A stretch of DNA of 43,331 nt, taken from positions 1 to 43,331 of the IMG/VR virus record IMGVR_UViG_3300044824_000342. One strand, written 5' to 3'. Below the pieces are notes generated by a model. That model did no database searches, was not told where the DNA came from, and saw nothing but the letters and a program-made list of their open reading frames with translations. Source of the stretch: a virus. This document shows, piece after piece, positions 1-43,331 of the stretch. The first letter of the stretch is position 1. Each line of letters opens with the position of its first letter. Both the position numbers and the translations under genes were made by a program.

Positions 1-249
1 CTAGGCGGCGAAGGAGACACGGGAGTTGAAGTGCATCGTCGTGTCCTTCTCTCCCGTAGAGCAGCGCTGGATGATGAAGTTGCCCATGCCGAACCGGTCG
101 ATGCCTGAGCGCAGCGCCTCCTCATTGGTGTCGAAGGCCCCGACGACGCGACAGTCCACCAGCACAAGGACCTTGCCGTCGTACTGCTTGACCAGCTCCT
201 CCTGGTGCTCCAGGTACCATGTGAAGTTCTTCTTCAAGTCCGTGGTCAT
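1..249 (-). CDS. DUF5678-like small protein
   Basis: This 82-residue protein starts MTTDLKKNF. A short helix (YLEHQEELVKQYDGK) is followed by a beta-rich segment (VLVLVDCRVVGAFDTNEEAL). That arrangement resembles DUF5678 proteins, whose function is unknown. The ATG at 249 is preferred over the upstream GTG at 276, because the promoter seen at 283-311 would start transcription near 276. The gene lies at the far left edge and its stop codon is the first three bases of the window. It looks like an accessory gene of the lysogenic arm. The family link is by pattern only. Confidence 0.7.
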   Translation of the reverse strand: MTTDLKKNFTWYLEHQEELVKQYDGKVLVLVDCRVVGAFDTNEEALRSGIDRFGMGNFIIQRCSTGEKDTTMHFNSRVSFAA

Positions 250-282
250 GGATGTCCCCGCTTCCGCTCCAAGCACCGACGT

Positions 283-311
283 CTTATGCTACCACTCCTG
301 TCGGATGTCAA
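283..311 (-). promoter_or_regulatory. sigma70-type promoter for the leftmost gene
   Basis: On the minus strand, TTGACA (306-311) is followed after 17 bp by CATAAG (283-288). The predicted start point is near 276, about 27 nt before the ATG at 249. The perfect -35 box and ideal spacing make this one of the clearest promoters in the window. It suggests that the first gene has its own, possibly constitutive, transcription. Confidence 0.6.
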
Positions 312-336
312 GAGAGGACGTGGAGAGTTGCGCTCC

Positions 337-546
337 TCACCCCGCCGACGGATTGAGACTGCGGGCAAGGTCCTGAAGGCCGCGGCAAAGCTGGTCGACG
401 GCGTTCTTGACGGCGTCGAACTCCTTGCTGGTGATCTCACGATTGGGCCCTACGTGGGTGCCCGCGGACTGCAGAGTTCTGTGGGCACGGTAGGCGACCT
501 GGTCCAGCCCCTGTTTCAGAATGCGGAACTGCTCGTCTGATGTCAT
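337..546 (-). CDS. Small helical protein, unknown function
   Basis: Sixty-nine residues starting MTSDEQFRILKQGLDQVAYR, predicted mostly helical, with no recognised motif. The start is fixed by a strong AAAGGAGG Shine-Dalgarno sequence a few bases before the ATG at 546. A short 6-bp GC hairpin (566-581) sits upstream between this gene and its neighbour. The size and heptad-like pattern would suit a small DNA- or protein-binding adaptor, but nothing specific can be claimed. The separate ribosome site suggests individually translated accessory genes rather than a coupled operon. Confidence 0.7.
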   Translation of the reverse strand: MTSDEQFRILKQGLDQVAYRAHRTLQSAGTHVGPNREITSKEFDAVKNAVDQLCRGLQDLARSLNPSAG

Positions 547-602
547 GGCAGCCTCCTTTCGTTCTCCCGACTCCCGTCGGGCTCGTGCGTTGCGAATCCT
601 TC

Positions 603-926
603 CTACTCCAATGGCCGCCACTCCAGGTGGGCCAGCTCGAGGTCGGGACCCAGAAGGACTCGAGCTTCCCACGCTTGGGAATCGGCTCTCGCAGCCTGGT
701 TGCGAAGGTTTTCCTCCTGGTCGTGCGTGAGCGAGCGGGGTTCTGCAGGTGAGACGGCCATGTTCACCTTCACGAAGATGCGGTTCATGCCCTTCCAGGC
801 CTCGATGGCTCCGGGCCCGGGGAGCGTAGCGTCACGCTGGACGACCGAAAAGTGCAGCTTGCGGAGGGCGGCGATGACGCAGGCTTGCGCCACCTCTTCG
901 ACCTCTACCTCGAGCGTTGCATTCAA
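603..926 (-). CDS. Conserved-looking hypothetical protein
   Basis: This 107-residue protein alternates helix and strand: an N-terminal helix (EEVAQACVIAALRKLHF), strands around RIFVKVNMAVSP, a helix with Gln/Glu/Arg residues, and a closing strand (LELAHLEWRPL). The core strand RIFVKVN followed by SPAEPRSLT recalls nuclease-like alpha/beta folds, but no complete catalytic motif is visible, so no function is assigned. The start at 926 is fixed by GAAGGAGGT 6-8 nt upstream. A TACAAT -10-like box (minus strand, 964-969) lies at promoter distance but has only a weak -35. Confidence 0.7.
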   Translation of the reverse strand: MNATLEVEVEEVAQACVIAALRKLHFSVVQRDATLPGPGAIEAWKGMNRIFVKVNMAVSPAEPRSLTHDQEENLRNQAARADSQAWEARVLLGPDLELAHLEWRPLE

Positions 927-977
927 CCGACCTCCTTCGCGCGATCTCGCGGCGTGACGGGGAATTGTACGCCGGGC

Positions 978-1208
978 TCATTCGAGGCTGAAGCGAACCT
1001 TAAAATCCCGGTACACTCGGAGCAAGGCCTGTTCGTGTTTTGCTTCTTCACCCTGAAACTGCTCGAAGATCGCGCGGATCTCCGGGTCCTCGGACAGAAC
1101 GGCCATCTCTCCGTACTCACCCTGCGCCTCGCGCTCCTTTTCGATCGCATGCCTGAAGGCCTTGAAGAGCTGCTTCTCCTTGTCCGTCATCGGTCTGTTC
1201 GCACTCAT
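978..1208 (-). CDS. Half-ferritin / rubrerythrin-like small protein
   Basis: Seventy-six residues form one helical hairpin. Helix 1 contains EKEREAQGEYGEMA (Glu, Tyr) and helix 2 contains EEAKHEQALLRVY (Glu-Glu-x-x-His). This Glu...Tyr...Glu-x-x-His pattern matches one half of a ferritin-like di-iron four-helix bundle. Proteins this short, such as encapsulated ferritins, build the metal site by dimerising. Seen: the carboxylate/His spacing. Inferred: iron binding. A GAGGAGG site fixes the ATG at 1208. The neighbours are unrelated accessory genes, and no encapsulin-targeting tail is obvious at the C-terminus, which ends RFSLE. Confidence 0.65.
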   Translation of the reverse strand: MSANRPMTDKEKQLFKAFRHAIEKEREAQGEYGEMAVLSEDPEIRAIFEQFQGEEAKHEQALLRVYRDFKVRFSLE

Positions 1209-1301
1209 GGTGCCTCCTCTCCCGGAGCTGTCGCACGAGTTCGATGCAAGACTCACCTCAGTTTGTTGAGCAAGATGAGTCTACACTCGACACCATCCGC
1301 C

Positions 1302-2858
1302 TTAGAACAGCTCCTGTTGTTCGCCGCGGTGCTTCTTCGGCGCCGCCTTGAACGTCGCTCCCATGCCCATCTGCGGAAATCGCACCTTCGCTCCAGCGAG
1401 CAGCTCCCGGACCGTCAGGATCTGCAGCCGTGGGTACTCACCCTTGAAGTGCTCGGAGTCATAGAACCCGGCGGAGACCGCCTCGGTCTTCATGGGCTTG
1501 GTGGGTTCCTCGAGCGTAACCAGAACACCGATCGCCACCTTCTCACGCTCGAGCGTTCCCTTGAGGTCCCGGACGTGTGTGGCGCCGACGTGGCCGCTCT
1601 TCACCTGAACGATGATCCTCTTCGCCTTGCCGGTGTTGTCGTCGAAGAAGGCAATGTAGCCGTCGATCCCACTGTCGGCGCCCTTCTTCTTGTCCTGTGC
1701 CGGCCAGGCTTCAACAAGGCCGAGAGCCCACCACTCGAACTGGTAGCAATCCTCGGCAGCCAGCGCCGCGGCGCTTTCGAGGTCCTTCGGGTCTCCGATC
1801 ACCTCGAAGGGGCTGAGCGCCGCGCCGAAGGCCGTCTGAAGCCGATTGCGCATGAGCGAGATCGCGAGGTGGGTGATGTCGATGCCGATCCAACGCCGAC
1901 CGAGGCTCTCCGCGACTGCAATAGCGGTCCCGCAGCCGCAGAAGGGATCCAAGATCATGTCGCCCTCGTTGCTTGACGCAAGGAGGATTCGTGCGAGAAG
2001 CGCTTCTGGTTTCTGCGTGGGATAGCCGAGACGTTCCTTTGCGACCGGGTTGATTGCGTTGACATCCGTCCAGACGTCGTCGATTTGTACCTGCCCGCTA
2101 CTCTCCGACAGGTACTGCTTGTAGGAGAACTTTGCGCCTGGCCTGGTTGGCGGGATGAGACGTCCTTCGCGCCCAAGCCGGTCGAACGTGTCCTGAGAGT
2201 AGGTCTTGAGCAGAGTCTTGCGGTAGGGCCCCTTGCCATCGGCATCGTCCCACTTAAACCGGGAAAGGTACTCAGGGGAATAGGGCTTCGAGGGAGTGTT
2301 CCACCGCCAACTGTCCGACCGAGAGTAAAACAGGATCACGTCGTGGGAGCGAGGAAGCTGCTGCGATCGGGCCTTGCTACTGCCCGAGAAGGGAGTGCGC
2401 CTCCAAATGATCTCGTTTCGAAACCGATGCGGGCCAAAGAGGCCATCCATCACCAACTTCAGGTAATGGCTCGCTGTCGGGTCGCAGTGCAGGTAAATCG
2501 TTCCGGTCGGCTTGAGGACCCGGTGCAGTTCGACGAGGCGGATGGCCATCATCGTCAGGTAGGCCATCATGTCGTTGGTGCCGAGGAAGCCGCGGAGAGA
2601 CTCGACTAGAGAGGCGAGTTTGACGTGGGGCCCGGTGACGAGCTCTTGGAAGGTGGCCTCCGACTCCTCGCCCCAGTGCCAGGTGTCGTCGAACGCCGTG
2701 ATCTGCGCGGTGGACTTCTCGCCGCTCTTCTCGGCGAAGAGGACGTTGTAGGTGGCGTTGCTGTTAAACGGTGGGTCGAGGTAGATCAGGTCGACCGACT
2801 CGTCCGGGACGTGCTCTCGGAGCACCTTGAGGTTGTCGCCGAAGTAGAGGCGGTTCAT
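1302..2858 (-). CDS. Beta-class DNA methyltransferase with C-terminal nuclease-like domain
   Basis: This 518-residue protein probably methylates adenine N6 or cytosine N4 in phage or host DNA. The catalytic motif DPPFN (residues 28-32) precedes the AdoMet motif DPFCGCGT (about 304-311), the order of beta-class enzymes. After the methylase core comes GADSGIDGYIAF (about 388-399) and, some 20 residues on, VQVKSGHV. This resembles the Asp...(D/E)-x-Lys core of PD-(D/E)XK/Mrr-like nucleases. A fused restriction-modification enzyme or a methylase with a degenerate nuclease are both possible. No clear Shine-Dalgarno precedes the ATG. No separate restriction gene is adjacent. Confidence 0.88.
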   Translation of the reverse strand: MNRLYFGDNLKVLREHVPDESVDLIYLDPPFNSNATYNVLFAEKSGEKSTAQITAFDDTWHWGEESEATFQELVTGPHVKLASLVESLRGFLGTNDMMAYLTMMAIRLVELHRVLKPTGTIYLHCDPTASHYLKLVMDGLFGPHRFRNEIIWRRTPFSGSSKARSQQLPRSHDVILFYSRSDSWRWNTPSKPYSPEYLSRFKWDDADGKGPYRKTLLKTYSQDTFDRLGREGRLIPPTRPGAKFSYKQYLSESSGQVQIDDVWTDVNAINPVAKERLGYPTQKPEALLARILLASSNEGDMILDPFCGCGTAIAVAESLGRRWIGIDITHLAISLMRNRLQTAFGAALSPFEVIGDPKDLESAAALAAEDCYQFEWWALGLVEAWPAQDKKKGADSGIDGYIAFFDDNTGKAKRIIVQVKSGHVGATHVRDLKGTLEREKVAIGVLVTLEEPTKPMKTEAVSAGFYDSEHFKGEYPRLQILTVRELLAGAKVRFPQMGMGATFKAAPKKHRGEQQELF

Positions 2859-2881
2859 TTGTTACAGCTTACACCCGTTGC

Positions 2882-3085
2882 CTATAACGAGAGCTTCCGG
2901 ACCAGGGCCTCGAGGCCATGCAGGAGGTTCACCAACGCCTGTCGCAGGAGATCGATCTCGAGGGCGGAACCCTGCTTCGTTGGTAGGTTCAACGCGGTTC
3001 CCCTATTCTCCAGGTCCCCGCGCAAGCGGCTCGCGATTCTGGACAACTCGTTCCTGAGCGACTGTTTCAAATCATCGTCGACCAT
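2882..3085 (-). CDS. Small helical protein, unknown function
   Basis: Sixty-seven residues starting MVDDDLKQSLRNELSRIASR. The two helical stretches have regular Leu/Ile spacing (SLRNELSRIASRL and LLRQALVNLLHGLEALVRKL), so a short coiled coil or helical hairpin is likely. AAGGGGA precedes the ATG at 3085. It lies 24 bp before the methyltransferase start and just after the small membrane-protein gene, so these three may share a transcript. No family was recognised. A regulatory or antirestriction role would be a guess. Confidence 0.6.
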   Translation of the reverse strand: MVDDDLKQSLRNELSRIASRLRGDLENRGTALNLPTKQGSALEIDLLRQALVNLLHGLEALVRKLSL

Positions 3086-3097
3086 TGGTTCCCCTTT

Positions 3098-3298
3098 TTA
3101 TGGGACCGGAGTGGCGGTCCTCTGCTCGAGCAGCCTCTTCAGCTCGGCGTGCTGTTCCTTCGCCTGGGCGATCCGAGCGAGGATTGCCAGGAAGCAAGCT
3201 AGTGCTACGATCCCGACGCCTATTGTGGCCTGACTGAGGCTCATGAGCCCACCTAGGACTGCAAGCAGCGCAACGAGGATAAGCACGACGGTGACCAT
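3098..3298 (-). CDS. Small two-segment membrane protein
   Basis: Sixty-six residues with two hydrophobic stretches: VTVVLILVALLAVLGGLMSL (residues 2-21) and a second one around IGVGIVALACFLAILARIA (about 27-45). A charged, helical cytoplasmic-type tail follows (KEQHAELKRLLEQR). This is the shape of many small phage inner-membrane proteins, including superinfection-exclusion proteins, but no family was identified. AAGGAG lies at normal distance before the ATG at 3298. It sits in the lysogenic arm rather than the lysis region, so a holin role is less likely. Confidence 0.65.
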   Translation of the reverse strand: MVTVVLILVALLAVLGGLMSLSQATIGVGIVALACFLAILARIAQAKEQHAELKRLLEQRTATPVP

Positions 3299-3312
3299 TG
3301 GCGACTCCTTTT

Positions 3313-3783
3313 TCAGGGCATTCCCTCGTCCGTGCGGGCGGGTGGCTTGTAGCTGGGTTCCTCCGCGAGCCGGAAGAGATCAAAGTGGCTCGATACGATG
3401 TTGTCGACATCGGGAAGACTCAGCAGAATCGTGTAGCGGGCCCGGAGTTCTTTGCCTAGAAGGAGCTTCGCCGGGCACATTAAGAACCTAGAAATCGAAA
3501 GGAGATCGTCCACGAGAGGACGATAACGCGCGGCGTCACCATGGCGGAGGTACCCGACCTGCCGTTGCTCGGGATCGCAGAGCTTCACGGCTTTGCTGTC
3601 GAATGAGTTTCCGTCCTCGGGCAGCAGATAGGCCCAGAACATGACCGTTTCGCCCTTGGCACATCGCCCCCCATCGATGGCCTCGAGCGTCGCCTGGTGA
3701 AATGATTCGCCTCCGATGCTCCTCCAAAAATCGCTCGGATGCCGAATCTCGACGCCTTCGAGCTGACGCTTCTCGTTTGGCAC
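3313..3783 (-). CDS. HIRAN-domain protein
   Basis: The 156-residue protein contains a HIRAN-like domain at about residues 25-100. It starts GESFHQATLEAI, continues to LLPEDGNSFDSKAVKL (the NxxDxxAV signature) and then VGYLRHGDAARYRPLV (the GYL...A core). HIRAN domains bind DNA 3' ends or stalled forks in helicases such as HLTF, and stand-alone copies occur in bacteria and phages. Here it may recognise damaged or replicating DNA (inference). It starts with GTG at 3783 behind GGGGAGGT. Base composition looks less GC-rich than the late genes. The C-terminal 50 residues are unassigned. Confidence 0.7.
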   Translation of the reverse strand: MPNEKRQLEGVEIRHPSDFWRSIGGESFHQATLEAIDGGRCAKGETVMFWAYLLPEDGNSFDSKAVKLCDPEQRQVGYLRHGDAARYRPLVDDLLSISRFLMCPAKLLLGKELRARYTILLSLPDVDNIVSSHFDLFRLAEEPSYKPPARTDEGMP

Positions 3784-3819
3784 AGTACCTCCCCAACGGG
3801 TTTCGGCGAGAGCTTACGA

Positions 3820-4554
3820 TTAGTCGAGCGTGCTCGGGCGTGACGCCTCATGTTGCTTGGCCGTCTCCATGACATACGCAGGGTCTGCGACGAACACGGA
3901 GGTACCCAAATTGCCCTCTCGGAACGACCTAAGCTCGGATATTCTCGCGACAAGTCCTTCGAGCCGCCATGTCGCCTTGCGCTTCGTAAGCTTGGCACCG
4001 AAGGCGTTCTGCAAGACGTCTTCCCCTTGTTCGGTGACAGCTCCCAGTTTCTTCGTCATGTCGGCCAACACATCATCGTAGGGTGCATCCAAACCGAGAC
4101 TCACGACTACCAACGTGCCGGCATGGAACGTTAAATTCGCGCTGTACTTCTCCGTGCCCATTAAAAGAGCCGCGAATCGGGCACTGACATCGACATCCTT
4201 ACCTCCGAGCGCCGAGATCACATTCCGACAACCGTCCACGTCCCATGCCGCAAGATACTCGTGGGGCTCAGGGGGAGGGTTGAGGCGCTTCTTCTGCACC
4301 TTGTCCCAAATCTTCAACACGGTTGAATCGCTCAGGTACGAATGGCAAAAGTCGCTCGTGGTCATCGTGTCAGTCCTGGTCCCCCAAGCTAGTGGCTTAA
4401 TCCGCGCCAGCCCAAAGAGCTCCTGCGCAGTCTCACCGATCCAGTAGCCCTTGAACGTAGGCTGCCCATTCCGCTCGACCTTGCCGGATTCCTGGGCGAG
4501 AGCGCCTGCGGCGATCAGGACCAGTGTGAGTGCCGCAACCTGGATACGGGTCAT
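3820..4554 (-). CDS. Exported protein of unknown function
   Basis: This 244-residue protein begins with a clear signal peptide: MTRIQVAALTLVLIAAGALAQ, with probable cleavage after ALA. The mature part has no recognised domain. It contains one Cys in SDFCHSYLS and one in VDGCRNVISALG, so a single disulfide is possible, and a predicted alpha/beta pattern. AAAGGAGG precedes the ATG at 4554. Location beside the repressor and export to the periplasm make lysogenic conversion or superinfection exclusion plausible, but this is context only. Its lower GC content suggests acquisition from elsewhere. Confidence 0.7.
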   Translation of the reverse strand: MTRIQVAALTLVLIAAGALAQESGKVERNGQPTFKGYWIGETAQELFGLARIKPLAWGTRTDTMTTSDFCHSYLSDSTVLKIWDKVQKKRLNPPPEPHEYLAAWDVDGCRNVISALGGKDVDVSARFAALLMGTEKYSANLTFHAGTLVVVSLGLDAPYDDVLADMTKKLGAVTEQGEDVLQNAFGAKLTKRKATWRLEGLVARISELRSFREGNLGTSVFVADPAYVMETAKQHEASRPSTLD

Positions 4555-4627
4555 GGTTGCCTCCTTTGAGCAGTTAACACCCATAACATCATTGACCACC
4601 CCCGCCTCGGCTAATCTGCTGCCTTGC

Positions 4628-5344
4628 TCAAATCGAGGGTGCTTCGTTCCCCCACCACACCACCCGTCCCACCAGCACCCTCGACAATTCGCCGTCGACG
4701 TCGATCGAAAATGGGTTGAACACGTCGTTGTCGGACATGCACACCAGGTAACCGGACTGCAGCACGACACGCTTCACGGTCACACCGCCTTCTTCGCCGG
4801 CAGCGCGGACCACGTAAATCCCTCTTTGCTTGAAGCTCCGCTGGGTGACCGGCGTCAGGTCGATCAAGAGCAGCGCGCCCGGCTGAATGGTCTCCTTCAT
4901 GCTCTCGCCGTGGTGCGTCCGGGCGACCCGTGCGGTCACGAGCTTGCGGCCCTTCATCCGCTTCGAATCGAGCCACTGCTGCCGGAAAGCGTAGTAGGTG
5001 TCGGAGAAGCGGTCGGTCTGCACCATCGCGTTGCCGGCGGCGAGCTGGTCCTCCATGGAGGGGAGCGTTACGTAACCTTCGGGGCCGACCGGTGTCTGGA
5101 GCTCGAGTGCAAGCGGCTCCGGGGAGGGTTTCAACCCGAGAACCCAGTCGGGCTGGGCGCCGATCGTGCGACAGACTGTCTCAATCTGCAGCCACGACTC
5201 CGGGACGCCGCGCTTCATCCATTGCGAGACGGCGGCTTCAGTGATCCCGAGGGCGGCAGCAAGGTCACTCTGGCGCAGGCCCTTTCGCGCCAGTTGGTCG
5301 GCGACCCGCTCAGCCGTCTCCTCGCGCCACGCATTCGGCTTCAT
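4628..5344 (-). CDS. cI: CI/LexA-type phage repressor (S24 autoprotease)
   Basis: This 238-residue repressor keeps the prophage silent by binding operators in the switch. Its N-terminal helix-turn-helix is at about residues 22-43 (LRQSDLAAALGITEAAVSQW). The C-terminal S24 domain has the nucleophile motif GESM and the Lys of VTVKRV, and an Ala-Gly pair (LAAGNAM) stands where LexA and lambda CI are cleaved. RecA-stimulated self-cleavage and SOS induction are therefore expected. It diverges from the Cro gene. Its own ATG is touched by one operator-like dyad (5344-5358), suggesting autoregulation. An AAGGAG lies rather far (about 13 nt) before the ATG. Confidence 0.9.
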   Translation of the reverse strand: MKPNAWREETAERVADQLARKGLRQSDLAAALGITEAAVSQWMKRGVPESWLQIETVCRTIGAQPDWVLGLKPSPEPLALELQTPVGPEGYVTLPSMEDQLAAGNAMVQTDRFSDTYYAFRQQWLDSKRMKGRKLVTARVARTHHGESMKETIQPGALLLIDLTPVTQRSFKQRGIYVVRAAGEEGGVTVKRVVLQSGYLVCMSDNDVFNPFSIDVDGELSRVLVGRVVWWGNEAPSI

Positions 5345-5358
5345 TAAGTGTAGGTTAA
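5344..5358. promoter_or_regulatory. Operator-like dyad at the repressor start codon
   Basis: TTAAG-N5-GTTAA, with its left edge on the first base of the repressor ATG. It has the same half-site and 5-bp spacing as the stronger dyad at the Cro start. Binding here would block repressor transcription or translation, so it is a candidate autoregulatory or Cro site. The two dyad centres (5351 and 5414) are 63 bp apart, close to six helical turns, so they face the same side of the DNA. Confidence 0.55.
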
Positions 5359-5375
5359 CTCCTTCTAATGGGGAC

Positions 5376-5404
5376 TTGACAACCGCTTTACTCCGGCTTA
5401 TGTT
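5376..5404 (+). promoter_or_regulatory. Early rightward promoter (PR-like)
   Basis: TTGACA (5376-5381), a 17-bp spacer, then TATGTT (5399-5404). The predicted transcription start is near 5411, inside the dyad at 5404-5424. Occupancy of the dyad by repressor would therefore shut off cro and the whole early operon. This is the only strong rightward promoter in the divergent region. Confidence 0.7.
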
Positions 5405-5424
5405 GCTTAACGAGGAGTTAAGCA
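5404..5424. promoter_or_regulatory. Operator: perfect 8-bp dyad overlapping -10, start point and RBS of cro
   Basis: TGCTTAAC-N5-GTTAAGCA is a perfect inverted repeat with 8-bp arms. It shares its first base with the -10 box and covers the predicted start point. The central GAGGA is also the Shine-Dalgarno sequence of the Cro-like gene, and the last arm base is the A of its ATG. Such packing lets one bound dimer block transcription. The transcript could also fold to hide the ribosome site (inference). Confidence 0.75.
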
Positions 5425-5639
5425 TGCAAGGCCTGAAGGGATTCCTGGTCAAGCACGGCATCACCCAAGCGGCTCTCGCTGAAGCAATTGGGGTAAGCCA
5501 ACCCGCGGTTACCTTCATCGTTCAGGGCGAGAACAACCCCAGCAAGGCCACGATTGACGCAATCCTTCGGTTCTGCCGGACCCTCGATCCCGAGGTGACC
5601 TACGAGCAGCTCTTCGGCGAGAGCAGCGAGGCAGCCTGA
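5424..5639 (+). CDS. cro: Cro-like helix-turn-helix regulator
   Basis: This 71-residue protein has an HTH at about residues 13-34 (ITQAALAEAIGVSQPAVTFI), in the XRE/Cro class, with a short helical tail. It is the first gene rightward of the switch and divergent from the S24 repressor, the position of lambda cro. It would repress the repressor gene and commit the phage to lytic growth. Its Shine-Dalgarno (GAGGAG) lies within the operator dyad. DNA-binding specificity is presumably shared with the repressor, because both genes carry the same half-site at their starts. Confidence 0.85.
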   Translation: MQGLKGFLVKHGITQAALAEAIGVSQPAVTFIVQGENNPSKATIDAILRFCRTLDPEVTYEQLFGESSEAA

Positions 5640-5642
5640 CCC

Positions 5643-5738
5643 ATGCGTGCCTTCTTCGGCCTGTTCGACGCCGGAATCCTCATTGCCTGGACCGCCTGGG
5701 CGGTCTCGATCGCCCGTTCCCACCGGAGGACCTCCTGA
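5643..5738 (+). CDS. Possible 31-residue membrane peptide
   Basis: A short frame, ATG 5643 to TGA 5736-5738, encodes a peptide with one hydrophobic helix (FFGLFDAGILIAWTAWAVSI) and an Arg-rich tail. Its stop overlaps the ATG of the HNH-AP2 gene by one base, a coupling seen throughout this operon. No good Shine-Dalgarno precedes it. Several similar tiny membrane peptides follow in the early operon, which supports it, but it could be a leader that only carries the ribosome site (GGAGG) of the next gene. Confidence 0.4.
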   Translation: MRAFFGLFDAGILIAWTAWAVSIARSHRRTS

Positions 5739-6316
5739 TGGCATCGCATGCTCCCAAGCTCAGAGTCGCCCCGGCTCCGCGTACGTCACAAGAGCCGGTC
5801 TCCGAGGCCGCGGCACCGATCTGCCGGGTCCCCTTGACGAAGGGCCTCTTCGCACTCGTGGATGAAAGCGACTTCGGAATAGTCTCTGGCCGCTCCTGGA
5901 GGGCCTTCAGGGGCCATTCGACCTTCTACGCTGTTTCGGGGGGCTCCGCAGCGCGCCCCGATCCTTTCGTGCGAATGCACCGCCTGATCGCCGGTGCGCG
6001 ACCTGGCCAACTCGTAGACCACGCGAATTTCGACGGGCTGGACAACCGGAGGGCGAACCTCCGGATCGTCTCCCTGTCGGAAAGCTCGGGGCATCGTAGG
6101 GCACACAGAAGGTCGAGGACCGGTGTGCTCGGAGTCTCGCGCTGCGCGCATGGGGGCTGGCAGGCACGCATCACGGTGGATCGGCGCGAACAGTACTTGG
6201 GGTTCTTCAGGTCGTTGGTTGCCGCGGCTTTTGCGTACAACCAGGCCGCTATAGAGCTGCGCGGACCACTCGCCGTGCTCAACGATCTCTCATTGCTCGT
6301 AGAGGAGGTGTCGTGA
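5738..6316 (+). CDS. HNH endonuclease with AP2 DNA-binding domain
   Basis: The protein has 192 residues. An HNH_3-type nuclease core is at about 75-110: MHRLIAG, then LVDHANFDGLDNRRANLRIV with the DH, N and N/R positions. An AP2-type domain follows at about 125-180 (GVLGVSRCAHGGWQARITV ... YLGFF ... AAFAYNQAAI). HNH-AP2 proteins are free-standing homing endonucleases that cleave phage lacking the gene and so spread themselves. It lies just behind cro in the early operon, with a strong GGAGG before its ATG. It is probably a mobile insertion rather than an essential gene. Confidence 0.88.
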   Translation: MASHAPKLRVAPAPRTSQEPVSEAAAPICRVPLTKGLFALVDESDFGIVSGRSWRAFRGHSTFYAVSGGSAARPDPFVRMHRLIAGARPGQLVDHANFDGLDNRRANLRIVSLSESSGHRRAHRRSRTGVLGVSRCAHGGWQARITVDRREQYLGFFRSLVAAAFAYNQAAIELRGPLAVLNDLSLLVEEVS

Positions 6317-6870
6317 TGGGAACCGATTCGGCTCCCGCGCTCAAGCCCCGCCTGCACCTGGAGTACAGCGAGACGTCCGTCGAGGGTACGATCCGCGAAC
6401 GCCTCGCAATGGAGCGCCAGCGCCTCGACGCGCTCGCGCCCGAGGTCCTCGACTTGGCGGCGGAGGTGCTTCAGGCACTCCACGCCGGGTTGTGCGGGCA
6501 GATGAGCGCCCTGCGCGGCGATCGCACCGAGCGCTACCGCCGCGGGCAGCTCATCGGCGAGAACAGCCTCCCCATCGAGGACTTCGTGTTCCTCCTGGCG
6601 CAGGGCGGCGAGCGCGCGGTCGGCGCGCTGGATCTGCTCGCCGCCGCCCTCGGCTTCGACCTCGTGCCGGAGGATCAACCGAGCGAGACGGTCACCGAGG
6701 CCAACGCGGACCTGATGCGCGACCTCGGCGAGTTCGAGGCGCGGCTCGGCCAGGCGCTCGCGTCCGGCGTCCTGACGGTTGAGCGGCGCGCCGAGCTGCT
6801 GCAGCCGCTGCGCCGCATGGTGCAGGACGTCGGCCACCTCGAACCGGCGCTCCGCGGGGGGCGGCCGTGA
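6316..6870 (+). CDS. Early helical protein, possible regulator
   Basis: This 184-residue, almost fully helical protein (for example ERLAMERQRLDALAPEVLDL, then a long acidic helix to the C-terminus) has no clear motif. The segment TERYRRGQLIGENSLPIEDFVFLLAQGG resembles proteins that control establishment of lysogeny or replication in small phages, but the match is too loose to name. AGGAGGTG precedes the ATG at 6316, which overlaps the stop of the HNH-AP2 gene. Position after cro fits a CII-like or replication-control role (inference only). Confidence 0.65.
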   Translation: MGTDSAPALKPRLHLEYSETSVEGTIRERLAMERQRLDALAPEVLDLAAEVLQALHAGLCGQMSALRGDRTERYRRGQLIGENSLPIEDFVFLLAQGGERAVGALDLLAAALGFDLVPEDQPSETVTEANADLMRDLGEFEARLGQALASGVLTVERRAELLQPLRRMVQDVGHLEPALRGGRP

Positions 6871-7205
6871 GCACCGAGACCGCGATCCTGGTCCAGCTCC
6901 AGGAGGTCAACACCCGCCTCGGGCGTCTGGAGGCTCGACTCGACTCCGCGAGCCCGACCCCTTGGCCGGACAGGATGAGGACGTCGGAGGCCGTGATCTA
7001 CGTAAGGCAGGCCTACCACCTGCCACGGTTCTCCGCCAGGACGCTTTACAAGTGGCTGGCGGCCGGCCGACTGAGCGATGTCTCCGGGCCTCGCCGCTGG
7101 GTGCGCGGCGAGCTCGACCAGTGCTGTTCCGGCACGCCCGTCAGCTCTGAGGGCAGGGGAGCGAGGCGAAGGAACCACCAGGACGTCGCGGAGGACGGAT
7201 CATGA
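6867..7205 (+). CDS. MerR/excisionase-type DNA-binding protein
   Basis: The protein has 112 residues. After an N-terminal helix (ILVQLQEVNTRLGRLEARL, a short coiled coil) comes a winged-helix type HTH at about 35-80 (MRTSEAVIYVRQAYHL ... SARTLYKWLAAGRLSD ... RWVRGELDQ). This is the pattern of MerR-like/excisionase DNA-binding domains. It could be an excisionase for the integrase at 12385, or an early transcription regulator. The ATG-like GTG start overlaps the upstream stop by four bases. The tail is Arg/Gly-rich and probably disordered. Confidence 0.65.
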   Translation: MSTETAILVQLQEVNTRLGRLEARLDSASPTPWPDRMRTSEAVIYVRQAYHLPRFSARTLYKWLAAGRLSDVSGPRRWVRGELDQCCSGTPVSSEGRGARRRNHQDVAEDGS

Positions 7206-7381
7206 GCGCTCTCGAACTCAACGTCGCCCTCCAGGAAGCCGGGCGCACCTACACCGAGATCGTCAATGCACTGCTCGAGGGAGATCGCGTGCGGCGGTAT
7301 TCGCGCGAGCTGGACGAGGCCCGCGCAGCGGCCATGACGCGCAAGGCTGTTAACCGAAGTGCTCGCGAGGTGAGGCCATGA
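7202..7381 (+). CDS. Small early helical protein
   Basis: A 59-residue protein (starts MSALELNVALQEAGRTYTEI). It is strongly helical with alternating acidic and Arg residues, ending in a basic tail. It is joined by ATGA overlaps to both neighbours, so it is translated as part of the same early operon. No motif was recognised. Confidence 0.55.
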   Translation: MSALELNVALQEAGRTYTEIVNALLEGDRVRRYSRELDEARAAAMTRKAVNRSAREVRP

Positions 7382-7500
7382 CGAGGCGCGAGTGGTGGCG
7401 CTGGGTGCTGGCGTTTGGACTCATCGCGGGCCTGTGTGCGGTCTGGCTCTGGCTGTTTTACGGGCCCGTACTTGAGGTTTTGTGGTCGAGGCTGCCATGA
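7378..7500 (+). CDS. Small single-span membrane protein
   Basis: Forty residues: a basic, Trp-rich start (MTRREWWRWV) and one membrane segment (LAFGLIAGLCAVWLWLFY), then a short tail. It is coupled to both neighbours by ATGA overlaps. Early-operon membrane peptides of this type are common in siphoviruses, but their role is rarely known. No family was assigned. Confidence 0.5.
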   Translation: MTRREWWRWVLAFGLIAGLCAVWLWLFYGPVLEVLWSRLP

Positions 7501-7634
7501 GCCCGCTCCAGGTCACGCTCCTCGCGGTCGGCCTCCTGGTCGTTGTGCTGTTCATTTTGGGGTCAGTCGACTGGGCACGCGATCGGCGCTGGCCACGTAG
7601 CGGACACCGGCCACTGAAGGGCATGAGGCCATGA
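7497..7634 (+). CDS. Small single-span membrane protein
   Basis: Forty-five residues: one hydrophobic helix near the N-terminus (VTLLAVGLLVVVLFILGSV) followed by a strongly basic tail (WARDRRWPRSGHRP). By the positive-inside rule the tail should be cytoplasmic. ATGA overlaps join it to the gene before and the gene after. Function unknown. Confidence 0.5.
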   Translation: MSPLQVTLLAVGLLVVVLFILGSVDWARDRRWPRSGHRPLKGMRP

Positions 7635-7837
7635 TCGCCACCCTCCGTTGCGCCTGTGGCCGCGTCGAGGAGATCACGCTCGATTCCGCGCGGGCAGCCT
7701 TCCACTTCGACCAGGTGGTGGCCGAACACGGCTGGCAGGTGCAGACCATCTTCCACCTTGACGGCTCCGTCGAAGCGAACGACCTCTGCCCGCAATGCCT
7801 CGGTGGAGTTCGGGCCGCGGCTGGAGCGTCCTCGTGA
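7631..7837 (+). CDS. Small zinc-ribbon-like protein
   Basis: This 68-residue protein has two Cys pairs, CAC near the N-terminus (residues 7-9) and CPQC at about 53-56. Between them is a strand/helix segment with His residues (FHFDQVVAEHGW). A zinc-ribbon-like fold is plausible. It is coupled by overlaps on both sides within the early operon. The function is unknown; phage early zinc ribbons often contact host enzymes, but there is no direct evidence here. Confidence 0.6.
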   Translation: MIATLRCACGRVEEITLDSARAAFHFDQVVAEHGWQVQTIFHLDGSVEANDLCPQCLGGVRAAAGASS

Positions 7838-8406
7838 CACCTTCCCGCGGCTTCGGCGGCGCAGCGATGACGGTGACGTGCGAGCCGCGGTGCATGCACG
7901 CCACCAGATCTGAGTGCAGGTGCAGGTGCGGTGGCCTCGCGCACGGGGTCGCACCGCTCCCGCCGTCGGCACAACTCGAGTTGTTCTCCGACGAAGGGTC
8001 GGAAGAAGGGAGGAAGGATCATGAGGTTCTACATGGGAGTAAGGACAGTGCTGTGGGCTCTCCGGCACCCGCTCTTCGCCCTGCACCAGGCGATCTACCA
8101 CCAGCCGTACTCGAACCGGTGCTGGCGGCGACCGAATCCGGCGTAGGGGAGCCCTTTCCAATCGCGCGAGGGGACGCTCCGGGCGGGTTCGCTCCGCCAG
8201 AAAGTGAGAACGGTACGAGGACGCTCAAGCGGCTTTTCACTTGGCTGCGTGGCCTCGGCTCGATCGAGACCTACCCGCCCGAGGCCTGCACGCTCTGCGG
8301 GTTTGGGGCAAACCCGACCACCGGCGTCCCGATCAGGACGGTGCGCGGCGACCACGTCCACCTGTCGTGCATGCTCGGCGCGGCTCCGCACGCGCAGTGG
8401 AACTGA
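7834..8406 (+). CDS. Cys-rich early protein with two putative zinc motifs
   Basis: The protein has 190 residues from GTG 7834; an internal ATG at 7867 is an alternative start. The N-terminal part has a Cys cluster (CEPRCMHATRSECRCRCGG ending in HG), a pattern common in small phage proteins. The C-terminal part has CTLCG followed at distance by HVHLSC. The roughly 90 residues between are Pro/Ala/Gly-rich and low in predicted structure. A separate small frame (8021-8146) with a strong ribosome site is nested in that linker. This may therefore be two ancestral genes fused around a third. Confidence 0.55.
   Translation: MTPSRGFGGAAMTVTCEPRCMHATRSECRCRCGGLAHGVAPLPPSAQLELFSDEGSEEGRKDHEVLHGSKDSAVGSPAPALRPAPGDLPPAVLEPVLAATESGVGEPFPIARGDAPGGFAPPESENGTRTLKRLFTWLRGLGSIETYPPEACTLCGFGANPTTGVPIRTVRGDHVHLSCMLGAAPHAQWN
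8021..8146 (+). CDS. Possible nested gene: 41-residue basic peptide
   Basis: The frame starts at ATG 8021 behind GGGAGGAAGGATC, the best Shine-Dalgarno in this stretch. It encodes MRFYMGVRTVLWALRHPLFA followed by a His/Gln/Arg-rich tail, like a short amphipathic or membrane-associated peptide. It lies entirely inside the longer 7834-8406 frame, in a different phase, over that protein's low-complexity linker. The ribosome site and plausible composition support it. The overlap argues for caution. Confidence 0.4.
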   Translation: MRFYMGVRTVLWALRHPLFALHQAIYHQPYSNRCWRRPNPA

Positions 8407-8407
8407 C

Positions 8408-8683
8408 ATGCCCGGCAAACCTGAACCCCAGGCCGAGGACATCCAGACGACCAGTTTCGACTCTCCGGAGGACCGGCGTCACAAGGCGCTCCTCCGCATG
8501 CTCGGGCACGTGAAGGACGCGATCCGGCTCGATCCGCGGGTGATCTACCGAGCCGCGGCGCTGGCCGGCTACAACGCAAACCCCGACCCGAATGTTGGCA
8601 ATGCGGACCCCGACGCGAAGGCGCGCTGGGCCGACGAAGACGCCGAGTCTCTCCTGGCCATCGGCAGCGACGAACAGACCTGA
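8408..8683 (+). CDS. Early protein of unknown function
   Basis: Ninety-one residues. A central helical segment (RRHKALLRMLGHVKDAIRLD, then VIYRAAALAGYN) is flanked by acidic, probably disordered ends; the C-terminus is DEDAESLLAIGSDEQT. It starts at ATG 8408, one base after the upstream stop. No domain was recognised. It precedes the Gp37/Gp68-type gene by 15 bases and is part of the same early transcript. Confidence 0.55.
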   Translation: MPGKPEPQAEDIQTTSFDSPEDRRHKALLRMLGHVKDAIRLDPRVIYRAAALAGYNANPDPNVGNADPDAKARWADEDAESLLAIGSDEQT

Positions 8684-8698
8684 AGAATCGAGGCACCA

Positions 8699-9673
8699 GT
8701 GAGTGGTCGATCGAAGATCGAGTGGACCGATGCCGTCTGGAACCCGGTCACGGGCTGCACGAAGGTCTCGGCTGGCTGCAAGAACTGCTACGCCGAGCGC
8801 ATGGCGACTCGGCTGGCCGGCCGCGCGGGCTACCCGGCCGAGCACCCCTTCGCCGTGACCCTGCATCCGGAGCGCCTCGACGAGCCGCTGCACTGGCGGC
8901 AGCCGCGCCGGGTGTTCGTCTGCTCGACGAGCGACCTGTTCCACCCGGACGTGCCGGACGAATTCATCGACGACGTGTTCGCGGTGGCGGCGGTCTGCCC
9001 TCAGCACACGTTCCAGGCACTCACCAAAAGGCCGGTTCGGATGGTCAGGTACCTTTCGTCGAGCGCCCAGACCTTCCCGGAAGCTGAGCGGCGCGACGAC
9101 ATCGCGGCCACGGCATTTGATCGGTTCGTTGAGCGACCGTCTCCGTCCCATCTCGGGGAGTTGCAGTTCTGCGATTCGGACCTGCTGATTCAGCCAGACG
9201 AGTGGCCTCTCACGAACGTCTGGCTCGGCACCAGCGTCGAGGACCAGGCGACGGCCGACGAGCGCATCCCACACCTTCTGCGGTGTCCGGCGCCTGTGCG
9301 GTTCGTGAGCTACGAGCCGGCGCTCGGGCCGGTCACGTTCGCCGACGCCTGCAACGACTGGCTCAACGACGAGGGCGACTCTCTCGACTGGATCATCGCC
9401 GGGGGCGAGTCCGGCCCGAAGGCGCGACCAGCACACCCGGACTGGTTCCGCTCGGTTCGCGACCAGTGTGCGGCGGCTTGCGTGCCGTTCTTTTTCAAAC
9501 AGTGGGGGGAGTGGGCGCCGGCCGAGTGCCTCGGCAGCACGATGAAATTCGACGGCATGGAGAACTACCACGTCTGGGACCAGGACAACGTGTCAAGGCG
9601 CGTCGGCAAGAAGGCCGGGGGCCACCTCCTCGACGGCGTCGAGCACCACCAGTGGCCGAAGGGCAGCGCGTAG
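8699..9673 (+). CDS. Phage Gp37/Gp68 family protein (DUF5131)
   Basis: The 324-residue protein starts MSGRSKIEWTDAVWNPVTGC, a nearly invariant opening of the DUF5131 family. The Cys cluster (C-x6-C-x2-C, about residues 20-30, ending CKNCYAERMA) resembles radical-SAM or iron-sulfur centres. Later family landmarks are VFVCSTSDLFH, TKRP, WLGTSVE and GGESGP. Members are frequent in phages and mobile elements; a DNA or RNA modification role has been suggested but is not settled. GTG start at 8699. It stands between early regulatory genes and the replication genes. Confidence 0.85.
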   Translation: MSGRSKIEWTDAVWNPVTGCTKVSAGCKNCYAERMATRLAGRAGYPAEHPFAVTLHPERLDEPLHWRQPRRVFVCSTSDLFHPDVPDEFIDDVFAVAAVCPQHTFQALTKRPVRMVRYLSSSAQTFPEAERRDDIAATAFDRFVERPSPSHLGELQFCDSDLLIQPDEWPLTNVWLGTSVEDQATADERIPHLLRCPAPVRFVSYEPALGPVTFADACNDWLNDEGDSLDWIIAGGESGPKARPAHPDWFRSVRDQCAAACVPFFFKQWGEWAPAECLGSTMKFDGMENYHVWDQDNVSRRVGKKAGGHLLDGVEHHQWPKGSA

Positions 9674-9675
9674 CT

Positions 9676-10599
9676 ATGGCGCGACCTGGACTGATGGACC
9701 ATCGAAAGTTTCGGCGCCTGGTGGCGCTGCTCGGGATCGGCCCGGCGCAGACTCGGGGCCACCTCGAGATGCTGTGGGACAGCGCCTACCAGAACGGCGA
9801 CGCCTACATCGGGGATCAGACGGACGTCGAGCTCGCGGCCGGGTGGACAGGGGACACGGGGGTCCTCTGCAAGGCATTCGTTGAATGCGGAGGAGTCGGA
9901 CCCGGCTTCATCGACGCCCGCGAGGATGGCCTCACGTTTGACGTACACGATCTGTTCGACCACGCTCCGGAGTACGTGAAGTCGCGGTGGCGAATGGAGC
10001 GCAAACGTCGCGAAGCTGGTGCCCGCGTTCGCAAGGAAAAGGAATCGTTAGGAACTGTTTCGAACAGTTCCGAACAATCCGGCAAAGGTTACGCATCTCC
10101 CGCACCCGCACCCGTAAGAGAAGACAAGACTAACAACTCTCCCGGAGCGGCGGACGCCGCACCGGTCGCGCCGGCCCTGACCTTGACGTCGCCTGTCCCC
10201 GGTAAGGGCAACGGCAAGACGCGGCGAGGAGCAAACACCAACCCCGACCACAAGCGCCTGGTTGACCACTACGCCACCGAGTTCAAGCGAACGCAGGGTG
10301 CCCCACCCCTCCTCGAGAAGGCCGACTTCGCGGCGGTCGCGTCGGTCCTAGCCGGTCGCACCTTCGAGGAGGCGGCTCGGATCGTGACAGCGTTCCTCGA
10401 GAAGCCCGACGACTGGAGCAAGGAGCGTGGGCTGCTGCGCCTCCGGGACCTCCCCGCGGCAGTGACGAAGATCCTGGCGCGCGCATCGCCTCCGCGGTCT
10501 GCGGCGATGCGCGCCGGCCTCGACGACGAGCGGCGTTCGCAGTTTGCAGCGATGGACGAGGAGCTCAACAGGAAGGGGGCAAGCGGTGGCACCGACTGA
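9676..10599 (+). CDS. O-like replication initiation protein
   Basis: The 307-residue protein has three parts: a winged-helix-like N-terminal domain (MARPGLMDHRKFRRLVALLG to about residue 115), a Ser/Ala/Pro linker (about 119-170), and a helical C-terminal domain (about 190-280). It sits directly before a DnaC-like loader gene, like lambda O before P or DnaD-type initiators before helicase loaders. It should bind the origin and recruit the loader. The linker DNA (10031-10184) contains an iteron-like array and is perfectly repeated, inverted, at 15741-15894. Lambda also has its origin inside gene O. Confidence 0.72.
   Translation: MARPGLMDHRKFRRLVALLGIGPAQTRGHLEMLWDSAYQNGDAYIGDQTDVELAAGWTGDTGVLCKAFVECGGVGPGFIDAREDGLTFDVHDLFDHAPEYVKSRWRMERKRREAGARVRKEKESLGTVSNSSEQSGKGYASPAPAPVREDKTNNSPGAADAAPVAPALTLTSPVPGKGNGKTRRGANTNPDHKRLVDHYATEFKRTQGAPPLLEKADFAAVASVLAGRTFEEAARIVTAFLEKPDDWSKERGLLRLRDLPAAVTKILARASPPRSAAMRAGLDDERRSQFAAMDEELNRKGASGGTD
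10031..10184 (+). repeat. 154-bp perfect inverted repeat, copy A
   Basis: Every base matches the reverse complement of 15741-15894; for any position x the partner is 25925 minus x. Matching starts at GCAAGGAAAA and ends at CCCTGACCTT. Copy A lies in the linker of the replication protein and is read in frame. The two copies flank 5.6 kb that contains the helicase loader and integrase. Confidence 0.95.
10041..10140 (+). other. Candidate replication origin inside the O-like gene
   Basis: Four related units are spaced by one helical turn: GGAATCGTT (10041) and GGAACTGTT (10051), then inverted AACAGTTCC (10063) and AACAATCC (10073). About 35 bp downstream is an unusually A-rich stretch for this GC-rich phage (10115-10140, with AAGAGAAGACAAGACTAA). 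Iterons beside an easily melted segment, inside the initiator gene, is the layout of the lambda origin. Seen: the units and spacing. Inferred: origin function. Confidence 0.5.
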
Positions 10600-11314
10600 G
10601 GATGCTGGATCAATCGCGAAGGGGGTCCTCGAGCACATCCGGAACGGGATGGCCGAGCGCATCGAACGGCTCTGCTACCACTGCCAGGCGGCCGAGGCAA
10701 CGGAGGACAAGGAGGGCCGGTTCGACATCCCACTGTGCGACCGCTGCCGGGCTCGAGCGGCAGAGGAACGGGTCGCGATCCGGCTCGGCGAGGCAGAGAT
10801 TCCGAGGCGCTACAGGGAGGCGCGCCGCGCGGACATCGACGCGGTGACCTGGCGCCGGGTGCAGTCGTGGATCGGCTCCGAGGGATGGGCGCTCGTACTC
10901 CTCGGCCCGACCGGGTGCGGCAAGTCACACCTGGCGGCCGCGACGCTCGTGGAACTCGCGCACCAGAACGTCTCGATGCTCTGGCGCTCCGTGCCAGCGC
11001 TGATCGACCAGCTCAAGGAATTCGAGCGGGCCACGGAGCTGATGGAACGGCTGACTCGGGTCCGGGTGCTGGTGCTCGACGACCTGGCGGCCGCGCGCCT
11101 GACGGATTTCGGCCTCGATCGCGTCGCGACGCTCGTCCAGGCGCGGTATGACGGCTGCCGGCGGACGATCGTGACCACGAATCTCGAGGCGTCGGCGATC
11201 GGCGAGCTGCATGGCCGGATGGCGTCGCGGCTGCTCGGAACTGGGGACGGCGCCACGGTGATCAAGTTAGGCGGCTCGGACCGGCGCCAGAAGCGGGCGA
11301 AGGGGGCAGCATGA
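10586..11314 (+). CDS. DnaC/IstB-like helicase loader (AAA+ ATPase)
   Basis: The 242-residue protein loads the host replicative helicase at the phage origin (family role). Walker A is GPTGCGKS (about residues 107-114), Walker B is VLVLDDLAA (about 160-168), the sensor region is IVTTNL, and an Arg-finger-like Arg lies in MASRLL. An N-terminal zinc module (CYHC ... CDRC, about 29-54) is typical of phage DnaC-like proteins. The chosen start is GTG 10586, behind AGGAAGGGG, overlapping the end of the O-like gene by 14 bases, so the two are translated together. Confidence 0.85.
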   Translation: MAPTEDAGSIAKGVLEHIRNGMAERIERLCYHCQAAEATEDKEGRFDIPLCDRCRARAAEERVAIRLGEAEIPRRYREARRADIDAVTWRRVQSWIGSEGWALVLLGPTGCGKSHLAAATLVELAHQNVSMLWRSVPALIDQLKEFERATELMERLTRVRVLVLDDLAAARLTDFGLDRVATLVQARYDGCRRTIVTTNLEASAIGELHGRMASRLLGTGDGATVIKLGGSDRRQKRAKGAA

Positions 11315-11484
11315 GCGAGCGAGAACACCCCTGTCGGATGTGTGGAGACCGCGCGACTGTTGGCTTGTCCGCCGCCGGCGAAGGCTTCTGGTTCTGCTCA
11401 GAGTGCTTCGCCAAGGTCACCAAGGAGATCGCTTCGGGGGCGACGCGCGAAAAGGCGAAGAGAGAGGCTCGGCGGCGACCATGA
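11311..11484 (+). CDS. Small zinc-finger protein
   Basis: This 57-residue protein has two Cys pairs, CRMC (residues 8-11) and CSEC (about 29-32), around a short beta hairpin with GFWF, forming a likely four-Cys zinc ribbon. A basic helix follows (TREKAKREARRR). It is coupled by ATGA to the helicase loader and to the next gene, so it may act with replication proteins. Function unknown. Confidence 0.6.
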   Translation: MSEREHPCRMCGDRATVGLSAAGEGFWFCSECFAKVTKEIASGATREKAKREARRRP

Positions 11485-11756
11485 CCCCTTCCTGGTCCGC
11501 CGTCCTCCAGCACAAGACAGACCACCTGCGCCAGCTCTCGGTCGAGATCGAGGTCCTGGCGCGCGACGCAATCATGAGCGGCGACGCGAGCAACGGTGAC
11601 CTGTTCCTCGAGCTCGAGGAGACGGCGCTCGCGGCGCGCGCGGTGGCCGAGTCCCTCTGGGTAGTCGCACATAACGAGCGCCAGCGTCGCGCCGGCCTGG
11701 CGGACCGGATGGCTGGAAGGCCCAGGGATCCGTTCCTGGCGAAGGCGGGCGCATGA
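11481..11756 (+). CDS. Helical early protein, unknown function
   Basis: Ninety-one residues, predicted almost entirely helical: a helix from about residue 5 to 35 (VLQHKTDHLRQLSVEIEVLA), then a second acidic helix (LFLELEETALAARAVAESLW) and a basic tail. It could form a helical hairpin or dimer. No family was recognised. It is joined by four-base overlaps to the zinc-finger gene and to the GIY-YIG gene. Confidence 0.6.
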   Translation: MTPSWSAVLQHKTDHLRQLSVEIEVLARDAIMSGDASNGDLFLELEETALAARAVAESLWVVAHNERQRRAGLADRMAGRPRDPFLAKAGA

Positions 11757-12388
11757 AGCAGACCACCGTCAAACATCAGTCGTTCCTGTTTCCCAGTGGT
11801 CTTCTCACCGTTGAGGAGATGGCCCGAGAGTTGGAGATGTCGGAAGAGCGCCTTAGCGGCCTCGCGGAGGCCTGTTATTGTCCACACTATCGAGTGGACG
11901 GTTCGGCGCCGCTCTTCTCCCGTGCAGAGGTAAGGCAGTGGGCCCGCAAAAGTCTCGTTGAACGATGCGACGGTTGTCGGTTTCCTACCGAGTTGACTGT
12001 CTTGAGGTTTGATGGGGCCGAGTTCGCCGCCGACCCCATACCACCAACCATTTCAAACGTGGCGGGGCTCTGTCGGCTCCCGATGGTTCCAAGGGTCTCT
12101 GGAGTCTACTTCCTCTGCAAGCAGAGGGAGGTCGTGTACGTTGGGCAGAGCGTCGACGTTCCGAGTAGGGTAAGACAGCACCCCTACGACTATGACGCGG
12201 TCTTCTTTCTTCCGGTCCCGAGGGAACACCTCAATCAGGTCGAGGGTGCCTTCATTCGGACTCTGGCACCGAGGGAGAACGACATCGGCCATGGGACACC
12301 AAGTGTTCAGGGGGACCCGGTTGAGGTAGTTGCAGCACTTTCGACCAACCATCCGAAACACCAACTTTCAAGAGTAGAAGGACGATGA
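11753..12388 (+). CDS. HTH-GIY-YIG fusion nuclease
   Basis: The protein has 211 residues. The N-terminus has a MerR/HTH_17-like segment (LLTVEEMARELEMSEERLSG ... LFSRAEVRQW, about 18-66) and a CDGC pair. A compact GIY-YIG domain follows at about 115-175 (GVYFL, VVYVGQS, then VRQH and the Glu of NQVEGAF). GIY-YIG enzymes cut DNA one strand at a time and include homing nucleases. Its base composition is visibly less GC-rich than the surroundings, suggesting recent acquisition. It is coupled to the integrase gene by ATGA. It may be a site-specific homing nuclease or an antiviral effector. Confidence 0.75.
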   Translation: MKQTTVKHQSFLFPSGLLTVEEMARELEMSEERLSGLAEACYCPHYRVDGSAPLFSRAEVRQWARKSLVERCDGCRFPTELTVLRFDGAEFAADPIPPTISNVAGLCRLPMVPRVSGVYFLCKQREVVYVGQSVDVPSRVRQHPYDYDAVFFLPVPREHLNQVEGAFIRTLAPRENDIGHGTPSVQGDPVEVVAALSTNHPKHQLSRVEGR

Positions 12389-13293
12389 GTACCACGAAAC
12401 CCAATCCGGTGCGGTCTTATCTGGACACTCTTGCCGGCGAGGGACGCAGAAACCAGCGCCGCGCCTTGCAGATTGCCGCATCGGTCGCCGCAGGCCACCC
12501 CATCAAACGCCCTGAAATGTTCGCTTGGCATCGGTGGCGTTACCAGCAGACCGCGATGGTACGGGCGTTCTTGTTAGGTCGATACGCCCCGAAGACAGCA
12601 AACCGCGTGCTTTCTGCCGTGCGGCGGGTGATGAAAGAGGCGTGGCGGTTGGGTTTGATCGACTACGAAACGTGCGAAAGGGCCTCGGATATCGAGGTCG
12701 TGCGCGGAAAGCCGGCACCGCGCGGCAGGGTGCTTGGGCAGCGCGACGTGACGGCCCTGTTCCAGGGCTGCAAGGATGGGACACTCATCGGGGCTCGCGA
12801 CGGTGCGGTCCTGGCGCTCTGCTACGCCGCTGGCTTGCGACGAGCCGAGGCGGTGAGCCTCGACCTCGACGCGATCGGCGCCGACGGAGCAGTGTCTGTG
12901 ATCGGGAAGGGTGCGAAAGCCCGGATCACATACCTCGGCGACGGCGTTGCCTGGGTCCGGCGCTGGGTCGAGCGCCGCGGATCTGAGGCTGGCCCGCTTC
13001 TGTGCGACGTGCGAAACGACCGGATCACCCGGCGTCGCCTCTCTGAACGGGCGGTCTTCTACATCGTCGTCAAGCGGGCCCAGAACGCCGGGATCGCGCG
13101 GGTGACGCCGCACGACCTCCGGCGGACGTTTGCAACGAACCTGCTCGAGGACGGCGTCGACATCGAGACGGTGAGCCGGCTGCTCGGCCACGAGTCGAAC
13201 GAAACGACGGCGATCTACGACCTGCGCGGGGAGGCGAGCAAAGCCCGCGCGCAACGGCGGTTGAACGTGCCGAATCCTGGAGGACCTCAATGA
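12385..13293 (+). CDS. int: Tyrosine recombinase / integrase
   Basis: The protein has 302 residues. An N-terminal SAM-like core-binding domain spans about 5-110. The catalytic domain carries the expected residues: Arg in AGLRRAEA (about 151), Lys in GKGAKAR (about 176), HDLRRT (about 246-251), His in LLGHES (about 268) and the Tyr of TAIYD (about 278). It should insert the phage into the host chromosome. It is unusually placed in the middle of the early operon, coupled to genes on both sides, with no intergenic space for an adjacent attP. A XerC/D-like resolution role is an alternative. Confidence 0.88.
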   Translation: MSTTKPNPVRSYLDTLAGEGRRNQRRALQIAASVAAGHPIKRPEMFAWHRWRYQQTAMVRAFLLGRYAPKTANRVLSAVRRVMKEAWRLGLIDYETCERASDIEVVRGKPAPRGRVLGQRDVTALFQGCKDGTLIGARDGAVLALCYAAGLRRAEAVSLDLDAIGADGAVSVIGKGAKARITYLGDGVAWVRRWVERRGSEAGPLLCDVRNDRITRRRLSERAVFYIVVKRAQNAGIARVTPHDLRRTFATNLLEDGVDIETVSRLLGHESNETTAIYDLRGEASKARAQRRLNVPNPGGPQ

Positions 13294-14156
13294 GCCATCC
13301 CCTGACCGTCGAAGCGCTGCGCCGCCTCGCCCACGACCTGCTCGACAAGGTCCTCCACGACCTGGTCGACAAGGTCCTCGACGAGCTCGCCAACTGGCAG
13401 GAGAAGATCGAGGAGCCGGAAATTCCGGGCAAGTCGATCGTCCAGAGGTGCCGCGAGGACATCGCGGAGGGCGCCGAGGAGCAGAAGAGAACGCCACGGA
13501 GATCGAGCGCGGCCGTGCCATCTCCCAAGGCGATTGCTCACGGGTGGGTGCGCATGGGTAACCCGAAGCGCGTGCCGGCAGCCACAGCACAGAGAAAGTC
13601 AGGTCCTCGCGCCTTGGACGTCGTTTCGATGGCTGTCCGCCAGACCGGCGAGTCGTACACACTCGAGCTGGCGATCCCGGTGGCTGCCTCTACCCGCGCT
13701 GGTCTGAAGACCGGCAAGCGCGCACAGTTTGCCGTCGTCGGGCGCACCATCGTCGTCAAACCGGTGGACGAACTCGACGAAGGCATAACGGTCAGCGATC
13801 GAGGAGGCCAAACCGTCGCGATCCGGCCGAGTGGCCGGCCTCTCGGGTTGTGCAAGCCGCAGCACGCGACGCATTGCACCTGGCACCTCAATCAGGAACA
13901 CCACCTGGTTGCCGACCTGCCCGACTGGTGGCCGCATTCGGAAGTTTCGGCGGTTCGCACGCATCCGAAACCGGAGGACGAGGTTGGCGAGGCACTGGAG
14001 AACAGCGAGTTTCCGTGCCACGTCGACGACTGCCAGGGATCGGCCACGCGCCAGTGCAACCTCTGCGACGGCCTGTTCTGCGGCGCCCACTGGCCTGCGC
14101 ACGTCCGCGGCCACCAGCAGCGACACGCCGAACACCAGCAGGCGATCCATGCCTGA
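13290..14156 (+). CDS. Composite protein with C-terminal zinc-finger segment
   Basis: The 288-residue protein looks assembled from unrelated pieces. An N-terminal amphipathic helix has a repeated unit (LLDKVLHDLVDKVLDEL, about 14-30). A segment (about 80-93, AIAHGWVRMGNP) is nearly identical to a small downstream protein. A beta-rich middle resembles swapped-hairpin proteins (LELAIPVAASTRAGL ... FAVVGRTIVVKPVDEL). The Cys/His-rich end (CHVDDC ... CNLCDGLFCGAHWPAHVRGH, about 248-278) looks like a B-box or double zinc finger. No family fits the whole. It overlaps the integrase stop by four bases. Confidence 0.6.
   Translation: MSHPLTVEALRRLAHDLLDKVLHDLVDKVLDELANWQEKIEEPEIPGKSIVQRCREDIAEGAEEQKRTPRRSSAAVPSPKAIAHGWVRMGNPKRVPAATAQRKSGPRALDVVSMAVRQTGESYTLELAIPVAASTRAGLKTGKRAQFAVVGRTIVVKPVDELDEGITVSDRGGQTVAIRPSGRPLGLCKPQHATHCTWHLNQEHHLVADLPDWWPHSEVSAVRTHPKPEDEVGEALENSEFPCHVDDCQGSATRQCNLCDGLFCGAHWPAHVRGHQQRHAEHQQAIHA
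13528..13567 (+). repeat. 40-bp direct repeat, copy 1
   Basis: It matches 14595-14634 at 39 of 40 bases; the only difference is G versus T at 13556. Both copies are coding and in the same reading phase, giving AIAHGWVRMGNP here and AIAHGWVRIGNP in copy 2. The spacing is 1067 bp. Confidence 0.93.
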
Positions 14157-14328
14157 GCTGATGGCGTGGTTCGAATCGCTCGATGGAGCAACCCGGGTCT
14201 CGCTGATCATCGCGATGGGGATGTTTCTGACGGCCGCGACGATCTGCGGATCGCTCGCGATCGGTGTTCTCTTCGAGCGGCTGATGCGCCGCCGCCGCCC
14301 GATCGACCTCTCGGAGCTGCCGCGATGA
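14149..14328 (+). CDS. Small single-span membrane protein
   Basis: Fifty-nine residues. A short acidic start (MPELMAWFESLDG) is followed by one long hydrophobic segment (VSLIIAMGMFLTAATICGSL and AIGVLF) and then a run of Arg (RLMRRRRP). The charge pattern puts the C-terminus in the cytoplasm. It overlaps both neighbours by a few bases. Function unknown. Confidence 0.55.
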   Translation: MPELMAWFESLDGATRVSLIIAMGMFLTAATICGSLAIGVLFERLMRRRRPIDLSELPR

Positions 14329-14531
14329 GCCGCCGCACGCTCACCTTCTGCGACTTGTGCCCAACCAGCAGGCCGGCGCCCCGCGTCGTGCGTTTCGACG
14401 GCCGCGACCTGTGTCCGCATCACCTGCTAGCCGAGATCGACAACGCCGTTCGCACCGGACGCGTGCGCGAGGTGACGCTCGACCTGGCCGAAGAACAGGC
14501 TACGGCGAAGGTCACGAGGATGCGGCGATGA
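14325..14531 (+). CDS. Small zinc-binding protein
   Basis: Sixty-eight residues. CDLC near the N-terminus (9-12) and CPHH (about 30-33) provide four metal ligands of a short zinc finger. An acidic and then mixed helix follows (LLAEIDNAVRTGRVREVTLD). It is coupled by ATGA to the membrane-protein gene before and the DUF1737-like gene after. No known family name can be given. Confidence 0.55.
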   Translation: MSRRTLTFCDLCPTSRPAPRVVRFDGRDLCPHHLLAEIDNAVRTGRVREVTLDLAEEQATAKVTRMRR

Positions 14532-14707
14532 CGACCTCTCTCACCAGGACCGTCGTTGCCGAGACCAGAGCCGAGCTCGAGGTCCTTGTCCAACAGGCGA
14601 TTGCTCACGGGTGGGTGCGCATTGGTAACCCGAACCAACTCCTGATCGGCGGCAAGCAAGTCGAGGGTCGCGCCAAGTGGCAGCAGGTGATGAGGCGAAA
14701 GAAGTGA
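14528..14707 (+). CDS. Small DUF1737-like protein
   Basis: Fifty-nine residues with the pattern AELEVLVQQAIAHGWVRIGN, a helix followed by a Gly-Trp turn and a strand. This resembles the DUF1737 family of small proteins of unknown function. Twelve of its residues, and the underlying 40 bp, are repeated in the larger gene at 13290-14156. It is the last of the tightly overlapped early genes; about 80 bp follow before the next start. Confidence 0.55.
   Translation: MTTSLTRTVVAETRAELEVLVQQAIAHGWVRIGNPNQLLIGGKQVEGRAKWQQVMRRKK
14595..14634 (+). repeat. 40-bp direct repeat, copy 2
   Basis: It matches 13528-13567 with one substitution. This copy lies in what seems the natural home of the sequence, a small DUF1737-like gene, so it is probably the donor of the copy in the composite gene. 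Confidence 0.93.
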
Positions 14708-14789
14708 ACGCCACAGCGAATGTCCATATGTCAAGAGGAGGTTGACAAAGTGCTTGACAAACGTGAGCGCTCAAGTATCGGAGGTGTGC

Positions 14790-15287
14790 GTGCCTGAACT
14801 CGAAGAGGCGGTCGTCGAGGACATCGTTCGCTGGTACGTGCTCAACAGCGACGCGCCTGCTGGCTCGCTGGCGGTCGTGGTCTTCGGCGTGCGCGGTCCA
14901 AGTTCGGCGCCATGGAACGTGCGCGCGGAGATTGGCGTCGTCCTGGGCGAGTGCCCGTACCGCGTGCCAGCCGGCAACCCATTCAGTCCGACGGCGACTA
15001 TCACCGCGGTCGAGCGGCGGGTGATCGCCGAGGTCGCCTACGAGCGGTGCTGTCGCCAGGTTGGACACCTACAGACCTTGCAGGGCGTGCAGGTTTGGCC
15101 CGAGACGATCGACGCGCAACGCGATCGCGACGTGTGGCATCGAATGGAGCGCCGATACCGACAACATCCAAGCTGGCGACCGGCTATGACTTGGATGCAA
15201 CGCGCGTTCGGTTTCGTCGTGCACGGCGACCCAACGCGCGGCCGCCGCGGCGACGCCTCGTTCCTGGCGTACATCCAGGGGGCTTGA
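14790..15287 (+). CDS. Last early-operon gene; possible late regulator
   Basis: The 165-residue protein has no recognised domain. It begins VPELEEAVVEDIVRWYVL (GTG start, GGAGG five bases before). The first half looks beta-rich (GSLAVVVFGVRGP). The second half is helical and basic with two Cys and many Arg/Trp (VIAEVAYERCCRQVG; VWHRMERRYRQHPSWR). Its position, last before the late promoter and packaging genes, is where many lambdoid phages carry an antiterminator or late activator. That is context only. Its stop codon overlaps the candidate late promoter. Confidence 0.6.
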   Translation: MPELEEAVVEDIVRWYVLNSDAPAGSLAVVVFGVRGPSSAPWNVRAEIGVVLGECPYRVPAGNPFSPTATITAVERRVIAEVAYERCCRQVGHLQTLQGVQVWPETIDAQRDRDVWHRMERRYRQHPSWRPAMTWMQRAFGFVVHGDPTRGRRGDASFLAYIQGA

Positions 15288-15312
15288 CAACGCGAGATGT
15301 GAGCACTAACCT
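15284..15312 (+). promoter_or_regulatory. Candidate late promoter
   Basis: TTGACA (15284-15289), 17 bp, then TAACCT (15307-15312). The -10 keeps the three most conserved positions (T, A and last T). It overlaps the stop codon of the preceding gene and points at the HNH-terminase-head operon. The predicted start is near 15319. Confidence 0.5.
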
Positions 15313-15315
15313 TAC

Positions 15316-15360
15316 TTCGACATCGAGAGGTGTCGAAAGGCCCGGTGAAAACCGGGCCTT
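15316..15360 (+). terminator. Two adjacent RNA hairpins before the late genes
   Basis: Hairpin 1 pairs TTCGACA (15316-15322) with TGTCGAA (15331-15337). Hairpin 2 pairs AAGGCCCGGT (15337-15346) with ACCGGGCCTT (15351-15360) around a GAAA tetraloop. There is no U tract after it, only CGCATTG. It may terminate early transcription, stabilise late mRNA or act as an antitermination element. It ends 8 nt before the HNH start codon, which has no Shine-Dalgarno. Confidence 0.55.
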
Positions 15361-15368
15361 CGCATTGA

Positions 15369-15836
15369 ATGCCGAGATCAGCGCCCCGCCCCTGCCGCCG
15401 GTGCCGCACTGGACTCACGCGCGCGCCCCACGGCTTCTGCGACGCGTGCGCCCCGATCGGCCAGCGCGAGGAGATGCGACTCGCGGACGAGCGGAGGGGG
15501 TCCCGGCAGAAGCGCGGGTACACGGACAGGTGGGCGAAGTACTCGAGGCAGTTCCGGAGGGCCCACCCGCTGTGCGCCGATCCCTTCCAGGTCCACGGCG
15601 AGCTCGGCGCCTTCACGGAGGTCACCGACCACATCGTTCCTCCGTGGGCCGGCGGCAGCTTCTGGCATCCGGGCAACCACCAACCGCTGTGCCAGAGCTG
15701 CAACAAGCGGAAAGCAGCTGCCGATCGCAGCCGCTACGCAAAGGTCAGGGCCGGCGCGACCGGTGCGGCGTCCGCCGCTCCGGGAGAGTTGTTAGTCTTG
15801 TCTTCTCTTACGGGTGCGGGTGCGGGAGATGCGTAA
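15369..15836 (+). CDS. HNH endonuclease next to the terminase
   Basis: The 155-residue protein has an N-terminal CRRC...CDAC zinc module and an HNH core at about 68-120: HPLCADPF, TDHIVPPWAGG, then NHQPLCQSCNKRK. HNH proteins directly before the terminase small subunit are typical of HK97-type phages with cos ends, where they cooperate in DNA cutting for packaging. The last 31 residues (from about 125) are encoded by the inverted repeat copied from the replication gene, read on its opposite strand. The original C-terminus has therefore been replaced or extended. No Shine-Dalgarno precedes the ATG. Confidence 0.85.
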   Translation: MPRSAPRPCRRCRTGLTRAPHGFCDACAPIGQREEMRLADERRGSRQKRGYTDRWAKYSRQFRRAHPLCADPFQVHGELGAFTEVTDHIVPPWAGGSFWHPGNHQPLCQSCNKRKAAADRSRYAKVRAGATGAASAAPGELLVLSSLTGAGAGDA

Positions 15837-15894
15837 CCTTTGCCGGATTGTTCGGAACTGTTCGAAACAGTTCCTAACGATTCCTTTTCCTTGC
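15741..15894 (-). repeat. 154-bp perfect inverted repeat, copy B
   Basis: Exact reverse complement of 10031-10184. It supplies the end of the HNH gene and most of the 160-bp gap before the terminase genes. The iteron-like units map to 15845-15884 and the A/T-rich stretch to 15785-15810. On the minus strand the frame of the replication linker stays open through the copy and stops just beyond it, at 15734. Confidence 0.95.
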
Positions 15895-15996
15895 TGGGGT
15901 AGGGGGGGTCGAAACTTTTGCGCAAACGGCTCGATCACCAGCGTGTTACGGTCGCGCACACCCACGGGATGATACGAAATTGGCCCAGGATGGCGA

Positions 15997-16794
15997 ATGA
16001 CCACAAAGGGTGACAGCTCGCGCCCGTTCCGCCTGGTTGGGGATGGCGGCAACGGGGACGGCTCCCTCCCGGAGCATTGGCCATGCTGCCCGGACTACCT
16101 CTCGGAGACGCAGCGCCGGAGGTTCTATGCACTCTGCCAGCGGCTCGAGGATCACCAGCTCCTCGAGTCGGCCGACGTCGGCGACCTCGAGGCCCTTGCC
16201 GTGGCGGAGGACAACCTCGAGCAGGCGTGTCTCGCCGTGAACCTCGCCGGCAGGTACGTCACGACGGAGAAGGAGGGGCGCCCATACCAGTGCCCCGCGT
16301 GCAAGGGCTCCGGGGTGCGCCCGCTGCCTCGCGGGCGCGAAGGGGATCCCGCTCCTGCTGTCCATCCTCGCAAGCCAACCGGCCGTCCGTGTTCGACTTG
16401 TACGTCCCCAAACCGGGCCGAGATCGACTCGGCCCTCGGTCGTGGCGAGTCATTCGGGAGCGTTTCGAAACGTTTTGAAACGCCGAAGGGGACCCTGTTT
16501 CGCCACAAGCGCAACCACCTCGGGAAGCCGGCCACACCGGTGCTTGTCGACCCGGCAGACCGGACGTGCCTCGGCTGTAGGGGCCTCGGCGTGATCGTCC
16601 CCAAGACCACGGAGATGGTGGCCAGGCGTCCCGAGGTTGGGGACCAACGGAAGGCCATCGACCAGATCGCGATGCTCTCGGCCAAGCTCGGGCTGGACGT
16701 CACCTCACGAGCGCGGGTCAAGGGCAGCGCGGGCACCCGGAAACCGACCTCAAAGCTCCAGGAGATCCGAAGCCGCCGTGCGATACGCGAGTAA
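15997..16794 (+). CDS. terS: Terminase small subunit, P27 family, with inserted zinc/HTH module
   Basis: The 265-residue protein recognises phage DNA and starts packaging with the large subunit. The P27-type halves are at about 25-92 (YLSETQRRRFYALCQRL ... ACLAVNLAGRYV) and 205-250 (RKAIDQIAMLSAKLGLDVTS). Between them is an extra module: CPACKGSG (99-106), CSTCTSPNR then an HTH-like segment ending RHKRNHL (133-175), and CLGCRGLG (191-198). The CxxCxGxG pairs resemble DnaJ zinc fingers. P27 proteins are usually about 150-170 residues without this insert. AGGA precedes the ATG. Confidence 0.78.
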   Translation: MTTKGDSSRPFRLVGDGGNGDGSLPEHWPCCPDYLSETQRRRFYALCQRLEDHQLLESADVGDLEALAVAEDNLEQACLAVNLAGRYVTTEKEGRPYQCPACKGSGVRPLPRGREGDPAPAVHPRKPTGRPCSTCTSPNRAEIDSALGRGESFGSVSKRFETPKGTLFRHKRNHLGKPATPVLVDPADRTCLGCRGLGVIVPKTTEMVARRPEVGDQRKAIDQIAMLSAKLGLDVTSRARVKGSAGTRKPTSKLQEIRSRRAIRE

Positions 16795-18709
16795 CCCGAT
16801 CGTGGACGCCTACGTCGCCGGCGTCCTGGACGGGAGTGTGCTTGTCAACGAGCTCGCGCGCCTCGCGATCGAGCGGCACGTTGCGGACCTCGATCGCTGG
16901 CCGAGCATCGTGGTCCGCGGCATCACACCCGAGGAGACCGCTGCCGACGTGTCGGCAGCCCGCGAGGCGGCACGCGCCCGCGGCGACGAGTTCTACTTCG
17001 ACGAAGATGCCGCCCAGGCCTTCCTCGATTTCTACACCCTATGCCGGCACGTGGAGGGCGAGCTCGCCGGCCAGGAGTTCGTGCCGCTCCCGTACCAGGC
17101 GGCGGTCGACTGGATCAGCCACGGGTGGATGCGCACCGCGACCGGCAGCCGCCGGTTCAAGGAGCGGTGGATCGAGGAGCCCCGCGGCAACGGTAAGTCC
17201 TTCTGGCAGTCCTGCCACGAGCTCGGGATGATCGTGGCCGACCAGGAGCCCGGGGCCAAGGCCTACTCTCTCGCGACTGAGAAGCAGCAGGCCGCCGCGG
17301 CCGTGTGGGGAATCGCCGCAGAGATCGTCCGCCAGTCCCCGGACCTGGTCGAGGAGCTCGAGGTCCAGGACAGCTTCAACAACCACCGTATCTTCGTGCC
17401 GGGTACGGGCTGCGAGTTTCGGCCCCTCAAGTCCGACCCGAAGCGCGCCGACTCGCTCAACCCGCACTCGATCTCCTGCGACGAAGTGCACGAGTGGCCG
17501 AAACGCGAGCTCTACACGAAGCTGCGCACGGCCATCGGCAAGCGCCGCCAGGCGATGCTCACCAACATCACCACCGCCGGCGACGACCGGCCTGGGACTG
17601 TGTACGAGGAGCTCCACGACCACGCGGTGCGCGTCCTCCGCGGCTGGCAGGACCGGTCCTTCGAGGACAACGAGTTCTTCGCGATCGTCTTCGCCATCGA
17701 CAATCAGGCCGACGGGTGCGACGAGGACGCGGACGCGTATGACGAGGGCAACCTCTACCGCGCCAACCCGGCGCTCGGCCACCCGGGGACCTCGGTTCGG
17801 ATCGAGTACCTGCGCAGCATGGCGAACCGGGCCCGCGTCGAGCCGGAGGTCGAGCGCGACTACCTGCGCCTCCACCTTGGGCGCCGCGTCTCGGCAAAGG
17901 TCAAGCCGATCCCGGACGAGCAGTGGAAGGAGTGCGGCGCGCCGTCCCGCCTCGAGGGTCTCCTGGTGGCGGGAGGAGAGCAGGGTCCCGAGGCCGTGCT
18001 GGGTGCGGAGACGGCCCGGATCCTCCGGTTGCTCGGCCATCGCGAGTGGTCGGCGTTCGACAGCCGTCCGTGCTTTGCCGGGATCGACCTCTCATCGTCC
18101 CGCGACCTGACGGCCCTCACCCTCTACTGGCCGCCCTGGGCGGAGTGGCCGTTCGAGACGTACCGCTTCTTCGCCTGGTTGCCGCAGGAAAACCTCGAGG
18201 AGTGCCACCAGCGCGACCATGCCCCGTACGACCAGTGGGTGCGCGAGGGGTGGCTCGAGCTCACCGCCGGCGACGAGATCGACGAGGAGTTCGTGCTCAA
18301 GCGCGCCGTCGAGGTGAGCGAGAAATACGCGGTGATTCAGTGGGCCTACGACCCCTGGCACGCGGTCAGGCTCCAGCACGCGATGTTCGCCGCAACCGGG
18401 ATCGAGATGGTGAAGTTCGTGCAGAACCTGCCGAACTTTGGCGAGCCAACGCAGCTCTTCCTCGACAGCGTCAAGGGCAAGCAGCCCAAGCTCATCCACG
18501 ACGGCAACCCTCTCGCTCGCTGGTGCGCAAGCAACCTCGTCACCAAGGAAGACGCCCACGGCAATAAACGGCCGCACAAGAAGCTGTCCAACTACCGCAT
18601 CGACCCGATCGTGGCCGCCATCATGGCGCGCGGACGCGCGATCGTGACGCCCACCGCGCCGCCTAAAGGCTCGATCTACGAGGACCGCGGGGTCAGGTTC
18701 TTCGGATGA
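16778..18709 (+). CDS. terL: Terminase large subunit
   Basis: The 643-residue packaging motor and nuclease belongs to the Terminase_1/HK97-like group. Walker A-type PRGNGKS is at about residues 135-141, Walker B ISCDEVHEW at about 232-240, and a coupling-type motif is LTNITTAG. The nuclease domain opens with FAGIDLSSSRDLTALT (about 433) and continues with YDPW and the late Asp of RIDPIVA. GTG 16778 is chosen because it overlaps the small-subunit gene by 17 bases and begins conserved sequence (VRYASNPIVDAYV). The Shine-Dalgarno is weak, so translational coupling is likely. Confidence 0.93.
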   Translation: MRYASNPIVDAYVAGVLDGSVLVNELARLAIERHVADLDRWPSIVVRGITPEETAADVSAAREAARARGDEFYFDEDAAQAFLDFYTLCRHVEGELAGQEFVPLPYQAAVDWISHGWMRTATGSRRFKERWIEEPRGNGKSFWQSCHELGMIVADQEPGAKAYSLATEKQQAAAAVWGIAAEIVRQSPDLVEELEVQDSFNNHRIFVPGTGCEFRPLKSDPKRADSLNPHSISCDEVHEWPKRELYTKLRTAIGKRRQAMLTNITTAGDDRPGTVYEELHDHAVRVLRGWQDRSFEDNEFFAIVFAIDNQADGCDEDADAYDEGNLYRANPALGHPGTSVRIEYLRSMANRARVEPEVERDYLRLHLGRRVSAKVKPIPDEQWKECGAPSRLEGLLVAGGEQGPEAVLGAETARILRLLGHREWSAFDSRPCFAGIDLSSSRDLTALTLYWPPWAEWPFETYRFFAWLPQENLEECHQRDHAPYDQWVREGWLELTAGDEIDEEFVLKRAVEVSEKYAVIQWAYDPWHAVRLQHAMFAATGIEMVKFVQNLPNFGEPTQLFLDSVKGKQPKLIHDGNPLARWCASNLVTKEDAHGNKRPHKKLSNYRIDPIVAAIMARGRAIVTPTAPPKGSIYEDRGVRFFG

Positions 18710-18861
18710 GCGAGCAAGGGAAGTCGCTCACGGCCGACGTGCTCGCCGGCCTCGGAGTTGTGTGCCTGTCGGCTGGCGCCTGGATGATCTACACGCCCGC
18801 CGGCCTCCTTGTCGGAGGGGCCTTGCTCATCCTCATCGGCGTCAAGCTGGAGCGTGCCTGA
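18706..18861 (+). CDS. Small two-helix membrane protein between terminase and portal
   Basis: Fifty-one residues with two hydrophobic stretches (VLAGLGVVCLSAGAWMIY and GLLVGGALLILIGVKL) separated by a short Pro-Gly turn. Tiny membrane proteins are common at exactly this place in HK97-type packaging operons, with unknown role. It overlaps the terminase stop by four bases and its own stop shares a base with the portal ATG. Confidence 0.65.
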   Translation: MSEQGKSLTADVLAGLGVVCLSAGAWMIYTPAGLLVGGALLILIGVKLERA

Positions 18862-20435
18862 TGGGCCTCCTCGCCCGAAGCCTGCGCGTCGAGAAGCGAA
18901 CGGTGCTGGAGAGCCTCAAGGGGATCGCCCCGTCGCTGTGGGACCAGCTCCACCTCACCTCGGCCGCGGGCCCCATCGTCACGGAGCTGACCGCGTCCAA
19001 GTCCACGGCGGTCCTGGCGTGCACCCGGGTCATCTCGGAGACCACGGCGTCGCTCCCCCGGCGGGTCTGCCAGCAGCTGCAACCGGCGGGCAAGCGCGCG
19101 GCGCCCACCCACCCTCTCTTCCGCATCGTCCACGACAAGCCGAACCCGATGATGACCTCGTTCACGTTCTTCGAGACGCTCCAGGCGCACCTCTGCATCT
19201 GGGGCAATGCGTACGCGGAGATCGTGCGGAACGGCAACGGCGAGGTGGCGGAGCTCTGGCCGATCCCGCCGGCGCGGGTGACCTCGATCTGGCTCGACTG
19301 GAACCTGCACCAGATGCAGTACCAGATCATTCTCCCGGACGGCCGGCCCATCGTCCTGACCAGCGACCAGATCCTCCACGTGCCCGGCCTTTCGTTCGAC
19401 GGGTTCCTGGGCAAGTCGCCGGTGCGCCTCATGGCCGAAACCATCGGTCTTTCGCTCGCCGCCGAGGAGTTCACCTCGCGCTTCTTCTCCAACGGCGCCC
19501 AGCTTTCCGGCGTGGTCCAGCACCCGGGCGTCATGAGCGATCCGGCGGCGCAGCGCTTCATGAAGAGCATCGAGGAGAAGCACACGGGCCTCCCCAACGC
19601 CTTCCGGGTGATGCTGCTCGAGGAGGGGGCAAAGTGGCAGGAGACCGGCATGAAGCTGGTTGAAGCCCAGGTCCTCGAGCTGCGGAAGTTCCAGGTGGAG
19701 GACATCGCGAGGGCCTACCGCGTCCCCCTCCACCTCATCCAGGCGACTGATAAGTCCTCGAACTGGGGAACGGGGATCGAGCAGCTCACGATCGCCTTCG
19801 TCACCTACTGCATGCGGCCGTGGATCGTGCGGTGGGAGCAGGCCCTCCAGAAGCTGTTTCCCCCTCAGGACACCGCGCAGTACTTCGTCGAGTTCCAGTT
19901 CGACGCCCTCATGCGTGGCGACTACGCGTCCCTCACCAAGGGGCTGCAGCTCGGGCGCGTGAACGGCTGGCTCAACGCGGACGAGATCCGCGAGGCTCTT
20001 GGCTACAACCCGATCGGAGGCCCTGCCGGCCAGGACTACATCATCGCGCTCAACATGGGCGCATCTGGCCCCGTCGTTGAGGGGACCGACACGGAACCTG
20101 AGACCGACGTGCCGGACTCCAACCCGGACACGCGGGCGCCCGGTCGAATCGTCATGGTCAACGGGGTGCACGTTCCCTCCAACCGGGGCACGCGCGCGGG
20201 CGACTTTGGGCCCCTCCTCGACGCGGCCTGGGAGCGCATCACCCGCCGGGCGAGCCAGGAGGTCGGGGCGGCAATCGAGAAGGCCATCAAGAGCGGCGAG
20301 GACCCGGCCGTCCGGCAGACGATCTCCGGCTGGCTGATGGAGCACCGCGAGTACGTGGACCAGCAACTCGGGCCGATCGTGGCCGCCGGCTGGCGGCCTG
20401 GCAGCAACGGAGGCGGAAATGGCGCGCATCCCTGA
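18861..20435 (+). CDS. HK97-family portal protein
   Basis: The 524-residue protein forms the dodecameric ring at the capsid vertex through which DNA enters. Family landmarks are the N-terminal TALACTRVIS-like segment (here STAVLACTRVISETTASLPR), NPMMTSFTFFETLQAHLCIW and GNAYAEIVRNGNGEVAELWP. Further in are GKSPVRLMAE, the clip/stem region with ARAYRVPLHLI, and the crown ending in IREALGYNPIGGPAGQDY. The last 100 residues are an extra helical extension. ATG 18861 shares a base with the previous stop. Confidence 0.93.
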   Translation: MGLLARSLRVEKRTVLESLKGIAPSLWDQLHLTSAAGPIVTELTASKSTAVLACTRVISETTASLPRRVCQQLQPAGKRAAPTHPLFRIVHDKPNPMMTSFTFFETLQAHLCIWGNAYAEIVRNGNGEVAELWPIPPARVTSIWLDWNLHQMQYQIILPDGRPIVLTSDQILHVPGLSFDGFLGKSPVRLMAETIGLSLAAEEFTSRFFSNGAQLSGVVQHPGVMSDPAAQRFMKSIEEKHTGLPNAFRVMLLEEGAKWQETGMKLVEAQVLELRKFQVEDIARAYRVPLHLIQATDKSSNWGTGIEQLTIAFVTYCMRPWIVRWEQALQKLFPPQDTAQYFVEFQFDALMRGDYASLTKGLQLGRVNGWLNADEIREALGYNPIGGPAGQDYIIALNMGASGPVVEGTDTEPETDVPDSNPDTRAPGRIVMVNGVHVPSNRGTRAGDFGPLLDAAWERITRRASQEVGAAIEKAIKSGEDPAVRQTISGWLMEHREYVDQQLGPIVAAGWRPGSNGGGNGAHP

Positions 20436-21468
20436 TCTTCGCAGCGCAATCGCGGTTCACCACACGGCCACCACGGACGTTGCGTGGGACGGCGGCGAGA
20501 TGGTGAAGAGGTGCAAGGCAAACGAGACGGAGCTGAAGCTGCTGCACGCCTGGCGTTCCTACGACGGGGACCCTAACGTGAAATCGAGCTATAAGTTACC
20601 GCATCACATGGTCTCGGGCGACGGCCAGGTCCACGCGGCCAACATCAAGGCGTGCCAGAGCATCATCGGGGTCCTCAACGGCGCGCGCGGTGGGGCGGAT
20701 ATCCCGGACTCCGACGTCCAGGGCGTCTACAACCACGCGGCCGCGCACCTGAAGGACGCCGGCCTCGAACCCGCGGAGCTCAAGCGCAGCGCGGAGGAGC
20801 CCCGCCGGATCGAGCGCCGCGAGGTCACCGAGTTTCGCGTACGGCGCCAGGAGGACGGCAAGGCGGCCGGCCTCGCCGGGCTCGCGGCCCCCTATAACAA
20901 GGAGACCGTCATCGGGACCCCGTTCGGGAGCTTCCGGGAGGTCCTCCGCTCGGGGATCTTCACCCGGGCCCTCAACGAGAAGCAGGATGTCGTGTGCTGG
21001 TATCAGCACGGGATGGGCGCCCCGCTCCCGCTCGGGCGAACCTCCGCGAACACCCTCCGGCTGAAGGAGACGGCCCAGGGCCTCGAGTTCGACTGCGATC
21101 TGCCGGACACGCAGGATGCCCGCGACCTGGCCGTCTCGATCGACCGCGGCGACGTGAACAAGATGAGTTTCGCCTTCGCGGCGTCGCCCGATGGTGAGAA
21201 CTGGGACGACTCGGAGATCAAGGCCGGGAAGCTCCCGCTCCGCGAGGTCACCGACGCGGACATCAGCGACGTCTCGCCAGTCGTGTTCGCCGCGTACCCG
21301 CAGACTTCCGTCGGCATCCGCAGTGTCGCCGACGTTTTCCAGCGCTACCTCGACTCGCGACAGGGAGCAGGCTCCCCGAGCGAGGCGAACGACGCGAAGC
21401 CCGAGGCAGGCCTCGAGGTGGAGCGCGCCCGCATCGAGCTCGAGCGCAGGCGCTTCACGGACACGTAG
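20419..21468 (+). CDS. HK97-type prohead protease with N-terminal extension
   Basis: The 349-residue protein matures the procapsid by cleaving the scaffold arm of the capsid protein. The U35-like protease core (about 130-300) shows VIGTPFGSFREVLRSGIF, a His in WYQHGMGAPLPLGRT, EFDCDLPDTQDARDL and a Ser in VNKMSFAFAA. The N-terminal 120 residues (HHTATTDVAWDGG ... SVQ-type segment ... YNHAAAHLKDAGLEP) form an accessory domain found on many such proteases. It overlaps the portal gene end by 17 bases. A charged, helical tail follows the core. Confidence 0.9.
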   Translation: MARIPDLRSAIAVHHTATTDVAWDGGEMVKRCKANETELKLLHAWRSYDGDPNVKSSYKLPHHMVSGDGQVHAANIKACQSIIGVLNGARGGADIPDSDVQGVYNHAAAHLKDAGLEPAELKRSAEEPRRIERREVTEFRVRRQEDGKAAGLAGLAAPYNKETVIGTPFGSFREVLRSGIFTRALNEKQDVVCWYQHGMGAPLPLGRTSANTLRLKETAQGLEFDCDLPDTQDARDLAVSIDRGDVNKMSFAFAASPDGENWDDSEIKAGKLPLREVTDADISDVSPVVFAAYPQTSVGIRSVADVFQRYLDSRQGAGSPSEANDAKPEAGLEVERARIELERRRFTDT

Positions 21469-21484
21469 CACAGGAGACAGGACA

Positions 21485-22855
21485 ATGGACCCCAAGAAAC
21501 TCCAAGAGCTGCGCGACAAGCGCAAGCAGCTCCTCGACCAGGCCGACGCCATCCTGAAGCAGATCACGGACGGCACCGGCGCGTTCACGGCGGAGCAGCG
21601 TGCCGCCTACGACAAGGCTCTCGCCGAAATGAAGGGTCTCGACGAGACGATCGTCGCCGCCGACGCGATCGGCGAGCGACGTGCCGCGCTCGCCAAGCCC
21701 GTCAACCCGCCCGCCTCCCAGCCGGGCCCCGAGCAGCTCCCGACCGACCCGAGCATCGGCATGGGCAAGAAGGATCTGCGGAAGTACTCGCTCGTCCGCC
21801 TCATCCGCTCGATGTCGGAGCCCAACGCGAGCGAGCGCTTCAAGGAGGCGGCGTTCGAGCTCGAGTGCTCGCGCGCCGTCGCCAAGCATCTCGGCAAGGA
21901 GGCCCGCGGGGCGTTCATCCCCTTCGACGTGATGGTCGCCAACCCCGAGTTCCGGGCGTCTGACATGTTGAAGGGCACCGCGACCGCCGGCGGCGACTTG
22001 ATCGCCACGGAGCTGCTCGCGGCGAACTTCATCGAGCTGCTCCGCAACAAGATGGTCGTCCGCGCCGCCGGCGCCAAGGTCCTGACGGGGCTCATCGGCA
22101 ACATCGCGATTCCGTCGCAGACCGCGGCCTCCGGCTTCTACTGGGTGGCGGAGGATGGCTCCCCGACGGAAACGGGGGCGGCCGTCGGCCAGGTGACGAT
22201 GTCGCCGCACACGGGGGGCTCCGTCACCCAGATCTCCCGCAAGCTTCTCCTCCAGTCCTCGGTCGACGTCGAGGCCTTGATGCGGGACGACCTCGCGGCC
22301 GTCGTCGCACTCGGCATCGACCTCGCGTGCCTCCACGGCAGCGGCGGGTCCAACCAGCCGTACGGCGTGATCTCCACGACCGGCGTGACCCAGGTGGTCA
22401 TTGGGACCACGACCACGACCGGCGGCGTGCCCACCTGGGCGAACGTCCTGGCGTTCGAAACGGCCGTCGCGATCGCCAACGCCGACATCGGCAACCTCGC
22501 GTACATCACCAACCCCAAGGTGCGCGGGCTGCTCAAGGCGACGCCGAAGGTTGGAACCACCTTCCCGATCTTCATGTGGGAGGGAGGCAACCAGCCGGGT
22601 CAAGTCAACGGGTACGACGCCTACGCCACCAACCAGGTGTCCTCGACCCTCACCAAGACGCAGACGGGCCTCTCCGCGATGTTCTTCGGCAACTGGGCCG
22701 ACCTGATCGTCGGCCTGTGGGGCGGTCTCGACATCCTGGTCGACCCCTACAGCCAGTCGACCATCGGCGCGGTCCGCGTCGTCGCGCTGCAGGACCTCGA
22801 CATCGGGGTCCGGCACGTGGGGTCGTTCTCCTATGCGTCGGACATCGCGGCCTGA
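21485..22855 (+). CDS. Major capsid protein, HK97 fold
   Basis: The 456-residue shell protein has an N-terminal scaffolding arm (about 1-110: helical MDPKKLQELRDKRKQLLDQA followed by Pro-rich PVNPPASQPG) that the prohead protease should remove. The mature HK97-fold part follows, with TATAGGDLIATELLAANFIE, FYWVAEDGSPTETGAAVG, SRKLLLQSSVDVEALMRDDL and a C-terminal A-domain strand run. GGAG precedes the ATG. A GC-rich hairpin (22889-22915) follows, allowing separate control of this highly expressed gene. Confidence 0.94.
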   Translation: MDPKKLQELRDKRKQLLDQADAILKQITDGTGAFTAEQRAAYDKALAEMKGLDETIVAADAIGERRAALAKPVNPPASQPGPEQLPTDPSIGMGKKDLRKYSLVRLIRSMSEPNASERFKEAAFELECSRAVAKHLGKEARGAFIPFDVMVANPEFRASDMLKGTATAGGDLIATELLAANFIELLRNKMVVRAAGAKVLTGLIGNIAIPSQTAASGFYWVAEDGSPTETGAAVGQVTMSPHTGGSVTQISRKLLLQSSVDVEALMRDDLAAVVALGIDLACLHGSGGSNQPYGVISTTGVTQVVIGTTTTTGGVPTWANVLAFETAVAIANADIGNLAYITNPKVRGLLKATPKVGTTFPIFMWEGGNQPGQVNGYDAYATNQVSSTLTKTQTGLSAMFFGNWADLIVGLWGGLDILVDPYSQSTIGAVRVVALQDLDIGVRHVGSFSYASDIAA

Positions 22856-22888
22856 TCCTTCAGGCCCTGAATCAACGAGCGGTGAACC

Positions 22889-22915
22889 GGGAGGGGTCCG
22901 GAGCGGGCCCCTCCC
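22889..22915 (+). terminator. Hairpin after the major capsid gene
   Basis: GGGAGGGGTCCG (22889-22900) pairs with CGGGCCCCTCCC (22904-22915) through 12 positions, with one G-U pair and a three-base loop. There is no U run after it, so it is more likely a partial terminator or an mRNA-stabilising end than a full stop. Tail genes continue downstream without a new promoter. Confidence 0.55.
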
Positions 22916-22938
22916 ACTGCTTTGAAGGAGACGCGGCT

Positions 22939-23334
22939 ATGGGAGACATCGACCTCTTCGACGACACTGCCGTCCTCAACCTCGTCGGCACACAGACCGT
23001 GACCGCGACAGATCGAGGTTCGGCCGTCAATGTCCACCAAGGGAACCTCGAGGCGCGCGGGGTTGCGATTCTTGACGCGGCGGCCGCGAGCGCCGGTACC
23101 ACCCCGACGCTCGACGTGAAGCTCGTGGAGAGCGACGACGGCGTGACGTGGACGGACGTTCCCGGGGCGGCGTTCAGCGAGGTCAGCGCTTCGCCCCTGC
23201 AGCAGGCGATCCCGGTCGCCATCGATTCGAGGAAGCAGTTCGTCGCCGCTGCCTACACCCTGGGCGCCTCGGGCACGAGCACCCCGTCGTTCACCTTCTC
23301 CGTGAACCTCATCGGGCTCAAGAAATACAGGTGA
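22939..23334 (+). CDS. Head decoration-type beta protein
   Basis: The 131-residue protein is beta-rich and has no Cys: VLNLVGTQTVTATDRGSAVN, then EARGVAILDAAAASAGTTPTLDVKLVESDDG and SEVSASPLQQAIPVAI. This pattern is common in proteins encoded right after the capsid gene, thought to decorate or stabilise the head surface. It is separated from the capsid gene by a hairpin and has GAAGGAG before the ATG. The decoration role is inferred from place and fold pattern. It would also be a candidate substrate for the phage glycosyltransferases nearby. Confidence 0.65.
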   Translation: MGDIDLFDDTAVLNLVGTQTVTATDRGSAVNVHQGNLEARGVAILDAAAASAGTTPTLDVKLVESDDGVTWTDVPGAAFSEVSASPLQQAIPVAIDSRKQFVAAAYTLGASGTSTPSFTFSVNLIGLKKYR

Positions 23335-23337
23335 TCC

Positions 23338-23592
23338 ATGCGGGTCAAGATCGTCGAACCAACCAGCGCCAACGGGCACCCGGTCCACGTCGGCGAGGTC
23401 CTTGAGACCGACGACCGGTCGGGGCACCTCCTCATCGGGCTCGGCAAGGCGGTCAGGGTCGAGGCTTCGGGGCTGACGTCCGCGGCGCCGGCCGAGGCGC
23501 CTGAGGTCGAGACGGCGACCGACAAGGCAGCCGAGAGCGCCGTCGAGGAGGGGCAGCGACGCACGAGGTTCCGTCCTGGAGGGCGCCGGTGA
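23338..23592 (+). CDS. Small head-region protein
   Basis: The 84-residue protein starts MRVKIVEPTSANGHPVHVGE, a beta unit ending around LIGLGKAVRV (about 40). A Pro/Ala/Glu-rich, probably disordered tail and a basic end follow. Short proteins with this VKIVEPT...GKAV pattern occur beside capsid and decoration genes in HK97-type phages. Exact function unknown. Its stop overlaps the first glycosyltransferase start by four bases. Confidence 0.6.
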   Translation: MRVKIVEPTSANGHPVHVGEVLETDDRSGHLLIGLGKAVRVEASGLTSAAPAEAPEVETATDKAAESAVEEGQRRTRFRPGGRR

Positions 23593-24383
23593 AGATCCGG
23601 CGCAGGGCGAGCGGCCTGTACCTACCGGACGGGGAAACGCGCGCCCAGGGCGCCCTCTCCCTGCCAGGGGAGTTTACCGGCCTGATGATTGCCGTCCCGG
23701 CCTACGGGAGCACCCTGCACACGTCGTGCGCGAAGTCGATCTGCGCGGCAACCGTCCAGATGGCCGTTCTCGGGGTCCCCACCGACACCTGCTACCTGGT
23801 CTCCGAGAGCATGGTGACCCGCGCGCGCGACCAGATCCTCGCGGTGTTCATGGGACTCCCTCAATTCAGTCACGTCCTGATGGTCGACTCCGACGTCGAG
23901 TTTCCGCGCGAGGTGCCCCTCCGGCTGCTCTCCGACGCCCGCGTCCACGACATCGTGATGTGTGCCTACCCGCGGAAGAAGCAGCCGATCGGCTTCCCGC
24001 TCATTTGGACGCCGGAGCAACTCGCCGCCGGGCTCAACATCGACCCACGGACGGGGTGCGTGGAGCTCGAGGCGGGGCCCGCCGGATGCCTGATGGTCTC
24101 GCGCGTCGCCGTGAAGAAGCTGATGGACGCGCACCCGGAGCTCAAGTACACGGCCGACCAGCCCTACGACGAGCACCGGTATGCCCTCTTCAACCCGTTC
24201 ATGGAGGGCGACAAGCTCTGGAGTGAGGACATCACCTTCTGCAAGCGCTGGCGCGCCCTCGGAGGTTCGATCTGGTTGGACCCCTACTTCGACCTCACCC
24301 ACTGGAGCGGCTCGGTGCCGTTCAAGGGGCACGTCCTCGACGTGTTCGAGACAGAGGAGAAGAAGGCGGAGGCGGCGGGATGA
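23589..24383 (+). CDS. Phage GT-A fold glycosyltransferase (1)
   Basis: The 264-residue protein is likely to transfer a sugar from a nucleotide donor to a virion or DNA acceptor. A Rossmann-like start (LMIAVPAYGSTLHTSC) is followed by ESMVTRARDQILAVFM and the metal-binding DxD in LMVDSDVEFP (about 98-101). Then come YPRKKQPIGFPLIW and a late SEDITFCKRWRALGG. This is the phage group of GT2-like enzymes. It is translationally coupled to the small head protein and to a second glycosyltransferase, inside the structural operon, which points to head or tail protein glycosylation (inference). Confidence 0.8.
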   Translation: MKIRRRASGLYLPDGETRAQGALSLPGEFTGLMIAVPAYGSTLHTSCAKSICAATVQMAVLGVPTDTCYLVSESMVTRARDQILAVFMGLPQFSHVLMVDSDVEFPREVPLRLLSDARVHDIVMCAYPRKKQPIGFPLIWTPEQLAAGLNIDPRTGCVELEAGPAGCLMVSRVAVKKLMDAHPELKYTADQPYDEHRYALFNPFMEGDKLWSEDITFCKRWRALGGSIWLDPYFDLTHWSGSVPFKGHVLDVFETEEKKAEAAG

Positions 24384-25015
24384 GCAGCCCCGCATTGATC
24401 TCCCTGCTGCTGCCGACTCGCCATCGCGCGGACGAGTTGCGCCGAACGCTCGACGGTCTGGAACGCGCGGCCGCCTGCCCGGAGCTCCTCGAGCTGCTCG
24501 TGTACGCCGACCACCACGACGCCCCCACCCTCGCGGTCCTCTACGAGTTCTCCTGCCAGGCCATCGTCGGCCGGAACGACGGGTATTCCGAGCTGCCGCG
24601 CCTCATCAACGAGATGGTCGAGCTCGCGACGGGCGACTGGCTGTTCGTCTTCGCCGACGACGTCGGCTGCGAGACCCCGGCCTGGGACGACGTCATCCGC
24701 CGCTACGACCACACCGTGCCGGCCCTCCTCACCTGCGAGAACAACCAGGGCAACGACTTCTGGTTTCCGGTCCTCTCGCGCCCGGCCTACGAGGCGATGG
24801 GTTGCGTGACGCGGAGCCAGTTCCACGACATCTGGCTCGGCGAGGTGTTCAGGAGGGCGGGGTGCCTGGTTCACCGGAGGATCCCGGCCCGCTTCACCGA
24901 CCGGATCGTCTGCCCGATGTCGATGGACCGGCTTTCGCCGGATGAGCGGTCGGCGTTCGACCGGAGCGTCGACGAGGCGGCCGCGAGGCTCGCAGCGCCC
25001 GGAGGGACCCCATGA
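24380..25015 (+). CDS. Phage glycosyltransferase (2), GT2-like
   Basis: This 211-residue GT-A type protein has LISLLLPTRHRADELRRTLD at the start, LLVYADHHDAP, GRNDGYSELPRLINEMVELA and the acidic metal motif FADDVG (about 91-96). A short acceptor half follows, with HDIWLGEVFRRAG. At about 210 residues it is close to a minimal catalytic domain. It is coupled by ATGA to glycosyltransferase 1 and to the connector gene. The two could act in series on the same glycan, or on different virion proteins. Acceptor and sugar are unknown. Confidence 0.78.
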   Translation: MSSPALISLLLPTRHRADELRRTLDGLERAAACPELLELLVYADHHDAPTLAVLYEFSCQAIVGRNDGYSELPRLINEMVELATGDWLFVFADDVGCETPAWDDVIRRYDHTVPALLTCENNQGNDFWFPVLSRPAYEAMGCVTRSQFHDIWLGEVFRRAGCLVHRRIPARFTDRIVCPMSMDRLSPDERSAFDRSVDEAAARLAAPGGTP

Positions 25016-26007
25016 TCCGCGTCACCCGCCTCGCCGACCCTCCCGTCGAGCCGATCTTCCTCGACGAGGCCCTGAACTGGGCGTCCGTGTCGGTCGTTAG
25101 CATGCAGGGAGGTGTCGACCCGCGGGCCCGCGAGCAGGTGCGCGACCTCATTCCCGAACAGCGCGAGTCCGTCGAGATCTATACCGGGCGCGTGCTCGTG
25201 GCGGGCGACTTCATCGTGACCGTCGACGACGAGGACATCGGCGGCCGCCACTTCCTCGCGGTCCAGCCCTACCGCGTCGGCGAGGTCGACCTCGCCGATG
25301 TCCGGGAGCAGGGCTCGTTCTGGCTGCCTATTTCGCCCGTCTTGTCCGTGTCCCAGATCACGGCGACGGCTCCGGACGGCACGGTCTCGGTCGTCGACTC
25401 CTCGGTTTACTCGCTGATCCTGGGCGAGTACCCGCGGATCGCCCTCATTCCGGGGCAGTCGTGGCCCTCTCCGCTGCAGCGGCAGGCATCCCTCACGGTC
25501 TACTGCCACGGCGGCTATGCCTTCCCGATCGGGCCCATTCAGCAGGCCTCGACGGACGACCTGGCGGTCGTGACCGGCTCGGAGGTGGCGATTGCCGACG
25601 TCGGCTCGCCCTTGCGCTTCGGCTTCGAGGTGCCGTCCGGCGCGGCCGTCAACTGGTCCATCTTTGGCGCCCCCGACAAGACGTTTGTGACCGAACAGGT
25701 CGTGCGGGCGGCGGCCACGATCCAGCCGGGCAACACCGATCACGCCCTCGTCATGCCGGGCTTCACCAACTACCGCGTCAAGATTCAGAGCGCCGCGGCC
25801 GGGGCGCCGGGAGCTGTGGCGCTGAGCGGCCTGGGCGGCATGATGCCCACGCCGCTGCGCCTCGCCATCCGGCAGCTCGTCCGGTACTACTTCGAGCACC
25901 GCGGCAACCAGCTCTACATCGGCCAGGGCGGCTTCAAGGGCATCGCGCCGTCTCCCGACCTCATCTGGAATGGGATCGCCCCCCTCCGGATCCGGACGGT
26001 GCACTGA
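25012..26007 (+). CDS. Head-tail connector (gp6/gp8-like) with inserted beta domain
   Basis: The 331-residue protein bridges portal and tail. The N-terminal connector helices carry FLDEALNWASV ... DLIPEQRESVEIYTGRVLV. The typical last helices of the fold come only at about 275-300 (PTPLRLAIRQLVRYYFEHRG). Between about 180 and 270 is an extra beta-rich segment (VAIADVGSPLRFGFEVPSGA ... NYRVKIQSAA) that looks like an immunoglobulin-type or jelly-roll insert. Ordinary relatives are near 190 residues. ATGA couples it to the glycosyltransferase before it. Confidence 0.78.
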   Translation: MIRVTRLADPPVEPIFLDEALNWASVSVVSMQGGVDPRAREQVRDLIPEQRESVEIYTGRVLVAGDFIVTVDDEDIGGRHFLAVQPYRVGEVDLADVREQGSFWLPISPVLSVSQITATAPDGTVSVVDSSVYSLILGEYPRIALIPGQSWPSPLQRQASLTVYCHGGYAFPIGPIQQASTDDLAVVTGSEVAIADVGSPLRFGFEVPSGAAVNWSIFGAPDKTFVTEQVVRAAATIQPGNTDHALVMPGFTNYRVKIQSAAAGAPGAVALSGLGGMMPTPLRLAIRQLVRYYFEHRGNQLYIGQGGFKGIAPSPDLIWNGIAPLRIRTVH

Positions 26008-26531
26008 TGGATTGGAAGGTCAACCTCGACCAGACCGCGGCCGACGCCACGCTCGCTGCCCTCGAGGAGAACGTCACCTCCACGGGCGTCGAGAAGGTCG
26101 CGGCGAAGGCGGCCGACGAGCTCCTCCAGGCGTCGCACGAGGCGTTTGACGTCAAGGTCGACCCGATCCACGGGACTGGCTGGGCTCGCGCGGCCGCCGC
26201 CACGGAGCAGGAGAAAGGCTTCCGCTCCCTCCTGGTGCGCACGGGAGAGCTCGAGCAGGCGCTCGTCTCCGGGTACGGCCTCACACCCAGCGGGGCGACC
26301 GCGTTCCTCAACGTCCAGTCGAGCCAGATCGGCCTCGCCCTCATCCACCTCTACGGGGTCCAGGCCAAGCGGAGAAGGACCTACATGCGCGCCACCAAGA
26401 GAGGATTCCGGAAGGAATCGCGGCGCCGCCTGCGGCCGGCAGCGGTCCTTCCGGCCCGAGGGTTTGCCGGGATCCCTCCCGGGCACCTCGCTGACCTCAC
26501 GGCCTACGCCGAGGAGGTGATGGTCCCGTGA
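26007..26531 (+). CDS. Tail-completion / virion morphogenesis protein
   Basis: The 174-residue protein resembles the phage virion morphogenesis family (Mu gpG / HK97 gp10-like). An N-terminal helix precedes DPIHGTGWARAAAATEQEKG, then LVRTGELEQALVSGYGL (the TGxL signature) and the basic AKRRRTYMRATKRGFRKESR, ending in a Pro-rich segment. It probably caps the tail or seals the head-tail joint. Its ATG shares one base with the connector stop, so the two are coupled. Confidence 0.75.
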   Translation: MDWKVNLDQTAADATLAALEENVTSTGVEKVAAKAADELLQASHEAFDVKVDPIHGTGWARAAAATEQEKGFRSLLVRTGELEQALVSGYGLTPSGATAFLNVQSSQIGLALIHLYGVQAKRRRTYMRATKRGFRKESRRRLRPAAVLPARGFAGIPPGHLADLTAYAEEVMVP

Positions 26532-26950
26532 GCGCGCACGACAACATCCGCGATGCGATCGCGGTGGCAATTACCGCCGCGCTGCCCACCATACGCCTCG
26601 AGAAGGACCTCTCGGAGCAGCTCGCGATCGAGCTGGCGCAACAGGCTTCCGGCCTCTGTCTCAACCTCTACTGGGAGGAGACGAAGTACGACCCCAACGA
26701 AGAGCTCGGCGCCGTGCACCAGGACGAGCACTGGACCTGGCAGATCGAGCTCCTGGTGCCTGGCCAGCTCGGCGATGCGAGCGTCGCCCAGGACGTCTTT
26801 GCGGCGGTCTACGCGGCCGTCTGCCCGATCGCGGGCCTTCGACCGGATCTCGGCTGCAGCATGCTGGAATTCACCAAGATCGAGAACCTCGGATACCTGG
26901 GGGACTGCCGGCTCTACGCGTGCACGCTCACCCACGGGCGAACCACATAG
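26528..26950 (+). CDS. Tail terminator / Gp37-like protein
   Basis: The 140-residue protein has an N-terminal helix (IRDAIAVAITAALPTIRLEKDL), several strands (CLNLYWEETKYDP; WTWQIELLVPG) and a C-terminal strand pair (CRLYACTLTHG). This matches the size, place and layout of tail terminator or Gp37 (DUF1834) proteins. They cap the tail tube at the head end and set its final length with the tape measure. GTG start at 26528 overlaps the previous stop. Confidence 0.65.
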   Translation: MSAHDNIRDAIAVAITAALPTIRLEKDLSEQLAIELAQQASGLCLNLYWEETKYDPNEELGAVHQDEHWTWQIELLVPGQLGDASVAQDVFAAVYAAVCPIAGLRPDLGCSMLEFTKIENLGYLGDCRLYACTLTHGRTT

Positions 26951-26958
26951 GAGGTGCC

Positions 26959-27177
26959 ATGGCGCAGTACACCGTCACGCTCACCAGTGGAGCGGCGGGG
27001 GAGGAACGGTCCTTCCATATCGGGCCCGGAGCTCGCACCCTCACCCTCCACCTCAACCAACCCAGCGAGCCCGTCGAGCTCGACGACCGTCAGGTGGAGG
27101 AGCTGCGCCGCGTCGCCGACGTCGCGCCGCTCGAGTCCGCCTACAACCCGCGGACGAAAGCCGCGAAGGGGGAGTAA
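26959..27177 (+). CDS. Small tail-region beta protein
   Basis: The 72-residue protein has the pattern YTVTLTSGAAGEERSFHIGP then LTLHLNQPSEPVELDDRQVE, a small beta sandwich-like unit, and a short basic tail. Such proteins are common between tail terminator and tube genes. AGGAGGTG precedes the ATG, and its stop abuts the tail tube ATG directly. Function not known. Confidence 0.6.
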   Translation: MAQYTVTLTSGAAGEERSFHIGPGARTLTLHLNQPSEPVELDDRQVEELRRVADVAPLESAYNPRTKAAKGE

Positions 27178-28188
27178 ATGGCCATTCGTCAAGGAACCTA
27201 TGATCGAGTACTCATCTACAAGGAGCTCGTGCGGGGCGCGCAGCCGACGACTCTGACGGGACACGTGATGCCCCTGATGAGCCGCACCTTCGACCTCCAC
27301 GAGCAGGCCATCAAGCCGCGCTACGAGATCAACGGCATGCCGAACCCGGCGCAGCCCGGCCGCGACGTGCTCGCCGCTGACGGCAACATCGTGGTGCCGG
27401 TCGACGAGGTGGGCGTCGGCCTCTGGCTGATGCTCCTCCTGGCGGCCTACACCAAGAGCGGCTCGGCGGACCCCTACAGCCACGTCTTCCAGGTGCTCGG
27501 TGCCGACCCGCTGTCGTTCGGCATGGAGCTCGGCAACACCGGGGTCAGCAAGTTCGACGTGATCCCCGGCTGCGCCGTGAAGAGCATCGCGATCGACGTC
27601 CAAAAGAACCCCGACAAGGCCACGCTCACCGTCGAGGTGGTCGGCCTCGTCGGCGCAGGGCCGACGCTCAACGCTGCCACGTCCGTCTCCGCCGCGCCGA
27701 ACACGTACCTCACCTCGAGGTATAACCTCTTCGGGTCGGGCGTCAAGGTCGGCGGCAGCGTCACCGGGATGATCCAGCAGATGAAGCTCACGATCGCCCG
27801 CAACGTAACCGCCGAGCAGGTCCTCGACGGCAACCGCTACCCGGCGTTCGTCTCCTTCGGCAACTTCACTATCTCCGGGACCATCCAGGGGCTCTGGGAC
27901 GACGTCGACACCCTGCGCCTCAAGGCGATGAGCGCCGCCGGCGCTGCGGGCTCTCCGACGAGCCTCGAGCTTGACCTGGTCGCCATGACCGCCGGCCACA
28001 GCCTCACCTTCCTCATGCCCGAGACCCTGATCGCCCTGTCGGCCGCTCCCGGCGTCCCGGCGACCCCTGGCGCGAAGAAACTCACCCTGGACTTCCAGTC
28101 GTACTACCAGTCGAACGCGAGCTCGCCGATCACCGCGACCCTCCTCAACGCGACGGCCGACTACGGCGCCGTGTTCGTGGCCGCCTGA
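27178..28188 (+). CDS. Major tail tube protein
   Basis: The 336-residue, beta-rich protein is followed by the tail chaperone and tape measure, the standard position of the tail tube subunit. It is without Cys except in one loop (VIPGCAVKS). Segments such as GLWLMLLLAAYTKSG, YSHVFQVLGADPLSFGMELG and SIAIDVQKNPDKATLTVEVV fit the Phage_tube family shape: stacked hexameric rings with repeated beta hairpins. GT repeats of Ser/Ala in the middle suggest a surface loop or small inserted domain. Confidence 0.82.
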   Translation: MAIRQGTYDRVLIYKELVRGAQPTTLTGHVMPLMSRTFDLHEQAIKPRYEINGMPNPAQPGRDVLAADGNIVVPVDEVGVGLWLMLLLAAYTKSGSADPYSHVFQVLGADPLSFGMELGNTGVSKFDVIPGCAVKSIAIDVQKNPDKATLTVEVVGLVGAGPTLNAATSVSAAPNTYLTSRYNLFGSGVKVGGSVTGMIQQMKLTIARNVTAEQVLDGNRYPAFVSFGNFTISGTIQGLWDDVDTLRLKAMSAAGAAGSPTSLELDLVAMTAGHSLTFLMPETLIALSAAPGVPATPGAKKLTLDFQSYYQSNASSPITATLLNATADYGAVFVAA

Positions 28189-28211
28189 GCGGCAGAAAGC
28201 GCAGGAGCACG

Positions 28212-28667
28212 ATGCCGAGGATTCTGGTGGGGCTGGACCATCAGCCCCAATTCGTCACCCTCACGACCGTCGATGGCGAGGTCCTCATCGACGGCGAGTT
28301 CCTCGTCCCTCCCATCACCGCTGCGATGCGCAAGGCCTGGGAGCAGAAGTACAAGCTCTGCCGGAAGTGCGGCGGCGTGGGAATCATCCCTCTCGGCCAG
28401 GACAGCGCGGCCAAGTGCCCCGTCTGCCGCGCCAGCGTGACGGCGCCCACCATGGACGCCCCGGAGGTCCAGCAGGCGATCGGCGTCGAGATCTGCCTCG
28501 GCTGGCGCGGGGTGCCCACCGCAAGCGGCCCCGAGTACGAGTACTCCGACGAGCACCGGGACGACCTCATCGCGAAGTTTCCCGACCTCTTCTGGGCCCT
28601 CGTGCGCGCCGGCAACGACGTCGCGCAGGGGCGGGCGAAGTCCCAGGGAAAAGGCTCAGGGAGCTAA
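28212..28667 (+). CDS. Tail assembly chaperone, G-like (zero-frame product)
   Basis: The 151-residue product acts with its frameshifted form to coat and solubilise the tape measure protein. The N-terminal beta part (LTTVDGEVLIDGEFLVPPIT) is followed by a helix, a zinc-type motif (CRKCGGVG ... CPVCRA, about 50-75) and an acidic C-terminal half. A canonical slippery heptamer lies at codons 145-147, five codons before the stop, as in lambda G. It lies between tail tube and tape measure, the invariant place of this gene pair. The four-Cys motif is unusual for the family. Confidence 0.85.
   Translation: MPRILVGLDHQPQFVTLTTVDGEVLIDGEFLVPPITAAMRKAWEQKYKLCRKCGGVGIIPLGQDSAAKCPVCRASVTAPTMDAPEVQQAIGVEICLGWRGVPTASGPEYEYSDEHRDDLIAKFPDLFWALVRAGNDVAQGRAKSQGKGSGS
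28646..28652 (+). promoter_or_regulatory. -1 ribosomal frameshift slippery site GGGAAAA
   Basis: The heptamer is phased G GGA AAA relative to the upstream frame (codons CAG, GGA, AAA). After slipping back one base the frame continues as AGG CTC AGG GAG... and stays open to 29041, whereas the zero frame stops at 28665-28667. Lambda uses GGGAAAG at the same place. The downstream frame has no good start of its own. Confidence 0.85.
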
Positions 28668-29041
28668 CTTCATGCCTCCTCGCTGGCGAGCCGCTGCCCG
28701 AGGACCTCTCGGAGGTGGACTCAGCGGTTGTGTCGGCGTGGTTGCTCGTCGAGGATCAGGTCTACGTCGGCATGGCCGGGCCGTCCGGCGTGAACTGGCC
28801 CGGCGTGATGGCGGCCCTCCGGGCCGAGGGGATCTGGGACGATGAGCACGACTGCCTCCCTGATGGGCTCTTTGAGGCGCTCCGCGTGCTCTTTCAACAG
28901 CTCCTCTCCTGGAAGACCTGCCCCGCCTGCCGCGACGCCGAGAGGGACCGCGTCCACGTCTGCAGCAAGTGCGGCGAGGAATACACCGACAGACCCTCGC
29001 CCGAGGGGCACCGAGGGCCGGGATTGCTGAAGGGCTATTGA
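28652..29041 (+). CDS. Tail assembly chaperone, T-like domain (made by -1 frameshift)
   Basis: This segment adds 129 residues (starting RLRELTSCLLAGEPLPEDLS) to the first 147 of the upstream product, giving a fusion of about 276 residues, close to lambda gpGT. It contains helices (LFEALRVLFQQLLSW) and a second zinc-type module, CPAC ... CSKC, near the C-terminus. The T part contacts tube subunits and the G part the tape measure (family knowledge). Its stop shares a base with the ATG of the GIY-YIG gene. Confidence 0.85.
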   Translation, partial: RLRELTSCLLAGEPLPEDLSEVDSAVVSAWLLVEDQVYVGMAGPSGVNWPGVMAALRAEGIWDDEHDCLPDGLFEALRVLFQQLLSWKTCPACRDAERDRVHVCSKCGEEYTDRPSPEGHRGPGLLKGY

Positions 29042-29688
29042 TGAGGTTGGTCTCCCTCTACGAGCTTCTCGACCCAAGGGACGGCCGCGTCAGGTACGTG
29101 GGCCAGACCGCATACTTGTTGACTCACCGCCTCAATGCTCACCTCGTCGAGGCGCGAAGCAGCAAGGGGCACAATCCGAAAAACCGATGGGTGAGGAAGC
29201 TAGATCGTCTCGGCCTTCGGCCCATCATTCATCCGGTTGTTCTTGCCGAGCCGGAAGAGGTGGACGAGATCGAGGTAGCGGTCATCCGGTCCCTCCGCCT
29301 CCATGGAGTGAAGATGCTGAATACCACGGAGGGAGGACGGTGTCCACGCGGGCACAAGCTCACCGCGGAGCACCGGGAAAAGTCGCTGGCGGCCCTCAGA
29401 TCTTTTTGGGCGCGCCCCGGCGCCCGCGAGGAGCATTCCGAGAAAATGCGGCGCGCAATGACCGACCCGGTCACCAGGGCAAAGATCGCTGAGGCCGCGC
29501 GTGTGCGGCGGCTCTCAGCGGAGTCCTGTGCGCGGATCTCGGCCTCACTGACTGGGCGAACGCTCAGCCCAGAAACACGAGTGCGCATGTCAGCTGCGGC
29601 GGTCAGGCGCGTGGCGACTCCCGAGTCGCGCCAGAGGATTTCGGCCACGTTGAAAAAGTACTTTTCCGCACGGAAGGGACAGACGTAA
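29041..29688 (+). CDS. GIY-YIG homing-type endonuclease with NUMOD-like tail
   Basis: The 215-residue protein has a GIY-YIG domain at about 1-95: SLYELLDP (in place of GIY), RYVGQT (YIG-like), HRLNAHLVEAR, and the Glu of EVDEIEVAVI, ending in NTTEGG. The rest is a run of NUMOD3-like helical DNA-binding units (SAESCARISASLTGRTLSPE; TPESRQRISATLKKYF). Such enzymes insert between conserved genes and copy themselves into phages lacking them. Here it separates the tail chaperone from the tape measure, and is fused to both by one-base start/stop overlaps. Lower GC content supports recent arrival. Confidence 0.85.
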   Translation: MRLVSLYELLDPRDGRVRYVGQTAYLLTHRLNAHLVEARSSKGHNPKNRWVRKLDRLGLRPIIHPVVLAEPEEVDEIEVAVIRSLRLHGVKMLNTTEGGRCPRGHKLTAEHREKSLAALRSFWARPGAREEHSEKMRRAMTDPVTRAKIAEAARVRRLSAESCARISASLTGRTLSPETRVRMSAAAVRRVATPESRQRISATLKKYFSARKGQT

Positions 29689-32600
29689 TGCCTGGGCGTG
29701 CCATCATCGAGATCGCGATCACCAACACCGGTGGCACTGCTGTCATCGACGCGATCAAGTCGCAGATGGACGCGCTCGGCGTGTCGGTGGTTTCGGTCAA
29801 GCAGGCCGGGGACCAGCAGGACAAGACCCTCCAAAACCTCCTCAACTCCCTCGAGCCGGCCCGCGTCGCGACCGAGAAACTCGCCGCCTCGCAGCAGGTC
29901 CTCAAAGACGCCTACGACAGCGGCAAGATCAGCCAGGAGCGCTTCTCCGCGGACCTCGATGCCCTGACTGCGAAGTACGAAACCCTTCAAACGTCCGTGA
30001 CCGGTCTGGGGTCGACTTTCGACGGGCTGCTCTCGCAGCTGCAAGGGCTCGCGACGGCCACCGGCGCACTGGCGGCGATCGGCGGCATTGCGGCGGGCCT
30101 CCAGCAGCTTGGCGAGACGGCCGCGTCAGCTGAGCTCACCGATGCGAAGCTGACGGCCACCTGGACGGCCAACGCGGGCGCGGCCGACATCTCGAGGGAA
30201 AGGCTCGACGACCTTGCGCAGAGCCTCTCGAATGTTTCGGGCTTTTCACTGGTCTCCGAGAAGCAGGCTGAGGCGCTCGGAATGACCTTCCACGACGTCA
30301 CCGGGCCGACCTTCGAGCGGATGATGCAGGCCGCCAACGACATGGCGGCCGCGCTGGGAACGGACGTGCCGTCCGCCGTCCAGAAGCTCGGCCGCGCCCT
30401 TGAGAACCCGACCGCGGGCCTCAGTGCCCTCACGCGGTCCGGTGTGGCCTTCACGCAGGAGCAGAAGGACCAAATCAAGGCGATGGCCGACTCGGGAAAC
30501 CAAATGGGCGCGATGAACGCCATCCTCGACCAGGTCGAGTCCCGCTACAAGGGCGTTGCCGCGGCGGTCGGCGACACGACCTCCGGGAGTTGGGACAAGC
30601 TCAAGAACAGCCTCACCGCGCTGGGAGTTTCCATCGGATCGGTCCTGCTACCCGCCGCCTCCGGAGCTATGCAAACCATCGCGACCACGGTCACTGAGGG
30701 GACGTCTGCCTTCAACACCTGGAAGAGCTCCATCGAGACCTTCTTCGAAACCCTTGGGCAGGGCGCTGGCACGATGGCGGCGTTCACGATGGCGACACAG
30801 TCGCTCATGGGGGGAACCGATGAGCAGCTCAGGGTCGCCGCGGCCGGCGCGACATCCTTCAGTGACCAGTTGAAAGTGATGGCCGCGCAGAGCGCCGCCC
30901 TCGCACAATCCGGCCTGAACGTCTTCTGGGAGGACGAGGCAACTGGGCCCGAGAAGGCCGCCAAAGCGTACGCCGCACTTCAGGCTCAGTTCGATCCTCT
31001 CGCCAAGGCGACGGCCGCCTACAACTCGGAGCTCGGCGCCCTCACCCAGGCAACCTCCAAGCACATCAACCTTGGAGGCGATTACCTCACGGTGCTCGCA
31101 GGCATCAAGAACGCGTACGCGGCGGCGAAGGACCAGGCGAGCGGTCTCACCGCCGCCGTGAACGCATCGAACGCGATCATCGCGGCCATGGACCCCATGC
31201 GCCAGAAGACGGCCGACTACAACGCCTCCGTCAACAGCCTGGTGACAGCGGTCAATCAGGGCAAGATCAGCCAGACGGATTTCGCCGCCGCCCTCGACTA
31301 CGTGACCCAGACGTTCGCCACGGCGCAGGCCGGGAGCACCGCCTACCGGTCCACGATCACAGCACTCACCAACGAGCTGGACCCTGGCGCCGCCGCCTGG
31401 GACACCTACAACAAGGGGGTCGAGGATGTTGGCAAGTGGCTGACGGTCGCGTTCGGAGATGGCGGTGCCGCCGACAAGGCGCAGGCGATGCTCGCGCTTC
31501 TCCAGAAGCACTTGCAGGACGCACTCAACCCGACGAACCAGTTTGAGCAGCAGGTCCAGGCCATCGCGGCCACGCTCGACGAGTCCACGGCCGCTGAGGA
31601 CACATACAACAAGGGAATGGCCGTTGTCGCCCAGTACATGGCCACGGTGGGGGCGAACGCCGACCTCGCGGCACGGGCGACGCTTGCGCTGAAGACGGCT
31701 CTCGACAATGCCACGCAGCCTGCGACCATGAAGGATCCGTTCGCCAATTTCGAGAAGAGCCTGACCACCAGCATCGAGCAGGGGCTGACGACGGGGGACT
31801 TCAAGAAGATGTGGACTTCCCTGTGGTCCGACCTGTCGAAAGATGCGACGTCGGAGCTCACACAGGCGCTCTTCGGCGGCGAGGGCCCTCTTACGCCGAA
31901 GGGCACGAGCATGACTGGCATTTTCGGAGGAGGCAGCGGTCAGTCGATCACGACGACGCAAGGCCTGGAAATGGGCGGCCAGGTCGTCGGTTCGTACCTC
32001 GGCGGACAGGGCCAGCAGAGCGGCAACCAGGGTGAGGCAGCTCTCGGCGGTGCGCTGAGCGGTGCTGCGTCGGGCGCCATGGCGGCCGGGTGGGTCGGTG
32101 CCATCGTGGGCGCTGTGGTCGGCGCCGCGATGGGGTACTTCGGGACCGCCGCCGCGAAGTCCTACGGCATGAACTTCTCGGCGGGGACCTCCCAGCCGCC
32201 CGACTGGTTCACGAAGTGGCAGATGGACGTGACGTCGGGCAACCTCTTCCTCTCGGGTGGAGTGAGCACGGGTGGCGTCGCAAACTCCCAGGCTCTCGCC
32301 CAGATGACCGAGCAGATGGCCGAGAAGGCCTCGTCGACGCAGGACTCGCTCAACGACCTCCTCGTCCTGCTCAAACAGACCCCGAACCTCAACCCGCAGT
32401 GGTCCGCAACGCTCGGCGGCAGCTCCTCCGACGTCTCGACCGCCTTCAACCAGTTCCTGAACAACACGATGCCGCAGGCGATCTTCACGGCGTTCACCGG
32501 GTCCCTGCAGACGGGCCTCGAGGATCTTGGGGTCTCGGCCGACCGCGCGAAATCGGAGCTCGAGGCCGTCGCCAACGCGAGCGACTTCAGCACGGCAATC

Positions 32601-34313
32601 GCCAACCTGAAGGCCTACGTCCAGGCCCTGCTCGACTTTGGCACGATCACCACGGACCTCCAGAAGCCGCTCGCGCAACTCATCGCCGACGCTGGCCAGG
32701 GCCAGGTCGCAACCTGGGCGCAGAACCTCGCGACCACCCAGACCTCCATCCAGGGGATCCTCGCCGACTTCTCGAGCCTCTCCTCGACGGACCAGGTCAC
32801 CGCCGCGCAGAACGCCATCTCGCTCATCAACAGCCAGATCGCCGCAAACCAGCAGCTCATGGCGTCGCTCGTGTCGCTGTCGACGAGCATCACCAACTCC
32901 ATTCAGACGATCTTCAACAACATCAGCCTGCAGGCGGCGGAGCAGGTCGGCGGCGGCGCCGAGCAGGCGTTCCTCACCGGGAAGTTCAACCAGTCGCTCG
33001 CCGCGGTCGGGACCTCGACCACGAGCGAGGACCTGCAGACGAACATGACCGCCCTCGAGAACTGGGGCAACCAGCTCCTGAGCCTCGCCAACACCATGGA
33101 GCAGATGCTGCCGCAGTTCGACACGCTCTCGGCGACCTTCGCGACCCTCAACGACGACCTGACGACCGGCTTCGGCCAGACCATCGCCGACTTCGGGAAG
33201 ACGACGCTTCAGGCTCTCAACGACACGACCCAGAGCACCATCAGCCAGATCAACGCGCTGCGCCTCGGCCTCGACGACATGACCTCGGCGCAGCAGATCA
33301 CCAACCTCACGGAAATTGGCCAGCTTGCCCAGCAGCAGTACGCCAGCAACATCCAAGAGCTCCAGAACATCCTCTCCCTCACCCAGTCGATCGGCACCTC
33401 GATCACCTCGATGATGGGCAACTGGGCCCTCCAGGACGCGGAGAAGCAGGGCCCGCAGGCCGAGGGCAACTACCTCGTCCAGCAGATCATGCAGGCGTAC
33501 GGGCAGCTCCAGGCCGGCGGCAACAGCCCCGAGCAGGTCCAGAACCTCACCCAGGAAATCACGAGCCTCGCCGACACGCTCCACGGCCTGTCGGGGTCGA
33601 TCAACCTCACCCAGAACGGCCAAGCGATCAACGTCACAACCTGGCTCGACCAGCTCATGGAGTCAGTGAACACCCTCGCCCAGCAGCAGCTCGGCGGCGC
33701 AGCCAACGCGATCCAGACCGCGAACCAGCAGCTCGAGTCCGCGATCTCCGGGCTGTCGCAGGACATCGTCGACCAGAAGGGGAACCTGCAGAACGCCATC
33801 AACGGGATCATCAGCCTGGTCCAGGGTGGCCTCGGGGGGGCCCTGAGCACGGCGCAGGGCGACATCACATCGTGGGAGAACCAGATCGTCGCGGCCAATG
33901 CGGCGCTCCTCTCCGAGGTGCAGCAGTTCGTGTCGGCGCTCACGACCCTCACGGGCGCGGTCGACAGCGCGGCCAACCAAATCACCGGCGACAACCAGAG
34001 CGGCAGCTCGGGCGGTGGGGGGGGAGGGTCCTCGCCCGGGGGCGGTACGGGCACCAAGGACGCGGGGACGGACGCGATGAGTGCGTCGGTGCTGCAGTTC
34101 TACTCGTCGCTCCCGAGCGCCAGCGCACGCCTCGGTGACCTCACCGAAGCGGCCAAGGATCTTGCCCGCGTCCACCAGGACGCTGCGGCGGCCGCGAGCG
34201 CCTTCACGGAGACGATCCAGGTCGCCGGCGCGACCCTCGCTGGCGCTGCGAGCACCTTCCAGGCAATCGTCGCCCAGGCGGCCGCCACGGCCCGTGTAGC
34301 GGGGTGGGCATGA
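29688..34313 (+). CDS. Tape measure protein
   Basis: The 1541-residue protein sets tail length and helps DNA enter the cell. The N-terminal third has the usual helical start (AIIEIAITNTGGTAVIDAIK) and the membrane-interacting core LLSQLQGLATATGALAAIGG, with the family-like block SGFSLVSEKQAEALGMTFHD to AVGDTTSGSWDKLKNSL. A Gly/Ala membrane segment lies near 790-820. The C-terminal half has two long degenerate repeats of Gln/Ser/Leu-rich helices (about 1015-1150 and 1165-1330). A Gly-rich hinge (about 1443-1460) precedes the last helix. At about 1.5 angstrom per residue a tail of roughly 200 nm is expected. Confidence 0.92.
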   Translation: MPGRAIIEIAITNTGGTAVIDAIKSQMDALGVSVVSVKQAGDQQDKTLQNLLNSLEPARVATEKLAASQQVLKDAYDSGKISQERFSADLDALTAKYETLQTSVTGLGSTFDGLLSQLQGLATATGALAAIGGIAAGLQQLGETAASAELTDAKLTATWTANAGAADISRERLDDLAQSLSNVSGFSLVSEKQAEALGMTFHDVTGPTFERMMQAANDMAAALGTDVPSAVQKLGRALENPTAGLSALTRSGVAFTQEQKDQIKAMADSGNQMGAMNAILDQVESRYKGVAAAVGDTTSGSWDKLKNSLTALGVSIGSVLLPAASGAMQTIATTVTEGTSAFNTWKSSIETFFETLGQGAGTMAAFTMATQSLMGGTDEQLRVAAAGATSFSDQLKVMAAQSAALAQSGLNVFWEDEATGPEKAAKAYAALQAQFDPLAKATAAYNSELGALTQATSKHINLGGDYLTVLAGIKNAYAAAKDQASGLTAAVNASNAIIAAMDPMRQKTADYNASVNSLVTAVNQGKISQTDFAAALDYVTQTFATAQAGSTAYRSTITALTNELDPGAAAWDTYNKGVEDVGKWLTVAFGDGGAADKAQAMLALLQKHLQDALNPTNQFEQQVQAIAATLDESTAAEDTYNKGMAVVAQYMATVGANADLAARATLALKTALDNATQPATMKDPFANFEKSLTTSIEQGLTTGDFKKMWTSLWSDLSKDATSELTQALFGGEGPLTPKGTSMTGIFGGGSGQSITTTQGLEMGGQVVGSYLGGQGQQSGNQGEAALGGALSGAASGAMAAGWVGAIVGAVVGAAMGYFGTAAAKSYGMNFSAGTSQPPDWFTKWQMDVTSGNLFLSGGVSTGGVANSQALAQMTEQMAEKASSTQDSLNDLLVLLKQTPNLNPQWSATLGGSSSDVSTAFNQFLNNTMPQAIFTAFTGSLQTGLEDLGVSADRAKSELEAVANASDFSTAIANLKAYVQALLDFGTITTDLQKPLAQLIADAGQGQVATWAQNLATTQTSIQGILADFSSLSSTDQVTAAQNAISLINSQIAANQQLMASLVSLSTSITNSIQTIFNNISLQAAEQVGGGAEQAFLTGKFNQSLAAVGTSTTSEDLQTNMTALENWGNQLLSLANTMEQMLPQFDTLSATFATLNDDLTTGFGQTIADFGKTTLQALNDTTQSTISQINALRLGLDDMTSAQQITNLTEIGQLAQQQYASNIQELQNILSLTQSIGTSITSMMGNWALQDAEKQGPQAEGNYLVQQIMQAYGQLQAGGNSPEQVQNLTQEITSLADTLHGLSGSINLTQNGQAINVTTWLDQLMESVNTLAQQQLGGAANAIQTANQQLESAISGLSQDIVDQKGNLQNAINGIISLVQGGLGGALSTAQGDITSWENQIVAANAALLSEVQQFVSALTTLTGAVDSAANQITGDNQSGSSGGGGGGSSPGGGTGTKDAGTDAMSASVLQFYSSLPSASARLGDLTEAAKDLARVHQDAAAAASAFTETIQVAGATLAGAASTFQAIVAQAAATARVAGWA

Positions 34314-35050
34314 GGGACACGAGCCTCCCAACGGGCGTGGTCGCCGCCGCGACGGCGCCGGCCTACCAGGCGCGCCACGCCTTCAGGATTGCCTTCGCGA
34401 CACCACTGCTCCTGTGCGAGGGGCCGGGGAGCATCGTCGTCAACGGCGAAACGTACCTCGAGGGGATCATCAGCGTCGGCCAGGTCCAGGTCGGCCCCAC
34501 GCCCACGGTCACCGTCCGGGTGCGGAACGGAGCTAACGAGGTCAGCGCGGTCGACGCCGACACCGACGGCCTGCGCGACATCCCGGTCCTGCTCTACGAG
34601 GTCATGTGGGATCCCGTGGCGGGTGCCCAGCTCAACCCGGTCCAGGTCTTCGCCGGCGTGATCACGCAGGGCCAATACACGAGCGAGTATGCGGACATCC
34701 AGTGCACCTCGAGGGTCCCCGGGCAGTCCTACGCCGGCATGGTCGGCCGGTACGTGAGCCAGCTCTGCGTGCACATGTTCAAGGGGGCCCGCTGCCAGTA
34801 CGCCGGCGCCGCGACAGTGTGCGATCGCACGATGGCCACCTGCCAGGGCTTGAACAACTTCGTCCACTATGGCGGCTTTCCCTCGGTGCCGGCGATCGGA
34901 ACGCTCTTCAAGTACACGGTCGCAAACGGCACCACGCTGGCGCAGACGGCCGGCACGAACACCGCCGCGAACCCGATCGTCGCGGTCCCCCCAATCACGC
35001 CGACGGCGGGCGCGCTGGCGCGCCTGCGCCCGAAGCTGACGGGAGGCTGA
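34310..35050 (+). CDS. Tail-tip protein, lambda gpL-like
   Basis: The 246-residue protein has an N-terminal beta domain (VNGETYLEGIISVGQVQVGP ... VTVRVRNG) and a C-terminal segment with four Cys in order: LCVHMFKGARC (two), VC and TC (about residues 157-182). The sequence GGFPSVPA follows. Lambda gpL has a similar four-Cys arrangement that holds an iron-sulfur cluster, and related phage proteins show C...C...C...C then FGG. The role is at the tip between tape measure and the J-like hub. ATG 34310 overlaps the tape measure stop. Confidence 0.75.
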   Translation: MRDTSLPTGVVAAATAPAYQARHAFRIAFATPLLLCEGPGSIVVNGETYLEGIISVGQVQVGPTPTVTVRVRNGANEVSAVDADTDGLRDIPVLLYEVMWDPVAGAQLNPVQVFAGVITQGQYTSEYADIQCTSRVPGQSYAGMVGRYVSQLCVHMFKGARCQYAGAATVCDRTMATCQGLNNFVHYGGFPSVPAIGTLFKYTVANGTTLAQTAGTNTAANPIVAVPPITPTAGALARLRPKLTGG

Positions 35051-35051
35051 G

Positions 35052-35693
35052 GTGACGGCCTTCCTCAACTACCCGCTGCCCGACTACAACTCGAAGAACA
35101 AGGAGGCCTGGCAGAACACGTTCATCAAGGACGACATGGGGAAGGTGATTCAGACGCGAGCCAAGGGCCGCACGTCGCCGTTCTGGACCGTGACGTTGAT
35201 CTACCTGCGCTCGCTCAGCGACCCCACGATGGCCTTCAACATGTCTGTGTTCCGGAGCTCGCTCCGTGCGCTCCAGGGCGGGGCGCAGCCGTGCTACTTC
35301 TACACCCCCTTGCCATGGGACTGGTGGGACAACGCACAGGCTGGGATCGGCGACGGCAGCACACTCGTCTTTCCGTTCGGCGGCTGCAACCTCATGCTCG
35401 CCCAGCTCGCCCCGATCGTGTTCGTCAATGGGACAGCGGTTCCACAGTACGCCATCGGCGGTGGCAGCGTCGTCCCGATCTGGACGGTCGCCGAGTTCCC
35501 GGGGGACGCATACAACCGCTGGGCGATCACATGGGATCCGAGCGCGGTGCCGGCCGTCGGGGCGCAGATCACCGTCTCCTTCATGGGGTGCAGGCTCCTA
35601 CTCGGCAGCCTGATCCAGGACCCTGGCGAAGTCACGGCGCCCGGTTACGCGCAAGAGTCGTTCCAGGTGGTTCTCCAGGGCGAGGAGGTCTGA
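35052..35693 (+). CDS. Distal tail / minor tail protein
   Basis: The 213-residue beta-rich protein (start MTAFLNYPLPDYNSKNKEAW) has the hallmark of minor tail proteins in this place: strands around PFWTVTLIYLRSLSDPTMAF, the aromatic YFYTPLPWDWWDNAQAG and the closing VSFMGCRLLLG. It resembles DUF2460 or lambda M-like proteins, but the match is by layout rather than strict motif. A GTG start lies one base after the gpL-like stop, behind the stop-overlapping GGGAGG. Confidence 0.65.
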   Translation: MTAFLNYPLPDYNSKNKEAWQNTFIKDDMGKVIQTRAKGRTSPFWTVTLIYLRSLSDPTMAFNMSVFRSSLRALQGGAQPCYFYTPLPWDWWDNAQAGIGDGSTLVFPFGGCNLMLAQLAPIVFVNGTAVPQYAIGGGSVVPIWTVAEFPGDAYNRWAITWDPSAVPAVGAQITVSFMGCRLLLGSLIQDPGEVTAPGYAQESFQVVLQGEEV

Positions 35694-35695
35694 CG

Positions 35696-37654
35696 GTGAG
35701 CGCCCGGATCCGTCCGCACCTGAGCGGCGCGACGCCGGCGCCCCCCGTGGTAACCCCGGTCGTGACGCCCACGGCCACCGCGACCACGGTTCCAGGCGCC
35801 TCGCAACCGACCACCCGCGACGTCACCCTTGAGATCTCCGACACCGCCATGGGCACCATCATCCCGATCAACCTCGGGAAGTTCTACGCAACCTTCAAGA
35901 TCGTGCACTTCGACCTCCCGAACAACAGCACGCTCGAGATGATCGCTCTCATTGGTGAGGGCCCGATCGACGCTGTCGAGGGGATCTGGATCGACTCCAC
36001 GCCGGTCTACGGCACCGCGCTTACCCTCGGCCAGACGACCCCGCTCACGGTGCCGAGCTGGGTGGAGAGCATCGTGATCCGCACGGGGACCCCGGGCCAG
36101 ACGCCCCCGGGGAACATCACCAACTCGACCATCGCGCAGCTCGCGTGGCCCGGCTTCGCGTACGTGAGCATCCGGCTGAACCTCCAGACGGCGGCCATCA
36201 GCGGCGGCCTCCCGAGGGTCACCATCTGCGGCCGCGGCCTGTTGGGCTGGAACTTCGGCGACGCCGCGCTGCCGGCGCCCGACCTCCCGCTGTGCTGGAG
36301 CGAGAACCCGATCGGCCTGCTCTACGCCCTCATGAGGTCGCCCGACTTCGGCTGCGGCCTCTCGAAGGCGATGTTCGACGTGCTGGAGAACACGCCCGGC
36401 AGGAGCTGGTACGACGCGGCCCTCGCCTGCGACCAGGTCGCAGACAGGCTCACCGTTCAGCCGGTCGGAAACACGACGACCAACGCGGCGGTCGGGGGCA
36501 ACCCCGGATCGTTCAACCAGCACGGCCAGGCGTTCGCCGCCGTCAACGACTCCTTCGCCATCCAGGTCAAGCTGAAGGTTCTCAACCACGGGGTCGACGG
36601 CAAGGGCTGGCCGGACTTGCTTTCGCTGCGCGCGAGCTGGTGGGGCTCGCCAAGTCCGCTGTGGCCCGTAGGCCGCCTCGGAGGATCGAGCCCTGGGTGG
36701 ACGTGCAGCCAGGACGGGAGCACGCCGCTCGTGCCCGTCCCGATCAACGGCCCCGGCGACTACTACCTCACCGCGTGGTATGGCAACGATCTCAATGAGA
36801 TGAACAGCGGCAGGGTGTTCACGACCGGGATGCAGCTCATGCTCTCGCTCGCGGAGAACGCCTCGGTGCAGTGGTACGCGAACACGCTGAGCGGCGGCTT
36901 GGCGCTGCCGACGTCCGCGGACACCATCGACTCGTATAACCACGAGACGCTGGTGACGGGAAACATGTGGTACCAGACGGCGGTCGCCGAGAAGTCGTAC
37001 CGCCTGGAGCTCATCGTCACCCAGCGCCAGCCGATCGAGCAGGTCGTGACGCCGATCCTCCAGGTCTGCAACGGCCGCTGGGGCGTGTGGGACGGCCTCT
37101 ATCGCGTGAGTATCGACGACAACGCGGCGGCGCCGACCATCACGATCTCGGACCAGGAGTCGGACAGCCCGGACATCCTCATCACGCAGGACACGCTGCA
37201 GTGCACCCGGAGCACGCCGGACGTCCCCAACGTGGCGATCGGCGACTTCATCGACACCATGACCTGGGACCGCGAGGAGGTATCAGTCGCGTGGCTGACG
37301 GTCACCGAGGGCCTGGACCAGTTTCGCGAGCTCCGCTTCTCGTGTCTCGCGGTCCCCAGCGGCGACCAGATGTACCGGTTGCTCTCCACCTGGCTTGCGC
37401 GTGGGCGCCGCACCTGGAAGGCGGCATGCTCGGTTCCGCAGCACGGGATCCGGCTGCGTCCGGGCGACCTCGTGTTCCTCAAGAGCAGGCTCTTCACCTC
37501 GACGAAGACGGTGATGGTCGACACCGTCAAGGACAACACGGCGGGGACATTCGACCTCACCCTCATCGAGTACAACGCCGCGGACTTCTGCACGGTGGCC
37601 TATGTCCCTCAGACGGTCGTGACCACCGTCACGCAGCTCCCCAACACGGCATGA
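35696..37654 (+). CDS. Central tail hub / host-specificity protein, J-like
   Basis: The 652-residue protein has a Pro/Thr-rich start ([19 protein letters not shown]). A J/GTA-hub-like N-terminal domain follows with [20 protein letters not shown]. After [14 protein letters not shown] (about 260) an additional beta-rich domain of about 170 residues interrupts ([18 protein letters not shown] ... [17 protein letters not shown]). The hub then resumes with [20 protein letters not shown] and ends in [18 protein letters not shown]. The insert resembles a lectin-like jelly roll and could bind surface sugars (inference). GTG start at 35696, three bases after the previous stop. Confidence 0.8.
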
Positions 37655-37665
37655 GGGAGACGACG

Positions 37666-39846
37666 ATGAAGCGCTTCGCACTGTTCGTGCTCGCGGCCCT
37701 GGTGGCGGCAGCCGTCGAGGCGGTCACCGTGTCGATCACAATCTCGGGCAACGGCTCGGTCGACGTCAACCAGAACAGCGGCGACCTCGGGAGCTGCACG
37801 ACCGGGACCTGCAACTACAGCGCCTCGAACGGCGACGAGTTTGTGTTCACCGAGACCCCGGGCAGCGGGTCCACCTTCACCTCCTGGACGGGCAGCAAGT
37901 GCAGCGGGAGCACGATCGCGACCTGTATCTTCACGGTGGGGACCTCGGCGATCTCGGACACCGCGACGTTCGCGGCGTACACCCCGACGCCCACGGTCAC
38001 GCCCACCGTGACCACGACGCCGACACCGACGGCCACGAGCACGCCGACCTCGACGCCAACGCCCACGCCGACGGTCACCCCGACGCCGACCGCAACGCTG
38101 GTACCTCTGACGATCACGAACGTCGGCCACGGCGAGACGGACGTCTACCGCTACTTCGGCGGTTATTGGCAGCAGATGCCAGGAGACGAGTGCACGTATC
38201 CGACGACGGTGTGCACCTTCTCCTACTCTGCTGGTGTTGGCATGGAGCTTGTCGCAGCAGGCCAGAGCGGCTACACCTTCACGGGCTGGTCGGGCGCATC
38301 GGGGCTCTGCTCTGGCTCGACATCGCCATGCTCCTTCACCTGGCCGTCGACCGCTGGCTCGGTGACTGCCACCTTCTCCGCCTGGACGCCGACCCCGACC
38401 CCGACCAGGACTGCGACGCCGACGATCACACCCACGAGCACCGCGACGCCCACGGGCGCCCCGACCGCGACGGTCACGCCGACGGTTACCCCGACCGTCC
38501 CGACGCCCACACCGACGGTGACCCCAACGGTCACGCCCTCGGCGACGCCGACACCCACGAGCACGGCCACCAAGAGCCCGACACCGACGGTCACCCCAAC
38601 CCCGACGGTCACGCCCACGAGCACGCCGACCTACACGCCGGGCGGCCCGACGGTCACCCCGACCCCGACCGCGACGACCACGCCGACGAGCACGCCGACA
38701 TCGACGGCGACGCCGACGAACACGCCCACGCCGGCCATCGTCTACCTCGCGGTGCAGTTCAACAGCGGGGCCGCGGGGTCGGTGACGGTTACGATGAACG
38801 GCGTCCCGCTGCGGCTCTGCACGACTCGGGCGTATCCTTGCCTCTATTCGGTCCCGAGTGGCTCCGCCGTCCTGCTCGTCGCCACGCCGGCGAAGCCCGG
38901 CTCCGGTTACGCCTTCACCGGGTGGACGGGCGACGAGTGCGGCGGCAGCTCGAGCGTGAGCTGCTCCTTCTCGATGCCGCTGGCGACCACGACCTGCCAG
39001 GCGAACTTTGCGAGCGCCACGCCGAGCCCGCTGCCGACGCCATTCCCGCTGTCGACGCCGACGGTCACCCCGACCGCGACGATCACGCCGACGGCCACGC
39101 CGATCCCGACGGGCCCAACGCCTACCGCGACGCCCACGAGCACGCCGGTGGCCACCTGGACGCCTTCGGCGACGCCCACGATCACGCCGACGAGCACGGC
39201 GACCCCGACGGTCACCCCGACCGCGACCGCGAGCAGTGGGTGCGGAAGCTGCCCGACGGCGACCCCGCAGCCCGCGCCGACCTTGGTCCCGACGGCGACA
39301 CCGCAGCCGACCTGGACGCCGTCGCCGACCCCGAGCATCACGCCGACGAGTACGGTCACCCCGACGCCGACCGTGACCCCGACCTCGATCCCGCCCACGC
39401 CGCAGCCGACCGCGACGCCCATCAACTACGCGGGATCCTATGCCTTCACCGGCACCCTCACGGGGGGCAACCCGAGCAACACGAGCACGACGTATGGCAC
39501 GATCATCACCGGCGGGTCGTGGACCACGACCAGCACGAACGGGCAGGCAACGGCGCAGGTCGCGGGAACGGCGGAGTACCTCACGGTCACGATCGGCGCC
39601 GCACCCGGCCTCGGCAAGTCGTACACGTTCACCCTGGAGAAGAACGCTGCGGACACGGCGATCACCTGCCAGATCACCGGGACCACCGCGACGAGCTGCA
39701 CCGACCTTGCCCACACGGCGACCTTCGCCGCAACCGACAAGATCAACATGAAGTGCGTGCCTGCGAGCTCGCCGGCATCCATCACAGGGGTGCTGACGAC
39801 GACGTGGACCTTCGCGACAGGCGCGAGCGGTCTGCCGCTGCAGTGA
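37666..39846 (+). CDS. Secreted Thr-Pro-linker protein with three InlB-like repeats and tail-fibre-type C-terminus
   Basis: The protein has 726 residues. A signal peptide is clear ([20 protein letters not shown]). Three related domains of about 85-90 residues follow: [11 protein letters not shown]...[26 protein letters not shown]...[24 protein letters not shown]...FTGWTG. Each has Cys pairs and the GWxG turn of InlB/Flg_new-like repeats. Long TPTPT linkers separate them. The last 130 residues ([20 protein letters not shown] ... [17 protein letters not shown]) resemble phage tail-fibre ends. A Sec signal on a tail-like protein is odd: it may be exported, surface-anchored, or only look like a signal. 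ATG 37666 follows GAGGGAG. Confidence 0.75.
37979..38100 (+). repeat. Thr-Pro linker repeat DNA (1)
   Basis: GC-rich imperfect repeats of ACGCCGAC / ACGGTCACC type encode Thr-Pro-Thr-Val-Thr-Pro units between repeat domains 1 and 2 of the secreted protein. Confidence 0.85.
38388..38735 (+). repeat. Thr-Pro linker repeat DNA (2)
   Basis: The longest of the three Thr-Pro tracts, about 350 bp of imperfect ACGCCGACG / ACGGTCACC units, lies between repeat domains 2 and 3. Long antisense open frames rich in Val and Gly over this stretch are artefacts of the repeat. Confidence 0.85.
39010..39424 (+). repeat. Thr-Pro linker repeat DNA (3)
   Basis: About 415 bp of imperfect Thr-Pro-coding repeats separate repeat domain 3 from the tail-fibre-like C-terminus. 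One CGSCPT Cys pair is embedded in the middle. Confidence 0.85.
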
Positions 39847-40190
39847 GAGGAGGGGTGACGGGAAATCTCCGGCGTGTCGTGCGCGGCGCAGCGTTCTGGG
39901 CCCTCGTGACGGGCGTGGCCTGGGTGATGGGCTCGAATGCGGCTGCGGACGTCGGCGCGGCGCCGGGGCAATTGTTTCTTGACCAGCTGGACTTCTTCAA
40001 GATCTCCATCACTGCCTTGTTCGGGTTTGCCATCTGGTCGGCTCGCCGGATCCTCCTTGGCATCGACAAGAAAATCGACCTCCTCTTCTCTCGGACGGAG
40101 AACACCGAGCGGGAGCTCGCGCGGCTCCAGGGCGAACACGATGCCCGGACCGAGCCGTGCACACCACTGAAAAGGCGTAGGGGGGACTGA
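39843..40190 (+). CDS. Holin-like membrane protein
   Basis: The protein has up to 115 residues. The GTG at 39843 overlaps the previous stop; GTG codons at 39855 and later are alternatives, and the AGAGGAGG at 39846-39853 is too close to use easily. Two hydrophobic segments ([20 protein letters not shown] and [20 protein letters not shown]) are followed by a charged coiled-coil-like helix ([20 protein letters not shown]). Position directly before the endolysin, and one-base overlap with its ATG, suggest a holin or holin partner (inference). Confidence 0.6.
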
Positions 40191-40690
40191 TGGGAGAGTC
40201 ACCGCGCGCGGCGTTCATGCGCCGCGCCCTCGAGTCCGCCGATCGCGCGCGGGCCGGCGGAGCTCCGATCGTCTCGTCGATCGCCGCCTCGCAGGCCGCG
40301 CTCGAATCCAACTATGGCGCCAGCCGCCTCGCGTTCGACGGCTGCAACCTCTTCGGCGTGAAGGCCGGCCAGAGCTGGCAGGGCCATACCCTGAGCCTGC
40401 CGACGACCGAGATCGAGAACGGCCACCCGATCACGGTGCAGGCGACCTGGCGCGTGTACGGGAGCTGGGACGAGTGCTTCACCGACTATGGTCGGATCAT
40501 CGCCTCGCATCCCTGGTACGCGCCGGCCCTCGAGGCGGCCGCCAGGAACGACGCGCTGGGGTTCCTCGAGGGGCTCCTCCCGGTCTTCGGAGCCGACGGG
40601 AGCGTCGTGAAGATGGGCTGGAGCACCAACCCGGCGTACCGCGACAGGGTGCTGGCGATCGCCACGCAGTGGGGTCTCCTGACCGCCTAG
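40190..40690 (+). CDS. Endolysin, glucosaminidase (GH73/FlgJ-like)
   Basis: The 166-residue protein cleaves peptidoglycan glycan chains at the end of infection. The family core runs from IVSSIAASQAALESNYGAS, with the probable catalytic Glu at 39, through NLFGVKAGQSWQGHTLSLPT, FR-type VYGSWDECFTDYGRII and HPWYAPALEAA, to YRDRVLAIATQWGLL. There is no signal peptide, so release depends on a holin, which fits the membrane protein encoded just before it. The ATG at 40190 shares a base with that gene's stop, and GGGG precedes it. Confidence 0.85.
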   Translation: MGESPRAAFMRRALESADRARAGGAPIVSSIAASQAALESNYGASRLAFDGCNLFGVKAGQSWQGHTLSLPTTEIENGHPITVQATWRVYGSWDECFTDYGRIIASHPWYAPALEAAARNDALGFLEGLLPVFGADGSVVKMGWSTNPAYRDRVLAIATQWGLLTA

Positions 40691-40719
40691 CGCGATCGAG
40701 AAAGTCGAGGTAAGTGACG

Positions 40720-42108
40720 ATGCACGTCCAAGCAGCCGCGGTCCTCGTGTTTCTGTCCGCTGGCCTGGCAGCAGCCCAGACACCCACGCCGACGCGAACC
40801 GTGACCCCCACGGCCGCGCCCACGAGGACACCCGCACCCACGCCAGCTCAGTGCACGGCGGGGTACTGCCGCCACACCGACGGGAGCTGCTCCGCGGTGA
40901 TCCCGCCACCGCTCGGGAGCGGCGTCTGCAGCGGCACCGACGTCTGCGTCTCGCTGGCGTCGTGCGCCACCCCGACCCCGACCAGGGCGCCGACAAGTAC
41001 GCCGACTGCGACGGCCACAGCGACCCCGACCGGTCCTCCGGCAACCGCGACGCCCACGCCCCCTCCGATCGCCTTGACCAAGGCAGCGGCGCCACCAATC
41101 CCGGTCACGTACTCCCAGCAGTGGTGGGACGAGATGACTCCGGACGGGACGAGCTGGCACGAGGACCTCAACTGGGGCCACTACGCGGCCGACGACACCG
41201 TGCCGCCCGCCCTCGGCACGACACTCCAGGTGCACTCGGAGTGCCTCGTCCACACGGACGGCGCGACCCTACGCACGAGGGAACTGCGCTGCACCTGCCG
41301 CGACACCCTCGACGGCTACGAGAACGGAGCTCCAGAGCTGACGCTGTGGCCGGACGGCACTCTCTTCGGCGTCGCGGAGTACACGCGGCGCTTTGCCAAT
41401 CGCGCGTTCTCGAACGACCAACACGACGTCGTGATCGAGCGCATCGGCCTGGCGGCGAAGCCGCATGGGGTCACTAGCTACGTCGACGACCCCTGGCCGT
41501 ACATCGCCGAGGACTGGATCAGCGTGCCCGGGAGCAGCTACTTCACCGAGGGGATGGTGGACCTGCACGGCCAGCACTACGCCTACTACCAGGTGTGGCT
41601 TACGCGGGCGGTCCCACAGGCCGTCGTCCTCGAGCGCTGGCAGATCACCGATACCGGGGTCCCGACCAAGGACCTCGGCTTCGGCATGCCCGTGGTCGAG
41701 CCTGATGGTGGCTTCTCGCAGATCGTCGCCGATCCGTCCTGTGACGGCTGCATGTTCGGGTTCGAATCCGCGTACCCGCCACTTTCTGATGTCAGCGTCT
41801 GGCGGTCGCACGACGAAGGCAGGACGTTCAAGGAGATCGCCTTCGTGATTCCGGCGCCGGCCGGCTCAGTCGGGATCTCCGACTGCCACGCGATGGTCTG
41901 GCCCGGCGGTATCGCGGTATGGCCCGGCTTCGGAAAGTGCCAGACCTACTGGGCGCAGGACGGTGATGACGGGACCGACTGGTCGAAGATGGGCGACCTT
42001 CTGCCCTACACCTGGTCGATGCTGGGCGCGCCGGTGCCGGCGAATTTCAACCTGCCGACGACGCTCTGGGCGCCGCCGACGCCGATTCCAACGGTGACAA
42101 AGCCCTAG
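40720..42108 (+). CDS. Secreted Thr-Pro-linker protein with Asp-box (beta-propeller-like)
   Basis: The 462-residue protein has a signal peptide (MHVQAAAVLVFLSAGLAAAQ) and Thr-Pro linkers around a small Cys-rich module (CTAGYCRHTDGSCSAV ... CSGTDVC). A 330-residue beta-rich domain follows. Its sequence VWRSHDEGRTF fits the Asp-box (SxDxGxxF) of sialidase and BNR propellers, and several HxxW/DDPW loops look like blade turns. It may bind or trim glycans outside the cell or on receptor polysaccharide (inference). The start is ATG 40720, with GAGG 10 nt upstream; GTG 40714 is an alternative. It lies between endolysin and lipoprotein. Confidence 0.7.
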   Translation: MHVQAAAVLVFLSAGLAAAQTPTPTRTVTPTAAPTRTPAPTPAQCTAGYCRHTDGSCSAVIPPPLGSGVCSGTDVCVSLASCATPTPTRAPTSTPTATATATPTGPPATATPTPPPIALTKAAAPPIPVTYSQQWWDEMTPDGTSWHEDLNWGHYAADDTVPPALGTTLQVHSECLVHTDGATLRTRELRCTCRDTLDGYENGAPELTLWPDGTLFGVAEYTRRFANRAFSNDQHDVVIERIGLAAKPHGVTSYVDDPWPYIAEDWISVPGSSYFTEGMVDLHGQHYAYYQVWLTRAVPQAVVLERWQITDTGVPTKDLGFGMPVVEPDGGFSQIVADPSCDGCMFGFESAYPPLSDVSVWRSHDEGRTFKEIAFVIPAPAGSVGISDCHAMVWPGGIAVWPGFGKCQTYWAQDGDDGTDWSKMGDLLPYTWSMLGAPVPANFNLPTTLWAPPTPIPTVTKP

Positions 42109-42126
42109 CGGGCAGAAAGGAACCTC

Positions 42127-42525
42127 ATGAGGAAACTGCAGCTTCTTGTGGTCGCGGCAATGGCTCTTCTTCTCGGGGCCTGCGCCAGTAGCCCGCAGCG
42201 GATCGTGATGAACTCGCTGAACACGATCGCTGCCGGCGCCCAGAGCTCGATGCATGCCATCGGGACTCTCTACATCCAGGATCGCTCGTTCGACGCGGCC
42301 GGAAACGTGACGTCCGTCAACACGAAGACGCCGCTCGTTTCCGAAGCCAACAAGGCGGCGGCAGAAGCGCTCTACAACAAGATCCAGGTCTCCTGTAAGG
42401 CGGTCGCCGCCACACTCGAGACCGCGACGGCAGCGAACGCGGCGAGCCTTACGCAGCCGATCCAGGACCTCGCGGACCAGCTCGCTGCCATGCTCCTCAC
42501 GTTCCAGCACGGAGGTGGCACATGA
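42127..42525 (+). CDS. Lipoprotein
   Basis: The 132-residue protein has a textbook lipobox: MRKLQLLVVAAMALLLGAC, with lipidation of the Cys at residue 19. The mature part is Ala/Ser/Thr-rich and helical, ending TFQHGGGT. AAAGGA precedes the ATG. In lysis regions a lipoprotein can be the outer-membrane spanin subunit, but it is longer and less Pro-rich than lambda Rz1. Surface exclusion of other phages is another option. The next gene overlaps it by four bases. Confidence 0.75.
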   Translation: MRKLQLLVVAAMALLLGACASSPQRIVMNSLNTIAAGAQSSMHAIGTLYIQDRSFDAAGNVTSVNTKTPLVSEANKAAAEALYNKIQVSCKAVAATLETATAANAASLTQPIQDLADQLAAMLLTFQHGGGT

Positions 42526-42722
42526 GTCCGCAACTGATCGCCCTCTTCGTCGCGCTCGCGTCGGAGGCACCGAGCCTCTTCGCGAAGCTCCTGGGGATCT
42601 GGACGAACAACGGCGCGGTCACGGAGCAGGAGATCGCGACCTTCATCCAGACCCAGTGGCCTGGGGCCGACACGTTCTTCCATCCGGCTCCTCCAGCAGC
42701 GACCCCGCCGGTGACGCCATGA
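42522..42722 (+). CDS. Small protein of the lysis region
   Basis: Sixty-six residues: a hydrophobic or amphipathic N-terminal helix (LIALFVALASEAPSLFAKLL), a short polar middle (TEQEIATFIQTQW) and a Pro-rich tail. It overlaps the lipoprotein stop by four bases and the next ATG by four bases. It may be membrane-associated. Role unknown. Confidence 0.55.
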   Translation: MSPQLIALFVALASEAPSLFAKLLGIWTNNGAVTEQEIATFIQTQWPGADTFFHPAPPAATPPVTP

Positions 42723-43090
42723 AAAAGGCCCTCTTGTTTCTGGCTATCCTGGTGCTTCTGGCACTTCCGGTGGTGGCGGTCGCACAGACGCTCCCGGCGC
42801 AGCCGAACGTCAGCGCGGTCCCGGCGTTGAGTTCCGACCCGATAGGATACGTCTCGTTCTACTGGCCCAAGATCCTCGTCGTGCTCGGAACCATCTTCGG
42901 AATCGCCCGCGTCGTGATCCGGTACGCGCCGACTCCGCCGCCGGGAGCGACGGGGCTGTGGCCGATGATCTACGTGTTGATCAATCACGCGGCTCTTCCG
43001 ACGACCAACGCGGCGACTCCGGCAGGGAAGTTCGCCGGTCCGCCGCCTGGACCTCCAACCGCGCCTCCGCCGGCAGCGACCACGACATAG
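42719..43090 (+). CDS. Small exported or membrane protein, Pro-rich tail
   Basis: The 123-residue protein has a strong signal-type segment (MKKALLFLAILVLLALPVVA), a second hydrophobic stretch (FYWPKILVVLGTIFGIARVV) and a Pro/Ala-rich C-terminus (GPPPGPPTAPPPA). It could be an inner-membrane protein with a periplasmic tail, as for an inner-membrane spanin or holin partner. It is the last gene of the long plus-strand late transcript, followed by a terminator-like hairpin. Confidence 0.6.
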   Translation: MKKALLFLAILVLLALPVVAVAQTLPAQPNVSAVPALSSDPIGYVSFYWPKILVVLGTIFGIARVVIRYAPTPPPGATGLWPMIYVLINHAALPTTNAATPAGKFAGPPPGPPTAPPPAATTT

Positions 43091-43135
43091 CGCATCCACC
43101 GGCAGCTTGGAGCTGTCCGGCCTCCTTCTCCTTCG

Positions 43136-43163
43136 CCCCGCCGGTCCTCTGTGGCCGGCGGGG
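43136..43163. terminator. Terminator-like hairpin at the end of the late operon
   Basis: CCCCGCCGG (43136-43144) pairs perfectly with CCGGCGGGG (43155-43163) around a 10-base loop. It lies between the end of the plus-strand genes (43090) and the stop of the converging minus-strand gene (43176), so it could serve both. There is no strong U tract on either strand. Confidence 0.5.
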
Positions 43164-43175
43164 GAATTGTCTGTC

Positions 43176-43331
43176 TCAGCGGGGAAGGTGACGGCGAATG
43201 ATGCGGGGCGGCGGCGCAGGGACCGCCTGCAGGGGGCGCCGGATCCGCGGCTGCAGCTCCGGGCCCGCGACCCGTTGGGCCGGCGCGTTCAGGGCGAACA
43301 GCATGGCTAGGGTGGCAATCAAGGTGAGCAT
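43176..43331 (-). CDS. Small secreted peptide gene, start at the window edge
   Basis: The minus-strand frame begins with the last three bases of the window (ATG). It encodes 51 residues: a signal-like segment (MLTLIATLAMLFALNAPAQ) and a basic Pro/Arg-rich tail. The ribosome site cannot be seen, so the true start may lie further right. It is the only minus-strand gene at this end, and could be a host gene next to a prophage or a phage accessory gene. Confidence 0.4.
   Translation of the reverse strand: MLTLIATLAMLFALNAPAQRVAGPELQPRIRRPLQAVPAPPPRIIRRHLPR

Follow-up and report, generated by a model that had tools for sequence, protein, structure and literature searches.

The gene P0001 lies at positions 37666..39846 on the plus strand of the window, a 43,331-base stretch of viral DNA that was analysed whole (IMG/VR virus record IMGVR_UViG_3300044824_000342, positions 1 to 43,331). 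GC3, codon score, and Pfam matches support it as a coding sequence of 726 aa, and its predicted product is a fibre-like adhesin with a Sec signal. GC3 is 0.81-0.93 across the gene body and 0.73 in the last window scored. Among the forward frames, all three of which were scored for codon usage, that of P0001 ranks first, but one antisense frame is close (0.175 v 0.159), so the frame assignment rests mainly on the domain matches. The phage is temperate, long-tailed, and of a soil type. Its genome has clear Pfam matches to a tyrosine integrase (E 1e-27), a portal, and a prohead protease, together with a 690-aa large terminase that is related to many phage terminases and a tape-measure-sized protein of 1,541 aa with zero cysteines.

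P0001 is tightly packed between tail and lysis genes. The 652-aa J-type tail hub directly upstream (35696..37654, plus strand) matches Pfam Phage-tail_3 (E 8e-7) and, weakly, the PHROG 'central tail fiber J' (E 1.4e-5). The Phage-tail_3 match stops about 30 aa short of the hub's C-terminus, which seems to leave J without a long receptor-binding tail. The 11-base gap from J to P0001 contains a ribosome-binding site, AGGGAG (37654..37659, plus strand), which shares the last base of the J stop and is located 6 nt upstream of the P0001 ATG. Eight bases after the P0001 stop begins a small protein with hydrophobic stretches (39855..40190, plus strand) that had no match in a Pfam search. It is a holin candidate, and it precedes and overlaps the gene for a glucosaminidase endolysin (40190..40690, plus strand; PF01832 E 4e-19, PHROG endolysin E 1e-25). 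The endolysin is followed by a sister gene, P0002 (40714..42108, plus strand), and by a small lipoprotein, MRKLQLLVVAAMALLLGAC, that is a candidate outer-membrane spanin from its sequence (42127..42525, plus strand). P0002 has a signal-like N-terminus, Thr-Pro linkers, and 13 cysteines. It matches no Pfam or PHROG family, and no fold could be assigned to its C-terminal part from a structure model with pLDDT 32. A scan of 35600-43331 for promoters of the sigma-70-like type found none. P0001 looks like a member of a single packed late tail-and-lysis operon, and its late expression is likely given the short gaps that separate it from J and the lysis genes and the lack of a sigma-70-like promoter. 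The N-terminus of the J-type hub itself (35696-35830) is a short Thr-Pro-rich stretch, so Thr-Pro linkers in this phage are not confined to secreted proteins.

Three other regions of the window deserve mention. A 162-nt inverted repeat (98%) at 10031-10192 and 15733-15894 brackets 5.5 kb with the integrase, and this segment has the opposite orientation in IMG/VR contig L005, which may reflect either a true inversion or a join made at the repeat during assembly. Two adjoining genes at 23589-25015 lie amid the structural genes. A match to PF00535 (E 1e-5) identifies the second as a family 2 glycosyltransferase, and the first resembles a glycosyltransferase by eye; the pair might glycosylate virion proteins, possibly on Thr-rich linkers. 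On the minus strand at 3820-4554, a secreted protein with the N-terminus MTRIQVAALTLVLIAAGALA followed by QES... adjoins a repressor-like gene. It has no Pfam match and is a candidate for lysogenic conversion.

Residues 1-19 of P0001 (37666..37722, plus strand) have the make-up of a standard Sec-type signal peptide, with a positive n-region, a hydrophobic core, and small residues at -3/-1 as expected for Sec export and signal peptidase I. A simple rule-based predictor, which was used here for all signal calls rather than SignalP, agrees, with a preferred cut about 3 residues earlier and a preferred start 5 codons upstream. There is no lipobox with a cysteine at +1 of the Llp/Cor type near the cleavage site, and the first cysteine is residue 44. 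Directly behind the signal begins the first of three stretches that match PF18998 (Flg_new_2, a divergent InlB B-repeat) with E 3.2e-17 and 62.7 bits, which exceeds the curated cut-off for this family of 23.6 bits. Repeat 1 (aa 20-106, 37723..37983) and repeat 2 (aa 147-242, 38104..38391) have four cysteines each, and repeat 3 (aa 359-453, 38740..39024; best Pfam stretch 398-450) has five, so that every repeat has at least two cysteine pairs. Thr-Pro-rich linkers lie between the repeats (37984..38103 and 38392..38739, the second of about 116 aa) and ahead of the C-terminal end (39025..39420, with a CGSC pair inside); all of these features are on the plus strand. Threonine or proline makes up 40% of the residues of P0001, and its 18 cysteines make up 2.5%. 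The first-pass annotation had described a Sec signal, three Cys-paired GWxG-type domains, long Thr-Pro linkers, and a position directly behind a J-like hub, and all four descriptions hold, with the refinement that repeats 2 and 3 contain GWSG/GWTG and repeat 1 the variant SWTG. No N-terminal virion-attachment domain was seen in Pfam or PHROGs, where many phage anchors are uncharacterised. There is also no Lom/Ail beta-barrel domain, as PF18998 is the sole Pfam match at E 0.1. Matches of P0001 to PHROGs and to PDB sequences fall mostly on the Thr-Pro linkers and were discounted.

The last 141 residues (39421..39843, plus strand) form a separate head domain that is highly likely to be a phage fibre end. 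We searched IMG/VR with the fibre-end motif NGxDTAxTC, to which P0001 itself (NAADTAITC) is an inexact match, and built a profile from 11 domains of other phages with the window left out. The P0001 head matches this profile with E 1e-19, compared to E 4.2 for the best of 2,000 shuffles. The same domain forms the C-terminus of two IMG/VR pectate-lyase-type tailspikes without a signal (L017 and L018). The tail-fibre-like end proposed earlier from the sequence is confirmed by the profile and by the structure model described next, and the suggested search for this domain on signal-less fibres succeeds with these two tailspikes. An AlphaFold2 model of the head (pLDDT 80, pTM 0.79) predicts a C1q/TNF-like jelly roll. 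Its best match among solved structures is the tail fibre of Agrobacterium phage 7-7-1 (Z 8.8), and the top 50 also include F-BclA (Z 8.7), 4-1BBL, TNF, C1q, the BC2L-C lectin, the phi812 spike, and the RBP of lactococcal phage 1358. The top-ranked matches align 108-132 of the 141 residues with Z 7.4-8.8. In the viral library BFVD, the best matches are stalked collagen-type proteins and tail fibre proteins. The head alone matches no Pfam family and has weak PHROG matches. According to the model, then, P0001 shares the C1q/TNF fold, which does not imply a shared function. These results support the earlier proposal that adhesin-type repeats and an export signal are combined with a fibre end in this gene.

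No second instance of this combination of domains turned up in the collections that were searched. Comparison of the tail half by megablast, and of J, P0002, the head, and one InlB repeat by tblastn, with 50,697 phage records gave no match, and neither did IMG/VR peptide scans with P0001, J, the head alone, or P0002. A terminase search recovered a 65% relative (L007) and two contigs that are nearly identical, and all three stop short of the P0001 gene. In L007, two small signal-bearing genes (8668-9069 and 9690-10220), one of them with Thr-Pro linkers, flank a head-tail connector-like gene, which suggests that accessory proteins of the head region may have export signals as well. A terminase profile found no match in bacterial genomes that would name a host. 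The methyltransferase was rejected for this purpose as too mobile, with matches in many phyla and the best to Acidobacteria palsa_272 at 71%.

In the textbook view, the fibres of tailed phages fold and attach within the cytoplasm, and cytoplasmic fibres are poor in cysteine. To see how often fibres have signals, we applied the rule-based predictor to IMG/VR loci that were pulled by an independent motif, TKxATTxYV. A canonical signal is present in 5/76 fibres with an intact N-terminus and in 12/536 other ORFs (one-sided Fisher p = 0.048). The first-pass statement that fibres normally have no signal peptide is therefore right for 71 of the 76 sampled fibres and fails for five, including those of L184 and L181. 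In L184, the signal is joined straight to a podovirus tailspike attachment domain that is 47-58% identical to those of the Xanthomonas PBR31, Rhodoferax P26218, and Manatee Spring phage tailspikes, which begin at this domain and have no signal. The signal-bearing fibre of L181 is directly behind a baseplate J gene (PF04865 E 6e-9). Contigs with the InlB motif have runs of large genes with signals. In L129, baseplate J (PF04865 E 7e-14) lies a few genes ahead of a 3,397-aa signal-bearing gene, after which comes a beta-helix and InlB protein that also has a signal. Three of the seven InlB pattern matches (L024, L026, and L029) are due to chance and are not B-repeats. The most extreme run seen is in L127 (IMG/VR 3300044679_000013, 9987-19736), where five Sec-signal genes lie on the minus strand with one signal-less gene among them, and one gene of the run has InlB B-repeats and 48 cysteines. 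A literature search that covered few subscription journals found no paper on the Sec signals of tail fibres as a class.

Cysteine content suggests that the signals on fibres are functional. The median cysteine content of the mature part is 1.70% in the five signal-bearing fibres and 0.12% in the other 71 (p = 0.0023), a correlation within a small motif-picked set that is uncontrolled for host group. Within contigs that have signal-gene runs, cysteine makes up 1.98% of signal-bearing proteins versus 0.97% of other genes (p = 1e-4). P0001 (2.5%) and P0002 (2.8%) fit the signal-bearing pattern. Such an excess would be expected if the signals work and deliver these proteins to an oxidising compartment, and export of P0001 is judged likely. 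P0001 also has an internal GTG with a ribosome-like site at codon 22. A dual start that yields a signal-less version was rejected as a general mechanism since it is found in 1/21 signal-bearing genes.

Genes of comparable type exist in three cultured phages. Xanthomonas phage PBR31 orf035 has the N-terminus MKKLIALFSLFCTSAFGA followed by TLNP... and lies between the tail spike and the holin. Burkholderia phage BcepC6B gp19, annotated as a tail fiber protein, lies between gp18 and the holins, has an N-terminus of the orf035 type, and is related to orf035 across most of its length. Gene 24 of Rhodoferax phage P26218 (P26218_24) has the N-terminus MKHLRKLIQLIGLFVLCFSAQA followed by QYVS... and is immediately ahead of the lysis genes. 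Ordinary tail fibres of Pectobacterium and Klebsiella phages share the C-terminal half of orf035, and one of these fibres was inspected and has no signal. When orf035, the one protein of the three that was compared, was set against the P0001 head region, no relationship was detected. PBR31 and BcepC6B each have a signal-less spike besides the signal-bearing protein, so the latter need not be part of the virion. Proteomics for these phages or for P0001-type proteins was looked for and not found.

The reading with the most support, at an estimated probability of roughly 0.45, is that P0001 is a late-made, Sec-exported, disulphide-bonded adhesin of the fibre type that most likely docks near the tail tip. 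Judging from the gene packing, it would be co-transcribed with the tail hub and the lysis genes. Its signal would then direct it to the periplasm. There the cysteine pairs in its three InlB-type repeats could oxidise, consistent with the cysteine excess. The C1q/TNF-like head might trimerise three chains, so that a beaded Thr-Pro stalk carries a head for binding; the model supports the fold, and the trimer is expected from the fold class. Finally, lysis may free P0001 beside new virions, on which it could become a receptor- or glycan-binding appendage, most likely near the tail tip. This last step is the least certain, and it would suit a J hub that appears to have no long receptor-binding extension of its own. 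The fibre reading as a whole is supported by PBR31, BcepC6B, and P26218, in which a beta-type gene with a signal again separates the spike from the lysis genes. Docking to the virion is its weakest link and has slightly less than an even chance. L184, L181, and L129 speak for docking, as does the short J hub. Against it count the PBR31 and BcepC6B proteins that are extra to a spike, and the fact that no attachment domain was recognised in P0001. Because tails normally assemble in the cytoplasm, an exported protein also should not meet them before lysis.

The main rival to the virion-fibre reading is that P0001 is exported late and acts free of the virion as a receptor mask. On cells and debris alike, it would bind surface glycans or the receptor that the phage itself uses. 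It would block superinfection and keep progeny off lysed envelopes. Phage T5 Llp has such a role in principle. An export signal, cysteine pairs, binding-type domains, a late operon position, and the missing attachment domain all suit a mask, as does the comparable protein that PBR31 and BcepC6B have in addition to a signal-less spike. However, Llp- and Cor-type masks are small lipoproteins, and P0001 is large and has no lipobox. The L184 signal, moreover, sits on a virion-attachment domain of a tailspike itself. We regard a mask as possible but doubtful; an exclusion or decoy role, as raised in the first-pass annotation, is also possible.

It is improbable that P0001 is instead a surface adhesin of lysogenic conversion that is expressed from the prophage and displayed by the host. 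There is a precedent in lambda lom, which is flanked by the genes for the tail spike (J) and the tail fibre, encodes a signal peptide, and is expressed in lysogens (PMC12309495). The integrase shows that the window phage is temperate, and InlB repeats with Thr-Pro linkers resemble bacterial surface proteins. Against this stand a head that belongs to fibres, the absence of a Lom/Ail match, and the 11- and 8-base gaps, which are too short to hold a separate promoter and make expression in lysogens less likely. Production specifically by lysogens, as had been suggested from the sequence, is consequently not supported for a gene wedged between J and the lysis genes with no sigma-70-like promoter. 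Least probable of all is an ordinary virion fibre that is never exported and has a signal-like N-terminus that is unused or serves as a hydrophobic docking peptide, since the head domain, the gene position, and the internal GTG would fit, but the cysteine excess of signal-bearing fibres points to an oxidising compartment and internal starts are so rare among such genes.

The virion-fibre reading of P0001 can be extended to a speculative generalisation, which we consider rather unlikely at present. There may be a class of tailed phages of Gram-negative hosts with receptor-binding fibres that are made as Sec pre-proteins, acquire their fold and their disulphides in the periplasm, and are not added to the particle until lysis, with P0001 as one member. 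If so, the assembly of tailed phages would not be wholly cytoplasmic. Fibre-type genes with a signal and many cysteines are a minority and occur in mutually unrelated phages. Either such fibres mature outside the cytoplasm or free exported binding heads act on the cell surface, and both would be unusual. The question is testable because cultured phages carry such genes. It also matters for annotation, as some 'secreted carbohydrate-active' genes of soil viruses may be fibres and not metabolic genes.

None of the parts of P0001 is new by itself: InlB repeats are known, and so are fibre heads of the C1q-like type and genes behind J that encode a signal. The fibres and tailspikes of L017, L018, and L022 have the same C-terminal C1q/TNF-like head as P0001, but L017 and L018 are of the pectate-lyase type with no export signal, and ordinary fibres have few cysteines. 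The environmental loci L025/L129, L126/L027, and L127/L028 share with P0001 the Sec signal, cysteine-bearing PF18998-type repeats, and runs of fibre-like genes with signals, although beta-helix or other modules replace the Thr-Pro stalks and the end domains differ. PBR31 orf035, BcepC6B gp19, and P26218_24 are similar in their Sec-type N-terminus, beta-type character, and place after the spike and before holin or lysozyme genes. They differ in having no InlB repeats or Thr-Pro stalk and in following a podovirus spike, where P0001 follows a J hub. Lambda Lom also has a signal peptide and is placed after J (PMC12309495), but it is an outer-membrane beta-barrel, in contrast to P0001 with its repeats, stalk, and fibre head. 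The BclA-type proteins of the Bacillus exosporium likewise combine a flexible repetitive stalk with a C1q-like head. Their stalk is collagen and they occupy the spore surface, so that this analogy is one of shape only.
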